A stretch of DNA of 64,000 nucleotides from Streptomyces sp. GS7 (GTDB lineage Bacteria > Actinomycetota > Actinomycetes > Streptomycetales > Streptomycetaceae): assembly GCF_009834125.1 (NCBI RefSeq), contig NZ_CP047146.1, positions 6,317,501-6,381,500 on the forward strand. The letters run 5' to 3'. Positions 1 through 64,000 of this stretch are shown one piece after another (position 1 is the stretch's first letter; each line of letters opens with the position of its first letter). The notes beneath the pieces were generated by a model that searched no databases, was not told where the DNA came from, and worked only from the letters and a program-made list of their open reading frames with translations. The translations under genes and the position numbers were made by a program.

Positions 1-1259
1 ATCGTCTGCCGGCGGCGGATCAGCCTGGTCTCGTCGCCGTCGACGAGGACTTCGGGGATGAGGGGCCGGGAGTTGTAGTTCGACGACATGCTGGCGCCGT
101 ACGCCCCGGTGTCGTGAAAGACCACCAGGTCACCTATCTCGGTGCGGGGCAGCGGCACGGGCTCCACATCGCCGCCCTCGACCTGCGTGAACACGTCCCC
201 CGACTCGCAGAGCGGGCCGGCCAGAACCGCGTCCCGGGCCTCCTCGCGGCGGAGCCCGCCCTCCGCGTCGAGCACCGAGACACGGTGGTGGCTGCCGTAC
301 ATCGCGGGCCGCATCAGGTCGTTGAACCCGGCGTCGACCAACACGAAGTAGTTGCTCCCGACGGGCTTCTGGGCGCGTACCTCGGCGGCCAGGACACCGG
401 AGTTCGCGACCAGGAAGCGTCCGGGTTCGATCTCCAGCCGGACCGGGTGGCCCAGTTCGGAGGCGAGTTCCTGGCGGGCGGCGTCCCAGAGCCTGAAGTA
501 GCGGTCGGTGTCGATCTCCGGGTCACCGGGCGCGTAGGGCACGGAGAGGCCGCCGCCGGCCGAGATGGCCTGGATGTCCCGCCCGGTCATCCTGACCTGC
601 TTGACCATGGTCTCGCAGACCGACTCCAGGTGGCTGTAGTCCACGCCCGAGCCGATGTGCATGTGCAGGCCGACAAGGTCCAGCCCGTGCTTGTCGACCA
701 GCGCGAGACTCTCCTCCAGGTGCTCGTGCCAGATGCCGTGCTTGCTGTGCTCACCACCGGTGTTGGTCTTACGGCTGTGCCCGTGGCCGAAGCCGGGGTT
801 GACCCGTACCCAGACCGGGTGGCCGGGGGCGGCCGTGCCCACCTGGTCGAGCATCTGCGGCGAGCCGGCGTTGACCGGGACGCCCAGTTCGACGACGCGG
901 CGCAGCGTGGACCGGTTCAGCAGGTCGGCGGTGAAGACGATGGGTTCGTTCGCTCCCGCGACCTGGTAGCCGGCCGCGAGCGCCCGCTCGATCTCGCCCT
1001 CCGAGACCGCATCGACCAGTACGCCCTCCTCGCGCATCAAACGCAGGATGTGCAGGTTCGAGCAGGCCTTCTGGGCGAAGCGGATCACATCGAACCGACG
1101 CAGCCGGGCGATCTGCGCGCGGATCGTATCGGCGTCGTACACCCACAGCGGGGTGCCGTACTCCGCGGCCGCGCCGGCGAGCCGCGGCCCGTCGAGGGAG
1201 CCGGGAAGCTCCCCCGTAGAGGAGGAGGCAGCGGGGGAAGAGGCGGAAGCAGAGGTCAT
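1..1259 (-). CDS. lysA: Diaminopimelate decarboxylase-like PLP enzyme (3' end beyond window)
   Basis: Group IV PLP-dependent decarboxylase of the alanine-racemase fold. It would convert meso-diaminopimelate to lysine in the cytosol. About 419 residues are visible from ATG at 1259. The FAQKA segment near residue 60 carries the PLP lysine, followed by HMHIGSG, a glycine-rich SAGGGLSVPY phosphate loop, EPGRFLVA, and the CESGDVF motif that supplies the substrate-binding cysteine. The stop codon lies upstream of position 1. A purine-rich site (GAGAAGGA) lies just before the start and overlaps the end of the small ORF upstream, so the two are probably translated together. A second lysA-type gene may serve a specialised pathway rather than housekeeping lysine synthesis; the sequence cannot decide. 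An ornithine or other amino-acid decarboxylase of the same fold is a less likely alternative. Confidence 0.85.
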   Translation of the reverse strand, partial: MTSASASSPAASSSTGELPGSLDGPRLAGAAAEYGTPLWVYDADTIRAQIARLRRFDVIRFAQKACSNLHILRLMREEGVLVDAVSEGEIERALAAGYQVAGANEPIVFTADLLNRSTLRRVVELGVPVNAGSPQMLDQVGTAAPGHPVWVRVNPGFGHGHSRKTNTGGEHSKHGIWHEHLEESLALVDKHGLDLVGLHMHIGSGVDYSHLESVCETMVKQVRMTGRDIQAISAGGGLSVPYAPGDPEIDTDRYFRLWDAARQELASELGHPVRLEIEPGRFLVANSGVLAAEVRAQKPVGSNYFVLVDAGFNDLMRPAMYGSHHRVSVLDAEGGLRREEARDAVLAGPLCESGDVFTQVEGGDVEPVPLPRTEIGDLVVFHDTGAYGASMSSNYNSRPLIPEVLVDGDETRLIRRRQT

Positions 1260-1261
1260 GG

Positions 1262-1466
1262 TCAGTCCTTCTCGCCGATCATCAGGGCAATTCCGAGATT
1301 CTCTTCAAAACGCCGCAGGATCTGCTCGGCTGTCCGCACCACGGACGGTTGGTCCGCGCAGCATGAAGCGGGCCACGATCTGCCCGGCGGACACCCGCGG
1401 GCCGGGCCCGGTCCCGTAGTTGTCGAAGCCGATGACCTCAAGGAATCCCGGGGGAATTCGCTCCAT
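1262..1466 (-). pseudogene. Small unknown ORF ahead of lysA, probably frameshifted
   Basis: Two overlapping reading frames look like halves of one protein. The first starts at ATG 1466, has protein-like composition (GFDNYGTGPGPRVSAGQIVA) and stops at 1305. The second frame, shifted by one base near 1330, encodes RTAEQILRRFEENLGIALMI and stops at 1262. Only two bases separate that stop from the lysA ATG, the usual geometry of a coupled pair. Joined, they would give about 68 residues. I do not recognise the family. It could be a real frameshift, a sequencing error, or a 53-residue protein whose downstream similarity to coding sequence is chance. Confidence 0.4.
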
Positions 1467-2135
1467 ATGCCAATCGAATCATGGAGTGAACGATCGAGAA
1501 TTCTTTCCATGCCCCCACACGTTTCTGTACGCAATGCCATACATGGAGGGGTTGACGCCCCCCGGCCGCTATACCGAAACACTATCGCCCTTTTTCTGGC
1601 GGCGAGCGCCGACGCCAGAGGGCGTCCTGGATCTACGGAGACTGGACCGGAGGAACTGCACGCCGCCCAGACAACCCGCGAAAATTTACCGATCCCGCTG
1701 TGCTCAATCGACAAATATCACTACGCGACGCCCGAGGCGGCGACGCGAGGGTAGCGGCAAGGCATGCCGAACTATCCCCTCTTTCAGTGTCACATCGGAA
1801 TGATGGACCAATTTTCCACAAGAAACCGTAAATGCCGACATAGCGGTCCATGTTCAAGGCGCCTGAGAATTACGGACGAAGTGTCCTGACCGACCTGGCG
1901 CCCATCACCTGTGCACCGCACCAGAAGAGACCGGCGGAGCCCGCGGAACCTGTATCCGAGCAGGCCGGAGAGCCGGCTCGCCGCCCCGCAACAGACGGGG
2001 CACGCACGATCGAAGCCCCCGCAGCGGTATGCACGGTTGCGGGGGCTCGGGGTCCGCCTCAATTCGCCGTTCCCACCGGCCACCAGGCCATCCACGCCGA
2101 GATCGCCCCCCAACCTGCACGCCCCCAACAACGAC
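1467..2135. other. Gene-free stretch upstream of the lysA unit
   Basis: No reading frame here has convincing protein character. Positions 1480-1800 are noticeably richer in A/T than the surroundings, which suits a promoter region for the leftward lysA unit. I could not pick one convincing -35/-10 pair. The long rightward frame covering 114-1754 is an antisense shadow of lysA. Confidence 0.4.
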
Positions 2136-2170
2136 AGATCCCCACGGCTTCAGAGAAGCCGTGGGGATCT
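2136..2170 (-). terminator. Perfect 15-bp hairpin after the tRNA-Leu fragment
   Basis: AGATCCCCACGGCTT at 2136-2150 pairs perfectly with 2156-2170 around a five-base loop. It lies immediately downstream, on the minus strand, of the tRNA-Leu 3' end at 2174-2198. This is where a tRNA gene's own terminator would be, so the hairpin was probably inherited together with the tRNA end. Confidence 0.65.
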
Positions 2171-2173
2171 GGT

Positions 2174-2198
2174 TGGTGTCCGAGGGGGCACTTGAACC
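2174..2198 (-). other. 3' end of a tRNA-Leu gene, likely attachment-site relic
   Basis: Read on the minus strand this is GGTTCAAGTGCCCCCTCGG followed by ACACCA. That matches the T-loop, 3' acceptor strand and CCA end of actinomycete tRNA-Leu, with one or two changes in the T-stem. The sequence upstream of the T-loop does not fold as a tRNA: no anticodon arm or D-arm is visible. It is therefore a fragment, not a functional tRNA. Integrating elements that use tRNA 3' ends leave this kind of partial copy. No integrase gene is next to it. Confidence 0.65.
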
Positions 2199-2799
2199 AT
2201 ACGCACATGCCGGTGATGCGGGGAGAATTGCAGCTGCCATAACCGTGGGTTCGGCGCCCGGGCGGGTGCCAGCGAGCCCTCGATCGCTCCGCAAGGCGAA
2301 CGCGACCAGGGTCGGCTCCAACCGCACGCGCCGCGGGCCGGCCGGCTCGGAGCTCTGGTGAAGGGGACACTGGCGACGCGTGCCGAATTGCATCCCCAGT
2401 ACGTGTAGATGCTCCTGGATGGTTTGTGCTTCCCGCCTGCGGGGAGTTTGGCGGCGGCATGCGGCATGCTGCCGATTTTCGCCCGCGGTGCCGGCCGGCG
2501 GCGCGTGCCCGCACGTGGTTCAAGGATGGGCTGGTGTCCCGATGGCGCGGGTCGAGGTGGCCGGGCTGCGTGGGGCGCCCTTGCAGGGGAAGTGACGAAG
2601 GCGCCCGATCCGGGACGGCCAATGGGAGTACCAACGGTCCGTCATAGAAGTTGGGCAGAAGACAGGTTCAACGGCTGACAGCAGCGGTCGGGGCGCCACC
2701 GGCCAGCCGCGAGAGGGGGTGGGTGCGCCCGGGTAGATCTCGGCGTGCCAGGCGAAAATGCCGCGAGGGCGGCACGGGCACCGAGATCCAAGTCGCCGT
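2199..2799. other. Gene-free stretch
   Basis: Overlapping frames here have arginine/proline-rich shadow composition and I see no protein family. The stretch lies between the tRNA-Leu fragment and the NTF2-like gene and may be decayed integrated DNA, but nothing recognisable remains. Confidence 0.35.
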
Positions 2800-3339
2800 T
2801 CATCCGCGCACGGCCTGCTGGTATGCGCCGAGAGCAGCGGGATCGTCGATGCTCCCGTGGTGGTGGTACTGGCTCCAGCGCCCTGCCTCGTAGCGGAAGT
2901 AGCGGCTGGTGCGGATCTCCAGCGGGATCCGGCTGCCGTCCGGTCCCAGGTAGTGGCCGCTCTCCCGACCTGCGAAGACGGCGTGCCGCTCGCCGACGTA
3001 AGCGACGACATCGCCGAACGTGACGGTGACATTCAGCGAGCCGGCGAAGATCTTCTCGTAGAGCTCAGCGATCAGGACCCCACCGCGAAGGATGCCTCCG
3101 ACGGGGTTGTTCAACTGGGCCAGCGGATCGGCGGTCCAGTCAGCGCGCAGAGCCTCGATGTCACGGTTGTTCAGTGCGTAGTAGAACGACTCCAGCGCGG
3201 CGAGCGCGCCTTCGGCGGAAGGATCCCCGGCCTCATGCAGTCGGTTCCGGGACTCAGGACCGTAGGAAATCTCGGTGTATTCGATCACGCGGGCATCAAC
3301 TCCGCTTCGAGCGCTGATTATTCCCCCGGACTCGGCCAT
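2800..3339 (-). CDS. SnoaL/NTF2-like (DUF4440-type) protein
   Basis: A 179-residue protein. The middle (ALESFYYALNNRDIEALRADW, then a GG-I-L-RG step and E-L-YEKIF) has the cone-shaped NTF2/SnoaL layout: an N-terminal helix followed by a curved sheet ending in YFRYEAGRWSQYHHHGSIDD. Such proteins are small ligand-binding or isomerase scaffolds whose function cannot be read from sequence alone. The first 30 residues fit the fold poorly, so the true start may be an internal codon. It overlaps the end of the leftward frame of the ABC gene upstream, which suggests that gene's C-terminal extension is not genuine. Confidence 0.7.
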   Translation of the reverse strand: MAESGGIISARSGVDARVIEYTEISYGPESRNRLHEAGDPSAEGALAALESFYYALNNRDIEALRADWTADPLAQLNNPVGGILRGGVLIAELYEKIFAGSLNVTVTFGDVVAYVGERHAVFAGRESGHYLGPDGSRIPLEIRTSRYFRYEAGRWSQYHHHGSIDDPAALGAYQQAVRG

Positions 3340-4537
3340 AGGATGGACTGTCCCCCGACATGACCCGCCCCTCGGCGCTGTGCCGCGTCCAACCGCCAGG
3401 GGCCACGTCCAACAAGGCAGAGCGGGGAGCCGTGCTCCGCCACCGCAGGCGGCAACGGTGCTGCGGCGTACCGACCCATCGGAAGCCTGCTGCCCACTGC
3501 ACCAGGTGGGTGCCGATCTCTGTCAGGTCCCGGAACCGGCCGGAAGCGCGGGGCAGCGCGGGACGCTTTCCCGCCCGGACAGCATCAGCCGCCTGCTGGT
3601 GAAGGCGGTGGCCGGGAGCGCGCGGGGCAGGGGGAGCACGGCCACGGAGTACGGCCACGCGACATGGGCCCGAACGCTGTGCTTCAACGCAATCCACGGG
3701 AATGGACAATTGCTGACGCACCGGCCGCCGACGGCCTGGCCGGCCCGCCGGGCGGCGTGTCCGCACGCTCCAGCGCCCATCGACACGGGTGAGGCGAATC
3801 GGGTGGTCGAAGCACTTGCTGACCTGGTCGCTGGTCAGGACCTCATCGGCCGGCCCGGAGGACAGGCAGCGCCCGTCGCGCAGCAGCATCACATGCGTCG
3901 TGCCCGGAGGGAGCTCCTCCAATCGGTGGGTGACCAGGACCGATGCCAGCTCGGGGTAGGTGTGCTGGAGCGTGTCGATCCGTTCGATGAGCTGCTCCCG
4001 GCCCGCGACATCCAGTCCGGTTGCGGGTTCGTCGAGCAGCAGCAGCCGTGGACTGGGCATCAGAGCCCGCGCGATCAGTGCCCGGCCCCGCTCACCCTGG
4101 GAAAGGGTCGGCCACCGTGCCCCGAGGCGGTCGCTCAGGCCGAGCAGACCGATGAGGCGGTCAGCCATCGCCACTTGCTCAGCTGTCGGGCTCCAGCGGG
4201 GCACCCGTTCGATGGTGTTGGTCAGCCCGGTCAGCACGACATCCCGGACTTTCAAGGGCGAGCGCAGCGCATGCCGTGGGTCCACATGGCCGATGCAGGA
4301 CCGCAGTTGGCGCATGTCGACCCGGCCCAGCTCGTGACCCAGGACCTCCACCGTACCCCGGGTGGGATGCGCGAGCGCTCCCAGGAGGCTGAGCAGGCTG
4401 CTCTTGCCCGCGCCATTGGCGCCGAGCAGCGCCCAGTGCTCTCCGGACCGTACGGTCAGCGAGACTTCCTCCAGAATCGCATCACCGTCGCGGACGAGAT
4501 CCACGTTGTTCGCACGGAGTACCGCGGTCTCGTTCAC
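3296..4537 (-). CDS. ABC transporter ATP-binding protein
   Basis: GTG at 4537 overlaps the leuA stop (GTGA), so translation is coupled to leuA. Residues 1-260 form one nucleotide-binding domain: Walker [10 protein letters not shown], signature LSQGERGR, Walker [14 protein letters not shown] and the switch histidine in VTHRLEEL. The domain is of the single-subunit ModF/YlmA-like type and no permease gene is adjacent. The frame continues about 140 residues past the domain as arginine/proline-rich sequence with no fold I recognise and overlaps the next gene. The native stop was therefore probably lost by mutation or frameshift. Substrate and partner are unknown. Confidence 0.8.
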
Positions 4538-6330
4538 GGTCGACTCCGTTCGGCGCGGTTGACGGCGGCCATGACGGCGTGAACCGACGCGGCCAGAATG
4601 GAGGTGTCCCAGCCTGCGCCCCAACAGGTGATGTCCTTCACACGGCACTCGGCGTAGGAGATGGCGTGACTGCCCGGTCCGGTGGTGGTGGCGTGCTCGG
4701 TGTAGTTGAGGATGTCGACCTCGATCCCGGCCGTACCGAGGGCATCGGTGAAGGCCGACAGTGGTCCGTTGCCGGATCCCTGACAGTGGCGCGCTTGGCC
4801 GTCGATGTGCAGAGTGCAGGCGAACCGGTGCTCGCCGGGGCCGGATTCCATAGTGCTCCAGGAGACCAGCTCGACCGGGCCTTCCTGGACAGGGCCGATG
4901 TACGTGGTACGGAAGAGGTCCCACAGGTCCTTGTGCGACAGTTCCCGTCCGCTGGCATCGGACATGTGCTGCACCGTGCGGGAGAAGTCCGCGCGCATCG
5001 CCTTCGGCAGATCCAGGCCGTGATGGGTGTGGAGAAGGTGGGCGATGCCGCCCTTGCCGGACTGGGAGTTGATGCGGATGACTTCCTCATACGTGCGGCC
5101 GACGTCACCCGGATCGATGGGCAGATATGGCACCGCCCATGGCGCCTCCTCAGCACGGACGCCCTGCTCGGCAGCCTGCTTGGCGTGATGGGCCATGCCC
5201 TTGGCGATGGCGTCCTGATGAGTGCCGGAGAAGGCCGTGTGCACGAGTTCGCCGCCATAGGGGTGGCGGGGGTGGACCGGCAGCCGGGTGCAGCGCTCCA
5301 CCACCTCACGTACGGCATCGATGTCGGAGAAGTCGATCATCGGGTTCACGCCCTGCGCATACAGGTTCAGGGCCAGGGTGACCAGGTCGACGTTCCCGGT
5401 CCGTTCGCCGTTGCCGAACAGGCAGCCCTCCACCCTCTGCGCGCCAGCCAGCATGGCAAGCTCCGCGCAGGCGACGCCGGTGCCACGGTCGTTGTGCGGG
5501 TGGACGGACAGGATCACCGACTCACGCCGCGTCAGGTGGCGGTCCATGTACTCGATCTGGTCCGCATACACATTGGGCGTTGCCACCTCCACCGTCGCCG
5601 GCAGATTGTGAATCACCGGTCGGTCCGGGCATGCCTCCCACAGCTCGGTCACGCTGTTGCAGACCTCCAGGACGAAGTCCGGCTCCGTGAGGTTGAACAC
5701 CTCGGGGGAGAACTCGAACCGGATGTCCGCCCCCGGCTGTTCCTCGGCCCGCCGCATCAGGTAGGTGGCCGCGTCCCGGATCAGCCCGTGAACCTCCGTG
5801 CGGGATCGTTCCAGGACCACGTCCCGCCATGTGGGAGCGGTGGCCGTGTAGAGGTGGACGACGGTGCGCGGGAGCCCCTCGATCGAGGCGACGGTCCTGT
5901 CGATGAGATCGCGGCGGGCCGCCGTGAAGACGGACACGGTCACGTCCTCGGGCACCGCCCCGCTGGTGGCCAGGTGGCGTACGAAGTCGAAGTCGGTCTG
6001 GCTGGCGGAGGGGTAGCCGACCTCGATCTCCTTGAAGCCCATGGTGACCAGGAGGTCGAACATCCGGCGCTTGCGCTCGGTGTCCATCGGCTCGGCCAGC
6101 GCCTGGTTACCGTCGCGCAGATCGACCGGTACCCACAGCGGGGCCCGCTCGATCCGGCGGGACGGCCAGGTCCGGTCCGCCAGGGGCAGGGCGACACGGT
6201 GATGTACGGGCTGATAGCGGTAATGCGGCATCGCGCTCGGTCGCTGCGGATTCCACACCGGCGAATCCGGCGGAACATCACCGGACGGAGTGCGCAGCGT
6301 GGGGAACTTCGTGGTCTCGCAGGAAGCCAT
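4534..6330 (-). CDS. leuA: 2-isopropylmalate synthase
   Basis: First committed step of leucine synthesis: acetyl-CoA plus 2-oxoisovalerate gives 2-isopropylmalate. The 598-residue protein starts at ATG 6330. It has the LeuA type-2 layout: a TIM barrel with LRDGNQAL (metal-binding Asp and substrate Arg), [11 protein letters not shown] (metal-binding His-x-His is a separate later motif), [15 protein letters not shown], and a C-terminal regulatory domain ending near the GTG of the ABC gene. Length and motifs agree with actinobacterial LeuA. Expression appears doubly controlled: a leucine-rich leader peptide and hairpin lie just upstream, and a GntR-type operator covers the leader promoter. Confidence 0.95.
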
Positions 6331-6382
6331 GGTGCAGAACTTCTCTCGGTCGGCCCTCTGATGACCAGCACAGCCTGGTACC

Positions 6383-6420
6383 CCGCTGCGGGGTGCCGGT
6401 CGCATCAGGCCCCGCAGCGG
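6383..6420 (-). promoter_or_regulatory. Hairpin between leuL and leuA (attenuator)
   Basis: CCGCTGCGGGG and CCCCGCAGCGG form a perfect 11-bp stem with a 16-base loop. On the transcript the 5' arm contains the last codons of the leader peptide, so a ribosome stalled at the leucine run would stop the stem forming. A second, smaller stem (ACCAG/CTGGT) follows directly. There is no U-tract, so control could act on termination or on translation. Confidence 0.65.
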
Positions 6421-6452
6421 CTGCCAAGAAGGAGAAGCTCACGCAGCAACAT
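6405..6452 (-). CDS. leuL: Leucine-rich leader peptide of leuA
   Basis: A 15-codon ORF reading [15 protein letters not shown], with six leucines in nine codons (TTG, CTG, CTT, CTC, CTT, CTT). It lies 75 bases upstream of leuA on the same strand and overlaps the 5' arm of the hairpin. No Shine-Dalgarno sequence precedes its ATG, but a -10-like TACTGT ends seven bases before it, so the transcript is probably leaderless. This is the standard organisation of amino-acid attenuation: scarce leucyl-tRNA stalls the ribosome and lets leuA be expressed. It is shorter than any ordinary gene and would be missed by most gene finders. Confidence 0.8.
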
Positions 6453-6459
6453 GCCGGGT

Positions 6460-6488
6460 ACAGTAGCCACAACCAACTCCTCAGACAA
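6460..6488 (-). promoter_or_regulatory. leuL-leuA promoter
   Basis: On the minus strand, TTGTCT (6483-6488) is followed by exactly 17 bases and TACTGT (6460-6465). This is a good SigA-type promoter, with predicted transcription start at or next to the leuL ATG. The -35 box lies inside the operator at 6481-6495. Confidence 0.65.
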
Positions 6489-6495
6489 CCTGAGA
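6481..6495. promoter_or_regulatory. GntR-family operator, copy 1 (leuL promoter)
   Basis: TCAGACAACCTGAGA, with a palindromic core TCAG-N5-CTGA. The identical 15-mer recurs at 6638. This copy covers the -35 box of the leuL-leuA promoter, so binding should repress leuA. Confidence 0.7.
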
Positions 6496-6637
6496 GACTT
6501 GCGCAGGTGGAGTCGGGCGTCAGGAAGTGTCAGCCCGTCAACCTTCCAGCGAATACGGAACGTTGGACACCTGATGGAATGCCCCTTCTCGTTCGCCTGA
6601 CCTCAGCGTCACGCCCAGTACACTGGCCGGCACGTCA

Positions 6638-6652
6638 TCAGACAACCTGAGA
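6638..6652. promoter_or_regulatory. GntR-family operator, copy 2 (regulator promoter)
   Basis: The same 15-mer as at 6481. It lies 12 bases before the ATG of the GntR gene and just downstream of a -10-like TACACT (6619-6624), the expected position for autorepression. Confidence 0.7.
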
Positions 6653-6664
6653 GGTGATAGCGGG

Positions 6665-7354
6665 ATGCCGCTCGGTGCCCTCCGCCCCAGCCCACTGGTC
6701 GAACAGGCCACCCAGCACCTACGCGACCAGATCACCGAGGGGCAGTGGCCGGTCGGGACCAAGCTCCCTGCCGAAACCGCCCTGGCCAAGACCCTCGGCG
6801 TGGGCCGCTCCACGGTGCGCGAAGCCTTGCGCGCCCTGGCCGGAGCCGGCCTGTTGCAGGCCCGCCAGGGCGCCGGCGTCTTCGTCATCGCCACCGAGCC
6901 CGAAGAGGACTGGGCCACCCGGCTGCGGCACGCCGCAGTCACCGACATCTACGAAGTCCGCATGCTGATCGAGGTGCAAGCCGCGCGCCTGGCCGCGCAG
7001 CGCCGTACCAAGGTCGATCTCACGGCCATGCGGACGGCTCTGGACGCCCGTCGAGCGGCGGCCACCGGCGATGACGCGGCCTTCGTCGACGCGGACATCG
7101 CCCTGCATGCCGCGGTCGTCGCGGGCGCCCACAACCCCGTCCTCACCGACCTGTTCAACGAATTCATCCCCGCGCTGCGCAAAGGGCTGATCGACCTGCT
7201 GGACCTCCTCGACCTGCGAGCCCACGAGCCGAATCATGGAGACGAAGCCCATGACGCCCTGGTGCGGGCCATCGAGCGCGGTGACGCCGACACCGCCAGC
7301 AGCACCCTCCAGGCCGAGCTGGAACAGACCCTCACACGCCTCCACCGCCTCTGA
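6665..7354 (+). CDS. GntR/FadR-family (FCD) transcriptional regulator
   Basis: A 229-residue repressor. Residues 8-75 are a winged helix (LPAETALAKTLGVGRSTVRE, then ALAGAGLLQARQGAGVFV). Residues 95-220 form an all-helical FCD ligand domain with the usual acidic/histidine metal positions (DADIALHAAVV, HGDEAHDALVRAI). GAGGTG precedes the ATG. Two identical operators, one before this gene and one over the divergent leuL-leuA promoter, indicate control of itself and of leucine synthesis. The ligand is unknown; an oxoacid or amino acid of the branched-chain pathway would fit. Confidence 0.9.
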   Translation: MPLGALRPSPLVEQATQHLRDQITEGQWPVGTKLPAETALAKTLGVGRSTVREALRALAGAGLLQARQGAGVFVIATEPEEDWATRLRHAAVTDIYEVRMLIEVQAARLAAQRRTKVDLTAMRTALDARRAAATGDDAAFVDADIALHAAVVAGAHNPVLTDLFNEFIPALRKGLIDLLDLLDLRAHEPNHGDEAHDALVRAIERGDADTASSTLQAELEQTLTRLHRL

Positions 7355-7419
7355 ATCACGGCGGAGGCGGAGAGCGCGCTAACTTTCCTTGGCGCGGCCG
7401 ACTTCACTTCACCGAGAGC

Positions 7420-8035
7420 TCACAGAAGGAAGGAGAACCAGGGAGATCCCGGCGAGATCCTGTCGATCGCCAGGGGGCTGTCCTGCATGCGCTGCAACAG
7501 GCTGTCGAGGTCCTGGGGACGCTCCAGTTCGATGCCGACGAGGGCTGCCCCCGTCTCACGGTTGTTCTTCTTGACGTACTCGAAGGCAACGATGTCCTCA
7601 CCGTTGTCGAGAACCTCGTCCAGGAAGTGCCGCAGCGCACCCGGCTGTTGGGGAAACGTCACAAGGAAGTAGTGGCGCAGGCCCACGTGCACAAGGGAGC
7701 GCTCCACCCCGCGTGATCTCCCGGGCGACCGTGCCCTGGCCCTCGATGGTCCGCACGTCGTCAAAGGAATGGACGTACACCGCGCCGGTGTGCTCACTGT
7801 TCCAGTGTGCGGCGGCACTGGCCTCGTCGTACGTGCTGCCGACGACCACGAGCTCGACGGCGTCACCACCGAACGCCTCGATGCGCTCCCGTTTCTGGCG
7901 CGGAGTGTTGGACGGGACGAACACCCGGCCGCGAATGCCGAGCCGGCTGCACGCGAAGGTGACTCCCTGACCGTGGTTGCCCGCACTGGCGCAGACGACG
8001 CCGCGCCGCCGCTCCTCGTCCGTGAGCGAGGAAAT
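7420..8035 (-). pseudogene. ilvA: Threonine dehydratase relic
   Basis: Two separate pieces of the actinobacterial IlvA remain, in different frames. The first holds GVVCASAGNHGQGVTFACS and VFVPSNTPRQKRERI from the PLP fold, ending at EGQGTVAREI. The second is the C-terminal ACT-like region (HYFLVTFPQQPGALRHFLDE, then EYVKKNNRETGAALVGIEL) and stops at 7420. The N-terminal part with the PLP lysine and roughly 150 residues of the core are missing, so it cannot be active. Its position beside leuA and the GntR gene suggests a former branched-chain amino-acid locus. Confidence 0.88.
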
Positions 8036-8228
8036 GGTTGGGGGACGGGGTGAGGAGCGGCCTGGCACGGTGTTGTCCTGCTGTGACGTGGCTTGATCCG
8101 GTCGGTGATCGGCCAGCATTCATCACCTCGCCTACCCCCGGGGCCCGATCCGCGGGACCCGTCTGCCCAGCCTCCCTGAGCGTAATGATCACCACGACGA
8201 CGCCACGAGATCACCACGGGGGCCAGTC

Positions 8229-8543
8229 TTGACGTGCAACCTTTTCTCCTTCCGTCCCGAACCGGTCACCGTGCTGGCCCAGGGCTTAACCGCATCCGCC
8301 GACCATCTCGACAGTCGCGTCCGTGAGTTCGCCGCGCAGGCCGGGAACGTGACCGACGCCTCCGGCCCCAGCTCGGGGTCCACCGAAGTCCACTCCCCGT
8401 ACGCGCAGATGACCCGCCATACGGCGACGGCCCTCCGGGAGATATCCGCGGACCTGCGGGACCACGCCTCCGGTCTGCACCACGCCGTCGCCTCCTACGA
8501 GGGCGCCGAGTACGCGCGAGCTCAGCAGTTCCTGGGGAAGTGA
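8229..8543 (+). CDS. ESX/EspC-like small helical protein
   Basis: About 104 residues, predicted as two amphipathic helices. The pattern F-x-P-x3-LAQGL, HLDSRVREFAAQAGNV, YAQMTRHTA, and a C-terminal helix ending YEGAEY match the third gene of this run position by position. This is the layout of type VII secretion substrates of the EspC kind (PF10824-like). The listed start is a TTG; a start a few codons downstream is possible. It is the first gene of a three-gene operon and is separated by one base from the WXG100 gene. No EccC-type ATPase is in the window. Confidence 0.65.
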   Translation: MTCNLFSFRPEPVTVLAQGLTASADHLDSRVREFAAQAGNVTDASGPSSGSTEVHSPYAQMTRHTATALREISADLRDHASGLHHAVASYEGAEYARAQQFLGK

Positions 8544-8544
8544 C

Positions 8545-8919
8545 ATGACCAACCAGCAGCAGGAACAGCAGGAACAACGGATGCAGGTTGAGCAGATCGA
8601 GGTGAGCTTCGACCTGTTCGCCCCCGACACGGCCCCCTCCGCACTCCGGTCCCGCGCCGAAGCATGGCGGCGCCTGGCCCACGACCTGAAGACCACGATC
8701 GAGGCCCGGGACCAGGAGGTCACCCGCCTCGGCGACAACTGGACCGGCGCGGCCTCCGACACCTTCCACGCCCGCTGGAGCCACACCAAAGAGAAGGCGG
8801 AGAAGGTCCTGCCGCACTTCGCCGCCGTCGCCGAGCAGCTGGACCACACAGCCGACGCCATCCAGAAGGCCAACGCAGAGCACGTTCATCGCCAGGGGCC
8901 GGTCGGGGGCCACTCATGA
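8545..8919 (+). CDS. WXG100-family (ESAT-6-like) protein
   Basis: A 124-residue helical hairpin protein. The hallmark turn is DNWTGAASDTF (W-x-G), between a helix of EAWRRLAHDLKTTIEARDQE type and a long C-terminal helix. WXG100 proteins are usually exported as dimers by type VII secretion systems. A glutamine-rich head (NQQQEQQEQ) precedes the domain. The stop overlaps the start of the next gene (ATGA), so the set is co-translated. Confidence 0.8.
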   Translation: MTNQQQEQQEQRMQVEQIEVSFDLFAPDTAPSALRSRAEAWRRLAHDLKTTIEARDQEVTRLGDNWTGAASDTFHARWSHTKEKAEKVLPHFAAVAEQLDHTADAIQKANAEHVHRQGPVGGHS

Positions 8920-10007
8920 CACACGAGCACTTCACCGTGCACCCGGACAAACTCCGGGCGCTGTCCGAGGACTTCACGCACACGGGCGACCGGCTCGGCG
9001 AACAGGTCACACGCTTCGCCGACAAGGCGGAGAACGTGGACGACGCGTTCGGAGTGCTCAGCGAATCCACCGAAGCCCTGGCGAAATACGTGGAAATGAC
9101 GAAGGCCACGGTGCACAGCCTCCAGCAGCTCCGTCAGCAACTGGCGGGATACGCCGGCGGACTCGACCACTCGGCGGCCGGATACGAGTACACCGACGCA
9201 CAGCACACGGCCATGACTCAGCACATGCCCCGCGGCGGTGAGGTTGAGTCGGGAGCAGGGGGAGGATCGGGAACGGTGCGCTGGGAGCAGACGGTGGTGA
9301 CAGGACGTCACCGAGTGGGCGGGCCACGCCTCGTACCGCAGCGGCGCCACCGGCGCTGGCTGCGGCCGGGCGGCCCCGGGACCCCGGAGCGTAGGCTGGT
9401 CGTCCTGCTGCTGATTCCGCCGTCCGCGCCCACTCTGCTCGTTGCCGGGGCGGTAGCGCCGTTCGGTTGGATGCTGCTGTTCGCGGTCATCCTGGGGGCC
9501 GTCGCCGTCACCGGTCTGGCCGTGGCGGTGTTCTGGGCATTGCCGTCGCCGTCGCCGGCTCCGGACCCACCGGGGGTGCTGCTGTTGCTGATATTCGGCC
9601 TGGTGCTCGCCCCTCTGGTGCTGGCCGCGAAGGCGTCGCATGCCCATGTGCTGGAGGTGCGCGGGATGACACGGCCCGCCGTCGTCGCGCGGGTCGTCGA
9701 GCACCACGGGAAGTACACCTCGTACGAGTGCGTCCTGCGTTACGGAGAAGGGGCCCAGGGGCCGGGGAGCGTCTCCTGCGAGGAGGATGACCGGGTCGGT
9801 GACGAAGTGCGGGTTGTCTGGGATCCCGAGGGGGCGGTCAAACCGGAATTCGAGCGGGATGTGGGGGACGCGTCGTCCCACGCGGACTTCGCCGTGGCCG
9901 CGGATCTCCTGGTGATGTGCTTGGCCGATGGGGTGGTTGCCGTGGGATTCGTGAAGCGGCACACGGATGCCCGCCGCCGTGCCGCGGCAACTCCCGGCGG
10001 CACCTGA
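8916..10007 (+). CDS. EspC-like domain fused to a membrane protein
   Basis: ATG at 8916 overlaps the previous stop. Residues 1-105 repeat the pattern of the first gene in the operon (MTHEHFTVHPDKLRALSEDF, FADKAENVDDAFG, YVEMTKATVHSLQQL). A basic, glycine-rich linker leads to two hydrophobic segments (about 160-200 and 215-235), then a soluble tail with ECVLRYGEG, EEDDRVGDEVRVVWDPEG and KPEFERDVGD, and possibly a final hydrophobic stretch. Joining a secretion-substrate-like domain to a membrane protein is unusual and might reflect loss of a stop codon between two genes. A decayed copy of the tail lies at 14215-14567. Confidence 0.65.
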   Translation: MTHEHFTVHPDKLRALSEDFTHTGDRLGEQVTRFADKAENVDDAFGVLSESTEALAKYVEMTKATVHSLQQLRQQLAGYAGGLDHSAAGYEYTDAQHTAMTQHMPRGGEVESGAGGGSGTVRWEQTVVTGRHRVGGPRLVPQRRHRRWLRPGGPGTPERRLVVLLLIPPSAPTLLVAGAVAPFGWMLLFAVILGAVAVTGLAVAVFWALPSPSPAPDPPGVLLLLIFGLVLAPLVLAAKASHAHVLEVRGMTRPAVVARVVEHHGKYTSYECVLRYGEGAQGPGSVSCEEDDRVGDEVRVVWDPEGAVKPEFERDVGDASSHADFAVAADLLVMCLADGVVAVGFVKRHTDARRRAAATPGGT

Positions 10008-10123
10008 GCCGTTGCGCGCGGCGCTGCGCCTACCTCATGCGGCGCACCCACCACGTCACGCTGTCGCAACACACCACCGCACCGTCCCGCCGCCCGATGC
10101 GGCCGGGCCGGAGAAAGAGCGGA

Positions 10124-10402
10124 TGACCTACCCGCCCCGTCCCGCGCCGACCGCTGCGTCGGTCCCCCTCATCGCCGTCCTGCTCCCCGTCGGCGGGGCG
10201 CCGGCACCCCCGGGATGGCTGGGGTGCCCGGGGGCTGATCCTCGGCGGTGGTGTGGGGCTGATCGCGGCGGTGATGGCGCTGTCTCCGCCCTCTCTCGCG
10301 CTGCGCCTGGTCGTCATGCTGCTGATACGCGCCCACCTCGACGGACGATGCGGCGCGCACCTCCGGACGGTTGTGCAGGGGGATCGGTATTGTCCGCCGT
10401 AA
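10124..10402 (+). pseudogene. Small membrane protein gene, frameshifted
   Basis: An ATG at 10124 opens a proline-rich head (MTYPPRPAPTAASVPLIAVL) that soon loses protein character. In another frame from about 10215, GLILGGGVGLIAAVMAL and LALRLVVMLLI look like membrane helices and end at 10402. Together they resemble one short two-helix protein with a frameshift. I cannot name a family. Confidence 0.4.
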
Positions 10403-10448
10403 GGCACCTGGCCTGCAGCGTAACTGCCCGTGCGGAGGAAGGATCACC

Positions 10449-12419
10449 ATGGCCGATCGCCGGCACGGAAGTGCGTCGGACGGCGGGTCCGCGTCGCGGT
10501 CACCGGGGGCTCGTGGTCCGAGTGCGCACGACACGGTGCGTCTTGGGCTGGTGATCGGTGCTCTCGGGGTGGTCTTCGGTGACATCGGGACCAGTCCGAT
10601 CTACACGCTCCAGACCGTGTTCAACCCGAGCGACCCGCATCCGGTCCCGGTCGCCACGGAGAACGTGTACGGGGTGGTGTCGCTGGTGTTCTGGTCGGTG
10701 GTCATCATCGTCCTGGTCACCTATGTGCTGCTGGCGATGCGCGCCGACAACGACGGTGAGGGCGGCATCATGGCGCTGATCACCCTGCTGCGACGGTCCG
10801 GCTCATCGCGGGGCCGGCGGTCCACCGCCGTACTGGCCGCGTTGGGCATCTTCGGGGCGTCGCTGTTCTTCGGCGACAGCATGATCACCCCGGCGATCTC
10901 GGTGCTGTCCGCGGTCGAGGGGCTCAAGGTCGTCGAGTCGTCACTGGAGAGCGTCGTCGTGCCGGTCACCGCGGTGATCATCGTGCTGCTGTTCCTGGTT
11001 CAGCGCAGGGGATCCGCGGCGGTGGGCCGACTGTTCGGACCGGTGATGATCGTCTGGTTCGTGGCCATCGGAGCGTGCGGCGTGGCCGCCATCGCCGACC
11101 ACCCGCAGATCCTCAGAGCGCTGTCACCGAGCTACGCCCTGGGGTTCCTGGTCGGTCACTTCGGCACCGCGTTCTTCGCGCTGGCCGCGGTCGTGCTCGC
11201 GGTCACCGGCGCCGAAGCGCTCTACGCGGACATGGGGCACTTCGGCCGCCGGTCGATCACCCGTGGCTGGCTGGTCCTCGTCTTCCCCGCGTGCGTACTG
11301 AGCTACCTCGGTCAGGGCGCGCTGATCCTCGCCGACCCGCACAACGTCAGCAGCCCGTTCTTCCTGCTCGTTCCCGCCTGGGGACGGCTGCCGATGGTCG
11401 TTCTGGCCACGGCCGCGACGGTGATCGCCTCCCAAGCGGTGATCACCGGCGCATATTCGGTCGCCTCTCAGGCGGCCCAGCTCGGCTACCTGCCGAGGCT
11501 GCGCATCGCGTACACCTCCGAGTCCACCATGGGCCAGATCTATGTTCCCTGGATCAACTGGCTGTTGATGGTGTCGGTGCTCACCCTGGTCTTCGCCTTC
11601 CGCAGCTCCACGGCCCTGGCCTTCGCGTTCGGGATGGCGGTCACCGGAACCATCACCATCACCACCCTGCTGTTCTTCTGCGTCGCCCGGGCACGGTGGG
11701 GCACGCCGGTGTGGCTGGTCGCCGTCGGCGCGAGCGTGCTGCTCTTCGTGGACCTGCTGTTCGTGGCGGCCAACGTGACCAAGCTCGTCCACGGCGCGTG
11801 GCTGCCGCTGCTGATCGGTATCACCGCGTTCACCGTCATGACGACCTGGCAGCGCGGGCGCGAGACCGTCACCGCGGAGCGAGCACGGCACGAAGGCCCG
11901 TTGCGGGAGTTCGTCGACCAGCTCCACAGCGGGCAGATGCCGGCACTCCGGGTCCCCGGCACCGCCGTCTTCCTCAACCGGGGGAAGCAGACCGCGCCAC
12001 TGGCCATGCGGGCCAACGTCGAGTACAACCACGTACGGCACGAGCAGGTCGTGATCCTGTCCATCGAGACCGAGCCGGTGCCCCGGGTCCCGGCCGACCA
12101 GCGGATCACCGTCGACGACCTCGGCTACGCCGACGACGGAATCCTCCACGTCACCGCCCGGTTCGGCTACATGGAAACACCGGACGTGCCGGGCGCGATG
12201 GCGATGCTCGACCCGGCCGAAACCGAGGGGCGGTTGCAGCTCGACCAAGCGACCTACTTCCTGTCGAAGATCGAGCTCCGGCGGGGGAAGACCCCGACGA
12301 TGGCGCTCTGGCGCAAGCGGCTGTTCATCGCCACCTCCTACATCACGGCCGACGCCGCCGAGTACTTCGGCCTCCCCCGTGACCGGACAGTCATCATGGG
12401 CTCGCACATCGAGGTATAG
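10449..12419 (+). CDS. kup: Low-affinity potassium transporter Kup
   Basis: Proton-coupled potassium uptake across the cytoplasmic membrane. The 656-residue protein starts at ATG 10449 after AGGAAGG. The signature VVFGDIGTSPIYTLQTVF is at about residue 45, about 12 membrane helices follow to near residue 460, and a soluble C-terminal domain of about 190 residues completes the protein, matching the family length. DNDGEGGIMAL and GASLFFGDSMITPAISVLSA are other Kup landmarks. No operon partner is evident. Confidence 0.95.
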   Translation: MADRRHGSASDGGSASRSPGARGPSAHDTVRLGLVIGALGVVFGDIGTSPIYTLQTVFNPSDPHPVPVATENVYGVVSLVFWSVVIIVLVTYVLLAMRADNDGEGGIMALITLLRRSGSSRGRRSTAVLAALGIFGASLFFGDSMITPAISVLSAVEGLKVVESSLESVVVPVTAVIIVLLFLVQRRGSAAVGRLFGPVMIVWFVAIGACGVAAIADHPQILRALSPSYALGFLVGHFGTAFFALAAVVLAVTGAEALYADMGHFGRRSITRGWLVLVFPACVLSYLGQGALILADPHNVSSPFFLLVPAWGRLPMVVLATAATVIASQAVITGAYSVASQAAQLGYLPRLRIAYTSESTMGQIYVPWINWLLMVSVLTLVFAFRSSTALAFAFGMAVTGTITITTLLFFCVARARWGTPVWLVAVGASVLLFVDLLFVAANVTKLVHGAWLPLLIGITAFTVMTTWQRGRETVTAERARHEGPLREFVDQLHSGQMPALRVPGTAVFLNRGKQTAPLAMRANVEYNHVRHEQVVILSIETEPVPRVPADQRITVDDLGYADDGILHVTARFGYMETPDVPGAMAMLDPAETEGRLQLDQATYFLSKIELRRGKTPTMALWRKRLFIATSYITADAAEYFGLPRDRTVIMGSHIEV

Positions 12420-12479
12420 GCGCGCCGGTCACCGAAGTGCGAGGGGATGCGAGCAGTGGCCACGCCTGTACGGGATGCG

Positions 12480-12785
12480 CGCCTGCAATGCGGTCGCGCC
12501 CTCACCTCGGCCTCCTCCAGGCGCGCGAAGGCGGCGCTGAGGCCGCAGAGTTGGGACGCGCCGATGCCTGCCGTGGCGATCAGCTTGCCGGTGGCGGCCT
12601 GTGCGTCTTCGGCGGTGCGGCCGTGGACGAGGCCGGTGGCACCGCGCTCGGCGAGCCGGCAGGCAGTCTCTGGGACGGAGGGCCGAGCAGAAGCCGGTCG
12701 CTGTTCACGTCACCGTCAAATGCACGGCCACTCGCGGCTGCAAGAGGTCGTCCACGGCTCTTGATGCACCTCTGATGAGCTGCCG
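12480..12785 (-). pseudogene. Decayed, inverted copy of the SDR gene at 14883
   Basis: On the minus strand, CRLAERGATGLVHGRTAED, AQAATGKLIATAGIGASQLC and FARLEEAE follow residues 25-75 of the SDR at 14883 almost exactly. The DNA upstream (GCTCATCAGAGGTG, then GTGAACAGCG) also resembles the region upstream of that gene (about 14585-14680). Everything beyond about 75 codons is gone and the GxxxGxG loop is lost. This is an inverted partial duplication, now non-functional. Confidence 0.75.
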
Positions 12786-12890
12786 GCATGACTGCGACAG
12801 CGCCCTCTTGGGCGGCGCGGGCCGTCAGGGTTCCGTCAGGCGCCGGGCGGATGTCCGGCTGTCCCACTGTGGGCTCCGTAGGGTGGCGGC

Positions 12891-13853
12891 GTGCGGGGGA
12901 TATGGCGTCTCGGCTGCTGGTCGGCGTTGGTGGTGCTGCTGGCGCTGGGTCTCAACATCTATGCCGGAATCCGGCTGGGGACCTATTTCGGCGGCGACCG
13001 GGCCACCGCGACCCTGGCGCACTGTCATATGTCCAAGGGGACCCAGATGTGCCGGGCCGACTGGGTCCTGCCCGACGGTCGCCGGGGCAGCGGCGGGATT
13101 GAGGTGGGCCAGACCGACACGGAGGGAGAGAGCATCCCCGTACGGGTCGGTGCCGGGGGCGTCATCGACCACCGTCCCGGGAACCCGCCGGCCATTGCCT
13201 TCCTACCCGGTGTGCTGACTCTGCTGGCGGTGGTAGTTCCTGGGGCTCGGGTGCTGCTGGGGCGGCTGTGGCGCCGCCGAGTCGGGCTGCGACTCCTGAG
13301 GACTGCCGCACCGGGCACGCAGCTGGTGTCCGACACGACGCTGACCGACCGGGCCGGCGTTACCCGGGCTGTCCTGCGCAGTGGCCATCCGGGCCCGGGA
13401 TTCCGCCCCTCGGCGCTGGTCACCGATGTGGTGGAGCCGGACGGGCTCCGGTACCGGCTGCAGCGCGGCCTCACCCTCCGGGTGCCCGTGGACACCGTGG
13501 TCTTCGCCCCTGGGTCGATGCCTACGGTGCCCCTCGCCGTGCTCAGCAAGACGGACGGCCGGGCAACCCACGTGGACATCTTCGACGGCCAGGGGATCCA
13601 GCTGGGCGTTCTCCGTCCCGCCAAAGGCTCCTGGGCGGGTGCGCACGAGGCCGTAGGACCGCTCGGCGAGACCGTCGGCCTTGTCGTCCTCGAACCCGGC
13701 CGCCGATCCGCGGTCTGTGCCCCCATGCCCGCCGCCCCCGAGCCCCTGAGGGCGGCCATGCTCGCCTTCGCGGTCATGGGCAGCAGGCGCGTGCCGCTGA
13801 GGGTGGCGCAGGAGGACGGTGACTGGAACGCCCGATACGGCATACACGGCTGA
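12891..13853 (+). CDS. Two-TM membrane protein of unknown function
   Basis: 320 residues from GTG 12891. The first hydrophobic helix (SALVVLLALGLNIYAGI) is near residue 20 and the second (FLPGVLTLLAVVVPGARVLL) near residue 115. Between them is an extracellular segment with two cysteines (AHCHMSKGTQMCRADW), probably a disulfide, and the cytoplasmic tail is about 200 residues. The general plan, two helices with a small outer loop and a beta-rich tail, resembles the membrane part of the protein at 8916, but I see no shared motif. Function unknown. Confidence 0.7.
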   Translation: MRGIWRLGCWSALVVLLALGLNIYAGIRLGTYFGGDRATATLAHCHMSKGTQMCRADWVLPDGRRGSGGIEVGQTDTEGESIPVRVGAGGVIDHRPGNPPAIAFLPGVLTLLAVVVPGARVLLGRLWRRRVGLRLLRTAAPGTQLVSDTTLTDRAGVTRAVLRSGHPGPGFRPSALVTDVVEPDGLRYRLQRGLTLRVPVDTVVFAPGSMPTVPLAVLSKTDGRATHVDIFDGQGIQLGVLRPAKGSWAGAHEAVGPLGETVGLVVLEPGRRSAVCAPMPAAPEPLRAAMLAFAVMGSRRVPLRVAQEDGDWNARYGIHG

Positions 13854-13929
13854 GGGACGCCTGCCATGTCCGGGACGAGGGCCGCGAGGCGGCGGAGGTA
13901 GGCCAGGTTGCGGCCGGACTCACCGCCGG

Positions 13930-14215
13930 TTCGGTCGTGGCTGGGCTCCGCTCGCCGCGCGGTGGCAGTGGATGAGCGTGACCGCCATCGCACGCTCGCC
14001 CACGCCCGAGGCGAAGCGTTTGATCGACTGGGCGCGGACGTCGCCGGCCACGAACACTCCGGGGACGCTGGTTTCGAGGAGGAGCGGGGCGCGTTCCAGG
14101 GGCCAGGAAGGTGGGGCGACGGAGCCGCTTCGGGTCAAGGCAGTCGGGGCCGGTCAGGACGAAGCCGTGGGGGTCACACCGGATGAGGTCCCGCACCGAG
14201 TCGGTGCGCGTACGG
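13930..14215 (-). pseudogene. FAD oxidoreductase (thioredoxin-reductase-like) 3' relic
   Basis: The minus strand encodes RAPLLLETSVPGVFVAGDVR followed by AQSIKRFASGVGERAMAV. This is the C-terminal FAD-binding end of thioredoxin-reductase-like proteins (the GDVR motif). A neighbouring frame gives CDPHGFVLTGPDCL from just upstream in the same family. No N-terminal dinucleotide-binding domain is present, so this is a frameshifted fragment of roughly the last 90 residues. Confidence 0.75.
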
Positions 14216-14567
14216 GCGCGACTGCACGGTCCACTACGGGAGTTCCGCCAAGGCGGCGACCGACGCCGTCGGCTGCGGCGACGATGACCGGGTGGGCGAC
14301 CACGTGAAGGTGGCGCGGGACCCTGGGGAACTGATCGCACCGGAATTCGACGGGCGGGTGCGTGCTTCCCGGGCCGGCGACATGGCCGAGAACCTCGCCA
14401 CTACCGACCCCACCGGCAGCTACACCGACAGCAAGCTGCGTCGCGAGCGCCACCGGGCGATTCGCCGCGAGTCTTCCGCCGCACCTCGCCGGGACCGCTG
14501 TGACGGTGGCGGCCGCGAAGCGCAACCGGCGCACGTCCGTGAACCGAGCACCCCGGCGGGGCGGTGA
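14215..14567 (+). pseudogene. Fragment related to the membrane-protein tail at 8916
   Basis: The frame reads GCGDDDRVGDHVKVARDPGE, then APEFDGRVRA. This parallels the stretch EEDDRVGDEVRVVWDPEG and KPEFERDVGD of the protein at 8916-10007. Nothing of its secretion-like or membrane domains precedes it. It is a decayed paralogue fragment pressed against the oxidoreductase relic. Confidence 0.6.
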
Positions 14568-14882
14568 GGGTGTCCGGGAAGCCCGGCTCATCAGGGGTGT
14601 GTCAAAAGCATTGCGGCCCTCTTGAAGGCGGGTGCCGGGCGGAATTTGATGGAGCTGTGAACAGCGCCTGGCTCCTTCTCGACCGACCGCCTCATCCGGC
14701 GGCCCCGTGTCGTGCGCCGCGCTGCCCGGAGACCTCCGCCTCACGCTGAGACGTCTTCCGCATTCGGACGGGGCGCCCTGACCTCATCGGGCGCCCCGCC
14801 TCTTTGTGCACCCGTACGCCATGGCCCTGAGCGGCCAATCTGGCGCACTCGACCCCTTCTGCCCTCTTCCCGTGAATGGATC

Positions 14883-15692
14883 ATGTCCGTCTTCGACCTT
14901 TCCTCCCGTACCGTCCTGGTGACCGGTGCCACCTCCGGCATCGGCTTCGAAACCGCCCGACAGCTTGCCGAACGCGGGGCCACCGTCCTCGTGCACGGCC
15001 GCACCGCCGAGGCAGCGCAGGCAGCCACCGACCGGCTCGTCGCCACCGCGGGCATCAACGCCTCGCAACTGTGCGCGTTCTGCGCGGACTTCACGCGTCT
15101 TGAGGAGGTCGAGACGATGGCCCGCCGCGTCCTCGCCGACCACCCGCGGCTGGACGTCCTGGTCAACAACGCCGCCACCGCCGCCCCCGAGCGCCACACC
15201 CTCACCCCCGACGGCAACGAGATCGCCCTCCAGGTCAACTTCCTCTCCCACTACCTGCTGACCTGCCTCCTGGAACCGGCCCTTGCCCGTGAGCCCGGCG
15301 GACGCGTCGTCAACGTCTCCTCCTCGCTGCACCGCACCGCCTCCATCCAGTGGAGCGACCCCCAGCGCGCCCGCCGCTACTCCCGGCTCGCCGCCTACGC
15401 CCAGTCGCAGCTCGCGCTCACCGTCTTCGCCGCCGACCCCCGGGTCACGGCGGTCTCCGTCCACCCGGGCGTCTGCGAGACGGACCTGCTGTCCCTCTAC
15501 GGCATCGAGGGCAGCACCGCGGCACAGGGCGCGGCCCATGTGGTCCGGCTGTGCAACCCGGCCATCGATGTCATCAACGGCGCCTACTACGACCGCGACA
15601 AGCGCGTCGAGCCGGCGCCCGCCGCCACCGGGGACCGCACCGTCAGGCGCCTCAGCAAACTCGCCGACCAGCTCGTCGGCCAGCACGCCTGA
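14883..15692 (+). CDS. Short-chain dehydrogenase with altered active site
   Basis: A 269-residue NAD(P)-dependent Rossmann protein: TGATSGIG cofactor loop at residue 15, NNAA near 90, and a serine-rich VVNVSSSLH strand. The catalytic Y-x-x-x-K reads YAQSQ: the lysine that lowers the tyrosine pKa is replaced by glutamine (CAG, one base from AAG). The family here is the retinol-dehydrogenase-like type. The protein may have lost oxidoreductase activity or may only bind cofactor. An inverted, decayed copy of its 5' part lies 2.2 kb upstream. The unit continues with a tiny basic ORF and a GNAT gene on the same strand. Confidence 0.85.
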   Translation: MSVFDLSSRTVLVTGATSGIGFETARQLAERGATVLVHGRTAEAAQAATDRLVATAGINASQLCAFCADFTRLEEVETMARRVLADHPRLDVLVNNAATAAPERHTLTPDGNEIALQVNFLSHYLLTCLLEPALAREPGGRVVNVSSSLHRTASIQWSDPQRARRYSRLAAYAQSQLALTVFAADPRVTAVSVHPGVCETDLLSLYGIEGSTAAQGAAHVVRLCNPAIDVINGAYYDRDKRVEPAPAATGDRTVRRLSKLADQLVGQHA

Positions 15693-15755
15693 GCCACACC
15701 ACCGGCTGAGGCGCCATCAGGCGGACTCCCGTAAAACGAAAGGCACATACGTCCC

Positions 15756-15833
15756 ATGTCCAAGCGCGCCCGCAAGAAGAAGGCCCGCCGTAAGAAGAAG
15801 GCCAACCACGGCAGCAAGGCCGGTCAGAGCTGA
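15756..15833 (+). CDS. 25-residue very basic protein, bL37-like
   Basis: A micro-ORF starting MSKRARKKKARRKKK and continuing KANHGSKAGQS. More than half of its residues are Lys or Arg. From memory, the arrangement S/AKRxRKK-x-RR...KANHG resembles the small actinobacterial 50S protein bL37. It lies 63 bases after the SDR gene and 67 before the GNAT gene. No strong Shine-Dalgarno sequence is visible. If it is bL37, this may be one of several copies. Chance coding is possible but unlikely, given the uniform composition and correct stop. Confidence 0.55.
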   Translation: MSKRARKKKARRKKKANHGSKAGQS

Positions 15834-15900
15834 ATCACCGGGTGGGGCGGCGCTCAGCCGCCCCGCCCGTGCACCCCGCGAGCACCACAAGGAGCCCCCC

Positions 15901-16677
15901 GTGATCGAGCTCTCCCCCACACAAGCCACCGCTGTGTCCCACTGGTTCACTGCCGGGCCCCCTGGGACGAAGGCCCTGGCCGAACACGCGCTGACCCCGG
16001 GAGCCGGTCGCTGGTGGACCGACCGTCCCGTCGCCCCCCGAGCCGTCGCGGTGGCCTGCGCCGACCACCTGCTGCTCCGCGGCGAACCAACCGCCTTGGC
16101 CCCGCTCGCGCTCGCCCCGTTCGCCGCGCACTACGTCCAGGCGCCGGCCCGCTTCCTCCCCCTGCTGAGCTCCGCGTTCGACGGCCTCGTGCCGTGGGAG
16201 CGCATGGGGTACGTCCACCGCGTTCCCGTGTTGCCGCCGCGCCCGTCCCGCGGGGTGACGGTGCGTCGGTTGACGGCCGCGGATGCTCCCGCGGTTGCCG
16301 CGCTGGGACCCGAGTCGGCCTGGATTCACGCCAGTTGGGGCGGCTCAGCCGGCCTCGCCGCCTCCGGTCACGGCTGGGCGGCCTTCGCGAAGGACCGTGT
16401 GCTCGCGATGGCCTGCACGTACTTCCGCGGCAGCGCATACGAGGACATCGCCTGTCTCACTGTCCCCGAACACCGCCGCCAGCGCCTCGCACTGGCCTGT
16501 GTCGCCGCCCTGTGCCAGGACATCGCCGCCCGCGGCCACACCCCCAGCTGGACCTGCTCCCGCGACAACCGCCCCAGCCGGCTCCTCGCCTGGACGGCCG
16601 GCTTCCGCCTCGAGCACGAGTACGTCCACTACCGCACCGGGCGGCCCGCCCGCCCCGTCGCAGGGCTTGCTGCCTGA
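15901..16677 (+). CDS. GNAT-family N-acetyltransferase
   Basis: 258 residues from GTG 15901, with AAGGAG seven bases before it. The N-terminal half (to about 125) is an extra helical region. The C-terminal half carries the GNAT fold: VRRLTAADAPAVAALG, FAKDRVLAMACTYF (beta 4) and ACLTVPEHRRQRLALACVAA, the last being the acetyl-CoA loop although its Q/RxxGxG/A is degenerate (RRQRLA). The C-terminal part, SWTCSRDNRPSRLLAWTAGF, resembles amino-acyl-group GNATs. Substrate unknown. Confidence 0.8.
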   Translation: MIELSPTQATAVSHWFTAGPPGTKALAEHALTPGAGRWWTDRPVAPRAVAVACADHLLLRGEPTALAPLALAPFAAHYVQAPARFLPLLSSAFDGLVPWERMGYVHRVPVLPPRPSRGVTVRRLTAADAPAVAALGPESAWIHASWGGSAGLAASGHGWAAFAKDRVLAMACTYFRGSAYEDIACLTVPEHRRQRLALACVAALCQDIAARGHTPSWTCSRDNRPSRLLAWTAGFRLEHEYVHYRTGRPARPVAGLAA

Positions 16678-16702
16678 GCACCACCGACGTCGAGGAGTCC
16701 TT

Positions 16703-16816
16703 TTGAAGACACGCCGCATCCCCCTCACCACCCTCGCGTCGGCGAAGGTCCTCAATGGCGGCCACGAACTGTCCCGGTTCCCGGGCGCTGTGCGTCAGGT
16801 GCGGACCGGCTTGTAG
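16703..16816 (+). CDS. 37-residue hypothetical peptide
   Basis: TTG at 16703 follows GAGGAG at a good distance. The product, KTRRIPLTTLASAKVLNGGH and onward to a C-terminal VRTGL, has normal amino-acid balance. It starts 25 bases after the GNAT gene on the same strand and ends two bases before the converging next gene. It could be a small protein of this operon or the surviving N-terminus of a longer lost gene. I recognise no family. Confidence 0.35.
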   Translation: MKTRRIPLTTLASAKVLNGGHELSRFPGAVRQVRTGL

Positions 16817-16817
16817 A

Positions 16818-17456
16818 TCACTCCGGCGAGCGGAGAGAGAACGGCCATCCCAGGGCCTCGTAAAGCGCCCGGCCGTCCATGCTCGCTGCGAGCACGCCCG
16901 CCGTGGCGCCGCGCGCCGTCGCGGCGTTCGCCAGCGTGTGCATCACCAGTGTGCCCAGCCCCCGGCGCCGGTGGGCGGGATCGGTCTTGACCCGGTCGAC
17001 GACCGCGGTCTCGCCGGTGGCCGCGATCTGTCCGCGTGCGGCGGGGTACCCGTCGTGGCTGAGGACCCGTACGCAGGTGACGGCCTCGTGCGTTTCGGTC
17101 GTGACACGGTAGCCGCAGGGAGGTTGTTCCGTGCCCGGTTGCAGATCGGCAGCCAGCAGAAAGGCGGGGTTCTGGCTGTCCGGGACCCAGGCCGCGCCGA
17201 TCCACGAGACCAGCGTCTCCAAGGGCATCAACGCCTTTATTCGGGTGCCGGGTGCGCCGGTGCTGCAGGCCACGGTGCGGACGGTCACCTCGTCGGTGTC
17301 AATCAGCACGTGGCGGGTTGTGTGGTTCGGGAGGCCGACATCGACGCGGAGGCCCCAGGTTTCCTCCACCGGCGGGGGTGTTCGCCGGGAGACGGTCCAG
17401 CCCGCCACCCAGGCCCTGGCGAGATCCGGCAACTGCTGTGCTGTGCCCGTGTTCAC
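16818..17456 (-). CDS. GNAT-family N-acetyltransferase
   Basis: A 212-residue protein. The C-terminal half has the acetyl-CoA signature VKTDPAHRRRGLGTLVMHTL (R-R-x-G-x-G) and the usual helix and strand after it (ARGATAGVLAASMDGRALYE, then LGWPF). The N-terminal half is an extra domain (SWIGAAWVPDSQNPAFLLAA). It converges on the 37-residue ORF with only a two-base gap. Substrate unknown. Confidence 0.85.
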   Translation of the reverse strand: MNTGTAQQLPDLARAWVAGWTVSRRTPPPVEETWGLRVDVGLPNHTTRHVLIDTDEVTVRTVACSTGAPGTRIKALMPLETLVSWIGAAWVPDSQNPAFLLAADLQPGTEQPPCGYRVTTETHEAVTCVRVLSHDGYPAARGQIAATGETAVVDRVKTDPAHRRRGLGTLVMHTLANAATARGATAGVLAASMDGRALYEALGWPFSLRSPE

Positions 17457-18080
17457 GGGGCGACACGGTAGTCCTGTTCCGGGCCCACTGATCAGCCGGG
17501 GGCGCGTGCCGCTGGGCTATGAGGTCGAAGGCGTGCTGTCGGCATGTCGAGTCCGGTGGCGGCACGGCATCCGTCGAGGAAGGCGCTGCGGTACTGGATC
17601 CTTCGCCGGCCTCGCCGAAGGACGCGCATCAGGTGGGTGGGGTCGGTGAAGGCGGTGTTGGCCTGGGGGCCGGCGCGGGGTTCCCGTCTCGTCGACCGGA
17701 CCGATCTGCGTCAACCGCTCGGCGGGCGCTCTTGGCGCCCACGTGGTGCTGGCCCTTCTCGGCTTCTGGCGACTCCGCCGCAAGCGCGACGTCCGGTCGT
17801 CGGCACCCGAAGGTTGACGCCGAGTGCGTGGTGCGGAACGGATCTCCTACGTCTGAGGGTCCCCTTGCCTCCGTGAGGCCCTGGGAGAGCGCGAAGCCCG
17901 GTCCGAGCCCGGTGCTGTTGCCGGTGTCGCCGAGTCATCGGAGGGCTGCCGGTCTCGTCAGGGATCCGTCAGAGCCTCCCCTCCCCGCGTCAGGGAAGCG
18001 CCAACAAATCTCCATCGATCCGCCAGGGGGATTTCGATGAAGACGACATGAACGTGGCATGGAACAAGGAGCATGGCTCG
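17457..18080. other. Gene-free stretch
   Basis: Several long open frames overlap here on both strands but none has a domain. One frame (about 17700-17815) ends in LGAHVVLALLGFWRLRRKR, a possible C-terminal membrane anchor of a lost gene. The final part is less GC-rich and probably holds the uspA promoter. Confidence 0.35.
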
Positions 18081-18611
18081 ATGAGCGGATCCGGCGCAGA
18101 GCGGCGCGTCGTGGCCGGTGTGAGCGGTTCGCTCGGAAGCCTCACGGCGCTGCACAGGGCTGCGGCGGAGGCCCGTCGTACCGGAGCCGAGCTGTGGGCC
18201 GTACTGGCCTGGGAGCCGCCGGGTGGCGACGTCCCCACCCGCGGCGGGCCATGCCCCGCATCGTTGGCCGCTTGGCGCCGGATGGCGTGTGAGCGGCTGC
18301 TGGAAGCGCTCGACGCCGCCTTCGGCAGTGCTGGGCCCGGGGTGCCGATGGAGACCCTGGTCGTACGCGGCGAACCGAGGAAGGTCCTGACGGTGGTCGC
18401 GGATCGGACCGACGATCTCCTGGTGATCGGTGCCGGAGCCCGCGGCCGGCTGCGCCGGGCGCTGCGGCCGTCCGTCGCCCGCTACTGTGTCGCCCGCGCC
18501 GGCTGTCCGGTGCTGGCGGTGCCTCCCTCGCCCCTGCATCACGCGCTCGATGCCGTTCATCGCCGCAACATCTGGCAACGTCCCATCGATATCAGGGAGT
18601 TGGTGGGCTGA
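18081..18611 (+). CDS. Universal stress protein (UspA family)
   Basis: 176 residues from ATG 18081 (AAGGAG nine bases upstream); an ATG at 18048 is also in frame. A single Usp domain: beta 1 RRVVAGVSGSLGSLTALHRA, and the C-terminal ATP-loop region DLLVIGAGARGRLRRALRPS followed by CPVLAVP. The G-x2-G-x9-G-S/T loop is recognisable, so ATP binding is possible. These proteins act in stress and dormancy. Confidence 0.85.
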   Translation: MSGSGAERRVVAGVSGSLGSLTALHRAAAEARRTGAELWAVLAWEPPGGDVPTRGGPCPASLAAWRRMACERLLEALDAAFGSAGPGVPMETLVVRGEPRKVLTVVADRTDDLLVIGAGARGRLRRALRPSVARYCVARAGCPVLAVPPSPLHHALDAVHRRNIWQRPIDIRELVG

Positions 18612-19193
18612 CCTCCGTCCCGCTTCGGTGCGCGTGGCGCTGCCTCACCTCGCCCGTTGAGGCCACATCGGGATTCCCCCGTCGAGCGGATTCCGGCCGC
18701 CTCGGCCACTTTGTCGGCAACCCCGGCGGCATGTCCCGGGTCCGGACCGGCGCCGTCATCCAGGCAGCCAGGGCTGCATTTCTGGAATCCGCCATACCGT
18801 CACGGTATGCGGCACGGACCCTCACGGAAGTTAAAGAGCTGGTCAGTTCGTCAGTCTGAGCGCGACTCGTCCGCCCAACTTCGTCACAACTGGCGTGTGG
18901 TGACGATGGGTTAGCTGCCAGTCGAAGGTTTCTTGGATCATCATGGCTCGGTGTCGGTCACGTTGGCCGCCCGCCTGCAGGGGACGCGGTGAGTGCCCCG
19001 CACGTCGCGTTGGCAGCTTCGCCCCGTTTTCCATTCCCGGGCCACCTTCACCGCCCCCCAGGCCGTGCCCCCCGGTGCCACATCCCCTGGGCGAACGCGG
19101 CCGTGAGCCCGGGCGGCGCCGGCTGCGACAGCGTCTGCGCCCAGGCCCAGCACCAGGCTCCCTCCGCCGAGTCGGCATCCGCTGCCGGCTCGA
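18612..19193. other. Gene-free stretch with an inverted repeat
   Basis: No convincing gene. CATACCG-TCA-CGGTATG at 18793-18809 is a perfect 7-bp inverted repeat of operator size. A leftward frame near 18850-18960 (MMIQETFDWQLTHRHHTPVV) has plausible composition but no family and no start signal. Confidence 0.35.
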
Positions 19194-19703
19194 TCACGGC
19201 CGAAGGAGCCGACCTCCGTCAGCGACTCCCGGCCCAGCCGCGTCCGAGGTCGTTTCGGGTTTCGTGTGGAGGATGTCGCGTGCCTGCTCCGCGGCGCGGG
19301 CGATGTTCTCCGAGACGAAGTCGACGAAGCGGGCGATGCGTTCGGGTCGGGCGTCGGCCGGGGTACCGGGGCCGAGGGCGCCGACACCCTGGCGCGCGGT
19401 TCCGGCGAGGTGGGCGGTGCCGCGGGCGTCGGCGATCATCGCCTGGTACCAGACGTCGTCGTCGGTGACGTAGCGCTCGCGGGGACGCCCGTCGCGTTCC
19501 CGCCGGACCAGGCCCTGCCCCTTCAGGAACGCGATCGCCCTGGAGGTCGACCCCGGGCTGACATGGATGCGCTGGACGAGTTCGGCCGCAGTGAGACTGC
19601 CCGCGTCGGTGGTGTAGAGGCATACCAGCACCCAGGACATCATCTTGGGCATGCCCGTTTGAATGAGGACGGCGGTGAACGTCTCCTCGTACGCGCGCAC
19701 CAC
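19194..19703 (-). CDS. GbsR/MarR-like winged-helix regulator, 5' end damaged
   Basis: 169 residues from GTG 19703. The winged helix is LTAAELVQRIHVSPGSTSRA, then IAFLKGQGLVRRERDGRPRERY, followed by a helical C-terminus. In relatives I remember, a second HTH (PTSTITREVMRNGG, then YRADLAHRATERRA) precedes this region. That segment is present here at about 19760-19850 but in another frame, so the gene was probably longer and frameshifted. The shorter product may still bind DNA. It converges on phage-derived DNA starting at about 19860. Confidence 0.65.
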   Translation of the reverse strand: MVRAYEETFTAVLIQTGMPKMMSWVLVCLYTTDAGSLTAAELVQRIHVSPGSTSRAIAFLKGQGLVRRERDGRPRERYVTDDDVWYQAMIADARGTAHLAGTARQGVGALGPGTPADARPERIARFVDFVSENIARAAEQARDILHTKPETTSDAAGPGVADGGRLLRP

Positions 19704-19859
19704 CTCGGCGTCGCGTCCATGGGGCTGGGGGGACGCCTGCGGCCCGCCGGGGGGCGGCCTGCCTACGCCGTCGGGCGCGGCGTTCGGTGGCCCGGTGCGC
19801 GAGGTCGGCGCGGTATTCGATGGGGCCGCCGTTGCGCATCACCTCGCGCGTGATCGTCG

Positions 19860-19990
19860 AGGTCGGTCGCCGAGGCGCACAACACCGGGGCACGGGCCGT
19901 GTTGGAAGGACTCCGGGCATGCGAACTGCACTCGCCCGTGTCGCCACCGTCCGCGCCCGGCTCGCCGAAGCCTTGCCAGCATGATCGGGG
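19860..19990 (+). pseudogene. Phage minor-capsid gene fragment
   Basis: The plus strand reads VAEAHNTGARAVLEGLRA, nearly the same as VAEAYNTGARAGLAELGA in the longer capsid relic at 20386. It adjoins the damaged start of the GbsR gene, marking a recombination junction between phage-derived and host DNA. Confidence 0.5.
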
Positions 19991-20097
19991 GCTGTGGTGG
20001 AGTTAATACGTCTGACCAGGGTGCATGCCACGCCGGGGTGGGAATGGCCCCATGTGACAATTGATGGCTTGCGTAAACAACAGAGTTGGAGGCGATA

Positions 20098-20331
20098 GTG
20101 GCCGACAGAGTCAGTGGCGTGGTTCGTTGGTACAACCAAGTCCGGGGCGTCGGGTACATCGACGGGGACGACGGCCGCGAGGTGAGGGTGGACCGCGATG
20201 CCATCGAGGACGGAACCTTTGTCGTCGAGGGTTTGCGGGTGACCTACGTGCCTGTGGAAGACGAACGCGGCTGGCACGCGGAACACTTGAGCATCGTCAG
20301 GCGCTCCCCAGGAGCCGCCCACCACGACTGA
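20098..20331 (+). CDS. Cold-shock-domain-like protein
   Basis: 77 residues from GTG 20098 with GGAGG six bases upstream. The opening SGVVRWYNQVRGVGYIDGDD resembles the G-x-V-K/R-W-F-N-x-x-x-G-F/Y-G-F/Y-I start of cold-shock domains. The aromatic RNP1 pair is partly replaced (GVGYI), and V-x-V-D-R-D-A-I-E-D plus G-L-R-V-T-Y-V follow the usual strand order. Probable nucleic-acid binding, with uncertain specificity. Confidence 0.75.
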   Translation: MADRVSGVVRWYNQVRGVGYIDGDDGREVRVDRDAIEDGTFVVEGLRVTYVPVEDERGWHAEHLSIVRRSPGAAHHD

Positions 20332-20385
20332 CCTGCGCGTCCGGCAACATCCGGGGGGTGAGCGGAGACGCCCGTTCACCCCGCC

Positions 20386-21113
20386 ATGGTGGAGGATCTG
20401 TCAGTCGGAGTCCGGAGCCTGTACGCCGATACCGAGCAGCGACTGCTCGGCATCATCGCGCATCAGCTCGCCGCGGGTTATGAGGCAGGCACCCGGCTGG
20501 GCCACCGTCAAACTCGCCGACATCCAGCCACTGCGCCGCGCAACAGGTCGTTGACGCCCTCGGTACAGCCATGGAACGTGAAGTGTTCGACGTGGTCGCC
20601 GAGGCGTACAACACCGGCGCCCGCGCCGGGCTTGCCGAACTCGGCGCCCCAGAAGACTGGGGACTCCCGCCGCATCGCTGAAAGCAGCACGCCGTCGAGG
20701 ACGGCCGCACAGTCTGCGTGCAGGTGGGCTGCTCCCTCGACGAAGCTAGCCGTCACGGGTTCCAACATCCCAACTGCCGGCACAGCACCAGTGCCGACCT
20801 GCCAGGGGTGACCCGGGCTCCGGCCGAGCACTCCACCGCCCCCTACGGCTACGAGGCCGCGCAGAAGCAGCGCGCCATCGAGCGCGGCATCCGGAAGTGG
20901 AAGAACCGCGCCGCGGCCTCGACCACGCCTGAGGGCAAGCGCGCGGTCGAGGCCACGGTGCGGCAGTGGCAGAAGAAACAGCCCGAACACCTCGCCGCTC
21001 ACCCCGAGTTGTTCCGTCAGCGGTACCGCGAGCAGTCTGGCGCCGGGAACCTTCCCAGCACCGCGCCCCGCCCACCGCAGGACGCTGTCGAGGCTGCCCA
21101 TGTGCGCGGCTGA
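20386..21113 (+). pseudogene. Phage minor capsid protein 2-like gene, multiply frameshifted
   Basis: Three frames carry consecutive pieces: VEDLSVGVRSLYADTEQRLL, then (second frame) VVDALGTAMEREVFDVVAEA and YNTGARAGLAELGAPEDWG, then (third frame) EASRHGFQHPNCRHSTSADL and a basic stretch with YGYEAAQKQRAIERGIRKWK. The H-P-N-C-R-H motif with following K/R-rich helices is characteristic of the minor capsid protein 2 family of siphophage heads. At least two frameshifts separate the pieces, so it is dead. Confidence 0.7.
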
Positions 21114-21118
21114 GACGA

Positions 21119-21600
21119 CGCCACGCTGCGCGAGATGAGCGACGAGCAGCTCGGCGCGGTGATCAGCACGGATGTTCTCGTCGAGCGCGACCATCGGCGT
21201 GTTGCTGCCGAGTTGGAACGGCGGTACCCCGTGCCCCGCCGCGGGCCACTGTGGGTGGGACGCTTGCCGACTACGTCGCCGACCGGACCGCGCTCGACCA
21301 GCTGCTCGGCTCGCTCCGGCTGGACGAGCGGCGCCCCGACCTCGACGAGTGGGGAGCCTTTGGGCGCGACATCAACCGGGGCCCCGACGGCGCTGCGCAC
21401 ATTTCGGCGCCGAACGCAGGGCGTTGGCCTCCAACTCCCCGGCCGATACGGACCGTTGCTCCGGTACACCCACGTTCACCCGCTCACCGCCGGACCAGTC
21501 AAGCGGAGCCGGGCCGAGACTCTCGGTCTTGAGCGTCTCGCCTCCGTGGAAGGACGCCCGACGGGACTGACGTACTGCCCGTCACCCTGCCTTGGGCGGA
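21119..21600 (+). pseudogene. Remnant downstream of the phage capsid relic
   Basis: A frame starting LREMSDEQLGAVISTDVLVE and ending RVAAELERRYPV gives way, after a frameshift, to LADYVADRTALDQLLGSLRL and ERRPDLDEWGAFGRDINRG. Both have coding composition. The first resembles tails seen after phage head genes, but I cannot name it. Confidence 0.4.
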
Positions 21601-21959
21601 GGTGACACGCGGGCGTTGATGTCTCCACCGGGCGTCAGCGCCGGACGGAGCGGGAGCGCTGTGAGCAGGACGAAGAGGCCGAAGCGCGTGATCGGCAAGA
21701 GCCCAACGGGACGGAGAAACGCGGTGGGATGCGTCATGAGCGCTCCCCAACAGGGGCATCGTCCTTGTTCTGCCTGCTCTGCCTGTTCTGCCTGCTCGGC
21801 CGGGCGTGCGCGCGCGTGGACCGACTGGCCGAGCTGGGCATGACCCAGTTCACCGCTCGGCCTGATGCACGATCAGAAGGGGCACCGGCTCAAGGCATAC
21901 GGGTCCACGGCGCTCGGCTCCGTCGACCGAGCTGGCTGGGGCGCGTCAGCCGGTCCGGC

Positions 21960-23186
21960 CTACCTGCCGCAGAACACCGTGTTGACGAGCTTCTGCACCT
22001 CCTTCTGGTAGGCGCCCACCGGGGCGTTCACGCCGTCCACGTAGTTCACCGCGGCCTCCATGGTCCTGCTGCCGTCGGGCGTGCTGTACATCAGCGTTCC
22101 GGCGCCCTGGACGCCGCCGTCGTGGAAGAGGACGGTGCTGCCGCAGTCCGCCTTCTGCACCTGCAACCCGAGGCCGTAGCCCATCTTCGGGACGGTCGTC
22201 GAGTGCGGCTTGCGCATCTCGGCGAGCAGCGCGGGCGGGAGCAGTTTCCCGCCGAGCAGTGCGGAGAAGAACGTGTGGAGGTCCTGGGTGGTCGAGATCA
22301 TCTCGCCGGCGCTGGAGATCCAGGAGGGGTTCTGGCGGGTGACGTCGACCGTCTTCTGCTGCCCGGCGTCCTGGTAGCGGTAGTAGCTGTGGGCGTGGGG
22401 TTCGGGGATCTCCGGCGAGGTGCCGGGCGCCAGGGTGTGCTGCAGATTGAGCGGTCGCACGATCCGCCGCTTGATCTCTTCGGTGTACGAGTGGCCGGTG
22501 ATCTTCTCGATCAGCAGCCTGGCCAGCACGTAGTTGGTGTTGGAGTAGCTCCAGTTCGTGCCCGGTGCGAACCGCGCCGGCTTGGACAACGAGAACCGCA
22601 CCAGCTCTTCCGGCTGGTAGGTGTGGAACCGGTTGTCCACCCACTCCTTGCCCTGCCAGGGGATCCCCGGCACGACCTTCCCGTCGGGATAGTGCTCGCC
22701 GGTGTAGTCGAACAACGCGCTGGTGTGCTGCAGCAGCATCCGCACGGTGATCCGCGGGTCCAGCCCGAACTGGGGCAGGTAGTCGGCCGCCGGGCTGTCC
22801 AGCCCGATCTTGCCCTCGGCCACCAGTTGCAGCACCAGGGTCGCGGTGAACGTCTTGGTGGCGCTGCCCATCCGGAAGTACCCGTCGGTCGGCGGCTTGG
22901 CGGTCTCGTCCAGCTTGCTCACCCCGGCGCTACCGACCCACTCACCCCGCTGATCGTGCACGCGCATCTGCACCCCGGCCAGACCGGAATCGACCATCGC
23001 CTGGATGGCCTTCTGCAGCTCCGGGCGCTTCTGCCCGCCAGCAGCCTTCGGCACGGCCGTGCTACCCGCGGTGGCCACTGCGGGCACAGCCACACCGGCC
23101 AGCAGCGTGGCCGCCAACGCCGTGAGCACTAACCGCCGGGAGCCCCGCGGCATCCGGCCCCCGTTGTTCTTGGAGCCCCTGGTCAT
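21960..23186 (-). CDS. Secreted serine hydrolase (beta-lactamase / D-Ala-D-Ala carboxypeptidase class C type)
   Basis: 408 residues from ATG 23186 after AGGAGG. A Sec signal peptide is clear: basic RGSRRLVL, then the core TALAATLLAGVAVPAVATA. The mature enzyme has the S-x-x-K motif (GSATKTF), Y-S-N (WSYSNTNYVLARLL) and H-D-G-G in place of K-T-G, as in class C-like carboxypeptidases and esterases. It acts outside the membrane on peptidoglycan or small esters. A divergent MMPL transporter shares its promoter region, where a related motif occurs on both sides. Confidence 0.9.
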   Translation of the reverse strand: MTRGSKNNGGRMPRGSRRLVLTALAATLLAGVAVPAVATAGSTAVPKAAGGQKRPELQKAIQAMVDSGLAGVQMRVHDQRGEWVGSAGVSKLDETAKPPTDGYFRMGSATKTFTATLVLQLVAEGKIGLDSPAADYLPQFGLDPRITVRMLLQHTSALFDYTGEHYPDGKVVPGIPWQGKEWVDNRFHTYQPEELVRFSLSKPARFAPGTNWSYSNTNYVLARLLIEKITGHSYTEEIKRRIVRPLNLQHTLAPGTSPEIPEPHAHSYYRYQDAGQQKTVDVTRQNPSWISSAGEMISTTQDLHTFFSALLGGKLLPPALLAEMRKPHSTTVPKMGYGLGLQVQKADCGSTVLFHDGGVQGAGTLMYSTPDGSRTMEAAVNYVDGVNAPVGAYQKEVQKLVNTVFCGR

Positions 23187-23473
23187 TCCTGGAACCTCCT
23201 GCTCGGCCGCGCCGAGAATGTCGTTGCGTGTCACCACGGCGCCAACATGGCACATCCATGACGCCGACACAAGCCATTACGGCTCAGCTTGGCGCAAGGA
23301 TCGCACAGGACGGGCAAAGCGCAGCCACCACACCCGAGAAGGAGTGACCACCGAGCGGTATGCGCATCGACGACCGCCTCGACCCGCCAGCAGGCCGGAG
23401 AATCGAAGGGCGAGCAGGCCAGGACATCAACACCAACGAGGATCCACGAGAGGGAGACGACACCCTCAACAAG

Positions 23474-23526
23474 ACATGGCGCCACATTGACTCGCGATGG
23501 CGCCACGCATGTGCCATGATGGCGAG
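23474..23526. promoter_or_regulatory. Palindrome cluster upstream of the MMPL gene
   Basis: The palindrome TGGCGCCA occurs twice (ATGGCGCCAC near 23476 and 23498) and GCCATGATGGC follows near 23515. The string ATGTGCCATG-A/T-TGGCG occurs here on the plus strand and again, on the minus strand, at about 23235-23255 in front of the serine hydrolase. One regulator could control both divergent genes. No regulator gene lies between them; the rest of 23187-23735 is non-coding. Confidence 0.45.
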
Positions 23527-23735
23527 GCGCGAGGGCCGCAGCACTCCCCTTGCGGACTTGCGGCCACAAGAGATCAGGCCCGCATTGTTCCCGCAGCGTC
23601 AATCGTGCACCGGGCAAGGACCAGTCATGCGCCATCACGGCGTCATACCGCGCTGCCCAGGCGCCAGAAGCGCCGACTCGGCCCGACCCGACCGCCTACA
23701 CACACCGCCCGAACCGACCTGACGGGAGCCCCAGC

Positions 23736-25994
23736 GTGGCTACGTTCCTTTCCAGACTCGGCCGCCTCGCCTTTCGCCGCCGGGGGGTGACACTGCTGCT
23801 CTGGCTGTTGATATTCGTCGGCATGGGCTTCGCCGCCGCCTCCGCTCCGCCACCGCCCGCCGATACGTTCTCGATGCCGGGCACCCAGTCGCAAGAAGCC
23901 TTCGACCTGCTGACGAAGAAGTTCCCGGACGCGCGTGCCGATGGCTCCAGCGCCCGGGTCGTCGTCCGGGCGCCCGAGGGCCAGAAGATCACCGACGCCG
24001 GGCAGCGGGCCGAAGTCGGCAGGCTCGTCGCCGGGTTGGGCACATCATCCCCGCAGGTGGTGGCCGCCGCCGACCCGTACAGGACCCCCGCGGTCAGCAT
24101 CAGCAAGGACGGAACGACCGCCTACACGGTGGTGACGTACAAGGTCCCCGCGTTGAAGGTCAGTGACAAGGCGCACGACGCGCTGGACGCCGCCGTCAAG
24201 AGGGCCCGCAAGGCGGGCCTGACCGTCGAGGCCGGCGGTGACGCAGTGAAGGTCGACCAGGCGATGGGCGGCACCGGCGAGAAGGTCGGCATCCTGGTCT
24301 CCGCGATCGTTCTCGTCCTGACCTTCGGCTCGATGATCGCGGCCGGAATGCCGCTGATCACCGCGCTGATCGGCGTCGGGGTCGGGATTTCCGGTATCGC
24401 CGCGCTCGGCTCCACCCTCGGCCTGTCCGGCACCACCTCGACGCTCGCGATGATGATCGGCCTCGCGGTCGGCATCGACTACGCGCTGTTCATCGTGTCC
24501 CGGTTCCGGGCCGAGCGGGTCGAGGGGCGCGCCCCCGAAGAGGCCGCGGGCCGGGCCGTCGGCACCGCGGGTTCGGCGGTGGTCTTCGCGGGGCTGACGG
24601 TCATCGTGGCCCTCGCCGGACTGGCCGTCGTCAACGTCCCGATGCTCACCAAGATGGGTCTGGCCGCGGCCGGCACCGTCGCGGTCGCCGTGCTCGTCGC
24701 GATCACCCTGGTCCCCGCCCTGCTGGGCCTCGCACCGGTCAAGGTGATGGCCCGCAGGGGCCGCCTCCAGTACGCCGTCAAGCCGCTGTCGGAGCGCCGG
24801 CAGCGCAAGGCCGCCGAGCACGCCGCCAGGTCGACCAAGCGCGGCAGGCCCAACCTCGGCACCCGCTGGGCGAGTTACGTGCTGCGCCACCCCGTCGCCG
24901 TGCTGCTCGTCGGCGTGGTCGGCCTCGGCACGGTCGCCGTACCGGCCGCGAGCCTGCAACTCGGGCTGCCCGGCGAGGGTTCGATGTCGACGAAGACCAC
25001 TCAGCGCAAGGCGTACGACATGCTCTCTCAGTCCTTCGGCCCCGGGTTCAACGGACCGCTGATGGTCACCGTGCAGGCGAACGACGCCAAGGCCGCCGGC
25101 GACAAGGTCGGCGCGGCCCTCCGCACCACGGACGGCGTGGCCTCGGTCTCCCCGGCCACCGCCAACAAGGCGGACGACACCGCGATCCTCAACATCATCC
25201 CGAAGACCGGACCGACCGAGCACAAGACCGAGCAGCTGGTCCACGAACTGCGAGCCACCGCCCATGACTTGGAGCGAAGCACCGCGCCCCGGATCCTCGT
25301 GACCGGCCAGACGGCCATGTTCATCGACTTCTCCCAGACCCTCGACGACGCACTCCTGCCCTACCTCGGCCTGGTCGTCGGCCTCGCCTTCCTGCTCCTG
25401 ATGGTGGTCTTCCGCTCCCTCCTGGTCCCGCTCAAGGCGTCCCTCGGCTTCCTGCTCTCGGTGACCGCGGCCCTCGGCGCCGTCGTGGCAATCTTCCAGT
25501 GGGGCTGGCTCGCGGACGTCCTCGGCATCGAGCAGACCGGCCCGATCATGAGCACGATGCCGATCTTCATGATCGGCGTGGTCTTCGGCCTCGCCATGGA
25601 CTACGAGGTGTTCCTGGTAAGCCGGATGCGTGAGTCGTACGCCCACGGGGCACGCCCCGCCGAGGCGGTCGTCGACGGCTTCCGGCACGGCGGCCGGGTC
25701 GTCGCCGCGGCAGCGGTCATCATGACGAGCGTCTTCTCCGGCTTCATCATGGAGGACAACGACTTCATCAAGATGATCGGCTTCGCCCTCGCGATCGCCG
25801 TCCTCTTCGACGCCTTCATCGTCCGCATGGCACTCGTGCCCGCACTCTTCGCCCTGCTCGGCCGGTCCGCCTGGTGGCTGCCGAAGTGGCTGGACCGGAT
25901 CCTGCCCCGAGTGGACGTCGAGGGCGAGAAGCTCGACCAGAACGCCGCCGCCCCCGCGCCGCACTCACCGCGGGAACGCGCCCTGGTCGGCTGA
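23736..25994 (+). CDS. MMPL/RND-family transporter
   Basis: 752 residues from GTG 23736 with GGGAG upstream. Two repeats, each an N-terminal helix plus a periplasm-facing domain and then five or six helices, make the standard 12-helix MMPL. The GxxxD-Y sites of proton translocation are visible in GLAVGIDYALFIVSRFR and GLAMDYEVFLVSRMRESYAH. Family members export lipids, polyketides or drugs with proton coupling. A strong hairpin terminator follows at 26027. Confidence 0.92.
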   Translation: MATFLSRLGRLAFRRRGVTLLLWLLIFVGMGFAAASAPPPPADTFSMPGTQSQEAFDLLTKKFPDARADGSSARVVVRAPEGQKITDAGQRAEVGRLVAGLGTSSPQVVAAADPYRTPAVSISKDGTTAYTVVTYKVPALKVSDKAHDALDAAVKRARKAGLTVEAGGDAVKVDQAMGGTGEKVGILVSAIVLVLTFGSMIAAGMPLITALIGVGVGISGIAALGSTLGLSGTTSTLAMMIGLAVGIDYALFIVSRFRAERVEGRAPEEAAGRAVGTAGSAVVFAGLTVIVALAGLAVVNVPMLTKMGLAAAGTVAVAVLVAITLVPALLGLAPVKVMARRGRLQYAVKPLSERRQRKAAEHAARSTKRGRPNLGTRWASYVLRHPVAVLLVGVVGLGTVAVPAASLQLGLPGEGSMSTKTTQRKAYDMLSQSFGPGFNGPLMVTVQANDAKAAGDKVGAALRTTDGVASVSPATANKADDTAILNIIPKTGPTEHKTEQLVHELRATAHDLERSTAPRILVTGQTAMFIDFSQTLDDALLPYLGLVVGLAFLLLMVVFRSLLVPLKASLGFLLSVTAALGAVVAIFQWGWLADVLGIEQTGPIMSTMPIFMIGVVFGLAMDYEVFLVSRMRESYAHGARPAEAVVDGFRHGGRVVAAAAVIMTSVFSGFIMEDNDFIKMIGFALAIAVLFDAFIVRMALVPALFALLGRSAWWLPKWLDRILPRVDVEGEKLDQNAAAPAPHSPRERALVG

Positions 25995-26026
25995 CTCCCC
26001 CGCCGAGCCGAACGGCACCACCATGA

Positions 26027-26059
26027 CGCCCCCGAACTGGCCCAGGCTGTTCGGGGGCG
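26027..26059 (+). terminator. Terminator after the MMPL gene
   Basis: CGCCCCCGAAC and GTTCGGGGGCG form a perfect 11-bp stem around an 11-base loop, 33 bases after the MMPL stop. No T-run follows. The remaining bases to 26360 hold no gene. Confidence 0.7.
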
Positions 26060-26360
26060 CCTCCCCATGACGTACATCCCTGCAAGTCAAACGCGTGGCC
26101 TCTGGTGTCGGCGAGGGCGCCCTGGCCGTGGCGCTCGTCAGCCGCTACCGCGCAGCGAACGGAGCACCTCTCCAGCCGAACCGGCGCTGAACCCCACCGA
26201 GCCCCCGGACCCGCTCACGACCCGCCCGTCTCCAGAGCCATCCCCCAGACCGGACCGCCTTCCTCGGTGATGTACGAACCCGTTCGGAGTGCGAACCGAG
26301 TGCGGTGGCGACGGCTGACGGTTGCCGGGACGTCACGGCCGTGGTCGGCCGCGCCCCCGG

Positions 26361-27707
26361 TCACCGGCGGGGACCGGCCTTCATCTGCGCCTGCAAGGCC
26401 TGGTAGCGGACCAGCACATCGCGGCGGTCGTTGTCCTCCCGCACGGTGTCGTCGCACGCCCGCTGGATCATGTCCGCCTGGTCCATCAGCACCTGGCGGC
26501 GCTCTGCTTCCAGGGTCTGCTCCATGATCTTGGACAGGGCGTCGAGCTGCCGGATCATGACCGCCGGCATGCCCACTCCGGCCTGCCGGACCTTCTCGAA
26601 GGACCGCGCGATGAGTCGCTCGTAGTCCGCCTGGTAGGCGATCAGCCGCACCCATCCATTCGGGTCCCGCCGTACCCGGCGCGGGTGCCAGCCCGTGGTG
26701 ATGCGGCAATGGCAGTCGCCGAGCCAGTCGATGCAGGTCATGGCGGTGAAGGTGTCGTTGACCGCCGGGGACAGTGCGCGGATGGCGATCTCGACGAGCT
26801 GGTCCACGCCGAACGAGACGTCCTGGGTCAGTGTCCGGTAAGGGCCTGTGACCTGTCCTCGGGCGAGCTCGTGTTCCACTTGGGCCGCTGCCTCGGCCGG
26901 CCACACGGCAGCCAGCGGATGGCCCTTGACCAGGAAGTGCCCCGGCCGGTAGGGCAGGTGGATGACGGCGTCGGCGTCGGCGGCGATCCTGACCAGTCGC
27001 TCATGCCGGATGAACTGCAGATACCCGCTGTGCGGAGTGCGGATCACCGTGCCGGACTCGTCGATCTTGACCAGGAGTTCCTCCCAGGAGGGCCCGCACT
27101 CCCGGTTGACGGGCGCGGCGGGGTCCTCGCCCCCCTGGGCCTCGATCGCCCCGGACAGGTCGCGCGCGATACCGGCGATCACCTGCGGCAGCTGGATGCT
27201 CGTGGCGATGTGGTTGATGAAGTAGATCAGGACCGCGAGGTCGACCAGGGTCAGTCCCAGCGCGACGGTGACGGAAAGATGGGGCACGAAGTCACCGTGC
27301 GGACCCGGGCTGATCACGACCAGCACGACCACGGTGTAGAAGAACGTGGCCACGAACGTGCCCAGGGTCAGCTGCGTCCCGCGGTCCCGGATGAAGTTGC
27401 GCAGCATGCGCGGTCCGAACTGGGTGGAGGCCAGCGTCAGCGCCACGATCGTGATGGAGAAGACCAGACCGACGACGGTGATGATCGCGGCGGCCATCGT
27501 CGACAGGATCTGGCGTGCCTCGTCGGCGTGGCCGGAGATCACCCAGGAGGGCAGCGCGGCACGCCCGCTGTAGACGGCGCGGTCGAAGCTGTAGGTGGCG
27601 GCGAAGAGTCCCGCAGCGGCGAGCACCACGGCAGCGGGTACGAACCACAGGTTGGTCCGCAGCGTCTCCCGCCGCCAGTCGGCCTCCAGATACGCGCCGC
27701 CGCGCAT
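26361..27707 (-). CDS. DUF2254 membrane protein
   Basis: 448 residues from ATG 27707. Four membrane helices lie in the first 180 residues (LWFVPAAVVLAAAGLFAATY, TMAAAIITVVGLVFSITIVA, LGTFVATFFYTVVVLVVI, SVTVALGLTLVDLAVLIYFI). TLASTQFGPRMLRNFIRDRG between helices 2 and 3 is the family hallmark. A soluble C-terminal half follows (IRALSPAVNDTFTAMTCIDW). Function unknown in this family; no partner gene is adjacent. Confidence 0.9.
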   Translation of the reverse strand: MRGGAYLEADWRRETLRTNLWFVPAAVVLAAAGLFAATYSFDRAVYSGRAALPSWVISGHADEARQILSTMAAAIITVVGLVFSITIVALTLASTQFGPRMLRNFIRDRGTQLTLGTFVATFFYTVVVLVVISPGPHGDFVPHLSVTVALGLTLVDLAVLIYFINHIATSIQLPQVIAGIARDLSGAIEAQGGEDPAAPVNRECGPSWEELLVKIDESGTVIRTPHSGYLQFIRHERLVRIAADADAVIHLPYRPGHFLVKGHPLAAVWPAEAAAQVEHELARGQVTGPYRTLTQDVSFGVDQLVEIAIRALSPAVNDTFTAMTCIDWLGDCHCRITTGWHPRRVRRDPNGWVRLIAYQADYERLIARSFEKVRQAGVGMPAVMIRQLDALSKIMEQTLEAERRQVLMDQADMIQRACDDTVREDNDRRDVLVRYQALQAQMKAGPRR

Positions 27708-28219
27708 CAGAACCCGCACCCGAGTGGTCCGCTGCGTTCGGCAGAGCAGCACGACAGGGAAGATTGCACCAATGCCTCCGGGGCTCGACGGACAAAAGCG
27801 CCGACCAGACTTCCCGGCTCACCTGCCTCGATCGTACGACGGCAGCCTGCGGCCCTGGTATCCGGAGGGGTCCGCGAGCGGTGGAGGAATCCACTTCGCC
27901 AGCTCATTCCCAGGCCACTCAGAGGGCATTTGCTTTAGGTAGATTGCCCTATATGCCCTAGTAGATGCCTCGCGCAGTGGGTCCAGGACCTTCTCAGGCC
28001 TATCTCGGAGGACGTCCCGACCGGACGGCACTGCGCTGTGGTACTCACGCGCTCTGACCGGGCGGACCCAAGTCCCGCGTCCGGCAGACGCAGCACGCGG
28101 TTCAGGGCCGCAACCGTCTCAGCCGACGGAGCGGGCTCAACGCCGCGCTGCCGCGGACCTGGGCTTCCACCGCTCCATCGTCGCCATGGCCGAGGTGGGC
28201 AACGGCTTCGTGGTCGGCC
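27708..28219. other. Gene-free stretch
   Basis: No recognisable gene. One leftward frame (27819-28031) contains REASTRAYRAIYLKQMPSEW, which looks protein-like, but it lacks a start signal or family and may be a remnant. Positions 27935-27965 are AT-richer than average. Confidence 0.35.
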
Positions 28220-28780
28220 ATGTGCTGAGCGAGTCGAGCGAGGTCATGACCAGGACGTCGGTCACGCGGGCGTCTTCGGCGTACAGGGGGATGTCGCGGT
28301 GGAGGAGGGCGGACTTGGTGGTCGTGGTGAAGGGGACGCGGTAGTCGATGAGGGCGCGCAGGATGCCGGGCATCAACTCGTAGCGGCCTTCGGCGCGTTG
28401 GTAGCAGTCGGTGGAGGTGCCGACCATGACCCACTGGTCGCCGGTCTTGCCGGTGCGCAGTTCGCCGTGGAGGACACTGGCGGCGTTGGTCTTGACGTGG
28501 AGGTGGGCCTGGAAGTCTTCGCCGGTGTTGTGCCGAGGTGGTGGTTGCCGTCGCGGGCGAAGCAGTAGGTGCAGGCGTGGGTGCAGCCGCGGTAGGGGTT
28601 GAGGGTCCAGCCCAGGCCGTTGGGGGTGGCGCCGGGCATGCGGTTGAGGAGGATGCGGGGCTGGATCTCGTGGAGGGTGATGCCGTGGAAGTCCGGTGAT
28701 GGGGGTGGTTCGGGGCTTACGGCGGAGGCCGGGAAGAGGGTGGGTTGCGGATCGGTGGCGGTCACCGGTCCGCCTCGCAC
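28220..28780 (-). pseudogene. SPL/Rv2578c-like radical SAM protein relic
   Basis: The first piece holds ILLNRMPGATPNGLGWTLNP and YRGCTHACTYCFARDGNHHL, with the radical-SAM [4Fe-4S] motif C-x3-C-x2-C. After a frameshift near 28535 the protein continues with TGEDFQAHLHVKTNAASVLH and GTSTDCYQRAEGRYELMPGI. It ends abruptly after about 190 residues at DVLVMTSL, little more than half the usual length. The reading-frame break and missing barrel end make it inactive. Confidence 0.85.
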
Positions 28781-29343
28781 TCGTCGTCGGACTGGGCGAG
28801 GGCGCGGGCTGCGTGAGCGAGCCGGTGAGCGAACTCTTCCATGTGCGGGGCAAGTTCGGGCGTGCCGTGCAGGGTGGCTCCGGGGCCCAGGGTGAGGATT
28901 CCGGCGGCGATGTGGAGCGGGTCATCGGCGGAGGGGTCGATGGTGCACGTGCGGTTGTCGAGGGAGTGGACGCGGGAGGGGAAGGCGCCGGTGCGGGTGC
29001 GGACGGTCTCGGTGTCGGACGGGACGGTGGCCTGGGCGGAGTAGCGGGTGGGGATCTCGTGGTCGCGGCAGGCGGCGGCGAGAGTGGTCAGCGCGGCGAG
29101 ATCGACCTTCGACGGGCCGTCGAACGACATTGAGACGGTGGACTTTTGGACGGCGGAGACCTGGTCGCGCAGGTGGGTGGGCAGGATCTGTTCGAGTTTG
29201 GCCATGGCGCGGACGGCGGTCTCGTCGATGCCGGTCAGGCTGGAGGCGCCCGTTGCGGCGGCGCACAGGGCGGCGGCGAGAGCGACGGCCTCCTCGTCGT
29301 CGAAGGGGAGGCGCACCCAGGCGGGCGGCAGGTCGGTGGTCAT
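28762..29343 (-). CDS. WYL-family regulator lacking its DNA-binding domain
   Basis: 193 residues. DDEEAVALAAALCAAATGAS and AVRAMAKLEQILPTHLRDQV correspond to residues 80-130 of the complete WYL regulator at 34027. The C-terminal TLGPGATLHGTPELAPHMEE matches the end of such proteins. The N-terminal winged helix is missing and the central WYL strands are replaced by unrelated-looking sequence, so it cannot bind DNA in the normal way. It lies divergent to the MFS relic, with promoter copy 1 between them, so it probably once regulated that gene. Confidence 0.6.
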   Translation of the reverse strand: MTTDLPPAWVRLPFDDEEAVALAAALCAAATGASSLTGIDETAVRAMAKLEQILPTHLRDQVSAVQKSTVSMSFDGPSKVDLAALTTLAAACRDHEIPTRYSAQATVPSDTETVRTRTGAFPSRVHSLDNRTCTIDPSADDPLHIAAGILTLGPGATLHGTPELAPHMEEFAHRLAHAARALAQSDDECEADR

Positions 29344-29379
29344 GCCCTTCAGGCTGCCCGGCTCTCCGAGGTCATTGGG

Positions 29380-29401
29380 TGACCTATTGGGTCCCTAGCG
29401 T
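29380..29401 (+). promoter_or_regulatory. WYL-type promoter motif, copy 1
   Basis: TGACCTATTGG, five bases, then TAGCGT. The -10-like TAGCGT ends eight bases before the MFS ATG at 29409, so the transcript would be leaderless or nearly so. The same motif with identical spacing precedes two other units at 30532 and 35981. Confidence 0.65.
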
Positions 29402-29408
29402 CGAAGGC

Positions 29409-30468
29409 ATGCCGGAGAACAAAACTCATCAAAGTGGTGCGCAAGCGTCGGTTGTCGATCCGTTGGTCGGGTCCTCACAGGGTGTGGTGGATCCTCGCCG
29501 TTGGGTGGCGCTGATCGTGCTCCTCGTTGCGACGTTCATGGACGCGGTGGACGTGACGGTGGTCAATATCGCGGTGCCCCACATCCAGGCGGACACAGGG
29601 GCGTCGACCTCTCAGATCCAGTGGGTGGTCGGCGGCTATGCGCTCGCCTTCGCGCTGGGGCTGATCACCGGCGGGCGGTTGGGCGATCTCTACGGTCGCA
29701 AGCGGGTCTTTCTCGCCGGGGTCGCCGGGTTCACTCTCACCTCGCTGGTGTGCGCGGTCGCCGGTTCCCCCGAGGCGCTGCTGGCGGGCCGGATCGCGCA
29801 GGGTGGGGCGGCCGCGCTGATGGTGCCCCAGGTGTTGTCGATCATCCATGTCTCCTTCCCGAAGGAGGAGCGCGGCAAGGTCTTCGGGATCTTCGGGGCG
29901 GTCAGCTCGCTGGGCGTGCTGGCTGGGCCGCTGGTCAGTGCGCTGCTGGTCGAGGGCGATGTGTTCGGGCTGGGCTGGCGGCCGATCTTCCTGGTCAACC
30001 TGCCGCTGGGCGTGGCCGGTCTGATCGCCGGCGCGATGCTGATCCGCGAGACCAGGGACGGGCACGCGGCCGGGCTCGATGTGGGCGGCATGCTGCTGTC
30101 CGCGACGGGGCTGCTCTTCCTCGTCCTGCCGCTGATCCAGGGGCGCGAGCTGGGCTGGCCGGTGTGGACGTACGTGATGCTGGTGGCCTCGGTGCCGGTG
30201 CTGGCGCTGTTCGTCGTCTACGAGCGCCAGGTGATCGCCCGTGGCGGCTCGCCGCTGGTGGTGCTCTCGTTGTTCTCCCGCAGGAGCTTTTCGGGCGGGC
30301 TGGGCGCACACCCTGCCGTACGTCGCCGCCGCCTTCCTCGCCGCGTTCGCGCTGCTGTACGCGGTGCCGTGCAGGGCCGGGCACAGGGACGCGAACGCCG
30401 TCGGCGGCTCGCAGGCCGAGGGGCAGACGACGGAGCGGCCGGATCACGATGCCGCGCTCGTCCGCTGA
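29409..30468 (+). pseudogene. DHA2-type MFS drug pump with internal deletion
   Basis: ATG 29409 begins a normal 14-helix-type pump: FMDAVDVTVVNIAVPHIQAD (motif D1), GGRLGDLYGRKRVFLAG (motif A) and LSLFSRRSFSGGL. Immediately after this the frame breaks. A second frame gives WAHTLPYVAAAFLAAFALLY, the last helix of the family, and stops at 30468. Roughly five helices, about 170 residues, are missing at the joint. Drug export is therefore lost. Confidence 0.85.
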
Positions 30469-30531
30469 CGTAGGAGCGGAGCGGTGCTACGGCACCGCGA
30501 AGGCGACGCGGTCGCCCAATGGGACATCCGC

Positions 30532-30553
30532 TGACCTATTGGACATCTAGCGT
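30532..30553 (+). promoter_or_regulatory. WYL-type promoter motif, copy 2
   Basis: TGACCTATTGG-N5-TAGCGT, as in copy 1, followed by the same CGA-R-G. It lies 168 bases before the VOC gene at 30721, leaving a long 5' untranslated region in which I see no gene. Confidence 0.65.
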
Positions 30554-30720
30554 CGAGGTGTCGGACGGAGTGGCGATCGGAGACTGCGGCCACGCGGCTC
30601 CGCCCGCCGGGCACCCACCGAATGCGGCGGTGGGCGGCGGATGTGCGACCGCACGACACACCTGCCGAAGACCTGCTCGAAGACCCCCGTTGAAGATCTT
30701 TTGGAGAAGGAGGAGCCGTC

Positions 30721-31548
30721 ATGGGCTTCATGGACCCGGGAAACGTCGTCTGGTTCGAGATCAGCACCGCTGATGACCAGGCAGTCAAGGACTTCTACGG
30801 CGCGCTGCTCGGCTGGGGCTTCGCCGTCGACCCGGACTCGTCAGTGGGCGGGGTCACCTACACGCGCATCATGGCGCCGGGCATGGCCTTCCCCATGGGC
30901 GCGATCTACGACAACGCCTACAGCCCCGAGGAGGCGCTGAACGTCTCGATCGTCTCTGCGGACGTCGCCGCCGACCAGGAGCGGCTGGAGAAGCTGGGCG
31001 CCCGGGTGATCGTCCCGGCCACCCGGGTATCGGATGTGACCACTTTCGCGCGGATGGCCGATCCTCGGGGCAATGTGTTCTCGCTGTTCCAGAACAACCA
31101 GACGCCCGAGCGGCTCAAGGAGTTCGCCGAGCAGGGGCAGGAGCAGATGAAGGAGATGGTGGGCAAGCCGGTGCCCGGCTCCTATGCCTGGTTCGAGGTC
31201 GGCACCACCGACGCCGAGGCGACACGGGACTTCTACGGCAAGGCGTTCGGTTGGCGGTTCGTCTTCGACGACACCGCCGGGGGCAAGCGGTACCACAACG
31301 TCTTCACCGGCAACCAGTGGCCGTCGGGCGGCATGTACGACCTCGGCGCGGACGGCGTCGACTACCTGATGCCCGACTTCCTGGTCAGCGACGTACCCGC
31401 CGTCACCACCAAGGCGGCCGAGCTGGGCGCCGCCGTCGAGTTCGGCCCGGACACCAACCCCGACGGACTGGTGTACTCCCGGATCATCGACCCGCGCGGC
31501 AACCGCTTCGGCCTGTTCTCCGCGCCCACCGCACCGCAGGCCGACTGA
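30721..31548 (+). CDS. Two-domain VOC (glyoxalase/bleomycin-resistance) protein
   Basis: 275 residues after AGGAGG. Two VOC domains in tandem: residues 6-120 start VVWFEISTADDQAVKDFYGA and end DPRGNVFSLFQNN; residues 150-268 start YAWFEVGTTDAEATRDFYGK and end DPRGNRFGLFSAP. The histidine/glutamate metal ligands are not all conserved, so it may bind ligand without catalysis. It is the first gene of a three-gene rightward unit with an oxidoreductase and a UvrA-like ATPase, under promoter copy 2. Confidence 0.9.
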   Translation: MGFMDPGNVVWFEISTADDQAVKDFYGALLGWGFAVDPDSSVGGVTYTRIMAPGMAFPMGAIYDNAYSPEEALNVSIVSADVAADQERLEKLGARVIVPATRVSDVTTFARMADPRGNVFSLFQNNQTPERLKEFAEQGQEQMKEMVGKPVPGSYAWFEVGTTDAEATRDFYGKAFGWRFVFDDTAGGKRYHNVFTGNQWPSGGMYDLGADGVDYLMPDFLVSDVPAVTTKAAELGAAVEFGPDTNPDGLVYSRIIDPRGNRFGLFSAPTAPQAD

Positions 31549-31652
31549 CTGCGCGCAGCCGTCGATCCGGTGCCCAGGCAATCCGCAGGCAAGTCGCACG
31601 CAATCCGCACCCAAGCCATACGGAAGCCATCCGCAAGAAGCAGGAGACAGTC

Positions 31653-32597
31653 ATGAAGATCGCGTTGCTCGGCACCGGTTTCGGGCAGGCACACGCCGCC
31701 GTGTACGCCGCGCGCCGCGGGGAGGTCGAGGTGGTGATGTTCGGCCGGAACCCGGACAAGACCGCCGAAGCCGCGGGGAAGTTCGGGTTCGCCTCGTCCA
31801 CCGACATGGACCAGGCATTCGAGGGCGACTTCGACCTGGTGGACATCTGCCTGCCGTTGCCCCTGCACGCCGAGTACGTGCTGCGGGCGCTGGACGCGGA
31901 CAAGCACGCGCTGGTCGAGCTGCCGCTGGCCGGCGCCATGGACGACGCCCGGCGCGTGGTCGAGGCCGCCGAACGCAGCGGCAGGCAGGTGTTCGTGGAC
32001 ATGTTCGAGCGGTTCATCCCGGCCAACCGGGCGCTGTTCGACGCCGTCCGCGACGGCACGTACGGCCGCCTTGAGCAGCTGACGCTGTCGAACCGGACCG
32101 CGCACCTGTGGCCGGGCGTCTCGCTGGGCCTGGGGACGCTGCCGTTGGAGGCCATGCACAGCGATATGGACATCGTCACGCGCACCCTCGGCCGGCCACA
32201 CAGCGTCGACGTCACCACTGTCGCCCGCGACGCCGACAGCGCCGCGATCGAGGCGACCCTGAGCTTCGACGGCGCGTTCGCCCGCGACTCGGTCTCCTCG
32301 CTGATGCCCATGTCGTGGGGCGCCCGCGGCGGATACACGGCCACCTTCAGCGACGGCGTGCTGGAGGCCGTGTCGTCGATGGGTTTCGACGGCAAACCGA
32401 GCGGCACGCTCACCGCCTGCACCGGCGAAGCCGTCCGTGAGCTGGACCTGCCGCCCGCCGACCAGTACGCCGCGATGATCGACCACGTCCTGGCCTGCCT
32501 GCGCGGCGAGGCCGACAACGAGATCGCACCGGCCACCGTGCTGGACGCGCTCCAGCTCACCCTCGACATCGACCACCGCATCAACGGCAACACGTAG
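31653..32597 (+). CDS. Gfo/Idh/MocA-family oxidoreductase
   Basis: 314 residues from ATG 31653 after CAGGAG. N-terminal NAD(P)-binding Rossmann fold (KIALLGTGFGQAHAAVYAAR); the family's E-K-P dinucleotide motif appears as HALVELPLA, with leucine in place of the usual lysine. C-terminal substrate domain with DMDIVTRTLGRPHSV and a final DALQLTLDIDHR. The missing EKP lysine, often catalytic, makes activity uncertain. It lies between the VOC and UvrA-like genes in the same unit. Confidence 0.88.
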   Translation: MKIALLGTGFGQAHAAVYAARRGEVEVVMFGRNPDKTAEAAGKFGFASSTDMDQAFEGDFDLVDICLPLPLHAEYVLRALDADKHALVELPLAGAMDDARRVVEAAERSGRQVFVDMFERFIPANRALFDAVRDGTYGRLEQLTLSNRTAHLWPGVSLGLGTLPLEAMHSDMDIVTRTLGRPHSVDVTTVARDADSAAIEATLSFDGAFARDSVSSLMPMSWGARGGYTATFSDGVLEAVSSMGFDGKPSGTLTACTGEAVRELDLPPADQYAAMIDHVLACLRGEADNEIAPATVLDALQLTLDIDHRINGNT

Positions 32598-32611
32598 GAG
32601 AGCAAGCGAAC

Positions 32612-33943
<1,332 letters not shown>

Positions 33944-34026
33944 CCGGCCGGGCACCCCCTCGCCCGAAGCGGCAAGGAACAACGTCCCATACTGACGCGA
34001 TACTTCGGCACTTTTGTCATCGCGCC

Positions 34027-35025
34027 TCAGCCGTCCTGGTCCGCGATGGAGGCTGTCGCGCGTTCGGCGATCCGTCGCAGATGCGGGACGATCTCGGGCG
34101 GTCCGACGAGGGTGTAGTCCAGGCGCAGGGCCGCGATGCGGAAGGCCAGGTACTCGGGCGAGTCGACGGCCGTGCGCAACCTGCAACGGTGCTCGTCGAG
34201 CCGCTCCAGGACCCCCAGCGAGGCCGGCACCCCCTCGGCGGCGCGCTCGATCGGCGCATGGACGATCAGTTCCGCGCGGCAGTTGCCCGGCCCGGCGCCC
34301 AGCGCGTCGGCCACATACGCGGCGGCGTCCTGACCGCCAGGCAGTTCGCGTTCCGGTACACGAGCGCCGGTGCGGTGCAGTGCCTCGATCCGGTCGACGC
34401 GAAAGGTGCGCCAGTCACCGCGATCGAGGTCGTACGCGACCAGATACCACCGCCGTCCGGCGGCGACCAGCCGCTTGGGCTCGGCCAGCCGCCGCGAGGA
34501 CGCCCCGCGCGCCGACGCGTAACCGAAGCGGATCTTCTCTCGGGCCACACAGGCGGCGGCGAGGGCGGCCAACAGCTCGGCGTCGGGGCCGGGGACCGGC
34601 TGGGCGAGGACGGTGGCGGCCTCGGCGAGGTGCGACACCCGGCGCCGCAGCCGCGAGGGCAGCACCTGCTCCAGCTTGGCCAGGGCCCGCAGCGAGGTGT
34701 CCTCGATGCCGCTGACCGCCGCCACGGCCGCCGCACGCAGACCGATGGCGATGGCCACGGCCTCATCATCGTCCAGAAGCAGGGGCGGCATCGCGGTGCC
34801 GGCGCTGAGGCGGTAACCACCGATGTTGCCCTGCGTGGCCTGGACCGGATAGCCCAGCTCCCGCAGGTGCTCGACGTCACGACGGATGGTGCGCGGCGTG
34901 ACCCCCAGACGCTCGGCGAGTTCGGCGCCCGTCCAGTCCCGCGGCGCCTGCAGCAGCGACAGCAGCTGCAACAGACGGGCAGCAGGATCTCTGGTTCCGC
35001 GCACCGCTCCTGGACTGATTGGCAT
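34027..35025 (-). CDS. WYL-domain (YafY/DeoR-like) transcriptional regulator
   Basis: 332 residues from ATG 35025. Residues 10-65 are a winged helix (LLSLLQAPRDWTGAELAERL, then GVTPRTIRRDVEHLRELGYP). The WYL module is RLVAAGRRWYLVAYDLDRGD followed by WRTFRVDRIEALHRTG. A C-terminal extension domain ends PPEIVPHLRRIAERA. Such proteins sense ligands or nucleic acids and many activate promoters. The gene points away from promoter copy 3, but an IS5-type element now separates them. It is the best candidate for the factor acting at all three promoter copies. Confidence 0.9.
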   Translation of the reverse strand: MPISPGAVRGTRDPAARLLQLLSLLQAPRDWTGAELAERLGVTPRTIRRDVEHLRELGYPVQATQGNIGGYRLSAGTAMPPLLLDDDEAVAIAIGLRAAAVAAVSGIEDTSLRALAKLEQVLPSRLRRRVSHLAEAATVLAQPVPGPDAELLAALAAACVAREKIRFGYASARGASSRRLAEPKRLVAAGRRWYLVAYDLDRGDWRTFRVDRIEALHRTGARVPERELPGGQDAAAYVADALGAGPGNCRAELIVHAPIERAAEGVPASLGVLERLDEHRCRLRTAVDSPEYLAFRIAALRLDYTLVGPPEIVPHLRRIAERATASIADQDG

Positions 35026-35049
35026 ACCGCTCACCCTCACCGACCTTTA

Positions 35050-35967
35050 GGATTCCTAGCAAAATGAGGTTTTCAGGCGTCGCCAGCAGATGATGCTGCA
35101 GCCGAGGATGAGGAAAGCTTCGTGGAGGTCTTCTCTGATCTCCCAGCGGATGCGCAGGCGCCGGAACCAGTGCAGGAGGGCGAAGGCTGCTTCGGCGACC
35201 CATCGGTGAATGCCCAGACCGGAGCCGTGCTGGGTGCCGCGGCGGGCGATGAGGGGGCGGATGCCCACCTCGCGCAGTTCGCGGCGGTAGGTGTCGGAGT
35301 CGTAGGCGCGGTCGGCGAACAGAGCGTCGGGGCGCTTTCGGGGGCGCCCCCGCTTGCCTTTGACGGCCGGTATGGCGTGGACCAGCGGCATGAGCTGGGT
35401 GACGTCGTGGCGGTTTCCGCCTGTGAGCGTGGCCGCCAGCGGGATGCCGTGCGCTTCGGTGATCACGTGGTGCTTGCTGCCTGTCTTTCCCCGATCCACC
35501 GGTGAGGGCCCGGTCTTCGCGCCGCCCTTCATCGCCCGCAGATGGGAGCCGTCGACCGCGGCCCGGGAGAAGTCCAGCAGCCCGGCCGCACGTAGCTCGG
35601 CCAGCAGCAGTTCGTGAAGAGCCTGCCACACCCCGGCCTGATGCCAGTCGCGCAGCCTGCGCCAGCACGTGCTGCCCGAGCCGTATCCCAGCTCCTGGGG
35701 CAGGAACTCCCAAGGGATGCCGGTGTACAGCACGAACAGGATCCCGCTCAGCACCCGCCGGTCATCGAGCCGTTTGCGACCCGGATACCTCACGCGGCGC
35801 TCAATCACCGGCAGCAGCCCGGCAATCCGCTCCCACAACCCGTCCTCGACTTCCCACGGCCTCCGCTGCACCATGCCCAACGCCCCCACCACAACACCAG
35901 ACAGAGGCACAACACCGGCTGACGGCCTGTCATTCCAAGGCAGTACAGCTCATTTTGCTAGGAGTCC
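35050..35967 (-). mobile_element. Complete IS5-family insertion sequence (918 bp)
   Basis: The terminal inverted repeats GGATTCCTAGCAAAATGAG (35050-35068) and its reverse complement at 35949-35967 differ at one position in 19. They are flanked by a direct TTA duplication (35047-35049 and 35968-35970). A three-base T-N-A target is typical of the IS1031 subgroup. It carries one full-length transposase and looks intact and recent. Confidence 0.92.
35056..35910 (-). CDS. IS5-family transposase
   Basis: 284 residues, or 272 from ATG 35874. N-terminal DUF4096-like region (LWERIAGLLPVIERRVRYPG, PWEFLPQELGYGSGSTCWRR). The DDE catalytic residues fall in AAVDGSHLRAMKGG (D), LFADRAYDSD (D) and the distal RWVAEAAFALLHWFRRLRIR (E). 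There is no frameshift, so it may be active. The stop lies about six bases inside the left end of the element. Confidence 0.93.
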   Translation of the reverse strand: MPLSGVVVGALGMVQRRPWEVEDGLWERIAGLLPVIERRVRYPGRKRLDDRRVLSGILFVLYTGIPWEFLPQELGYGSGSTCWRRLRDWHQAGVWQALHELLLAELRAAGLLDFSRAAVDGSHLRAMKGGAKTGPSPVDRGKTGSKHHVITEAHGIPLAATLTGGNRHDVTQLMPLVHAIPAVKGKRGRPRKRPDALFADRAYDSDTYRRELREVGIRPLIARRGTQHGSGLGIHRWVAEAAFALLHWFRRLRIRWEIREDLHEAFLILGCSIICWRRLKTSFC

Positions 35968-35980
35968 TTAGGTCGCCGAG

Positions 35981-36002
35981 TGACCTATTGACTCTCTACC
36001 GT
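35981..36002 (+). promoter_or_regulatory. WYL-type promoter motif, copy 3
   Basis: TGACCTATTGA-N5-TACCGT with CGAAG after it: one change in each half relative to copies 1 and 2, and identical spacing. It lies 11 bases after the IS5 target duplication and 77 bases before the VOC gene at 36079. Confidence 0.6.
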
Positions 36003-36078
36003 CGAAGACACCGAGCGAAACACCCGTTTCCTCCACGTTTCTGGCCATCAGGCCATCACGTCTTTAGAGGAGCCCACC

Positions 36079-36555
36079 ATGGCCACCAAGGAGATCTTCC
36101 AGCGCTTCGTGCCCCTGCTGTACGTACAGGACAGTCTGGAGGCCATCGCCTTCTACACCGACGCCTTCGGCGTCGAGGAGCTCACCGAGCGCACCATGCT
36201 GCTCGCCCAGGTGCCCGGCATGGAGCAGACGCCGGGCGCGGACCGGACGGTCGTCTACTCCAAGCTTCAGTTCACCGACGGCAGCGCGCTGGGCGTCGCC
36301 GAGCTGGCTGCCGACACCAAAGCCGACGGCGAGCATGTCATCGGCAACAACATCCACATCGGCCTGGTCTACGAGAACCCTGCCGAGCAGCGCACGGCCT
36401 TCGACAAGCTCGCCAGGGACGGCAAGGTCCTGGAGGACCTGGAGAACCGGTTCTGGGGCGCCGCCTACGGCGCCGTGCGCGACAAGTACGGCGTCATCTG
36501 GGAGACCAACTGCTACCTCTCCCAGACTGATGATGGGGCCGGCACGCTCGCCTGA
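36079..36555 (+). CDS. VOC-family protein (PhnB-like)
   Basis: 158 residues after GAGGAG. A single VOC unit: FVPLLYVQDSLEAIAFYTDA, FGVEELTERTMLLAQVPG, and a C-terminal GAAYGAVRDKYGVIWETNCY, the PhnB/YjdN-like ending in which a D-K-F/Y-G-V-x-W motif is diagnostic. Function unknown; often linked with antibiotic tolerance or small-molecule binding. It is expressed from promoter copy 3. Confidence 0.88.
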   Translation: MATKEIFQRFVPLLYVQDSLEAIAFYTDAFGVEELTERTMLLAQVPGMEQTPGADRTVVYSKLQFTDGSALGVAELAADTKADGEHVIGNNIHIGLVYENPAEQRTAFDKLARDGKVLEDLENRFWGAAYGAVRDKYGVIWETNCYLSQTDDGAGTLA

Positions 36556-36579
36556 CGGCCTCGTCGTCGCGGCCTGTCC

Positions 36580-36790
36580 GCCGCGCCGCCCACGAAGACA
36601 TCCACATCCACTACTTCATCGTCGGCGACTTCGACGCGGCCGTGGAGCACCTCCGGCCCCACGCCAAGGTCGTCTGGGACACCGTCACCAACTACGACCA
36701 CACCGGCCGGAGTTCTTCTTCCGCGCCCCGAACGGCTGCATCCACGGCATCTTCGGCCTCCACCGCCGAACACGTTCCACCGACACGACA
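36580..36790 (+). pseudogene. VOC-like fragment
   Basis: One frame gives IHIHYFIVGDFDAAVEHLRP and HAKVVWDTVTNYDHTG. After a frameshift near 36705 another gives EFFFRAPNGCIHGIFGLHRR. The D-P/A-x-G-Y/C-x-H-x-x-F-G ending is typical of VOC proteins. It is too short and broken to function. Confidence 0.6.
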
Positions 36791-36823
36791 ACACACGACA
36801 CCGAGCACGACAAGGACTGCCCC

Positions 36824-37204
36824 ATGCATACTCCCGCCATCTCCGCCTGCCTGGGCGTGGGCGATCTCGACGAGACCATCGCCTACTACGAGAAGCTCGG
36901 CTTTCAGGCCCTCCCCGCCCCGCCCAACGCCTACATCCGCGTGCTCACTTACGGCGGCGAGTTCGCCTTCATGCTCCAGCAGACCAAGCTCCTCGGCATC
37001 TGGCTACCGCCCCTTAAGGACACCCCCACAGGCTGCTGCGGCATGCACTACCTCGCCGTCGACGACTTCGACACCTGGGTCGCCGAACACCGCGACCACA
37101 TCGACGTCATCAAGGGCCCCGTCGACGCCGGAGGCCACCAGGCCCTCTACTTCCGCGACCCGAACGGCTACCTCATCGGCGTCACCCAAAAGGCCCAGCA
37201 CTGA
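36824..37204 (+). CDS. VOC-family protein
   Basis: A 126-residue single VOC domain. It opens ISACLGVGDLDETIAYYEKL, continues GGEFAFMLQQTKLLGIWLPP, and ends QALYFRDPNGYLIGVTQKA. The D-P-N-G-Y motif with E replaced suggests ligand binding more than catalysis. No strong ribosome-binding site is visible immediately upstream. It is followed by a truncated reductase gene. Confidence 0.85.
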   Translation: MHTPAISACLGVGDLDETIAYYEKLGFQALPAPPNAYIRVLTYGGEFAFMLQQTKLLGIWLPPLKDTPTGCCGMHYLAVDDFDTWVAEHRDHIDVIKGPVDAGGHQALYFRDPNGYLIGVTQKAQH

Positions 37205-37260
37205 CCTCCCAATCCCCCGGGAGCCATCCCTCCCGACCCCACACAGCAAGGAGCCACCCC

Positions 37261-37350
37261 ATGAAGATCGCGGTTCTCGGCACCGGCGCGACAGCGCCCA
37301 CCGGCGACCCGGTCGGTCAGAAGCCAGGGGCCGGCCGCCCTCACGGATGA
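37261..37350 (+). pseudogene. N-terminal stub of a NAD(P)-binding reductase
   Basis: ATG 37261, after AAGGAG, gives KIAVLGTGA and then leaves any known fold, stopping at 37350. The first ten residues are the GxGxxG start of F420- or NADP-dependent reductases. The join to a transposase fragment at about 37290 truncated the gene. Confidence 0.6.
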
Positions 37351-37438
37351 CAGCCCACACCAGACGCTGGAACTGGCCCGGGCGGAGCCCGGTGAACACC
37401 TTGATGAACTCATGGCGCTGAGCGGTGATGACCTGCAC
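37290..37438 (-). pseudogene. Transposase N-terminal fragment
   Basis: The minus strand gives MQVITAQRHEFIKVFTGLRP and GQFQRLVWAVIREGG. One frame over, RPWLLTDRVAGGR follows. This is the start of a DDE transposase carrying an N-terminal helix-turn-helix (the usual text is G-R-P-W-x-L-x-x-R-V). Only about 50 residues remain. Confidence 0.65.
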
Positions 37439-37483
37439 AATCAGCCCAACGCAACACCCCGCTACGGGTTTACGAGGCAGGCT

Positions 37484-37845
37484 TCAGCCAAAGGCTCGCC
37501 GGATCTCGACGTCCAACCCCGTACCCTCCGCCTCGTCGAAACAGTCGACAGCAGGCGGGACCGCGTCCACCGTGGTCGCCTCCACCGTGGCCGTTTCCTC
37601 CCTGGCCGCTTCCTCCCCCCATGTGCCATCCGCTCGGACGCGCTGCGGACGGCGGCCTTCGATGAGGGTCGTGAGGCCGGCGAGAACGGTATCGCCGGCG
37701 AACCACCAGCCGCCATGGTTGACGAGAAAGAGCCTGCTTTCCTCGTCAATGGCCAGCAGTGAATCCTCGCCGTGGGAACCGAACGGGAAGAGCCGATGGC
37801 CGATCTTGACCGCAAACCGCTGAAACGTCCGGAGCGAGTGGCGCC
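37484..37845 (-). pseudogene. SUKH-3-like immunity gene, C-terminal half (split by IS481)
   Basis: The frame reads [55 protein letters not shown] and runs to the stop at 37484. This is the second half of a SUKH-3 immunity protein, whose L-x-P-G ... L-x-I-D-E-x-G-x-L-F/Y-L pattern is clear. The first half lies on the other side of the IS481 element (38920-39222) in the same frame. Confidence 0.75.
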
Positions 37846-37846
37846 C

Positions 37847-38836
37847 CTAGCTGTATTGCCCTGTGAGGTTGGGGACGCGGCTGGCGGGTGGTTTGCCCTT
37901 GAGCGCGGTGTGTCCGCGGTGGTGATTGTAGGTGTGGAGCCATTGGGGGAACGCTTCGCGGCGTTCGGTCTCTGAGCGGTAGGGCTTCGCGTAGGCCCAT
38001 TCGTCAAGCAGGGTGCGGTTGAAGCGTTCGACTTTGCCGTTGGTCTGTGGCCGGTAGGGCCGGGTTCGCTTGTGGGTGATCCCGGCTGCTGCGAGGGCAT
38101 CGCGCCAGGTGTGGGACTTGTAGCAGGCGCCGTTGTCGGTCAGGACGCGTTCGACGGTGATGCCGCAGGTGGTGAAGAACGTTTGGGCCCGGGTCCAGAA
38201 GGCGGTGGCGGTCTCCTTTTTCTCGTCGGTGTGGATCTCGCTGTAGGCCAGGCGGGAGTGGTCGTCGACGGCGGTGTGGATGTAGCTGTAGCCGACTCCC
38301 GAGCGGGTCTTGCGGCCTGCTTGCCGGCCGAGTGTCCTGTGGCCGCCGCCGTCGGGGATGTTGCCGAGCTTCTTGATGTCCACGTGGACCAACTCGCCGG
38401 GGCGGTCGCGTTCGTAGCGGCGTATCGGCCGGCCTGTGGCCCGGTCCAGGTGGGTCAGGCGGGCCAGGCCGAACCGGGTCAGCACGCGGTGCACGGTCGA
38501 GGGGACCAGTCGCAGCAGGTGGGCGATGCGGGCCGGGCCCCACCGGCGCAGGAGGCGGACCTTGATGATGCGCCGTTCCGTGCGTGTCGGGGTGCGGCGC
38601 GGGCTGTGGTGCGGGCGGCTTGAACGGTCTGCCATCCCCGCCTCACCCAGCAGCCGGTAGCGGTCGGCCCAGCGCTGGGCGGTGGTGGGCGAGACCTGGA
38701 AGCGTTCGGCGGCCCACCGCAGGGTCCAGCCCTCGTCGACGACGCAGCGGGCCAGACGCAGCCGTCCAGTCTCGGTCAGGGGTGCATTACGGTGGGGCAC
38801 GAGGGCCTTTCGGTCGGTGTAGACGTCGCAATCCAC
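37847..38836 (-). CDS. IS481-family transposase
   Basis: 329 residues with no frameshift. N-terminal HTH (HRNAPLTETGRLRLARCVVD, VSPTTAQRWADRYRLLGEAG) and a retroviral-integrase-like core: GYSYIHTAVDDHSRLAYSEI (first D), VERVLTDNGACYKSHTW (second D) and YRPQTNGKVERFNRTLLDEW (E). The stop codon TAG lies in the flanking target duplication (CCTAGC), not in the element itself, which fits the known NCTAGN target preference of this family. Confidence 0.93.
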   Translation of the reverse strand: MDCDVYTDRKALVPHRNAPLTETGRLRLARCVVDEGWTLRWAAERFQVSPTTAQRWADRYRLLGEAGMADRSSRPHHSPRRTPTRTERRIIKVRLLRRWGPARIAHLLRLVPSTVHRVLTRFGLARLTHLDRATGRPIRRYERDRPGELVHVDIKKLGNIPDGGGHRTLGRQAGRKTRSGVGYSYIHTAVDDHSRLAYSEIHTDEKKETATAFWTRAQTFFTTCGITVERVLTDNGACYKSHTWRDALAAAGITHKRTRPYRPQTNGKVERFNRTLLDEWAYAKPYRSETERREAFPQWLHTYNHHRGHTALKGKPPASRVPNLTGQYS

Positions 38837-38918
38837 ACCGAACCCGGAAGGCCCTCACCTGTTCAAGATCCCTCAGCCGAGACCTGCCTCACCGTCCACA
38901 ACCTCCCCGGACAGAACA
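37852..38918 (-). mobile_element. Complete IS481-family insertion sequence (1067 bp)
   Basis: The ends start TGTATTGCCCTGTGAGGTTG (left) and, reverse-complemented, TGTTCTGTCCGGGGAGGTTG (right), imperfect terminal repeats beginning with TGT. A six-base CCTAGC duplication flanks the element (37846-37851 and 38919-38924). It splits a SUKH immunity gene. Confidence 0.9.
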
Positions 38919-38919
38919 C

Positions 38920-39222
38920 CTAGCGCGGATCGATCACCAGCCCGTGCAGGGCCACTTCTGCACCCGGACCGTCCAACAGGAATTCCACGCCGTGAAATTC
39001 GCGCAAGGCGCGCTCCACGGCCGCGAACAGTTCCCAGGTGCCGCCGCCTTGCGGGCTGACCGTACTGACCGTTTGCGGCATGGCCAGCTGCGCTGAAGGG
39101 CCGACATCCCGTCCCGGCGACCAGCCTGCCTTCTCCAGGACGTCGCGCACCCCCGGTCCCACGTCATCGCCGACGGCCGCACTGGCTTTGTCACTCATGC
39201 TGGTTGCTTTCGCCATGTCCAT
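38920..39222 (-). pseudogene. SUKH-3-like immunity gene, N-terminal half
   Basis: ATG 39222 follows GAGGGG. The product reads [20 protein letters not shown], then [20 protein letters not shown] and LHGLVIDPR, and stops at a TAG inside the IS481 target duplication. The A-G-W-x-P-G-R-D-V opening is the SUKH-3 signature. With the element and one duplication removed, the frame joins the C-terminal half exactly, except for that single in-frame TAG. Confidence 0.75.
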
Positions 39223-39237
39223 CCTCAACGCCCCTCA

Positions 39238-39642
39238 TCAGACCCTGATGAACTCGATGCCGAGCCGATCCAGCAGACCTTGGCATGCACGACACGGCTC
39301 CGTGGGCCGGCCGTGGTCCGGGTCTCCGTGCTCGCGGATCATCTTCGACGTCATGGCGGCGCCGGCGAAGTGCGGTGCGGCTTCCGCCAAGGAGATCGGA
39401 GGTAGCCCCGGCCGTCTGGCGTCCAGCGCCCAGAGCTGGTCGGATACGAGGGTCGATTCGGCGCAGTAACCGAGAAACGGTTCCCGCAGCTCTATGGGGA
39501 TCTCGTCGAAGTAGGCGCGCACCGTCGGATGAAGGTTCGGCTCGCCATCACCACTCAGATCGGTGTGGCTGACAACGGTTCCCTGAACGAGGAGGGATGA
39601 AGCCGTCCCGGGAACCACTCCATCCTCCGGATGCTCAGACAC
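39238..39642 (-). CDS. Stand-alone YwqJ-like deaminase-fold protein
   Basis: A 134-residue protein with both zinc motifs of the YwqJ-type cytidine-deaminase fold: GYCAESTLVSDQLWALDARR (C-x-E) and RPTEPCRACQGLLDRLGIEF (P-C-x-x-C), with GAAMTSKMIREHGDPDHG between them. These folds are usually toxin tips in polymorphic toxins. Here it is a free, short gene whose start overlaps the SUKH stop, so it is part of a toxin-immunity array. It may be a cassette for recombination into a larger toxin or a free deaminase. No secretion signal is visible. Confidence 0.7.
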   Translation of the reverse strand: MSEHPEDGVVPGTASSLLVQGTVVSHTDLSGDGEPNLHPTVRAYFDEIPIELREPFLGYCAESTLVSDQLWALDARRPGLPPISLAEAAPHFAGAAMTSKMIREHGDPDHGRPTEPCRACQGLLDRLGIEFIRV

Positions 39643-40093
39643 TTTGAAAATTCCCTCTCAACCAGTTACCGAAGGCTTCGTATTCATCGGCCCCGATATA
39701 CGATGTGCCGGTGTGATGGATGTAGTAGAAGCAGCCGTCTTCGGCCAGGGCGAAGATGCCCCCTTCCGGCAGATCATAGCCGACCCGAAACAGGCTCTTT
39801 CCGATTTCCTGCGCAAGCTCGGCGATTTCCTCGAAGTCTCCCTCGTAGCCGCCGGTCGGATTGGTGACGAGCTTGTCACCCGGATCGCCTGGGTGTCTGA
39901 GTTGAAGCAGTCCGTACGTGCGGACAAACCGCTCCGCCGCTTCCGAGGGGACTACCGGGAAACCCTCCGCCACCGAATCCGCTACAGCGTCGTCGATGAA
40001 TTCACGGGCCTTGTCGGCAATATCCCGTTCCGGACTCCATCCGTTCGCGGACAGCCATTGCAGAATTTCTTCCCTCGACATTTCGGGGATCAT
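39635..40093 (-). CDS. SUKH-3 immunity protein
   Basis: 152 residues from ATG 40093, with GAGG six bases upstream, shortly after the toxin stop. ILQWLSANGWSPERDIADKA is the SUKH-3 start. The core FPVVPSEAAERFVRTYGLLQ and the sheet region EIAELAQEIGKSLFRVGYDL, DGCFYYIHHTGTSYIGADEY follow, then a final FGNWLRG. Such proteins bind and neutralise the toxin encoded just before them. It seems intact although the toxin gene is broken. Confidence 0.82.
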   Translation of the reverse strand: MIPEMSREEILQWLSANGWSPERDIADKAREFIDDAVADSVAEGFPVVPSEAAERFVRTYGLLQLRHPGDPGDKLVTNPTGGYEGDFEEIAELAQEIGKSLFRVGYDLPEGGIFALAEDGCFYYIHHTGTSYIGADEYEAFGNWLRGNFQSV

Positions 40094-40108
40094 GGCAGAC
40101 CTCATCAT

Positions 40109-41826
40109 TCACTGTGAACAGATATCCCAAGAGCTGGCAGCATGTGTTCGCACGCACGGTGGTTTGAAAGCCCCGTGCTCCAGTGCAACGACCTTCTTTC
40201 CCGTCTCCGGATCCTTCTCCTTGAGTTCACCTATCTGGCGGCTGTGCATGACACCTCCTTCAAGCTCCCTACGGGCATCCTCGGGAGTCTTGATTCTAGT
40301 GCCAGTGGGATCCAGCTGGTGGAGCCGGTCGGAGACGAGTGAGCCTTCGGCGCAGTTACCGTGTCCCACTCCTGGCCTATTCCCTTCGGCCAGCTGTTTC
40401 GCTTTGACGTCGTCGAGCGGATTCTGCAACGCCGGGTGCGCCTTGGGGTGTTCCTGTGCGATGGGCGCCGGAATGCCGGCGTCAATATCCTTCTGTGATT
40501 GCGGCACCTTGCGCCTGACCGAACTGGTATGCGCGGTGATCGTGCCGTCATGCAGGAAGCTTCCCGCGCATCCGTCCTTCCGGTAGTCCTTGCCCGGGAC
40601 GGTGTTATTCGGGTCGGCTTTTCTCGCGTCGTCCGCAACATGCCGGGATTCATCGCCGAGGACCTTGAGCTGGGCTTCCCGGTCCATTCCCGACACGTCG
40701 ACGGGCGGGCGGCGATGATGGCGCATCTCATCGGAGCTGTGGCCGTGCCACCACGGGTTTCTTCCCGAGCCGCCGGCCGGACCGTTCTGCCCGCCGCCCT
40801 TGCCTCCCCCGCCCGCGCCGGAAGAACCGCCGCCCTGCGGCTTGGGGCTCTTGGGGTCCTTCGTACCGTCCTTGCCGAGGCCCTTGAAGTGGTCGGCCAC
40901 ACCCTTGTCGTTCTCGGCGTGGTTGGCGGCGACCTTCTTCATCCGCTGACGTGTCCCGTGGTACAGGTCCTCGACCGCCTTGCCCGCGTCCTTGCCCAGG
41001 GCCCTGCCCAGCTTTTCGGCGCCGTGCTCCAGCGCCTTGACGACCGGATTGGCTTGCCGTGACCAGGCGTAGTGGGAGCAGTGGCAGGCGTCGCGGGTCT
41101 TGTCGCCGTTCTTGTTGCGGTAGTTGGTCTCGGGGCTGTAGTCGCGGTTCCCTTGGGAGACGCCTTCGCCGGAGGAGTAGGAGTCGCCCATGGCGACGAT
41201 CATGTTCTTCGGCTTGCCGGACAGCGGCTGGAAGGCGACGGCTCCCCACGCGATGTCTTCGTCGGCGCTTCCGTCCGCGGTGTGTTGGACAGCTTGACCT
41301 TGGGTGTTCCGGTGAAATGGAGGAGCCGAGGCTGACCCAGCGTCCGGCGCGCTGTTCGACGACGCGTTGAGGGTCGGCTTTTGCGGTGTTGTCGTTTACA
41401 TCGGTGTTGAGGATGGTGTATTTCGCCTGGCGGGTCTGGGCGCCGGCGTCGGGTAGGTGGACCAGGACGCGGGCCCATCCGAGGGCTTCGGGGTCGGTCC
41501 AGGTGCCTTCGATGGTCATGGGGCCGCCCTCACCGCCGAGGTGGTCTTTGTCGCGGGTGCGGGCGTACCAGAAGTGGCCGCCGTAGCCGGCGCCGATCTG
41601 GTAGAGGTCTTCTTTTGCTTCGTAGTTGTTGGCGCTGTCGGGGTAGAAGGTGAACTGGAAGCTGCCTGATGAGGCGATCTGTCCGCAGTCACTCCACGTT
41701 TTGGTGGTGTCGGGGACTGAGGCGACCACATGGGAGCCTGACGGGGCGCCGGCGCAGATGGGCTGTCCGTACTGGAGGCGGCAGCCGCGGCCGGGGGCTC
41801 TGTCCCGTAATCGGTGGTGGCGAAGA
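40109..41826 (-). pseudogene. Polymorphic toxin with YwqJ-type tip, frameshifted and 5'-truncated
   Basis: Consecutive pieces in three frames make one large secreted protein: GRGCRLQYGQPICAGAPSGS and YQIGAGYGGHFWYARTRDKD (golvesin-like domain), then QPRLLHFTGTPKVKLSNT, then MIVAMGDSYSSGEG (start of an SGNH hydrolase motif). A glycine-rich linker (GGGSSGAGGGGKGGG) and the tip follow: GVGHGNCAEGSLVSDRL and EHGAFKPPCVRTHAASSWDI. The C-x-E site is intact, but the second zinc motif reads PPC-x2-H rather than PPC-x2-C. At least two frameshifts and a missing signal peptide indicate it is not secreted as is. The tip alone could still be translated with its SUKH partner. Confidence 0.75.
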
Positions 41827-41840
41827 GTGGCCGGGGGCCG

Positions 41841-41890
41841 TTGACATCACATGCGAGATGTCAACTCCCTTACGAAAAGCATGTTTTCGT
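41841..41890. repeat. Two adjacent inverted repeats at the toxin-locus boundary
   Basis: TTGACATC-N8-GATGTCAA at 41841-41864 is followed seven bases later by ACGAAAA-GCATG-TTTTCGT at 41872-41890. Both are perfect and unusually AT-rich for this genome. They lie just where the toxin gene loses its 5' end. They could be a recombination site or operators; no gene follows until 42155. Confidence 0.5.
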
Positions 41891-42154
41891 GAATGTCGGC
41901 ACTGATGGTCGAGGAAAACCACGGCCGCCAGGCCCCTCTACCTCGGCACCCTCCTTCCTGCCCAGGGGGCGGCGGCGTTTCGGCTCCGGCCGGTACTGCG
42001 ACCCGCGCTCAAGGCTTTCTTGACCGCATGGGGTCGGCAAGGCCGGATCAGGGATCCGGACATGGCCTTCACTCTTCCTGACCAGAACCCGTGATCAGCG
42101 ACGGATCCGGGAACAGTCCACAACTCCGGGCTTGTCGAGTGCGCCCGCCCCTGA

Positions 42155-43450
42155 CTACGCGTCTCTGCTCAGCGAGGCCGTCTCGCGCACCGCGCAGGCC
42201 AAGGTGCGCAGGCCCTCGTCGAGTTCACCGGAGGTCACGGTGAGAGGCGGCAGCAGTTTGACCACCTCGCTGTCCGGGCCGGAGGTTTCGACCAGCAGGC
42301 CGAGTTCGAAGGCCCGCGCCGCGACCAGTGCCGCGCGATCGGTGTCGTGGAACTCCAGGCCCCACACCAGGCCCCGGCCCCGGAACTCCACGGTGTCCTC
42401 GGGGTGTTCGGCATGGATCTCTGCCAGTGCCTGCTCGACCTGTTCGCCGCGCAGCAGAGTCTGCTTCTCCAGCTGGTTGTCGGCCCAGTAGGCGTTGAGC
42501 GTGGCGGTGGCGGTGACGAAGGCGGGGTTGTTGCCGCGGAAGGTTCCGTTGTGTTCGCCGGGCTCCCAGATGTCGAGTTGTGGTGTGAAGAGGCACAGCG
42601 CCATGGGCAGTCCGTAACCGCTGATGGACTTCGACACGGTGACGATGTCGGGGATGATGCCCGACTCCTCGAAGGAGAAGAAGGCGCCGGTGCGGCCGCA
42701 GCCCATCTGGATGTCGTCCACGATCAGCAGCATGTCGTTGCGCCGGCACAGCTCGGCGAGTTCGCGCAGCCACCCGGGCCGAGCCACGTTGATGCCGCCC
42801 TCGCCCTGCACGGTCTCGACGATCACGGCCGCGGGACGGTCGAGTCCGGAGCCCTTGTCCGCCAGGAGCCGCTCGAACCAGGCGAAGGCAGGGGCGTCGT
42901 CGAGATAGCCGTCGTACGGCATGGGGATGCTGTGCACCAGCGGCACACCAGCGCCCGCCCGTTTGAAGGTGTTGCCGGTGACCGCGAGCGATCCGAGGGT
43001 CATGCCGTGGAAGGCGTTCGTGAACGACACGACCGCCTCGCGCCCCTTGACCTTGCGGGCCAGCTTGAGCGCCGCCTCCACGGCGTTGGTGCCGGTCGGG
43101 CCCGGGAACATCACCTTGTACGGCAGTTCCCGCGGCCGCAGGATCACGTCCCGGAAGGTCTCCAGGAACGTGCGCTTGGCCACGGTCGACATGTCCAGAC
43201 CGTGGGCGATGCCGTCACGCTGCAGGTAGTCGAGCAACGCGCCTTTGAGGATGGGGTTGTTGTGGCCGTAGTTGAGCGAGCCCGCCCCGGTGAAGAAGTC
43301 GATGTACGCGCGGCCCTGCTCGTCGTACAGATATGAGCCGCGGGCACGGTCGAAGACGGTCGGCCAGCCGCGGCAGTAGCTGCGGGCCTCCGACTCCAGG
43401 GTCTCGAAGACATCCGGATCGGGTTCGGTGACCCCGTGATGACGGTCCAT
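42155..43450 (-). CDS. ectB: Diaminobutyrate--2-oxoglutarate aminotransferase (EctB-like)
   Basis: 431-residue class III PLP aminotransferase. FNGPTGTNAVEAALKLARKV-like (MFPGPTGTNAVEAALKLA), VDDIQMGCGRTGAFFSFEES, and the PLP lysine in TVSKSISGYGLPMAL. The EctB family converts aspartate semialdehyde plus glutamate to L-2,4-diaminobutyrate. No ectA or ectC follows, so ectoine is unlikely. The nearby adenylation domain with a Dab-type pocket suggests that this gene supplies its amino acid. Confidence 0.88.
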   Translation of the reverse strand: MDRHHGVTEPDPDVFETLESEARSYCRGWPTVFDRARGSYLYDEQGRAYIDFFTGAGSLNYGHNNPILKGALLDYLQRDGIAHGLDMSTVAKRTFLETFRDVILRPRELPYKVMFPGPTGTNAVEAALKLARKVKGREAVVSFTNAFHGMTLGSLAVTGNTFKRAGAGVPLVHSIPMPYDGYLDDAPAFAWFERLLADKGSGLDRPAAVIVETVQGEGGINVARPGWLRELAELCRRNDMLLIVDDIQMGCGRTGAFFSFEESGIIPDIVTVSKSISGYGLPMALCLFTPQLDIWEPGEHNGTFRGNNPAFVTATATLNAYWADNQLEKQTLLRGEQVEQALAEIHAEHPEDTVEFRGRGLVWGLEFHDTDRAALVAARAFELGLLVETSGPDSEVVKLLPPLTVTSGELDEGLRTLACAVRETASLSRDA

Positions 43451-43514
43451 GGCACATCCTTGAGGGGCGGAGGAGTGGACAGGCGAACCTGAGGGAGAGA
43501 GCGGGTACGTGGCG

Positions 43515-43961
43515 TCAGACCGCGGCCGCGAGGAATCGGAGCGAGGCCGGATTCGGGCGTGCGACGACCCGGCCGGGGGCTCGACTGCGGGCGGCCAGGA
43601 TCTCCCGCAGGAGCGCCTCCCTCTGGTGCAGCGCACCCGAGCGGCCGCTCAGGGCCCGCTGCCACACGCGGGTGGTCTCGCGCGGACCGAGGCCACCGGA
43701 GCGGTACGACGCACGGCAGTGGAGTACGACGCCGCCGTTTTCCTCGGAAGACAGTCGCGACAGGCCGATACGGATGGAGGTCTCGGGGAACTCCACCGTC
43801 ACGGCGTCCTGGTGGCACACGACCTGAAGGACCCCGGCCAGCCGGCTGTCGCCGATGATCAGGGTGAACCGGAGAGCGAGGCCCTGCCGTTGCACGGCGG
43901 TACCCTGCCGGTGCCGCGGCGCCTGGCGGGCTGCACGAGGTGAGGTGTTTGCGTCGGGCAT
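43515..43961 (-). CDS. Hypothetical protein of the biosynthetic cluster
   Basis: 148 residues from ATG 43961 after GGAGAC. The middle is well folded by appearance: LALRFTLIIGDSRLAGVLQV, VCHQDAVTVEFPETSIRIGL, NGGVVLHCRASYRSGG. A helical C-terminus (HQREALLREILAARSRAPG) follows. It is the upstream partner of the EctB-like gene on the same strand, 65 bases apart. I recognise no family. A small ligand-binding or accessory protein is possible. Confidence 0.55.
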   Translation of the reverse strand: MPDANTSPRAARQAPRHRQGTAVQRQGLALRFTLIIGDSRLAGVLQVVCHQDAVTVEFPETSIRIGLSRLSSEENGGVVLHCRASYRSGGLGPRETTRVWQRALSGRSGALHQREALLREILAARSRAPGRVVARPNPASLRFLAAAV

Positions 43962-45079
43962 GATGAGCTGTCTCCTGCCTACGGCCCGCCACGGGTGTCT
44001 CGCGGCGGACGAAGGGCCTGCTGGGGAGGGCGGGGTCGGGTCTCCGGAGCCGGGGAGATGCCGCGTCGGGCGGCGGGCCGCCTGCGGGGCGCGCGGTGCC
44101 TTCCCCCGTGAGCCGGCTGGGGGTCCCGTCCTTGGAGCGAGCAGCAGGGCTTCCCCCTGCGCACGATGACGGCATCGGCTCACCAGCGATGACACCGCGA
44201 TCAGCTCGGCGAAGCGCGCAGCCGCCGTGATGGGCCCGACGGGCCCATCACGTGTTCCAAAGGAACGCACGCAGGTCGGCCGACCCGTAACCGGACAGTC
44301 TGCCCGTGCGTACAGCGCTGCCCGTCAATGTGGCATTCGCATGGTGGACTCCTTATGACGAGGATTCGGCCGGAGGCGGAGCTGGTTGCGGATCACCGGA
44401 AGTGTGGCAAAGGGCGTTCAAGAAACTGTTGGGAGAACGTCGAATCACAGCTCGGGGAGCCTGGCGCTGATGTGCAGCGTCCCTGCGCGGGCAGCCGGTG
44501 GCCGTTACAGCTGCGAAACCAGGAGGTTTCATCGGTTGCCTGCGGAGAGGGTGGCGTGGACCGCTCCGGGATCGGTGGAGCTCCATCAGACCCGGGAGCG
44601 GTTCATTTCCGGCCAGGCACATGGCCGGCGACCGGCCGTCAGAGCGCCTTGAGACTCTCAGCACAGATTGCGCCATTTCGTGGACTCGTGGCTGGACTCG
44701 CGCTTCCGTCGGTCCGGCGACCGGGCCGAGGAGGCGCCGCAGGGGCGCAGCTGCGCGTTCCCCCAGGCGATTCCGGGCGTTCAGGCAGGTTCACCGCTCT
44801 GACCGTAATTGCCGCAGAAGGGACGAAAGGGCGTTCTCCCTCCGCTGTCACACGCATTGTATGCAATCGCCATTCGTAGCTTTAGCGCCACAGGACGCTC
44901 AGGCCCATCTGGTTGCACTGTGGACCGATGTGTATGTTTCTTGCTGCTTCAGTGAATCTCGACTCGATAGGACCGCTATTTGCATCCGAGATGGGGGACT
45001 GGTGGATCGCTCGAAGCATGTGAACGAACGCAACCCGAGGCCGCTTGCACGAGAACGCCCTGTGACCGAGGGGAGCGGG
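43962..45079. other. Divergent regulatory region before the SARP gene
   Basis: About 1.1 kb with no convincing gene; the frame reaching upstream from the SARP gene has shadow-like composition before 45080. CGTGATGGGCCCG-A-CGGGCCCATCACG at 44226-44252 is a perfect 13-bp inverted repeat. The final 200 bases are AT-richer and likely hold the SARP promoter. Confidence 0.4.
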
Positions 45080-45862
45080 GTGACAGTCCACGGTGGAGTT
45101 CTCGGCCCATTGCATCTGGGCGCCTCCGCGTCGGCCGAAAGTGTCGCGATCGCACCGAAGGTTCGCACAGTCATGGCCATGCTGTTGGTCCACGCCGACC
45201 AGGTGGTTCCGGTCCACGCCTTCATGCGCGAACTCTGGGGGGAACAACCGCCGGCAACCGGATTGCGTACCCTGCAGACCTACATACTGAACTGTAGAAA
45301 AACACTGTCCCAACTCACCGGTCGCCCAGCCACCTACGTCGCCCAGGAGATCCTGGTGACCGGGGCGGGCGGCTACGGGCTGAAGAGCACTCATGTCCGC
45401 CTGGACTGGCTGGAGTTCCAGCGGTTGAAGAACCTCGGGACCAAGGCGCTGGAAGAGGGCGACAGCGCAGCCGGGATCGAACTGCTCGACGCCGCCCTGG
45501 CGTTGTGGCGGGGCGATGCTCTGGTCGACACTCCGGAGGGCCCCGTACTCCATTCCCAACGGCGGTTCTTCGAGGAGTCCCGGCTCGACGCCATAGCGAT
45601 ACGGGCGGAGGCGCAGATCAAGGCCGGCCTGCATCAGCGGGCCGTCACCCAGCTCGCCGTGGTGACCAGCGAGCACACGCTCCACGAGGGGCTGCAGGCC
45701 CAGTACATCCGCGCGCTGGCGCTCGGCGGACGCAGGGCCGAGGCCCTGGGGGTGCTGCGGATGCTGCGCACCCGACTGGTGAGCGAGATCGGGATCGAGC
45801 CCGGCGCCCCGCTCAGGGAACTCCAACTGGCCATACTGAAGTCGGAGTCCGGCGCCGTGTGA
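45080..45862 (+). CDS. SARP-family pathway-specific activator
   Basis: 260 residues from GTG 45080 after GAGGGGAGC. OmpR-type DNA-binding domain in residues 5-100 (VRTVMAMLLVHADQVVPVHA, LRTLQTYILNCRKTLSQLTG), then the bacterial transcriptional activation domain to the end (LDWLEFQRLKNLGTKALEEG, LQAQYIRALALGGRRAEALG). Small SARPs like this switch on one adjacent cluster, here most probably the rightward operon from 46815. No ATPase domain is present. A long hairpin follows directly. Confidence 0.92.
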   Translation: MTVHGGVLGPLHLGASASAESVAIAPKVRTVMAMLLVHADQVVPVHAFMRELWGEQPPATGLRTLQTYILNCRKTLSQLTGRPATYVAQEILVTGAGGYGLKSTHVRLDWLEFQRLKNLGTKALEEGDSAAGIELLDAALALWRGDALVDTPEGPVLHSQRRFFEESRLDAIAIRAEAQIKAGLHQRAVTQLAVVTSEHTLHEGLQAQYIRALALGGRRAEALGVLRMLRTRLVSEIGIEPGAPLRELQLAILKSESGAV

Positions 45863-45907
45863 GCCCGGCTCCGCAGTCGGCCACAGGCCGACTGCGGAGC
45901 CGGGCTC
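45861..45907 (+). terminator. 22-bp perfect hairpin after the SARP gene
   Basis: The arms 45861-45882 and 45886-45907 are perfectly complementary around ACA, and the hairpin overlaps the SARP stop codon. It is followed by no T-run but is strong enough to end transcription. Confidence 0.8.
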
Positions 45908-46814
45908 GGTTGTCGCCGAGCGACTCCGATCAGGGCGTGGCCGGCCCTGTGGTCTCGCGCCGCGCATCAGCCGGCCCGTACGTCGCCGACCGTGCGGGGA
46001 GAAACCGCCCGCCGCCTTGCAGATGCGGCGCGGCGACGCTGCGCGGCCCCGTCGAGCGGCCGGGGTGCGGACCGCAGGCCGTGCCGGGCGTCGACGCGGA
46101 CGGCGAGGACCAACACGCCGCTCTCCGGCCCGTCGAAGGACGCACGTCGACCGGGTGGCTGCCGTGTCACCCGGCGGCGAGGCGCTGCAGGCCGCCGATC
46201 ACCTGCCTGCTGACACTGTCTCCCTCCTGGCGCCGCCTCTGCTCGCGCCGCCGGCCGCGTCGGTGGGGCGCGCCGCTGTGAACCGCGGCAGGGTGTGCCG
46301 CGCGGCCCGGCAGGAGTCGGTGTCGCCACCGCCGTGCGCGGTCCGGGGCATTCCACAGGGCTGCAGTCGTGCTGCACGGCCGTGGCGGACACCGGTATCG
46401 CCCTCCCCCGGACTCTGCGGCCGACCCTCGTGAAGCCCCGCTCGCCGGTCGCGCCGGTCCGGTCACCGCCCTCCGCACCACGTTCCGGCCGAAACCCCCG
46501 GGCGGGCTCTTCTCCTTTTCTCGGCTCGTCGGCCTCCACACAGCCCGGGCGTGCCGGAAAACCCCCTCTGACCTGTACCTCTGCCGTATCCAGACTCGAC
46601 GTTGACTGCTTCTGGGGCTCGCTCCCGACAAGGTCTCGACAGGCGTTTGCGAGGCTGACAACGCAAACGGCCCCCGCGAAGGGGCCGCCCGCTCGCATCC
46701 AGCGGCCGGAACCGGTCCGGCCCGTACGGGAGCCCGGCGGCATCCCGGCGGAACCGGCGTCGAGGCAGAGCAGAACGGTGGGGCCTGACCATGGACGACC
46801 AGGAGGAGGTGGAC
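45908..46814. promoter_or_regulatory. Leader region of the adenylation/methyltransferase operon
   Basis: No gene is recognisable in these 900 bases. Near the downstream end, TTGACT (about 46601) may be a -35 box. CGTTTGC-N12-GCAAACG at about 46644-46669 is an inverted repeat and CGGCCCC-CGCGAA-GGGGCCG (46668-46687) a hairpin just before the operon. The repeated TCGAC motifs near 46595 and 46637 could be SARP sites but are not clear. Confidence 0.4.
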
Positions 46815-47840
46815 GTGACCACGCGGAGCGCCACCGAGAACACGGCGGGTCGGCAGCTCATCGAGCTGATGGCCGGCTTCTGGAAGACGCAGGCCGTCTA
46901 CGTGGCGACCGAACTGGGCATCGTCGACCGCATCGCGGCCGCCGGACGGACCCCCACCGTCGACCTGGCGCACCGCACCGGCACCGACGCCGACGCCCTG
47001 GGACGGCTGCTGCTGTTCCTCGGCAGCCTGGGTGTGGTCGACGGCGACGACACCGGCGGCTACGCCCTCACCCGCGTCGGCGAGTTGCTGCGCACCGACG
47101 CCCCTGACTCGATGATCGACCACGTCCGTATCTACGGCTCGCACTTCTACCAGGCGTGGGATGCCCTGTCCCACTCCCTCCACACCGGACGACCGGCCTT
47201 CACCCGTGTCTTCGGCAGTGACCTGTTCTCGTACCTGCACCAGAACCCCGACGTGTCGCTGACGTACGAACGCGCCATGACGGCGAGCGCCCCCTTCTTC
47301 GCCGAGGTCCCCGACGCCTTCGACTTCTCCCGGGCACGTCGGATCGTGGACGTCGCCGGCGGGCACGGAGCGCTCCTCGACGAGATCCTCAAGGCGAACC
47401 CCGGCGCCCGCGCCGTACTGTTCGACGCACCCGATGTCATCGAGGAGACGGCGAACCGCCCGATCGCCACGGTGCACGCGGACCGCTGCGAGCGGATCGC
47501 CGGCAACCTCTTCGATTCGGTGCCCGCCGACGGCGACGTCTACCTCCTCTCCCGCATCCTGCACTGCTTCGACGACGAGACCTGCCACCGGATCCTCACC
47601 AACTGCCGCCGCGCGATGGCCCCGGGCGCCCGGCTGGTGATCCTGGAACGCATCCTCACCAAGGGCACCGGTTCCTCGCTCACCCAGGGCTACAACCTGC
47701 ACATGCTGGTGGTGCTCGGCCAGGGGCGCGAACGGGACGAGACGCACTACCGCGCCCTCCTCGGAAAAGCCGGGTTCGCCGTGGAATCCCTGCACCGGCT
47801 GCCGCTGGAGTCGCATCTCCTCGTCGCGGTGCCCAGCTGA
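46815..47840 (+). CDS. SAM-dependent O-methyltransferase
   Basis: 341 residues from GTG 46815, eight bases after AGGAGG; an in-frame ATG 46791 is the alternative. The N-terminal dimerisation region with winged helix (WKTQAVYVATELGIVDRI) is followed by the Rossmann domain with SAM motif I, RIVDVAGGHGALLDEIL. The active-site histidine is in LSRILHCFDDETCHRILTNC. This is the plant-COMT-like family common in natural-product clusters. It is first gene of the operon; the next begins 38 bases after its stop. Confidence 0.92.
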   Translation: MTTRSATENTAGRQLIELMAGFWKTQAVYVATELGIVDRIAAAGRTPTVDLAHRTGTDADALGRLLLFLGSLGVVDGDDTGGYALTRVGELLRTDAPDSMIDHVRIYGSHFYQAWDALSHSLHTGRPAFTRVFGSDLFSYLHQNPDVSLTYERAMTASAPFFAEVPDAFDFSRARRIVDVAGGHGALLDEILKANPGARAVLFDAPDVIEETANRPIATVHADRCERIAGNLFDSVPADGDVYLLSRILHCFDDETCHRILTNCRRAMAPGARLVILERILTKGTGSSLTQGYNLHMLVVLGQGRERDETHYRALLGKAGFAVESLHRLPLESHLLVAVPS

Positions 47841-47878
47841 CCCATCGCCACTCGCCTCCTACGGCCCCTGGAGAGACC

Positions 47879-49564
47879 TTGAACAGCCAGGCCCCGCCCC
47901 CGCAGCGCACCGCCGACCCCGATCCACAGTTCCGCCCCGAACTGCCCTTGGCACCGGGCGCGGTCACCCGGGCACAGGAACTGGCCCTGCGCAACCCGGT
48001 GGCGCTCGATACGGAGACCGCCCTCCTCGACCACGTCGTCCGGCACGCCCGGAACCGGCCGGATGCCTGTGCGGTCCTGGACGGCGAACGCACCCTGAAC
48101 TACGGGCAGTTGCTCGCCAGGGTCGCCTCGGCAAGGGACGCGCTGTACGCCCACGGGGTGCGAGCCGGTGACGTGGTCGCCGCCGTGGGGCCGCGCAGCG
48201 CGCACACGCCGGTCGCCTTCCTGGCCTTGGAGAGCCTCGGGGCGTCGTATCTGCCGATCGACATGAGCTGGCCGGAGGACCGCGTCCGGGATGTGCTCGA
48301 CCGCAGCAAGCCGGCCCTGCTGCTCGACTACTCCGGCCGCACCGACTCGGCCGCGCGCTCGGCCGCCGATGCCGAGGAAATCGGCACACTGAGCCTGCCG
48401 ACAGAAGGCAAGCCCGGCCCCATGGACGAGGACACGTACGGCGACCGCACCGGCGAGGCCCGGTACACGATCTTCACCTCGGGCACGACCGGCCGCCCGA
48501 AGGGCGCCACCATCGAGCACCAGGGTCTGCTCAACCACCTGTGGTCCAAGACAGCCGACCTGTCGCTGGGACCGGAGGACGCGGTGGCCTTCTCGGCCCC
48601 GCTGGTGTTCGACATCTCCATCTGGCAGATGCTCTGCCCGTTCCTGGTCGGCGGCAAGGTCGTCGTGATCGACGATGCTGTCATGCGCATGCCGCGCTGG
48701 CTCATCGGTGCCCTCGACACCGCGGGCGTGACCGTCGTGGAGCTGGTGCCCACGGTCGTCGGCCGGCTCGTCGACGAGACACGGCGCCAAGAGGGGCCGA
48801 CGCTGCCGAATCTGCGGTGGCTGCTGTCCACCGGCGAGGAGCTGTATCCCGCCCTGGCGGAGCAGGTGCTCGACACGCTCCCGCACGTGTCCCTCCTCAA
48901 CGCCTACGGACCCGCGGAGTGCTCCGACGACGTCACGCTGCACACGGTGGCGCGCGCCGACCTGAGGCGCCCCCGGCTGCCGGTCGGCACCCCCGTGGCC
49001 AACTGCGCCCTCCATGTCCTGCTCCAGACCGAGGACGGCACCTGGAGGCCGGCCGAGCCGGGAGAGAGCGGCGAACTGTTCGTCGGCGGCACCTGTGTCG
49101 GGCTCGGCTATCTCAATGACCCCGCCACCACCGAACGCGCCTTCTTCCGCGACCCCTTCGACCCGGACTCCGCGACCGGCCGGATCTACCGCACCGGCGA
49201 CCTCGCCCGCGTCGAGGACGGACTTCTGTACTACCTGGGGCGCGGTGACCGGCAGGTCAAGGTCGGCGGCGTCCGGATGGAACTCGACGAGATCGAGGCC
49301 GTACTCAGCCGGCACCCCGCCGTCGAGCAGTGCGCCGCCACCGTCTCCGACGAGGGCGGCCTGAGCGAACTCGTCGCCCACTACACCCTGCGCACCGAGG
49401 TGCCGCAGCAGGAACTACGTCGGGCGCTCAGCGCGGCCCTGCCCCCGGTGATGGTCCCCCGCCGCTGGCAGGAGTGGGCCGAGCTGCCCCTGAGCCGCAA
49501 CGGAAAGATCGACTACCGGTCGCTCACGGCGGCCACGGCCAGCCCCCGGAAAGAGGCGCGATGA
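47879..49564 (+). CDS. Free-standing NRPS adenylation domain, likely Dab-activating
   Basis: 561 residues from TTG 47879. Core motifs: A3 YTIFTSGTTGRPKGATIEH, A4/A5 with NAYGPAE, A7 YRTGDLARVEDGLLYYLGR, A8 VKVGGVRMELDEIEAVL and the A10 lysine in LSRNGKIDY. No carrier or condensation domain is attached. Aligning by eye to GrsA gives the pocket D-I-W-E-L-T-A-D-D-K. From memory this agrees with codes reported for 2,4-diaminobutyrate. It presumably loads the carrier protein at 51490. Its stop overlaps the next start. Confidence 0.93.
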   Translation: MNSQAPPPQRTADPDPQFRPELPLAPGAVTRAQELALRNPVALDTETALLDHVVRHARNRPDACAVLDGERTLNYGQLLARVASARDALYAHGVRAGDVVAAVGPRSAHTPVAFLALESLGASYLPIDMSWPEDRVRDVLDRSKPALLLDYSGRTDSAARSAADAEEIGTLSLPTEGKPGPMDEDTYGDRTGEARYTIFTSGTTGRPKGATIEHQGLLNHLWSKTADLSLGPEDAVAFSAPLVFDISIWQMLCPFLVGGKVVVIDDAVMRMPRWLIGALDTAGVTVVELVPTVVGRLVDETRRQEGPTLPNLRWLLSTGEELYPALAEQVLDTLPHVSLLNAYGPAECSDDVTLHTVARADLRRPRLPVGTPVANCALHVLLQTEDGTWRPAEPGESGELFVGGTCVGLGYLNDPATTERAFFRDPFDPDSATGRIYRTGDLARVEDGLLYYLGRGDRQVKVGGVRMELDEIEAVLSRHPAVEQCAATVSDEGGLSELVAHYTLRTEVPQQELRRALSAALPPVMVPRRWQEWAELPLSRNGKIDYRSLTAATASPRKEAR

Positions 49565-50775
49565 CCACGACAACGGCAACGACAGCGACGGCAAGGGCGT
49601 CCCAGGACACGGGCCGGGTCGGCGTCCCCGACCTCGCGGAACGCCTCGCAGCGGTGACCCGGGTCGCCGAACAGCACCTGGACCGCACCGAGCGGGACGC
49701 GACGTTCCCTGAGGAGGCGATGGCGGAGCTGCGCAGCACCCGCCTGCTCGGCCTTCAGGTGCCCAAGGAGGAGGGCGGCCTCGGCGGCACCCTCGGTGAC
49801 CTCATCGAGACGGGCATGGTGCTCGGGCGCACCGACATGTCGCTGGCCATGATCTTCGTGATGCACTGTCAGCAGGCCGAGGCGGTGGTGCGGCACGCCG
49901 CGTCGCCCCTGCGGGAGGAGCTGATCCCGCTTCTCGCCGAGGGCAAGCTGTACCTGGCGTCCGTGACCACCGAGAGCGGCAAGGGCGCCGACCTGTTCAA
50001 GTCCGAGGCCCCGCTGCACGAGGCAGCAGGGACTCTGGTGGTCGACCGGACCGTCCCCATCTCGACCGGCGGCACCTCCGCGGACGGCTTCCTGATCACC
50101 ATGCGCAGCCCGAACGCCACGGCGGACCAGCATGTCTCCCTCGTCTACGCCCACCGCCACCAGCTGCACGTGGAGGTCACCGGGCAGTGGAACCCGATGG
50201 GGATGCGCGCCACGCACAGTCTGCCGCTGACGCTCAGCGGCCGGATCCCCGCCCACCAGGTGATCGGCGAGCACGGCGCGTTCCACCGCATCGTGCAGTC
50301 CGTCTTCGGCCCCCTCGCCCACATCGGCTGGTCGGCCGTTTGGCTGGGCACCGCCTCCGGGGCCCTGTCCCGGGTACTACGCCTGCTGCGCGACCCGGCC
50401 GGCCGCAAACGTTTCGATCTGGGCTCGGAATTGCTGCTCACCCGGCTGTCCAGGGCCCGGCAGCGGCTGGAGACCGTCCACGCGCTGCTGCGCCGGACCC
50501 AGGCACTGGCCGAGTCCGGGACGGACTGGTCGGTCACCAGTCACCAACTGCTCCTGAACAACCTCAAGATCACGGCGGCCGAGGAGTGCTACGCCGCCGT
50601 CGACGAGCTCATCGACGCGACCGGCCTCAAGCACGGCTATCTCCAGGACTCGCCGACCCGCCTGGAAAAGGCCCTGCGCGACCTGCGCTCGGCCGCCCTC
50701 AACTACAGCAACGACCGGCTGCACCTGGCCGACGGGCGGCTTTGCCTGCTGGACCCGGACGTTCGGTTCGCCTGA
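49561..50775 (+). CDS. Acyl-CoA-dehydrogenase-like flavoprotein
   Basis: 404 residues from ATG 49561, coupled to the adenylation gene (ATGA). N-terminal helices with FPEEAMAELRSTRLLGLQVP, the middle beta domain with YLASVTTESGKGADL and GQWNPMGMRATHSLPLTLSG, and the C-terminal helical domain with ITAAEECYAAVDELIDATGL and NDRLHL. FAD contacts are plausible. In comparable clusters such enzymes oxidise an aminoacyl group on a carrier protein, for example prolyl to pyrrolyl. Here the likely substrate is a carrier-bound diaminobutyryl or similar group. The exact catalytic base is not obvious. Confidence 0.88.
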   Translation: MTTTTATTATARASQDTGRVGVPDLAERLAAVTRVAEQHLDRTERDATFPEEAMAELRSTRLLGLQVPKEEGGLGGTLGDLIETGMVLGRTDMSLAMIFVMHCQQAEAVVRHAASPLREELIPLLAEGKLYLASVTTESGKGADLFKSEAPLHEAAGTLVVDRTVPISTGGTSADGFLITMRSPNATADQHVSLVYAHRHQLHVEVTGQWNPMGMRATHSLPLTLSGRIPAHQVIGEHGAFHRIVQSVFGPLAHIGWSAVWLGTASGALSRVLRLLRDPAGRKRFDLGSELLLTRLSRARQRLETVHALLRRTQALAESGTDWSVTSHQLLLNNLKITAAEECYAAVDELIDATGLKHGYLQDSPTRLEKALRDLRSAALNYSNDRLHLADGRLCLLDPDVRFA

Positions 50776-50879
50776 ACACCCGGCCTCTCCCGACCGGAGC
50801 CGGCCTTCCCGTACTCATGCAGGCGCAGGGCACCGACCGGCCGCCGCATCCATCCGCATCCCACCTCCAAGGATCCGTC

Positions 50880-51449
50880 ATGCCTGAAAACACCGCCGAA
50901 AGCCCGGCCCAGAACTGGAACACCGCCCTGAAGTACATCGCAGGGCGCAAAGCAGCCGAGGAGTCCCTGGGATTCGTCGCGCACGTCAGCGCCACCGTCC
51001 GCGACACCGAGGACGCGTCGGGCGTCATCCCGGCGGTGGCCCGCACCTGCGTGCCGTTCTTCGCCCACGCGGTCTCGCTGGACGCCGAGCCCACCCACGG
51101 CCAGGCCGTCTTCCAGGGCCCGGACGAGCTGACCTCCGTCGTCGAGTCCTTGCGCGGCCTCGCCGCGGAGACGGGGCAGCGGCAGCTCGTCATCAGCGAG
51201 CACGAGGGGCTGGCCCCCAAGACCGACCCGCGCCACCTGGAACTGCTGCGCGAGGGAGGGGGTGAATCGGCGGTGGCCCTCTCCCTCGCCTACCGGGGGC
51301 TGTCCGGCGGGTACCTCGTCCTCGTACGGCAGGCGAACCACCGCCGGGGTGCCTTCAGCCCCGGGGACCTCGCCCTGGCGTCCGAAGTGGCCGACCGCGT
51401 GGGGGCGTTCAACGCGCTCGCCGGCCTGACCGCCCGCGCCGGGCAGTGA
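50880..51449 (+). CDS. GAF-like stand-alone protein
   Basis: 189 residues from ATG 50880. An N-terminal helix (AEESLGFVAHVSATVRDTED) leads into a GAF-like fold: VARTCVPFFAHAVSLDAEPT, SAVALSLAYRGLSGGYLVLV, and a C-terminal helix FSPGDLALASEVADRVGAFN. This architecture is common in the sensory half of PP2C-type SpoIIE phosphatases, but no phosphatase domain follows. Why such a protein is placed inside an NRPS operon is unclear: ligand sensing, or an unrecognised catalytic use of the fold. Confidence 0.6.
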   Translation: MPENTAESPAQNWNTALKYIAGRKAAEESLGFVAHVSATVRDTEDASGVIPAVARTCVPFFAHAVSLDAEPTHGQAVFQGPDELTSVVESLRGLAAETGQRQLVISEHEGLAPKTDPRHLELLREGGGESAVALSLAYRGLSGGYLVLVRQANHRRGAFSPGDLALASEVADRVGAFNALAGLTARAGQ

Positions 51450-51489
51450 CACGGCCGCACCGAACGCCGGTCACCACCGAGGAGGGCTG

Positions 51490-51720
51490 ATGGCAGCGGA
51501 CTGGACCGACGTACGCGACTGGATTCTTGAGCGCAATCCCGACCTGACGGATCTGCAGCCCGAGACCGACATCATCGACTCACGCATCGTCGACTCCCTG
51601 CAGTTCGTCGAACTCGTCCTTTTCATCGAGGACTTGCGCGGCGCGGCGCTGGAGTCGAACGACGTCAGCCTCGATTCCTTTCGCACCCTCAAGGGCATCG
51701 AGCAGACCTTCTTCCAATGA
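51490..51720 (+). CDS. Free-standing acyl/peptidyl carrier protein
   Basis: A 76-residue single helical bundle. The phosphopantetheine attachment serine is in SRIVDSLQFVELVLFIED (D-S-L). ETDIIDSRIVDSLQFVE resembles the carrier motif of small stand-alone PCPs. Preceded by GGAGG. It is positioned to carry the amino acid loaded by the adenylation protein and to present it to the dehydrogenase. Confidence 0.9.
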   Translation: MAADWTDVRDWILERNPDLTDLQPETDIIDSRIVDSLQFVELVLFIEDLRGAALESNDVSLDSFRTLKGIEQTFFQ

Positions 51721-51747
51721 CGGCCGACATCCGTGCAGGGAGCGGCG

Positions 51748-52482
51748 ATGGACACGAGAAACGAACGATCCCTAGTCATCCAGGGCGATGTCGACAAGGC
51801 CGACGATGTCGTCGTGTTCCTTCCGCCGGCGGGCAGCGTCACCTCGCCTTACCTCCCGATCAGTGAGCTCCTCCCGGACACCCTGCCCACCGTGCACTGC
51901 GAGACGCCGGGGCGTGGACGACTGGCGGACGAGGAGTCACCCGACTCCGTGCACAGCGCGGCCGACCGCTGGGCCGCCGACCTGGCCGAGACCGTGCCGG
52001 GCCGACGGCTGCACTTCTTCGGACACAGCCTGGGGGCGCTGTACGCCTACGAACTGACGCTCCGTTTCGAGGCCCGGCCCGACTGCGCGGCCGCGAGCCT
52101 GTCCGCGTCGGGCGCCCGCGAGCCGGGCAGCACTCCCCGCCCGCTGCTGGCCACCGCTTTCGCCGCCTTGCGGACGCCGGACCGGCAGGAGAGCGCCGGG
52201 GAGCAGTGGATGGACCGGGACCTGCGCATACGGGGCGAGTACCGGACCGCGCACCAGGTGGTGCGGGCCCCCCTGGCCACGCTGTGCGGCACCTCCGACC
52301 CCTTTGCCCGACCGCACGAGATGGAGCAGTGGAAACGCTTCACGAGCGGCCCGTACCTCGGGATGTTCACCTTCCGCGGCGGTCACGACTACTACCTGTC
52401 CGGTCAGCGGACGGTCGCCGACGCCATCGCCCGCATCGTCGACGACAGCCGGCATCCGGAACTCGTTCCGCACCTGGAATGA
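51748..52482 (+). CDS. Type II thioesterase
   Basis: 244-residue alpha/beta hydrolase, from ATG 51748 after GGAG. The start VVVFLPPAGSVTSPYLPISE is the oxyanion region, LHFFGHSLGALYAYELTLRF the nucleophile elbow (G-H-S-L-G), and TFRGGHDYYLSGQ the catalytic histidine (G-G-H-D/F-Y). TSDPFARPHEM carries the acidic residue. Such enzymes clear misloaded carriers or release the product. Here, with no integrated TE, it may be the main release enzyme. Confidence 0.9.
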   Translation: MDTRNERSLVIQGDVDKADDVVVFLPPAGSVTSPYLPISELLPDTLPTVHCETPGRGRLADEESPDSVHSAADRWAADLAETVPGRRLHFFGHSLGALYAYELTLRFEARPDCAAASLSASGAREPGSTPRPLLATAFAALRTPDRQESAGEQWMDRDLRIRGEYRTAHQVVRAPLATLCGTSDPFARPHEMEQWKRFTSGPYLGMFTFRGGHDYYLSGQRTVADAIARIVDDSRHPELVPHLE

Positions 52483-52551
52483 ACCGGCGTCCGGGCCCCC
52501 TCCGGAACCGATCTCCCTCATCCCTACACCCGAAGTGAATGGAGTTCAGAG

Positions 52552-53415
52552 ATGCCGAACGACCCCCAGGAAGCACCCTCGGTCGAGCAGCTGATCGACG
52601 TCATCGCGAACAGCTCGGTGGGCATCGCGGTCACCGACCGCTCCGGTGCCGTCGTACTGCACAACCGGGCGCAGTCCGTGCTGATGGGCGGGGAGGCCGA
52701 CCACCTCGGCGGCCGGATCCTGCTCGACAGCGCGCAGGACGGCCTCCGGACGCTGATCCGGCGTTTGGAGGAGGAACAGCGGGTGGAGAACGTCCAGGTC
52801 ACCTACCGCGGCATCGACGGCGGGCACGAGCAGATCGCCCGCGTGAACGCCGTGCTGACCGGCAGCGGCGACGACACCCGCATCCACTGGGTGAGCCGGC
52901 CGGAGCTCGGCGAGCGACTCCCGGTCTCCAACGACAGCGCCGAGGACGTCACCTCGGACGCCGCGTCCTGGATCCGCGCCGTCAACGAGCGCCCGCTGCC
53001 CACCCTGGCTCCCACCAAGGAGTCCGAGGACGTCATGCGCGAGTTCTACGAGGTCGCCCCGGTGGCGATCCACCTGATCGGCGTCAACGGCCAGGTCATG
53101 CGTGCCAACCCGGCGGACGTGGCCCTCGTCGGCTACACCTCCGCGCCGTCCGAGTACGTCGGCCAGCACATCCGCACCATCTACGAGGACAAGGGGCTGC
53201 TCGACGACTTCCTCGGCCGCTGGGACGAGGACTCGCCGATCATCAACTTCCGGGCCAACTTCCTGACCAGGGAGGGCGCCCCGCAACCCGTGCTGATCTT
53301 CTCGACCGCCCAGGCCGAGGGCGGCAGCGTCACCAACACCCGGTGCTTCGTCTTCAGCGACCCGGAGCCGCAGCGCGCCCGCGACACCATCAGCGCCTTC
53401 GGCTGGCCTTCCTGA
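52552..53415 (+). CDS. Protein with two PAS-like domains
   Basis: 287 residues. PAS 1 (residues 10-110): EQLIDVIANSSVGIAVTDRS, GAVVLHNRAQSVLMGGEADH. PAS 2 (160-275): MREFYEVAPVAIHLIGVNGQ, VMRANPADVALVGYTSAPSE, YVGQHIRTIYEDKGLLDDFL. No kinase, cyclase or DNA-binding domain is attached. It closes the biosynthetic operon and is followed by a strong terminator. It may sense a metabolite or redox state and act with the GAF protein. Its presence here is unusual. Confidence 0.7.
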   Translation: MPNDPQEAPSVEQLIDVIANSSVGIAVTDRSGAVVLHNRAQSVLMGGEADHLGGRILLDSAQDGLRTLIRRLEEEQRVENVQVTYRGIDGGHEQIARVNAVLTGSGDDTRIHWVSRPELGERLPVSNDSAEDVTSDAASWIRAVNERPLPTLAPTKESEDVMREFYEVAPVAIHLIGVNGQVMRANPADVALVGYTSAPSEYVGQHIRTIYEDKGLLDDFLGRWDEDSPIINFRANFLTREGAPQPVLIFSTAQAEGGSVTNTRCFVFSDPEPQRARDTISAFGWPS

Positions 53416-53423
53416 CACCCCAC

Positions 53424-53457
53424 GGGCGGGGCGTGGGACATGTCCCACGCCCCGCCC
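53424..53457 (+). terminator. 17-bp perfect palindrome ending the biosynthetic operon
   Basis: GGGCGGGGCGTGGGACA is followed immediately by its complement. The stem would close with a minimal loop. Lying nine bases after the PAS stop, it separates the biosynthetic operon from the nitrate operon. Confidence 0.75.
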
Positions 53458-53503
53458 GCTCCGCACCCGCCCAGTTTCCCGACCGGACCACACGACACCA
53501 GGG

Positions 53504-54043
53504 GTGGCTGTGTCCCACGTATTGGTCATATCCGGCAGCCCGTCCGCGACTTCCAAGACCGAAGCCATCGGCGACCACGTGGCGCGACGCCTCGCCGACT
53601 ACGAGTGGCACGTCGGACACCTCAGGGTCCGCACCCTGCCGGCCGCGCCACTGCTGAACGCCGACGCCACGCATCCCGCCATCGCCGAGGCCCTGGAACA
53701 GGTCGCCCGGGCCGATGGCATCGTCCTCGCCACACCGACGTACAAAGCGAGTTTCTCGGGTCTGCTCAAGACCTTCCTGGACCTGCTGCCCCAGTACGGA
53801 TTCCAGCAGAAGGCCGTGCTTCCCCTGGCCACCGGCGGCAGCATCGCCCACCTCCTCGTCCTCGACTACGCCCTGCGGCCCGTGGCGCACGCGCTCGGTG
53901 CCCGGCATGTGGTGCAGAGCCTCTTCCTCCTCGACGAACACCTCGCGTGGCAGGAGGGCCGGCCGCACCTGCTCCCGGAGAGCACGCGGTTGCTCGACGA
54001 CGTGATCGAACAGTTCCGCAAGTCCCTGATCTCGGCATCCTGA
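53504..54043 (+). CDS. NADPH-dependent FMN reductase (SsuE-like)
   Basis: 179-residue flavodoxin-like protein; GTG at 53504 or 53510. FMN loop VLVISGSPSATSKTEAIGDH, then GIVLATPTYKASFSGLLKTF (the T-P-x-Y-x-x-S motif of NADPH:FMN reductases) and LPLATGGSIAHLLVLDYAL. It would supply reduced FMN or electrons. It is the first gene of the nitrate-assimilation unit. Confidence 0.9.
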   Translation: MAVSHVLVISGSPSATSKTEAIGDHVARRLADYEWHVGHLRVRTLPAAPLLNADATHPAIAEALEQVARADGIVLATPTYKASFSGLLKTFLDLLPQYGFQQKAVLPLATGGSIAHLLVLDYALRPVAHALGARHVVQSLFLLDEHLAWQEGRPHLLPESTRLLDDVIEQFRKSLISAS

Positions 54044-54073
54044 GCCGGCCTTCCCACACCGCTGGAGCACACC

Positions 54074-55450
54074 ATGGCTCACCGTCCCCGCAAGGGAAAG
54101 TGGCTCGTCGACTGGGATCCCGAGGACGAGGACGCCTGGGAGCGGTACGGCCGGCGGGTCGCGCGCCGCAATCTCGTCCTGTCCGTGCTCAGCGAACACA
54201 TCGGCTTCTCCGTGTGGACGCTGTGGTCCGTCCTCGTCCTGTTCATGTCGCCCGACATCGGCCTCGGCTTCGACGCCGGAGAGAAGTTCCTCCTCGTGGC
54301 CACGCCCACCGTCGTCGGTGCCCTGCTGCGGCTGCCGTACAGCTTCGCCGTGACCCGGTACGGCGGCCGGAACTGGACCGTGTTCGCCACCGCGATCCTC
54401 CTCGTGCCGGCCCTTCTCGCGCTGTACTTCGTCCAGCGGCCCGGCACACCGCTGTGGGTGTTCCTGGTCATCGGTGCGCTGGCGGGCGTGGGCGGCGGGA
54501 ACTTCGCATCGTCGATGACGAACCTCACCGCCCTGTATCCGCAGCGCCACCAGGGCTGGGCCCTCGGCCTGAACGCCGGCGGCGGGAACCTCGGCGTCGC
54601 GTCCGTGCAACTCGTCGGGCTCACCGTCGTCGCCGTGGCGGGCCGGACCCACCCGTCGTACGTCGCCGCGGTCTATCTGCCGCTGATCGTGCTCGTCGCG
54701 CTGCTCGCGGCCTGGCGGATGGACAACGTGGACGCCGTGCGGGCCACCCCGGGAACGCAGCGCGAGGCCGCCCGCGACCGGGACACCTGGTGGATCTCGC
54801 TGCTGTACATCGGCACGTTCGGCTCGTTCATCGGCTATGGCTTCGCCTTCGGCCTGGTGCTGCAGAACGAGTTCGACGCCACCCCGCTCACCGCCGTCGG
54901 CTACACCTTCCTCGGTCCACTGCTGGGCTCCGCGGCCCGGCCGCTGGGCGGGCTGCTGGCCGACCGGCTGGGCGGGGCGAGGGTGACCTTCTGGAACTTC
55001 CTCGGCATGGGCGCCGGCACCCTCCTCCTGCTCTGCGCGACCAGGGTCGGCTCCTTCGCCCTGTTCATCGCCGGCTTCACCGCCTTGTTCGTACTCAGCG
55101 GCATCGGCAACGGCTCCACGTACAAGATGATCCCCGCCGTGTTCTCGGGGCGCGCCGAGGACGAGGTCACCGCCGGCCGGGATGCCGGTTCCGCGTTCGC
55201 CCGGGCGCGCCGGCTGTCCGGGGCGGTCATCGCCATTGCCGGGGCGATCGGCGCGCTCGGCGGCGCCGCCATCAACATCACCTTCAAGCTGTCGTACGCC
55301 GACGGCACCGGCTCCGGTGCGCCCGCCTTCCTCGCCTTCCTCGGCTACTACGCCCTGTGCATGGTGCTCATCCGGGTCGTCTACCTGCGCCGGAAACCCG
55401 CCGAGCACGCAGCCCCGACCGACCGCCCCGAGGCGAGAAGCCGTGTCTGA
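54074..55450 (+). CDS. narK: Nitrate/nitrite MFS transporter
   Basis: 458 residues, 12 predicted helices. The nitrate signature motifs appear as GVGGGNFASSMTNLTALYPQ and SGIGNGSTYKMIPAVFSGRA, with glycine-rich G-G-x-x-N-F-A-S typical of NarK/NasA. It imports nitrate for the reductase encoded next. Its stop overlaps the start of the reductase gene by eight bases, so they are co-translated. Confidence 0.95.
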   Translation: MAHRPRKGKWLVDWDPEDEDAWERYGRRVARRNLVLSVLSEHIGFSVWTLWSVLVLFMSPDIGLGFDAGEKFLLVATPTVVGALLRLPYSFAVTRYGGRNWTVFATAILLVPALLALYFVQRPGTPLWVFLVIGALAGVGGGNFASSMTNLTALYPQRHQGWALGLNAGGGNLGVASVQLVGLTVVAVAGRTHPSYVAAVYLPLIVLVALLAAWRMDNVDAVRATPGTQREAARDRDTWWISLLYIGTFGSFIGYGFAFGLVLQNEFDATPLTAVGYTFLGPLLGSAARPLGGLLADRLGGARVTFWNFLGMGAGTLLLLCATRVGSFALFIAGFTALFVLSGIGNGSTYKMIPAVFSGRAEDEVTAGRDAGSAFARARRLSGAVIAIAGAIGALGGAAINITFKLSYADGTGSGAPAFLAFLGYYALCMVLIRVVYLRRKPAEHAAPTDRPEARSRV

Positions 55451-57539
55451 ACCACCCTCCCGCACACCGGAAGTGGACACGCACTGCCCGTACTGCGCCC
55501 TGCAATGCGGTACACGGCTGGCCGGCGACCGGGACATCGGCGTGACCCTGCGCCCGGCCGACTTCCCGGTCAACCGCGGCCGCCTGTGCCAGAAGGGCTG
55601 GACCGCGCCCGACGTCCTGGCCGCCGCCGACCGGCTGACCGAGCCGCTGGTCCGCGCGCCGGACGGCCATCTCACCGAGACCACCTGGGACCTCGCCCTC
55701 GACACGGTCGCCGGGCGGCTGCGCGAGCTGCGCACGCGGTACGGCCCCGACGCGGTGGCCGTCTTGGGGGGCGGCGGCCTCACCAACGAAAAGGCCTATC
55801 TGCTCGGCAAGTTCGCCCGGCTGGCGCTGGGCACGAGGAACATCGACTACAACGGCCGGTTCTGCATGTCGTCCGCCGCCGCGGCCGGCAACGCCGCCTT
55901 CGGCGTGGACCGCGGCCTGCCCTTCCCCGTCACCGACCTCGCGACCGCCGACGCGGTGCTGCTGGCCGGCGCCAACGTCGCCGAGACCATGCCGCCGCTG
56001 ATGCAGCACCTCGACGCGGCGGAACTCATCGTCATAGACCCCAGGCACACCCCCACCGCCCAGCGAGCCAAGCTGCACCTCCAGCCCGCCCCCGGCACCG
56101 ACCTCGCCCTGGCGCTCGGGCTGCTGCACATCACCGTCGTCGACGGGCTCGCCGACGCGGAGTACATCCGGCGCCGCACGCACGGCTTCGAAAGCGCCGT
56201 ACGCCGGGCGATGGCGTGGTGGCCCGAGCGGGTCGAGGCCGTCACCGGCGTCCCGGCGAGCGCCCAGCGCACCGCCGCCCGGATGCTCTCGGCGGCCCGC
56301 AACGCCTACGTCCTCACCGGCCGCGGCGTCGACCAGCACAGCCAGGGCACCGACACCGCCGCGGCCTTCATCAACCTCGCCCTCGCGTTGGGCCTGCCCG
56401 GCTCCGGCCACGGCGGATACGGATGCCTGACCGGCCAGGGCAACGGCCAGGGCGGGCGCGAACACGGGCAGAAGGCCGACCAGTTGCCCGGCTACCGCTC
56501 CCTCACCGACCCCGAGGCCCGCGCCCACGTCGCCGGCGTCTGGGGCGTGCCGCCCGAGTCGCTCCCCGGCCCCGGGCGCACCGCGTACGAACTCCTGGAC
56601 TCCCTCGGCCGCGACCAGGGGCCGCGCGCCCTGCTGGTGTTCGGGTCGAACCCCGTCGTCTCCGCACCGCACGCCGCGCGCGTGGCCGAGCGGCTGGCCT
56701 CGCTGGACCTGCTGGTGGTGGCCGACTTCGTCCCCTCGGAGACCGCCCGCACGGCCGACGTCGTACTGCCGGTCACCCAGTGGGCCGAGGAGGAGGGCAC
56801 GCTGACCAGCCTGGAGGGCCGGGTGCTGCGCCGCCGCGCCCTGCTGACGCCGCCCCCGCACGTCCGCACCGATCTGGAGGTCCTGCACGGCCTCGCCGTG
56901 CGGCTCGGCGAACCCCCGCACCGCTACCCGACCGCCCCGAGGGACGTCTTCGACGAACTCCGCGCGGCATCCCGGGGCGGACGCGCCGACTACTCCGGCA
57001 TCAGCTACCGGCGCCTGGACGCCGGGGAGGCCCTGCACTGGCCCTGCCCCGACACCGAGCCCGCGCACCCCGGTACGCCCCGGCTCTTCCTGGAGCGGTT
57101 CGCGCACCCCGACGGCCGGGCGTGGTTCGACGAGGTCGACCACCGCGGGCCCGCCGAGCACACCAGTGCCGCGTACCCGCTGCACGCCACCACCGGCCGG
57201 GTCCTCGCGCACTACCAGTCCGGGGCGCAGACCCGGCGCGTCGCCGAACTGCACGGCGCCGTACCCGAGCCGTTGATCTCCGTCCACCCCGACACCGCCG
57301 CCCGCGCCGGAGTCGCCGACCGCGCCCTCGCCCGCGTCACCTCTGTCCGCGGCAGCATGACAGGCCGGATCCGGCTCGACCCGACGATGCGCCCGGACAC
57401 CCTCTTCATACCGTTCCACTTTCCGGGCGACGGCCGCGCCAACCTCTTCACCCACCCCGCCCTCGACCCCCGCAGTGGCATGCCCGAATTCAAGCTGAGC
57501 GCCGTACGCCTCGAACGGCTCCCGGAGGCCACGCCATGA
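55443..57539 (+). CDS. nasC: Assimilatory nitrate reductase, molybdopterin subunit
   Basis: 698 residues from GTG 55443. N-terminal [4Fe-4S] site HCPYCALQCG with the last cysteine in NRGRLCQKGWTAPD; Mo-bis-MGD domains follow (AFINLALALGLPGSGHGGYG, CLTGQGNGQGGREHGQKADQ, ADVVLPVTQWAEEEGTLTSL). The C-terminal cap (TSVRGSMTGRIRLDPTMRPD) is present. Cytoplasmic reduction of nitrate to nitrite. Electrons probably come from the two flavoproteins encoded after it. Confidence 0.95.
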   Translation: MSEPPSRTPEVDTHCPYCALQCGTRLAGDRDIGVTLRPADFPVNRGRLCQKGWTAPDVLAAADRLTEPLVRAPDGHLTETTWDLALDTVAGRLRELRTRYGPDAVAVLGGGGLTNEKAYLLGKFARLALGTRNIDYNGRFCMSSAAAAGNAAFGVDRGLPFPVTDLATADAVLLAGANVAETMPPLMQHLDAAELIVIDPRHTPTAQRAKLHLQPAPGTDLALALGLLHITVVDGLADAEYIRRRTHGFESAVRRAMAWWPERVEAVTGVPASAQRTAARMLSAARNAYVLTGRGVDQHSQGTDTAAAFINLALALGLPGSGHGGYGCLTGQGNGQGGREHGQKADQLPGYRSLTDPEARAHVAGVWGVPPESLPGPGRTAYELLDSLGRDQGPRALLVFGSNPVVSAPHAARVAERLASLDLLVVADFVPSETARTADVVLPVTQWAEEEGTLTSLEGRVLRRRALLTPPPHVRTDLEVLHGLAVRLGEPPHRYPTAPRDVFDELRAASRGGRADYSGISYRRLDAGEALHWPCPDTEPAHPGTPRLFLERFAHPDGRAWFDEVDHRGPAEHTSAAYPLHATTGRVLAHYQSGAQTRRVAELHGAVPEPLISVHPDTAARAGVADRALARVTSVRGSMTGRIRLDPTMRPDTLFIPFHFPGDGRANLFTHPALDPRSGMPEFKLSAVRLERLPEATP

Positions 57540-58918
57540 GCCGGATCCTCGTCGTCGGAGGCGGCCCCGCCGGCCACCGCCTCGCCGGCCGACTGCGCCA
57601 CCACGGCCACCCGGGGCCCGTCACGATCCTCGGCGCCGAACCGGAACCCGCCTACCACCGGCCCCTGCTGTCGTACGTCCTCTCCGGCCGGGCCGCCCCC
57701 GAAGCACTGCGCCTGCCGGCCCTGCCCGGCGTCGAGGCGCACTCCGGCGCGCCCGTCACCCACATCGACCGGGTGCGCCGCGAGGTACGCACGTCCGAGG
57801 CCGTCCACGGATACGACATCTTGGTCCTCGCCACCGGAGCACGCGCCGACGTGCCGGACATCCGCGGTGCGCGGAGCCCCGGCGTGACCGTGCTGCGTAC
57901 CGCGGCAGACTGCGCACGGATCACGGGGGAAGCCGTGGTCGTCCTCGGCGGCGGGCCGCTGGGCGTGGAGACCGCCGCCGCCCTGACCGCCCGCGGCACC
58001 GCCACCACCCTGGTCTGCGCCGGCCCGCACCCCCTCCACGACCGGCTCGGCGAGGCGGCCTCCGGCATGCTCACCGAGGCCCTGGAACGCGCGGGCGTCA
58101 CCGTGCTCGCCGGGCGTACCGTCACCGGGCGCGAGCCCGGCAGCGTGCTTCTCGACGACGGGGTCCGGCTGCCCGCCGACACCCTTGCCCTGTGCACCGG
58201 GGCGCACCCTGACGTGGGCCTCGCCCGGGCGGCCGGACTCAGGGTCCGTACCGGAATCGTCGTCGACGACCGGCTGCGTACCAGCGACCCGCGCATCCAC
58301 GCCATCGGCGACTGCGCCGAGCACGAGGGCCGGGCCGTGGCCGGCATCGAGGCCGCCTGGGCCCAGGCCGACAGCCTCGCCCTCATCCTCACCGGGCAGG
58401 ACGCGTCCGCGCACCGGAGCACGCCCGCGGTGTTCCGGCTGCGCACCGACATCGCCGAGGTGGCCTGCGTAGGCGCACCGGACGCCTTCGCGGATCCCGC
58501 CCTGCGCCGCCTCACCTTCGTCGACCGGGACGGCGGGCGATACGCCAGGCTCGCGCTGCGCGGTGAACACCTCGTCGCCGCCGCGCTGTTCGGCCTGCCG
58601 GACGCCATCGCCTCCGTAGGCGAGCTCCACCGAAAAGGCCGGGTGCTGCCCTCCGACCGCCTAGGGCTGCTCCTCGGCGGGCCGCCGCAGCCGGCGTCGA
58701 CGGATCTCGACCCGCCCGAGGATGCCTTGATCTGTCTGTGCAACAGCGTGCAGCGCCAGTCCCTGGCCAAAGCATGGCGGGCCGGCGCCCGTACGGTCAC
58801 CGCGCTCGCCACCGCCACCCGGGCCACGACCGGCTGCGGCGGCTGCGGCCGTGAGGTGGCGGAGCTGTGCGCCCGATGGGCACGCGAGATGCGGCACGAC
58901 GGGGAGCAGACCCCATGA
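57536..58918 (+). CDS. FAD/NAD(P) oxidoreductase with C-terminal BFD [2Fe-2S] domain
   Basis: 460 residues, start overlapping the nasC stop. FAD motif ILVVGGGPAGHRLAGRLR, NAD(P) motif VVVLGGGPLGVETAAALTAR, and GDCAEHEGR near residue 260. The C-terminal 60 residues are a BFD-like iron-sulfur module: ALICLCNSVQRQSLAKAWRA with TGCGGCGREVAEL. Likely the electron donor to the nitrate reductase. Confidence 0.9.
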   Translation: MSRILVVGGGPAGHRLAGRLRHHGHPGPVTILGAEPEPAYHRPLLSYVLSGRAAPEALRLPALPGVEAHSGAPVTHIDRVRREVRTSEAVHGYDILVLATGARADVPDIRGARSPGVTVLRTAADCARITGEAVVVLGGGPLGVETAAALTARGTATTLVCAGPHPLHDRLGEAASGMLTEALERAGVTVLAGRTVTGREPGSVLLDDGVRLPADTLALCTGAHPDVGLARAAGLRVRTGIVVDDRLRTSDPRIHAIGDCAEHEGRAVAGIEAAWAQADSLALILTGQDASAHRSTPAVFRLRTDIAEVACVGAPDAFADPALRRLTFVDRDGGRYARLALRGEHLVAAALFGLPDAIASVGELHRKGRVLPSDRLGLLLGGPPQPASTDLDPPEDALICLCNSVQRQSLAKAWRAGARTVTALATATRATTGCGGCGREVAELCARWAREMRHDGEQTP

Positions 58919-60120
58919 CCCGGGTCCTGGTGGTCGCCGGACACGGGATGACCGGACACCGGCTCGCCGACCAGTTGCTCGCCCTGGACACGGCACGCGA
59001 CTGGCGCATCGTGATCCTCGCCGAGGAACCCCACCCCGCCTACGACCGCATGGCCCTGTCCACCTATCTGGCCGGCCGCAGCAGGGACGAACTGACCCTC
59101 GCCGACCGGGACTTCCTCACCGATCCCCGTGTGGAGCTGCGCCTGGCGTCGCCCGTCGTCCGCGCCGACCGCGCGGCACACACGGTCGTGACGAAGGGCG
59201 GCGACCGGATCCGCTACGACGTCCTGGTCCTGGCCACCGGCTCCCGCCCCTTCGTCCCTCCGGTACCCGGCCGGGACCTCAAGCACTGCTTCGTCTACCG
59301 CACCTTCGAGGACCTGGACGCGATCCGCCGCACGGTACGCCCCGGCGGTCAGGGTGTGGTGGTCGGCGGCGGTCTGCTCGGCCTGGAGGCGGCGCACGCC
59401 CTGAGCCGACTGGGCGTGCGCCCGCACGTCGTGGAGGCGGCACCCCACCTGATGCCCGCTCAACTCGACGCCGAAGCCGCCGAGGTGCTGCACCGGCACG
59501 CCGCCGGACTCGGCCTGCGCCTGCACTGCGGCACCGTGGTCGCAAAGGTGCACGCCCGGTCCGGTGGCACGGTGCGCGCCGTCACGCTCGGCGACGGTAC
59601 GACACTGGACGCGGGCCTGGTCGTCTTCGCCGCGGGGATCCGGCCGCGGGACGAGCTGGCCGGACCGCTCGACCTGGCACGCGGCGAACGCGGCGGCTTC
59701 CTCGTCGACGCCTACTGCCGTACCGCTGACCCGCACATCTGGGCCATCGGCGAGTGCGCCGCCGTACAGGGCCGTTGCCACGGCCTGGTCGCCCCCGGAT
59801 ACGCCATGGCCGAGTCCGTGGCGACCCAGCTGACGGGCCGGGACGCGGAGCCCTTCGACCGGGCCGACGGCGCCACGACGCTCAAGCTCCTCGGCGTACA
59901 CATGGCCACCTTCGGCACCACGACGCACTCGGGGGACCTCCGGCCGGTCGAGGTGGCCTTCGCCGACGGCACCACCCGCTACGCCAAAATCTTCCTGCGG
60001 CCGGACACCGGCACTCTGCTCGGCGGCATTCTCGCGGGCGATACCGGGTCCCGCTCCCGGCTCGGCTCCTTCGTCGGCCGCCGGCCGCCGGCGGACCTGG
60101 AGCAGCTGCTGCTGCCCTGA
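58915..60120 (+). CDS. NirB N-terminal-like FAD oxidoreductase
   Basis: 401 residues, overlapping the previous stop by four bases. It matches the first 400 residues of nitrite reductase large subunits: AYDRMALSTYLAGRSRDELT, VVVGGGLLGLEAAHALSRLG, AGIRPRDELA, then AIGECAAVQGRCHGLVAPGY. The BFD and sirohaem domains of NirB are absent, so it cannot reduce nitrite by itself. With the BFD protein upstream, it reproduces NirB's electron-entry module in two genes. nirBD proper must be elsewhere if nitrite is assimilated. Confidence 0.88.
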   Translation: MTRVLVVAGHGMTGHRLADQLLALDTARDWRIVILAEEPHPAYDRMALSTYLAGRSRDELTLADRDFLTDPRVELRLASPVVRADRAAHTVVTKGGDRIRYDVLVLATGSRPFVPPVPGRDLKHCFVYRTFEDLDAIRRTVRPGGQGVVVGGGLLGLEAAHALSRLGVRPHVVEAAPHLMPAQLDAEAAEVLHRHAAGLGLRLHCGTVVAKVHARSGGTVRAVTLGDGTTLDAGLVVFAAGIRPRDELAGPLDLARGERGGFLVDAYCRTADPHIWAIGECAAVQGRCHGLVAPGYAMAESVATQLTGRDAEPFDRADGATTLKLLGVHMATFGTTTHSGDLRPVEVAFADGTTRYAKIFLRPDTGTLLGGILAGDTGSRSRLGSFVGRRPPADLEQLLLP

Positions 60121-60139
60121 ACCACGGCCTGTTGTCGAA

Positions 60140-60452
60140 CTCCCGCCTGCCTCCGAGATCCGCCGGCGGATCGAGCATGACCACCGCGAGATGAAGCACG
60201 GCCTGGGACTGGACCACTTCGAGGGTCGCACCTGGCGTGGCCGGCACCACCAAGTCACCCTCGTCACAGCCGCCCACGCCTTCCTCACCCTCCGCCGCCC
60301 GGGCCCAAAGGCCCAAGCGCCGGCCTGACCTTCTACCAAGTCCTCAACGTTGTACAGGACCTGCTGCTGTGCTGGACCGGCGCATGCCCACCTACCACTG
60401 CGACCTACCGGCCCGACCCCGAACAGGCCACCGCACGGCAAACTCAACCTGA
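60140..60452 (+). pseudogene. IS701-like transposase C-terminal relic
   Basis: The frame reads RIEHDHREMKHGLGLDHFEG, RTWRGRHHQVTLVTAAHAFL, with a stop near 60330. A second frame then continues TFYQVLNVVQDLLLCWTG. This is the typical end of IS701-family transposases, with the catalytic E in D-H-R-E-M-K. Only the last 100 residues remain and no inverted repeat is identifiable. Confidence 0.8.
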
Positions 60453-60459
60453 CGAAGCA

Positions 60460-60696
60460 CTACTGGGCAGGGTGATCCGCCGCAAAGGCCGCCAGCTCGC
60501 CCTCGTGCAGGATCACCAGCGCCGCACAGGTGCAGCGGCAATACTCGACGCTGCCGTCCGACGTGTCATGGCTGGACACCAGCCGCCAGTCGGGCTGCCG
60601 CAGTCCGGTACGGCAGCCCCAGGCGGCCAGCGGGCAGACATCCTGGGTCGGTGCGGCCGAAGGGGACGTCACGTGCCGGCTCGCTGCTCGTCGCAC
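60460..60696 (-). CDS. Small cysteine-containing hypothetical protein
   Basis: A 78-residue product whose second half, GLRQPDWRLVSSHDTSDGSV then EYCRCTCAALVILHEGELAA, looks like a conserved Streptomyces small protein with a C-x-C pair that may bind metal. It lies 57 bases after the Fsr-like pump on the same strand. The N-terminal 25 residues are less convincing and the start may be internal. Confidence 0.5.
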   Translation of the reverse strand: MRRAASRHVTSPSAAPTQDVCPLAAWGCRTGLRQPDWRLVSSHDTSDGSVEYCRCTCAALVILHEGELAAFAADHPAQ

Positions 60697-60753
60697 TTCG
60701 TCGTCCTTCCGTGACGGGTAATCAGGCGGCCCGGGGGGAGCGACGCGGGCCGG

Positions 60754-62007
60754 TCAGAGGCTGCTGCGCTCGGTGGAGTGTTTCCCGGTCTCCTGCGCGG
60801 TCTCCGCGGTCTCCTGCGCCGCTTCCTCGCCGCCCTCTCCCAACAGCAGCTTCGGCACGGCCGGTTCGGGCAGGGTGCGGAACAGCAGCCAGCTCAGGGC
60901 GGGCATCACGATCAGCGGCATCAGGGCCGTGCGCAGCGAGGTGGCGTCGGCGATGCTGCCGATGAGGGGACTGGTCAGACCGCCGACGCTGACCATGAGG
61001 CCGAGGGTGACCCCGCTGGCCGTTCCGACGCGCGTGGGCAGATAGTCCTGGGCGAGCGTGACCTGCAGCGAGAACGGGACGTACAGGCCGATCGAGGTCA
61101 GCGCCACGAACAGGTAGATCGCCGGGCCGGGCACGAACACCACGCCGGCAATGGCCGCGACCGTGATCAGGTACGACATGCTCACCACCGTGACCCGGTC
61201 CCAGCGGTGGGCCAGCTTGCTGCCGACGACCGTGCCGACGGCACCGCCGAGATAGAGCACGAACAGCGCGACCGTCCCCGCCGCCGTCCCGCCGCCCGTC
61301 TGCTCCCGGACGTGGAAGGCGACGAAGGTACTCATACCGATGAAGGCGATCGACCGGCACACCACCGCCAGCGACAGCCGCACGAACGACACCCAGTCGT
61401 TCCGCCCCTCCGCGGCGCCCTTGCCGCCGTCGGTGGACGGCGCCTTGTCCAGCGCCCTCAGCACCGGCAGCGTCAGCACGCTGCCGACCAGCGCGGGCAG
61501 GATCAGCAGCGGGGAGAACCGCAGCCCGCCCGTGGCGATCACGACGGAGACCAGGAGAGGAGCCGCCGCGAATCCGACGTTGCCGCCCAGGGAGAACCAG
61601 CCCATGGAGCTGTGGCTGCCCTTGCTGGCGACCCGTGCGACCCGAGCGGACTCCGGATGGTACGCGGCGACCCCGATGCCGGACAGTGCCACGAAGAGCA
61701 GCGTGAGCGCGTACGAGCCGCTGACCCCGCTCAGGGCCACGCCGAGCCCGCCGAGGACCGTGCTCGCCGGCAGCAGCCAGGGCATGGAGTGCCGGTCGGT
61801 GAGCGCGCCGAATAAGGGCTGCACCACCGAGGACAGCAGGCTGGCGGCGAGGACGATGCCCGAGGCCGCGGCGTAGGTGTAGGCACGCTCGGCAACGAAG
61901 AACGGGACCAGGGCCGCCACGGCGCCCTGGTAGACGTCCACACAGGCATGTCCGACCGACAGCAGAACGATCGACTTGTTCCTTGACATGGCGCCATGGT
62001 GGTTCAT
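60754..62007 (-). CDS. MFS transporter, fosmidomycin-resistance (Fsr) type
   Basis: 417 residues from ATG 62007; ATG 61989 is an alternative. About 12 helices. The start SVGHACVDVYQGAVAALVPF (H-A-x-x-D) and GIGVAAYHPESARVARVASK (Y-H-P-x-x-A) are typical of the Fsr family, which exports fosmidomycin and other small molecules. The charged C-terminal tail (EEAAQETAETAQETG) is species-specific. It diverges from an AraC-type regulator with 36 bases between starts. Confidence 0.92.
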   Translation of the reverse strand: MNHHGAMSRNKSIVLLSVGHACVDVYQGAVAALVPFFVAERAYTYAAASGIVLAASLLSSVVQPLFGALTDRHSMPWLLPASTVLGGLGVALSGVSGSYALTLLFVALSGIGVAAYHPESARVARVASKGSHSSMGWFSLGGNVGFAAAPLLVSVVIATGGLRFSPLLILPALVGSVLTLPVLRALDKAPSTDGGKGAAEGRNDWVSFVRLSLAVVCRSIAFIGMSTFVAFHVREQTGGGTAAGTVALFVLYLGGAVGTVVGSKLAHRWDRVTVVSMSYLITVAAIAGVVFVPGPAIYLFVALTSIGLYVPFSLQVTLAQDYLPTRVGTASGVTLGLMVSVGGLTSPLIGSIADATSLRTALMPLIVMPALSWLLFRTLPEPAVPKLLLGEGGEEAAQETAETAQETGKHSTERSSL

Positions 62008-62043
62008 GGCCACCCTGTCGCGCTTCCGATAATCTGCCAATCG

Positions 62044-62811
62044 ATGAAGAATATCCGCCATGAGTCAGTGGCACCGACCAGCGCCCGCTGGCTGGCTCCG
62101 GGCACAGGGATCGACGCCCACCGGCACGACGACCACCAGCTCGTTTACGCGGGCCGGGGCGTGCTCGCCGTCACGACCGGCGCCGGCTCCTGGACGGCCC
62201 CGGCCACCCGGGCGATCTGGGTGCCGGCCGGCACCGTGCACTCCCACCGGGCGCACGGCGAGCTGGAACTGCACCTGGTCGGCCTCCCTGCGGACACCAA
62301 CCCGATCGACCTCGACCAGCCCACCGTGCTGAGTGTCAGTCCGCTGCTGAGGGAACTGATCCTCACCTGCACCCGCGACCCGGCGGACGACAGCCCGGAA
62401 CGTCGGCGCCTGCGTGCCGTCCTGTGCGACCAGCTGCGAGTCTCACCCCAGCAGCCTCTGCACGTCCCGGCGCCGGCCGCACCGCAACTCAGGACGCTGT
62501 GCGAGATCCTGCACGCCGACCCGGCCGACAACCGCACCCTGGCCGCCCTGGGCAGACAGGTCGGCGCCAGCGACCGCACACTGTCACGGCTGTTCAAGGC
62601 CGACCTCGGCATGACGTTCCCGCAGTGGCGCACTCAACTGCGGCTCTCCCACGCCCTGGTGCTGCTCGCCGAGGACACGCCGGTGACGGTGGTGGCGCAC
62701 CGGTGTGGCTGGTCCTCAGCCAGCGCGTTCATCGACGTCTTCCGCCGCGCCTTCGGCCACACACCGGGCCGCTCCGCGGACGCGGCGCGGACGATGGGAC
62801 GGAACGGGTAG
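62044..62811 (+). CDS. AraC-family regulator with cupin sensor domain
   Basis: 255 residues from ATG 62044. Residues 15-95 form a cupin (GIDAHRHDDHQLVYAGRGVL, IWVPAGTVHSHRAHGELELH). Residues 150-250 form two HTH motifs: LAALGRQVGASDRTLSRLFK and VTVVAHRCGWSSASAFIDVF, then RRAFGHTPG. It lies divergent to the Fsr-like pump, so the pump is its likely target and the effector may be the exported compound. Confidence 0.93.
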   Translation: MKNIRHESVAPTSARWLAPGTGIDAHRHDDHQLVYAGRGVLAVTTGAGSWTAPATRAIWVPAGTVHSHRAHGELELHLVGLPADTNPIDLDQPTVLSVSPLLRELILTCTRDPADDSPERRRLRAVLCDQLRVSPQQPLHVPAPAAPQLRTLCEILHADPADNRTLAALGRQVGASDRTLSRLFKADLGMTFPQWRTQLRLSHALVLLAEDTPVTVVAHRCGWSSASAFIDVFRRAFGHTPGRSADAARTMGRNG

Positions 62812-63039
62812 AGGCCGGCCGTCAGCCGGCGGGGGCGAGTGCCGCGTCGCGCTCCTGGCTGTTGGTGTGGAGCACTGCGGCCGTTGCGGAGTGCTACCGA
62901 TCGGCGCCTCCATACGGCTCGGAGCGGCCGGCCCGGCCCCGTCGTGGTTGGCCTGCCGGAGAACGTCTGCACACGCTCGGCTGGTACGGCCCGCATCGTG
63001 GCGCCGATCCCTGGCTCCCAAGGGCTCTCGTCACAGTCC

Positions 63040-63690
63040 GGCCGGCAAGACCACGCAAGCGGTGCCCGTGCCGCGACGTCCTCGACGCGCTCCTCTACGT
63101 CAACCGCACGGAAATCCCATCGAAATGCCTCCCGCGCGACTTCCCCAACCATGGCAACGTGTACGCCTACTACGCGGCCTGGCGCGACGGGGGAACTTTC
63201 GCCCAGCTCAACTACGACCCGCCGGCCTGGCACGCGTGGAGGAGGGGCGCAAGCCCGAACCGACAGAGTCCGTGATCGACACCCAGAGTGTGAAGACCTC
63301 CACGAACGTGCCCCTGACCCGCCAGGGAACTGATGCGGGCAAGAAGATCGTACGCCGGAAGCGGGGCATCCTCACCGACGCGATCGGGCTGATCCTCGCC
63401 GTGACCGTCACCGCCGCGAGCCTGTCGGAAAACGCCGTGGGAATACCACTCCTCGACCAGGCCAAAAAGACCCACCCGACCATCTCCAACCAAGAGTTGG
63501 GGCGACACCGGCTTCAAGAGCGCCGTCGTCGAGCATGGGCGAAGCGTGGAATCGATGTCGAGGTCGTCAACAGAAGCCCTGAAACCCGTGGCTTTCATGT
63601 CCTCAAAAGGCGCTGGATCGTGGGACGGAGCACCGGATGGATCACGTTGCGTCGCCGCCTCGCCCGCGACTACGAGACCCTGCCCGCCAG
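63040..63690 (+). pseudogene. IS5-family transposase relic
   Basis: Frame 1 gives DVLDALLYVNRTEIPSKCLP and GNVYAYYAAWRDGGTFAQLN. Frame 2 continues VIDTQSVKTSTNVPLTRQGT (first D), GKKIVRRKRGILTDAIGLIL and SLSENAVGIPLLDQAKKTHP. Frame 3 contains GIDVEVVNRSPETRGFHVLK and RRLARDYETLPASS. At least two frameshifts break it. Between the AraC gene and 63040 I see no gene. Confidence 0.85.
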
Positions 63691-63695
63691 CTCCG

Positions 63696-64000
63696 ATGCA
63701 GGCCCAGTGGTCCCACGGCGACGCCTCCTACCGCTGCCGCTTCCCCGAGGAATACGCACTCGCCAACCGCATCCACCACCCCCGCAACGTCTACCTCCGA
63801 GAGAAGTGGATCACCTCGACACTCGACGACTGGCTCACCACCGTGTTCCAACCCCACCGCCTCGACGACACCCTCGACCACATGGCCGCCGCAGCCACCC
63901 CCGAGAGCTGCCCGACCGCACAGACCACCTCAGCCGAAGCCGCCCGCGCACTGATCGCCGACTGCGACACGAAGCTCGCCACCCACCGCGCCGCCCTCGA
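63696..64000 (+). pseudogene. Serine recombinase C-terminal fragment (runs off the window)
   Basis: From ATG 63696 the frame reads QWSHGDASYRCRFPEEYALA, NRIHHPRNVYLREKWITSTL, then a coiled region with AARALIADCDTKLATHRAAL. This is the zinc-ribbon-to-coiled-coil end of large serine recombinases. The catalytic N-terminus is absent and the join to the IS5 relic is immediate, so the gene is truncated. The 3' end lies beyond the window. Confidence 0.75.

Follow-up and report, generated by a model that had tools for sequence, protein, structure and literature searches.

A Streptomyces gene cluster of the L-alanosine type with an EctB-type aminotransferase, probably for homoalanosine or a methylated relative

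Which product is made by a gene cluster that carries an EctB-type aminotransferase for L-2,4-diaminobutyrate (Dab) together with a free adenylation (A) domain, a flavoprotein, and a free carrier protein? The cluster lies in a 64,000-nucleotide stretch of Streptomyces sp. GS7 (the window, 6317501–6381500). A sequence-only reading had reported an EctB-like transaminase, a SARP, an O-methyltransferase, a free A domain, a flavoprotein, a carrier, and a thioesterase, and profile matches and motifs located all of them where it had placed them. The genes beyond this set extended the cluster to about 62811, as follows.

42155..43450, minus strand: EctB-type L-2,4-diaminobutyrate aminotransferase, second copy (TIGR02407, 655 bits, cut-off 552; ATG at 43450)
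44498..45862, plus strand: SARP regulator (BTAD and Trans_reg_C; conserved part from about 45068)
46791..47840, plus strand: Methyltransf_2-type O-methyltransferase (PF00891, 154 bits)
47879..49564, plus strand: free A domain, code DIWELTADDK (TIGR01733, 341 bits, cut-off 317)
49561..50775, plus strand: flavoprotein of the AlaD/AlnG type, proposed to N-hydroxylate the diamino acid on the carrier (78% identity to AlaD)
50880..51449, plus strand: GAF-fold protein, between the flavoprotein and carrier genes
51490..51720, plus strand: free carrier protein, AlnI-type PCP (DSL serine)
51733..52482, plus strand: type II thioesterase (PF00975; GHSLG)
52552..53415, plus strand: double-PAS protein (PF00989/PF13426)
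53504..54043, plus strand: SsuE-type NADPH:FMN reductase (TIGR03567, 196 bits, cut-off 164)
54074..55450, plus strand: NarK-type nitrate/nitrite transporter (below the cut-offs of both TIGR00886, 277 bits against 312, and NF011608, 293 bits against 836)
55443..57539, plus strand: NasC-type molybdopterin nitrate reductase (NF047855, 735 bits, below the cut-off of 1100; PF00384, PF01568)
57536..58918, plus strand: NirB-like FAD/NAD reductase with a BFD [2Fe-2S] domain (Pyr_redox_2 and Fer2_BFD)
58867..60120, plus strand: second NirB-like FAD/NAD reductase (Pyr_redox_2 and Rubredoxin_C)
60754..62061, minus strand: MFS transporter, probable exporter (PF07690; 72% identity in the S. alanosinicus locus)
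61996..62811, plus strand: cupin-AraC protein, probable AlnA homologue (PF07883 and PF12833; 73% identity in the S. alanosinicus locus)

Nine of these 16 genes lay outside the earlier set, namely those for the GAF, double-PAS, FMN reductase, NarK, NasC, two NirB-like, MFS, and cupin-AraC proteins.

By analogy with the L-alanosine system, we read the locus as an L-alanosine-type diazeniumdiolate cluster that has been retuned to diaminobutyrate and would yield L-homoalanosine, perhaps O-methylated, and we give this reading a probability of about 0.78. The product is probably homoalanosine or a methylated relative, with a diamino acid precursor one carbon longer than that for alanosine. Comparison of 81 sequences (80 fetched loci and the window) showed that the block of A domain, AlaD(AlnG), GAF, PCP, thioesterase, and PAS genes was present in 15 of the 80 fetched loci, including that of Streptomyces alanosinicus, and in the window; these are referred to below as the 16 loci. 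The S. alanosinicus aln/ala locus showed identities of 70% for the A domain, 76–78% for AlnG/AlaD, 56% for GAF, 71% for PCP, 56% for the thioesterase, 73% for PAS, 76% for the FMN reductase, and 55% for the SARP, in addition to those listed above for the exporter and the cupin-AraC protein. It differed from the window in having SbnA and SbnB where the window has EctB, in lacking the additional O-methyltransferase within the fetched stretch (this counts against our reading), and in having a FAD protein, taken for a CreE homologue, where the window has the NarK, NasC, and NirB-like genes. Further aln-type loci, for example those of S. hirsutus and S. caelestis, contained the whole core as well as NarK, NasC, and two NirB-like genes, as in the window; unlike the window, they had SbnA and SbnB and gave no methyltransferase match. 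The L-alanosine-type features found in the window were thus the AlaD/AlnG flavoprotein, the free A and free PCP genes, the NOx-source genes, and the cupin-AraC gene, while L-Dap synthesis by SbnA and SbnB was absent from the locus. Since SbnA and SbnB are missing and EctB is there instead, we do not count the cluster among those for L-alanosine itself but treat it as a variant of their type. The genes of the earlier set occurred in the same order, with 77–95% identity, in two further loci (L009 and L010), and likewise, without the methyltransferase, in a third (L011), which indicated that the gene grouping is not due to chance.

The sequence-only reading had taken carrier-bound Dab as the starting unit, and this appears likely because a second EctB gene is at the locus, no SbnB match was obtained in the host genome, and the free A domain, PCP, and type II thioesterase are all present. 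The pocket code that it had read from the A domain was exactly reproduced, and the A and flavoprotein genes overlap, as it had noted; the overlap is 4 bases long. The code DIWELTADDK was read in 14 of the 16 loci, Dap-type loci included, with one difference each in L011 (M) and L018 (G). Naming Dab from the pocket code was rejected, since Dap-type and Dab-type loci share it and the code cannot tell the substrate; the shared code counts against our reading. It is the EctB gene that suggests Dab. The serine of the SLQF motif in the carrier and the GHSLG motif of the thioesterase were conserved in all 16 loci.

SbnA and SbnB genes were present at eight of the 16 loci and EctB at four, with no locus having both, and the cluster EctB occupies the place of SbnA/SbnB in the other loci. 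In the host genome (99.99% complete), no SbnB match was found at E = 1e-40, and SbnA searches gave only matches below the cut-off. Like an ectoine cluster, the locus has EctB; in contrast to one, it has no adjoining EctC, as the sequence-only reading had observed. The sole EctC match in the host genome (G000:C1:2454374-2454751) was 3.9 Mb from the window, beside another EctB with 77% identity to that of the cluster. Cluster-type EctB was found in two of 392 genomes of the genus (the host and one other), both of them among the five with a close AlnG-type protein. The EctB-type loci and L019 formed one clade with a support of 100, whereas the cluster EctB copies as a group had a support of only 75. 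Several observations here count against our reading besides the latter value: L019, in the same clade, as well as L015, L018, and L021, had neither EctB nor SbnAB nearby, and S. anandii and S. niger, whose loci are of the EctB type, had SbnA and SbnB elsewhere in their genomes. If the product were ordinary L-alanosine made from Dap, with EctB a mere neighbor or supplying something else, the identical A-domain codes and shared core genes would be accounted for. We consider this quite unlikely, given the SbnA and SbnB results for the host and the retention of an extra EctB copy beside the cluster in four loci, never together with SbnAB.

The role of the flavoprotein bears on a different alternative, in which carrier-bound Dab would be desaturated at the alpha-beta position as in prolyl-PCP, perhaps cyclized, methylated, and released. 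The free A domain, free PCP, and ACAD-fold flavoprotein are common to the cluster and to RedW-type conversion of prolyl-PCP to pyrrolyl-PCP, and prolyl-ACP dehydrogenase 4irn was among the profile matches of the flavoprotein (45 bits). However, a catalytic Glu at either dehydrogenase base position was found in none of the 17 AlnG-type proteins aligned, whereas it was present in all eight RedW-family controls (a single-sequence search picked up only L131 and L132) and in all six other ACAD-like proteins of the host genome. The window flavoprotein has A253 and Y382 (N381 in the HMMER alignment) at these positions, and scored 21.3 bits against the prolyl-PCP dehydrogenase family NF045652 (cut-off 650). 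Its best solved match by sequence was a DszC-type monooxygenase, a nitrososynthase was also among its PDB matches, and it is 78% identical to S. alanosinicus AlaD, the proposed N-hydroxylase of L-alanosine biosynthesis. Because of the missing Glu and the score far below the family cut-off, the pyrrolyl-PCP logic of the sequence-only reading was rejected, and desaturation, which would also leave the FMN reductase and nitrate genes unexplained, is very improbable. The ACAD fold without a dehydrogenase base, together with a partner flavin reductase, agrees with a two-component flavin-dependent N-monooxygenase, and the SsuE-type reductase is the probable flavin supplier. N-hydroxylation would also be the start of a third alternative, in which carrier-bound N4-hydroxy-Dab leads to another N-O or N-N product (an oxime, nitro, azoxy, or methylated nitronate compound) and the nitrate genes serve only regulation or nitrogen supply. 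The extra methyltransferase in four of the 16 loci and the lack of nitrate genes in the fetched stretches of the S. niger and S. albus loci are in its favor, but the nitrate genes of the window form one operon-like row with the core and have counterparts published, in the available parts of the sources, for L-alanosine clusters; we therefore regard it as unlikely.

In support of a retuned alanosine pathway, the cluster has a NOx source of its own in NarK, NasC, and the two NirB-like proteins, with NCBIfam scores below the cut-offs, which counts against it. The first NirB-like protein matched positions 1–464 of the 794 of TIGR02374 (206 bits) and the second positions 1–384 (403 bits), both below the cut-off of 578. 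No siroheme domain was found in either protein or near the cluster, the nearest NIR_SIR match being about 370 kb away. Another copy of NasC, 63% identical over part of its length, was present elsewhere in the host genome. The cluster nitrate genes match alnP/Q/R as given in the available part of PMC10831120, and the nitrate-nitrite route for L-alanosine outlined in that of PMC11705231. Also against this reading, the EctB-containing S. niger locus had no nitrate genes or methyltransferase within 10 kb, and the S. anandii locus had no NarK match within the same distance.

Gene content, homology, the conserved neighborhood, the lack of a host SbnB match, and the missing dehydrogenase base were observed directly; we infer every chemical step that follows. 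The roles of AlnG, PCP, and the nitrate genes are carried over by analogy from published L-alanosine work, via reviews. EctB would convert aspartate semialdehyde to L-Dab, and the A domain would adenylate L-Dab and load it onto the free carrier. The AlnG-type flavoprotein would hydroxylate the side-chain N4 with reduced flavin from the SsuE-type reductase. NarK, NasC, and the two NADH flavoproteins without a siroheme domain would import nitrate and carry its reduction no further than nitrite/NO. The nitrite/NO would then be joined to the N-hydroxylamine, the candidate enzymes being the cupin-AraC, GAF, and PAS proteins. The cupin-AraC protein may be a regulator or an N-N enzyme. The thioesterase would release, or edit, (S)-2-amino-4-(N-nitrosohydroxyamino)butanoic acid, i.e., L-homoalanosine, the extra methyltransferase would perhaps O-methylate it, and the MFS protein would export the product.

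L-Homoalanosine has been known for decades as a herbicidal compound from S. galilaeus, and it is exactly the product expected with Dab in place of Dap. The only paper found to name it in the literature searched was PMC6387500, the available part of which includes it among ten candidates for mass 163. That literature, to which neither the two papers on the L-alanosine cluster nor the NO paper of 2023 belonged, contained no description of a Dab-type or homoalanosine cluster; PMC7347517 mentions 14 related clusters, some of which may be of the EctB type. The term "apparently undescribed" in the sequence-only reading thus applies to the EctB swap and the methyltransferase, for which no description was found, but not to the machinery, which is that of the characterized L-alanosine cluster. 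If our reading is true, homoalanosine gains a gene cluster, and the alanosine pathway has naturally been given another diamino acid through its supply gene, with the A-domain code unchanged. With Dab- and Dap-type versions side by side, the enzymes that read chain length become testable, as does whether the cupin, GAF, or PAS protein forms the N-N bond, a step called putative for L-alanosine in the available part of PMC11705231.

The GAF and double-PAS proteins were encoded in all 16 loci and had no recognized output domain. The structure model of the GAF protein had a clear GAF fold; no haem-bound GAF was recognized among the 50 matches listed per fold search, which excludes nothing, and its profile gave one unconvincing match to PDB sequences (E = 0.26). 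The C-terminal half of the double-PAS protein (residues 158–287) was very conserved, with a mean pairwise identity of 85.5%; its predicted structure had a mean pLDDT of 41.5, and PDB sequence searches gave no match. It is conceivable, though doubtful, that these proteins are N-N machinery rather than regulators, perhaps with haem, and that the methyltransferase of the EctB lineage then turns the diazeniumdiolate into its O-methyl ether. Recruited sensor folds would in that case attach NO or nitrite to the N-hydroxylamine on the carrier, and the ether would be a masked NO donor. KinJ, described in the available part of PMC12154649 as a haem enzyme distantly similar to GAF proteins, may be set beside this proposal. 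The methyltransferase was nearest to microbial natural-product methyltransferases and, besides the window, was encoded in L009, L010, and L015 with 80–87% identity. A SARP homologue was present in 10 of the 16 loci.

Family scans and comparison with related loci defined a cluster of sixteen genes in the window (G000:C1:6317501-6381500 of the complete, 9.07-Mb host genome), seven of which had been named in the sequence-only reading. From left to right, these were:

EctB, minus strand
SARP
O-methyltransferase, plus strand
A domain, 47879-49564, plus strand
AlaD/AlnG-type flavoprotein, 49561-50775, plus strand
GAF protein, plus strand
carrier protein (PCP), plus strand
type II thioesterase (TE), plus strand
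double-PAS protein, plus strand
SsuE-type FMN reductase, plus strand
NarK, plus strand
NasC, plus strand
NirB-like flavoprotein, plus strand
second NirB-like flavoprotein, plus strand
MFS protein, minus strand
cupin-AraC protein

From the O-methyltransferase through the second NirB-like gene, neighbors overlapped slightly or lay no more than 104 bases apart. Family scans and a sequence check confirmed the coordinates, genes, and pocket code (DIWELTADDK) of the sequence-only reading; its right-hand limit, 53457, was too short, and the cluster extended about 9 kb further right. The product of 40109-41203, directly left of EctB, carried a YwqJ-like deaminase domain at its C terminus. Further left, a few kb from the cluster, were two transposase genes, at 35056-35910 (DDE_Tnp_1/DUF4096) and 37847-38836 (IS481-like, rve domain).

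Over 94% of its length, the flavoprotein shared 78% identity with the record "AlaD [Streptomyces alanosinicus]". In a review, AlaD/AlnG is hypothesized to be the L-diaminopropionate N-hydroxylase of L-alanosine biosynthesis, and the cupin-AraC protein AlnA may form the N-N bond (PMC11705231). PMC7347517 assigns the second N-hydroxylation step to AlnG and AlnL, names AlnI as the PCP holding diaminopropionate, and mentions 14 related clusters. The gene order of the S. alanosinicus locus (L057) suggests a lettering of G for the flavoprotein, H for GAF, I for PCP, J for thioesterase, K for PAS, and L for the FMN reductase. The window cluster is of the alanosine type and very probably starts from 2,4-diaminobutyrate (Dab), the EctB product; its putative product is L-homoalanosine or an O-methyl derivative. 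Homoalanosine is a herbicidal Streptomyces product. Within the literature searched, its single mention was a mass annotation.

Proteins of the window and L057 were used as queries against the window and 80 loci of 85 relatives, taken from one scan of genome contigs (101 pattern matches). The block A-AlnG-GAF-PCP-TE-PAS was found in 16 of the 81 loci: the window, L009 to L022, and L057. The remaining 65 had an AlnG relative at 43-68% identity in other gene settings, where the same criterion matched neither GAF nor PAS and gave three weak TE matches (28-30%); about 3 kb downstream of many of these wider-family flavoproteins lay a generic A domain. Among the 16 block loci, the FMN reductase was present in 14 (not found in L014 and L018), and NasC and cupin-AraC were each present in 11 within the fetched stretch, the L014 cupin-AraC copy at only 39%. 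The methyltransferase occurred in four, namely the window and, at 80-87%, L009, L010, and L015; the L021 match reached only 28%. In the L018 locus (Streptomyces sp. CT34), which looks like a decaying copy, the A domain has Gly for the conserved pocket Asp and reads YGF instead of YGP, and the search located no FMN reductase, nitrate, or precursor genes close by. One of the 65 loci lacking the block, L079 (Lentzea pudingi), is perhaps another diaminopropionate-based cluster: its 46% AlnG relative had SbnA, SbnB, and an A domain (50-59%) near it on the other strand, and no GAF, PAS, or TE match was found.

The sequence-only reading had assigned the flavoprotein as an acyl-CoA-dehydrogenase-like enzyme. 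An alignment set the cluster flavoproteins against six ACAD-like proteins from the host (L003-L008) and eight members of the RedW family (L128-L135, three of them over the family cut-off), and the two positions of the catalytic base in this family were compared. All 14 controls had a glutamate at one of them, L004-L008 at the C-terminal position and L003 and the RedW-family proteins at the other, whereas none of 17 proteins (those of the 16 block loci plus L002, a paralogue from the host genome) had it at either. The nearest solved structure by sequence was a DszC-type monooxygenase; true dehydrogenases, further DszC proteins, and nitrososynthases followed in mixed order, and a prolyl-ACP dehydrogenase was among the profile-search matches (45 bits). 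The missing glutamate, the DszC-type best match, and the SsuE-type FMN reductase, over its cut-off, in the same gene row led us to reject the dehydrogenase assignment. The paralogue (66% identity) belonged to another cluster (L142, G000:C1:5563001-5583000), which also encoded a free A domain, a second ACAD, a carbamoyltransferase, an ATP-grasp ligase, an MDMPI_N protein, and a protein whose C-terminal end weakly matched a carrier domain.

The alternative starting unit is diaminopropionate (Dap), the SbnA and SbnB product and L-alanosine precursor. SbnA and SbnB were found together in eight of the 16 block loci (L012, L013, L014, L016, L017, L020, L022, and L057) and EctB in four (the window, L009 S. 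anandii, L010 S. rishiriensis, and L011 S. niger); no locus had both, and four (L015, L018, L019, and L021) had neither within the fetched stretch. In a tree of joined core proteins, the window, L009, L010, L011, and L019 formed one clade (support 100), adjoined by L015. L015 (Streptomyces atratus, 1-8200), the closest relative outside the EctB clade, had the methyltransferase, separated from SARP by several other genes; EctB and SbnAB were not found nearby. The cluster EctB scored over the EctB equivalog cut-off and was an extra copy, another EctB adjoining EctC 3.9 Mb away. The L009-L011 genomes likewise had a cluster copy (85-91%) and another (77-80%), and the four cluster copies grouped apart from the other EctBs with modest support (75). 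Among 392 genomes of the genus, AlnG-type matches (better than 1e-172) occurred in five and cluster-type EctB (better than 1e-236) in two of those five, the host itself and G121; the coordinates of G121 are those of the S. anandii genome, and it is therefore not independent of L009. In the host genome, SbnB was without a match at 1e-40 and SbnA matches stayed below the cut-off, a kind of match also seen in 12 of the 14 control genomes. Against Dab, S. anandii and S. niger each encode, elsewhere in the genome, an SbnA and an SbnB that exceed the cut-offs, and EctB was not found near L019 of the same clade. The L018, L019, and L021 genomes had no SbnB match and a more distant EctB (76-78%) elsewhere. 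The pocket code was no guide, being the same in 14 of the 16 loci; L011 and L018 each differ from it at a single residue. A Dab start, as in the earlier claim of carrier-bound Dab, is very probable from the extra EctB and the lack of a host SbnB match.

For aln clusters without a CreD/CreE pair, PMC11705231 suggests that NOx may come from nitrate-nitrite reductases; the genes for these are named alnP/alnQ/alnR in PMC10831120, where a list gives NO as an experimentally confirmed alanosine precursor. The cluster nitrate reductase was 63% identical over residues 10-546 to another host copy and is hence not the sole one in the genome. The two NirB-like proteins covered only the first 464 and 384 of 794 NirB positions, below the cut-off, family scans found no siroheme domain in them, and the nearest NIR_SIR match in the host genome was about 370 kb away; the module therefore seems to supply nitrite or NO, not ammonium. 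The tandem NirB-like genes (57536-60120) both also occurred in several other aln-type loci.
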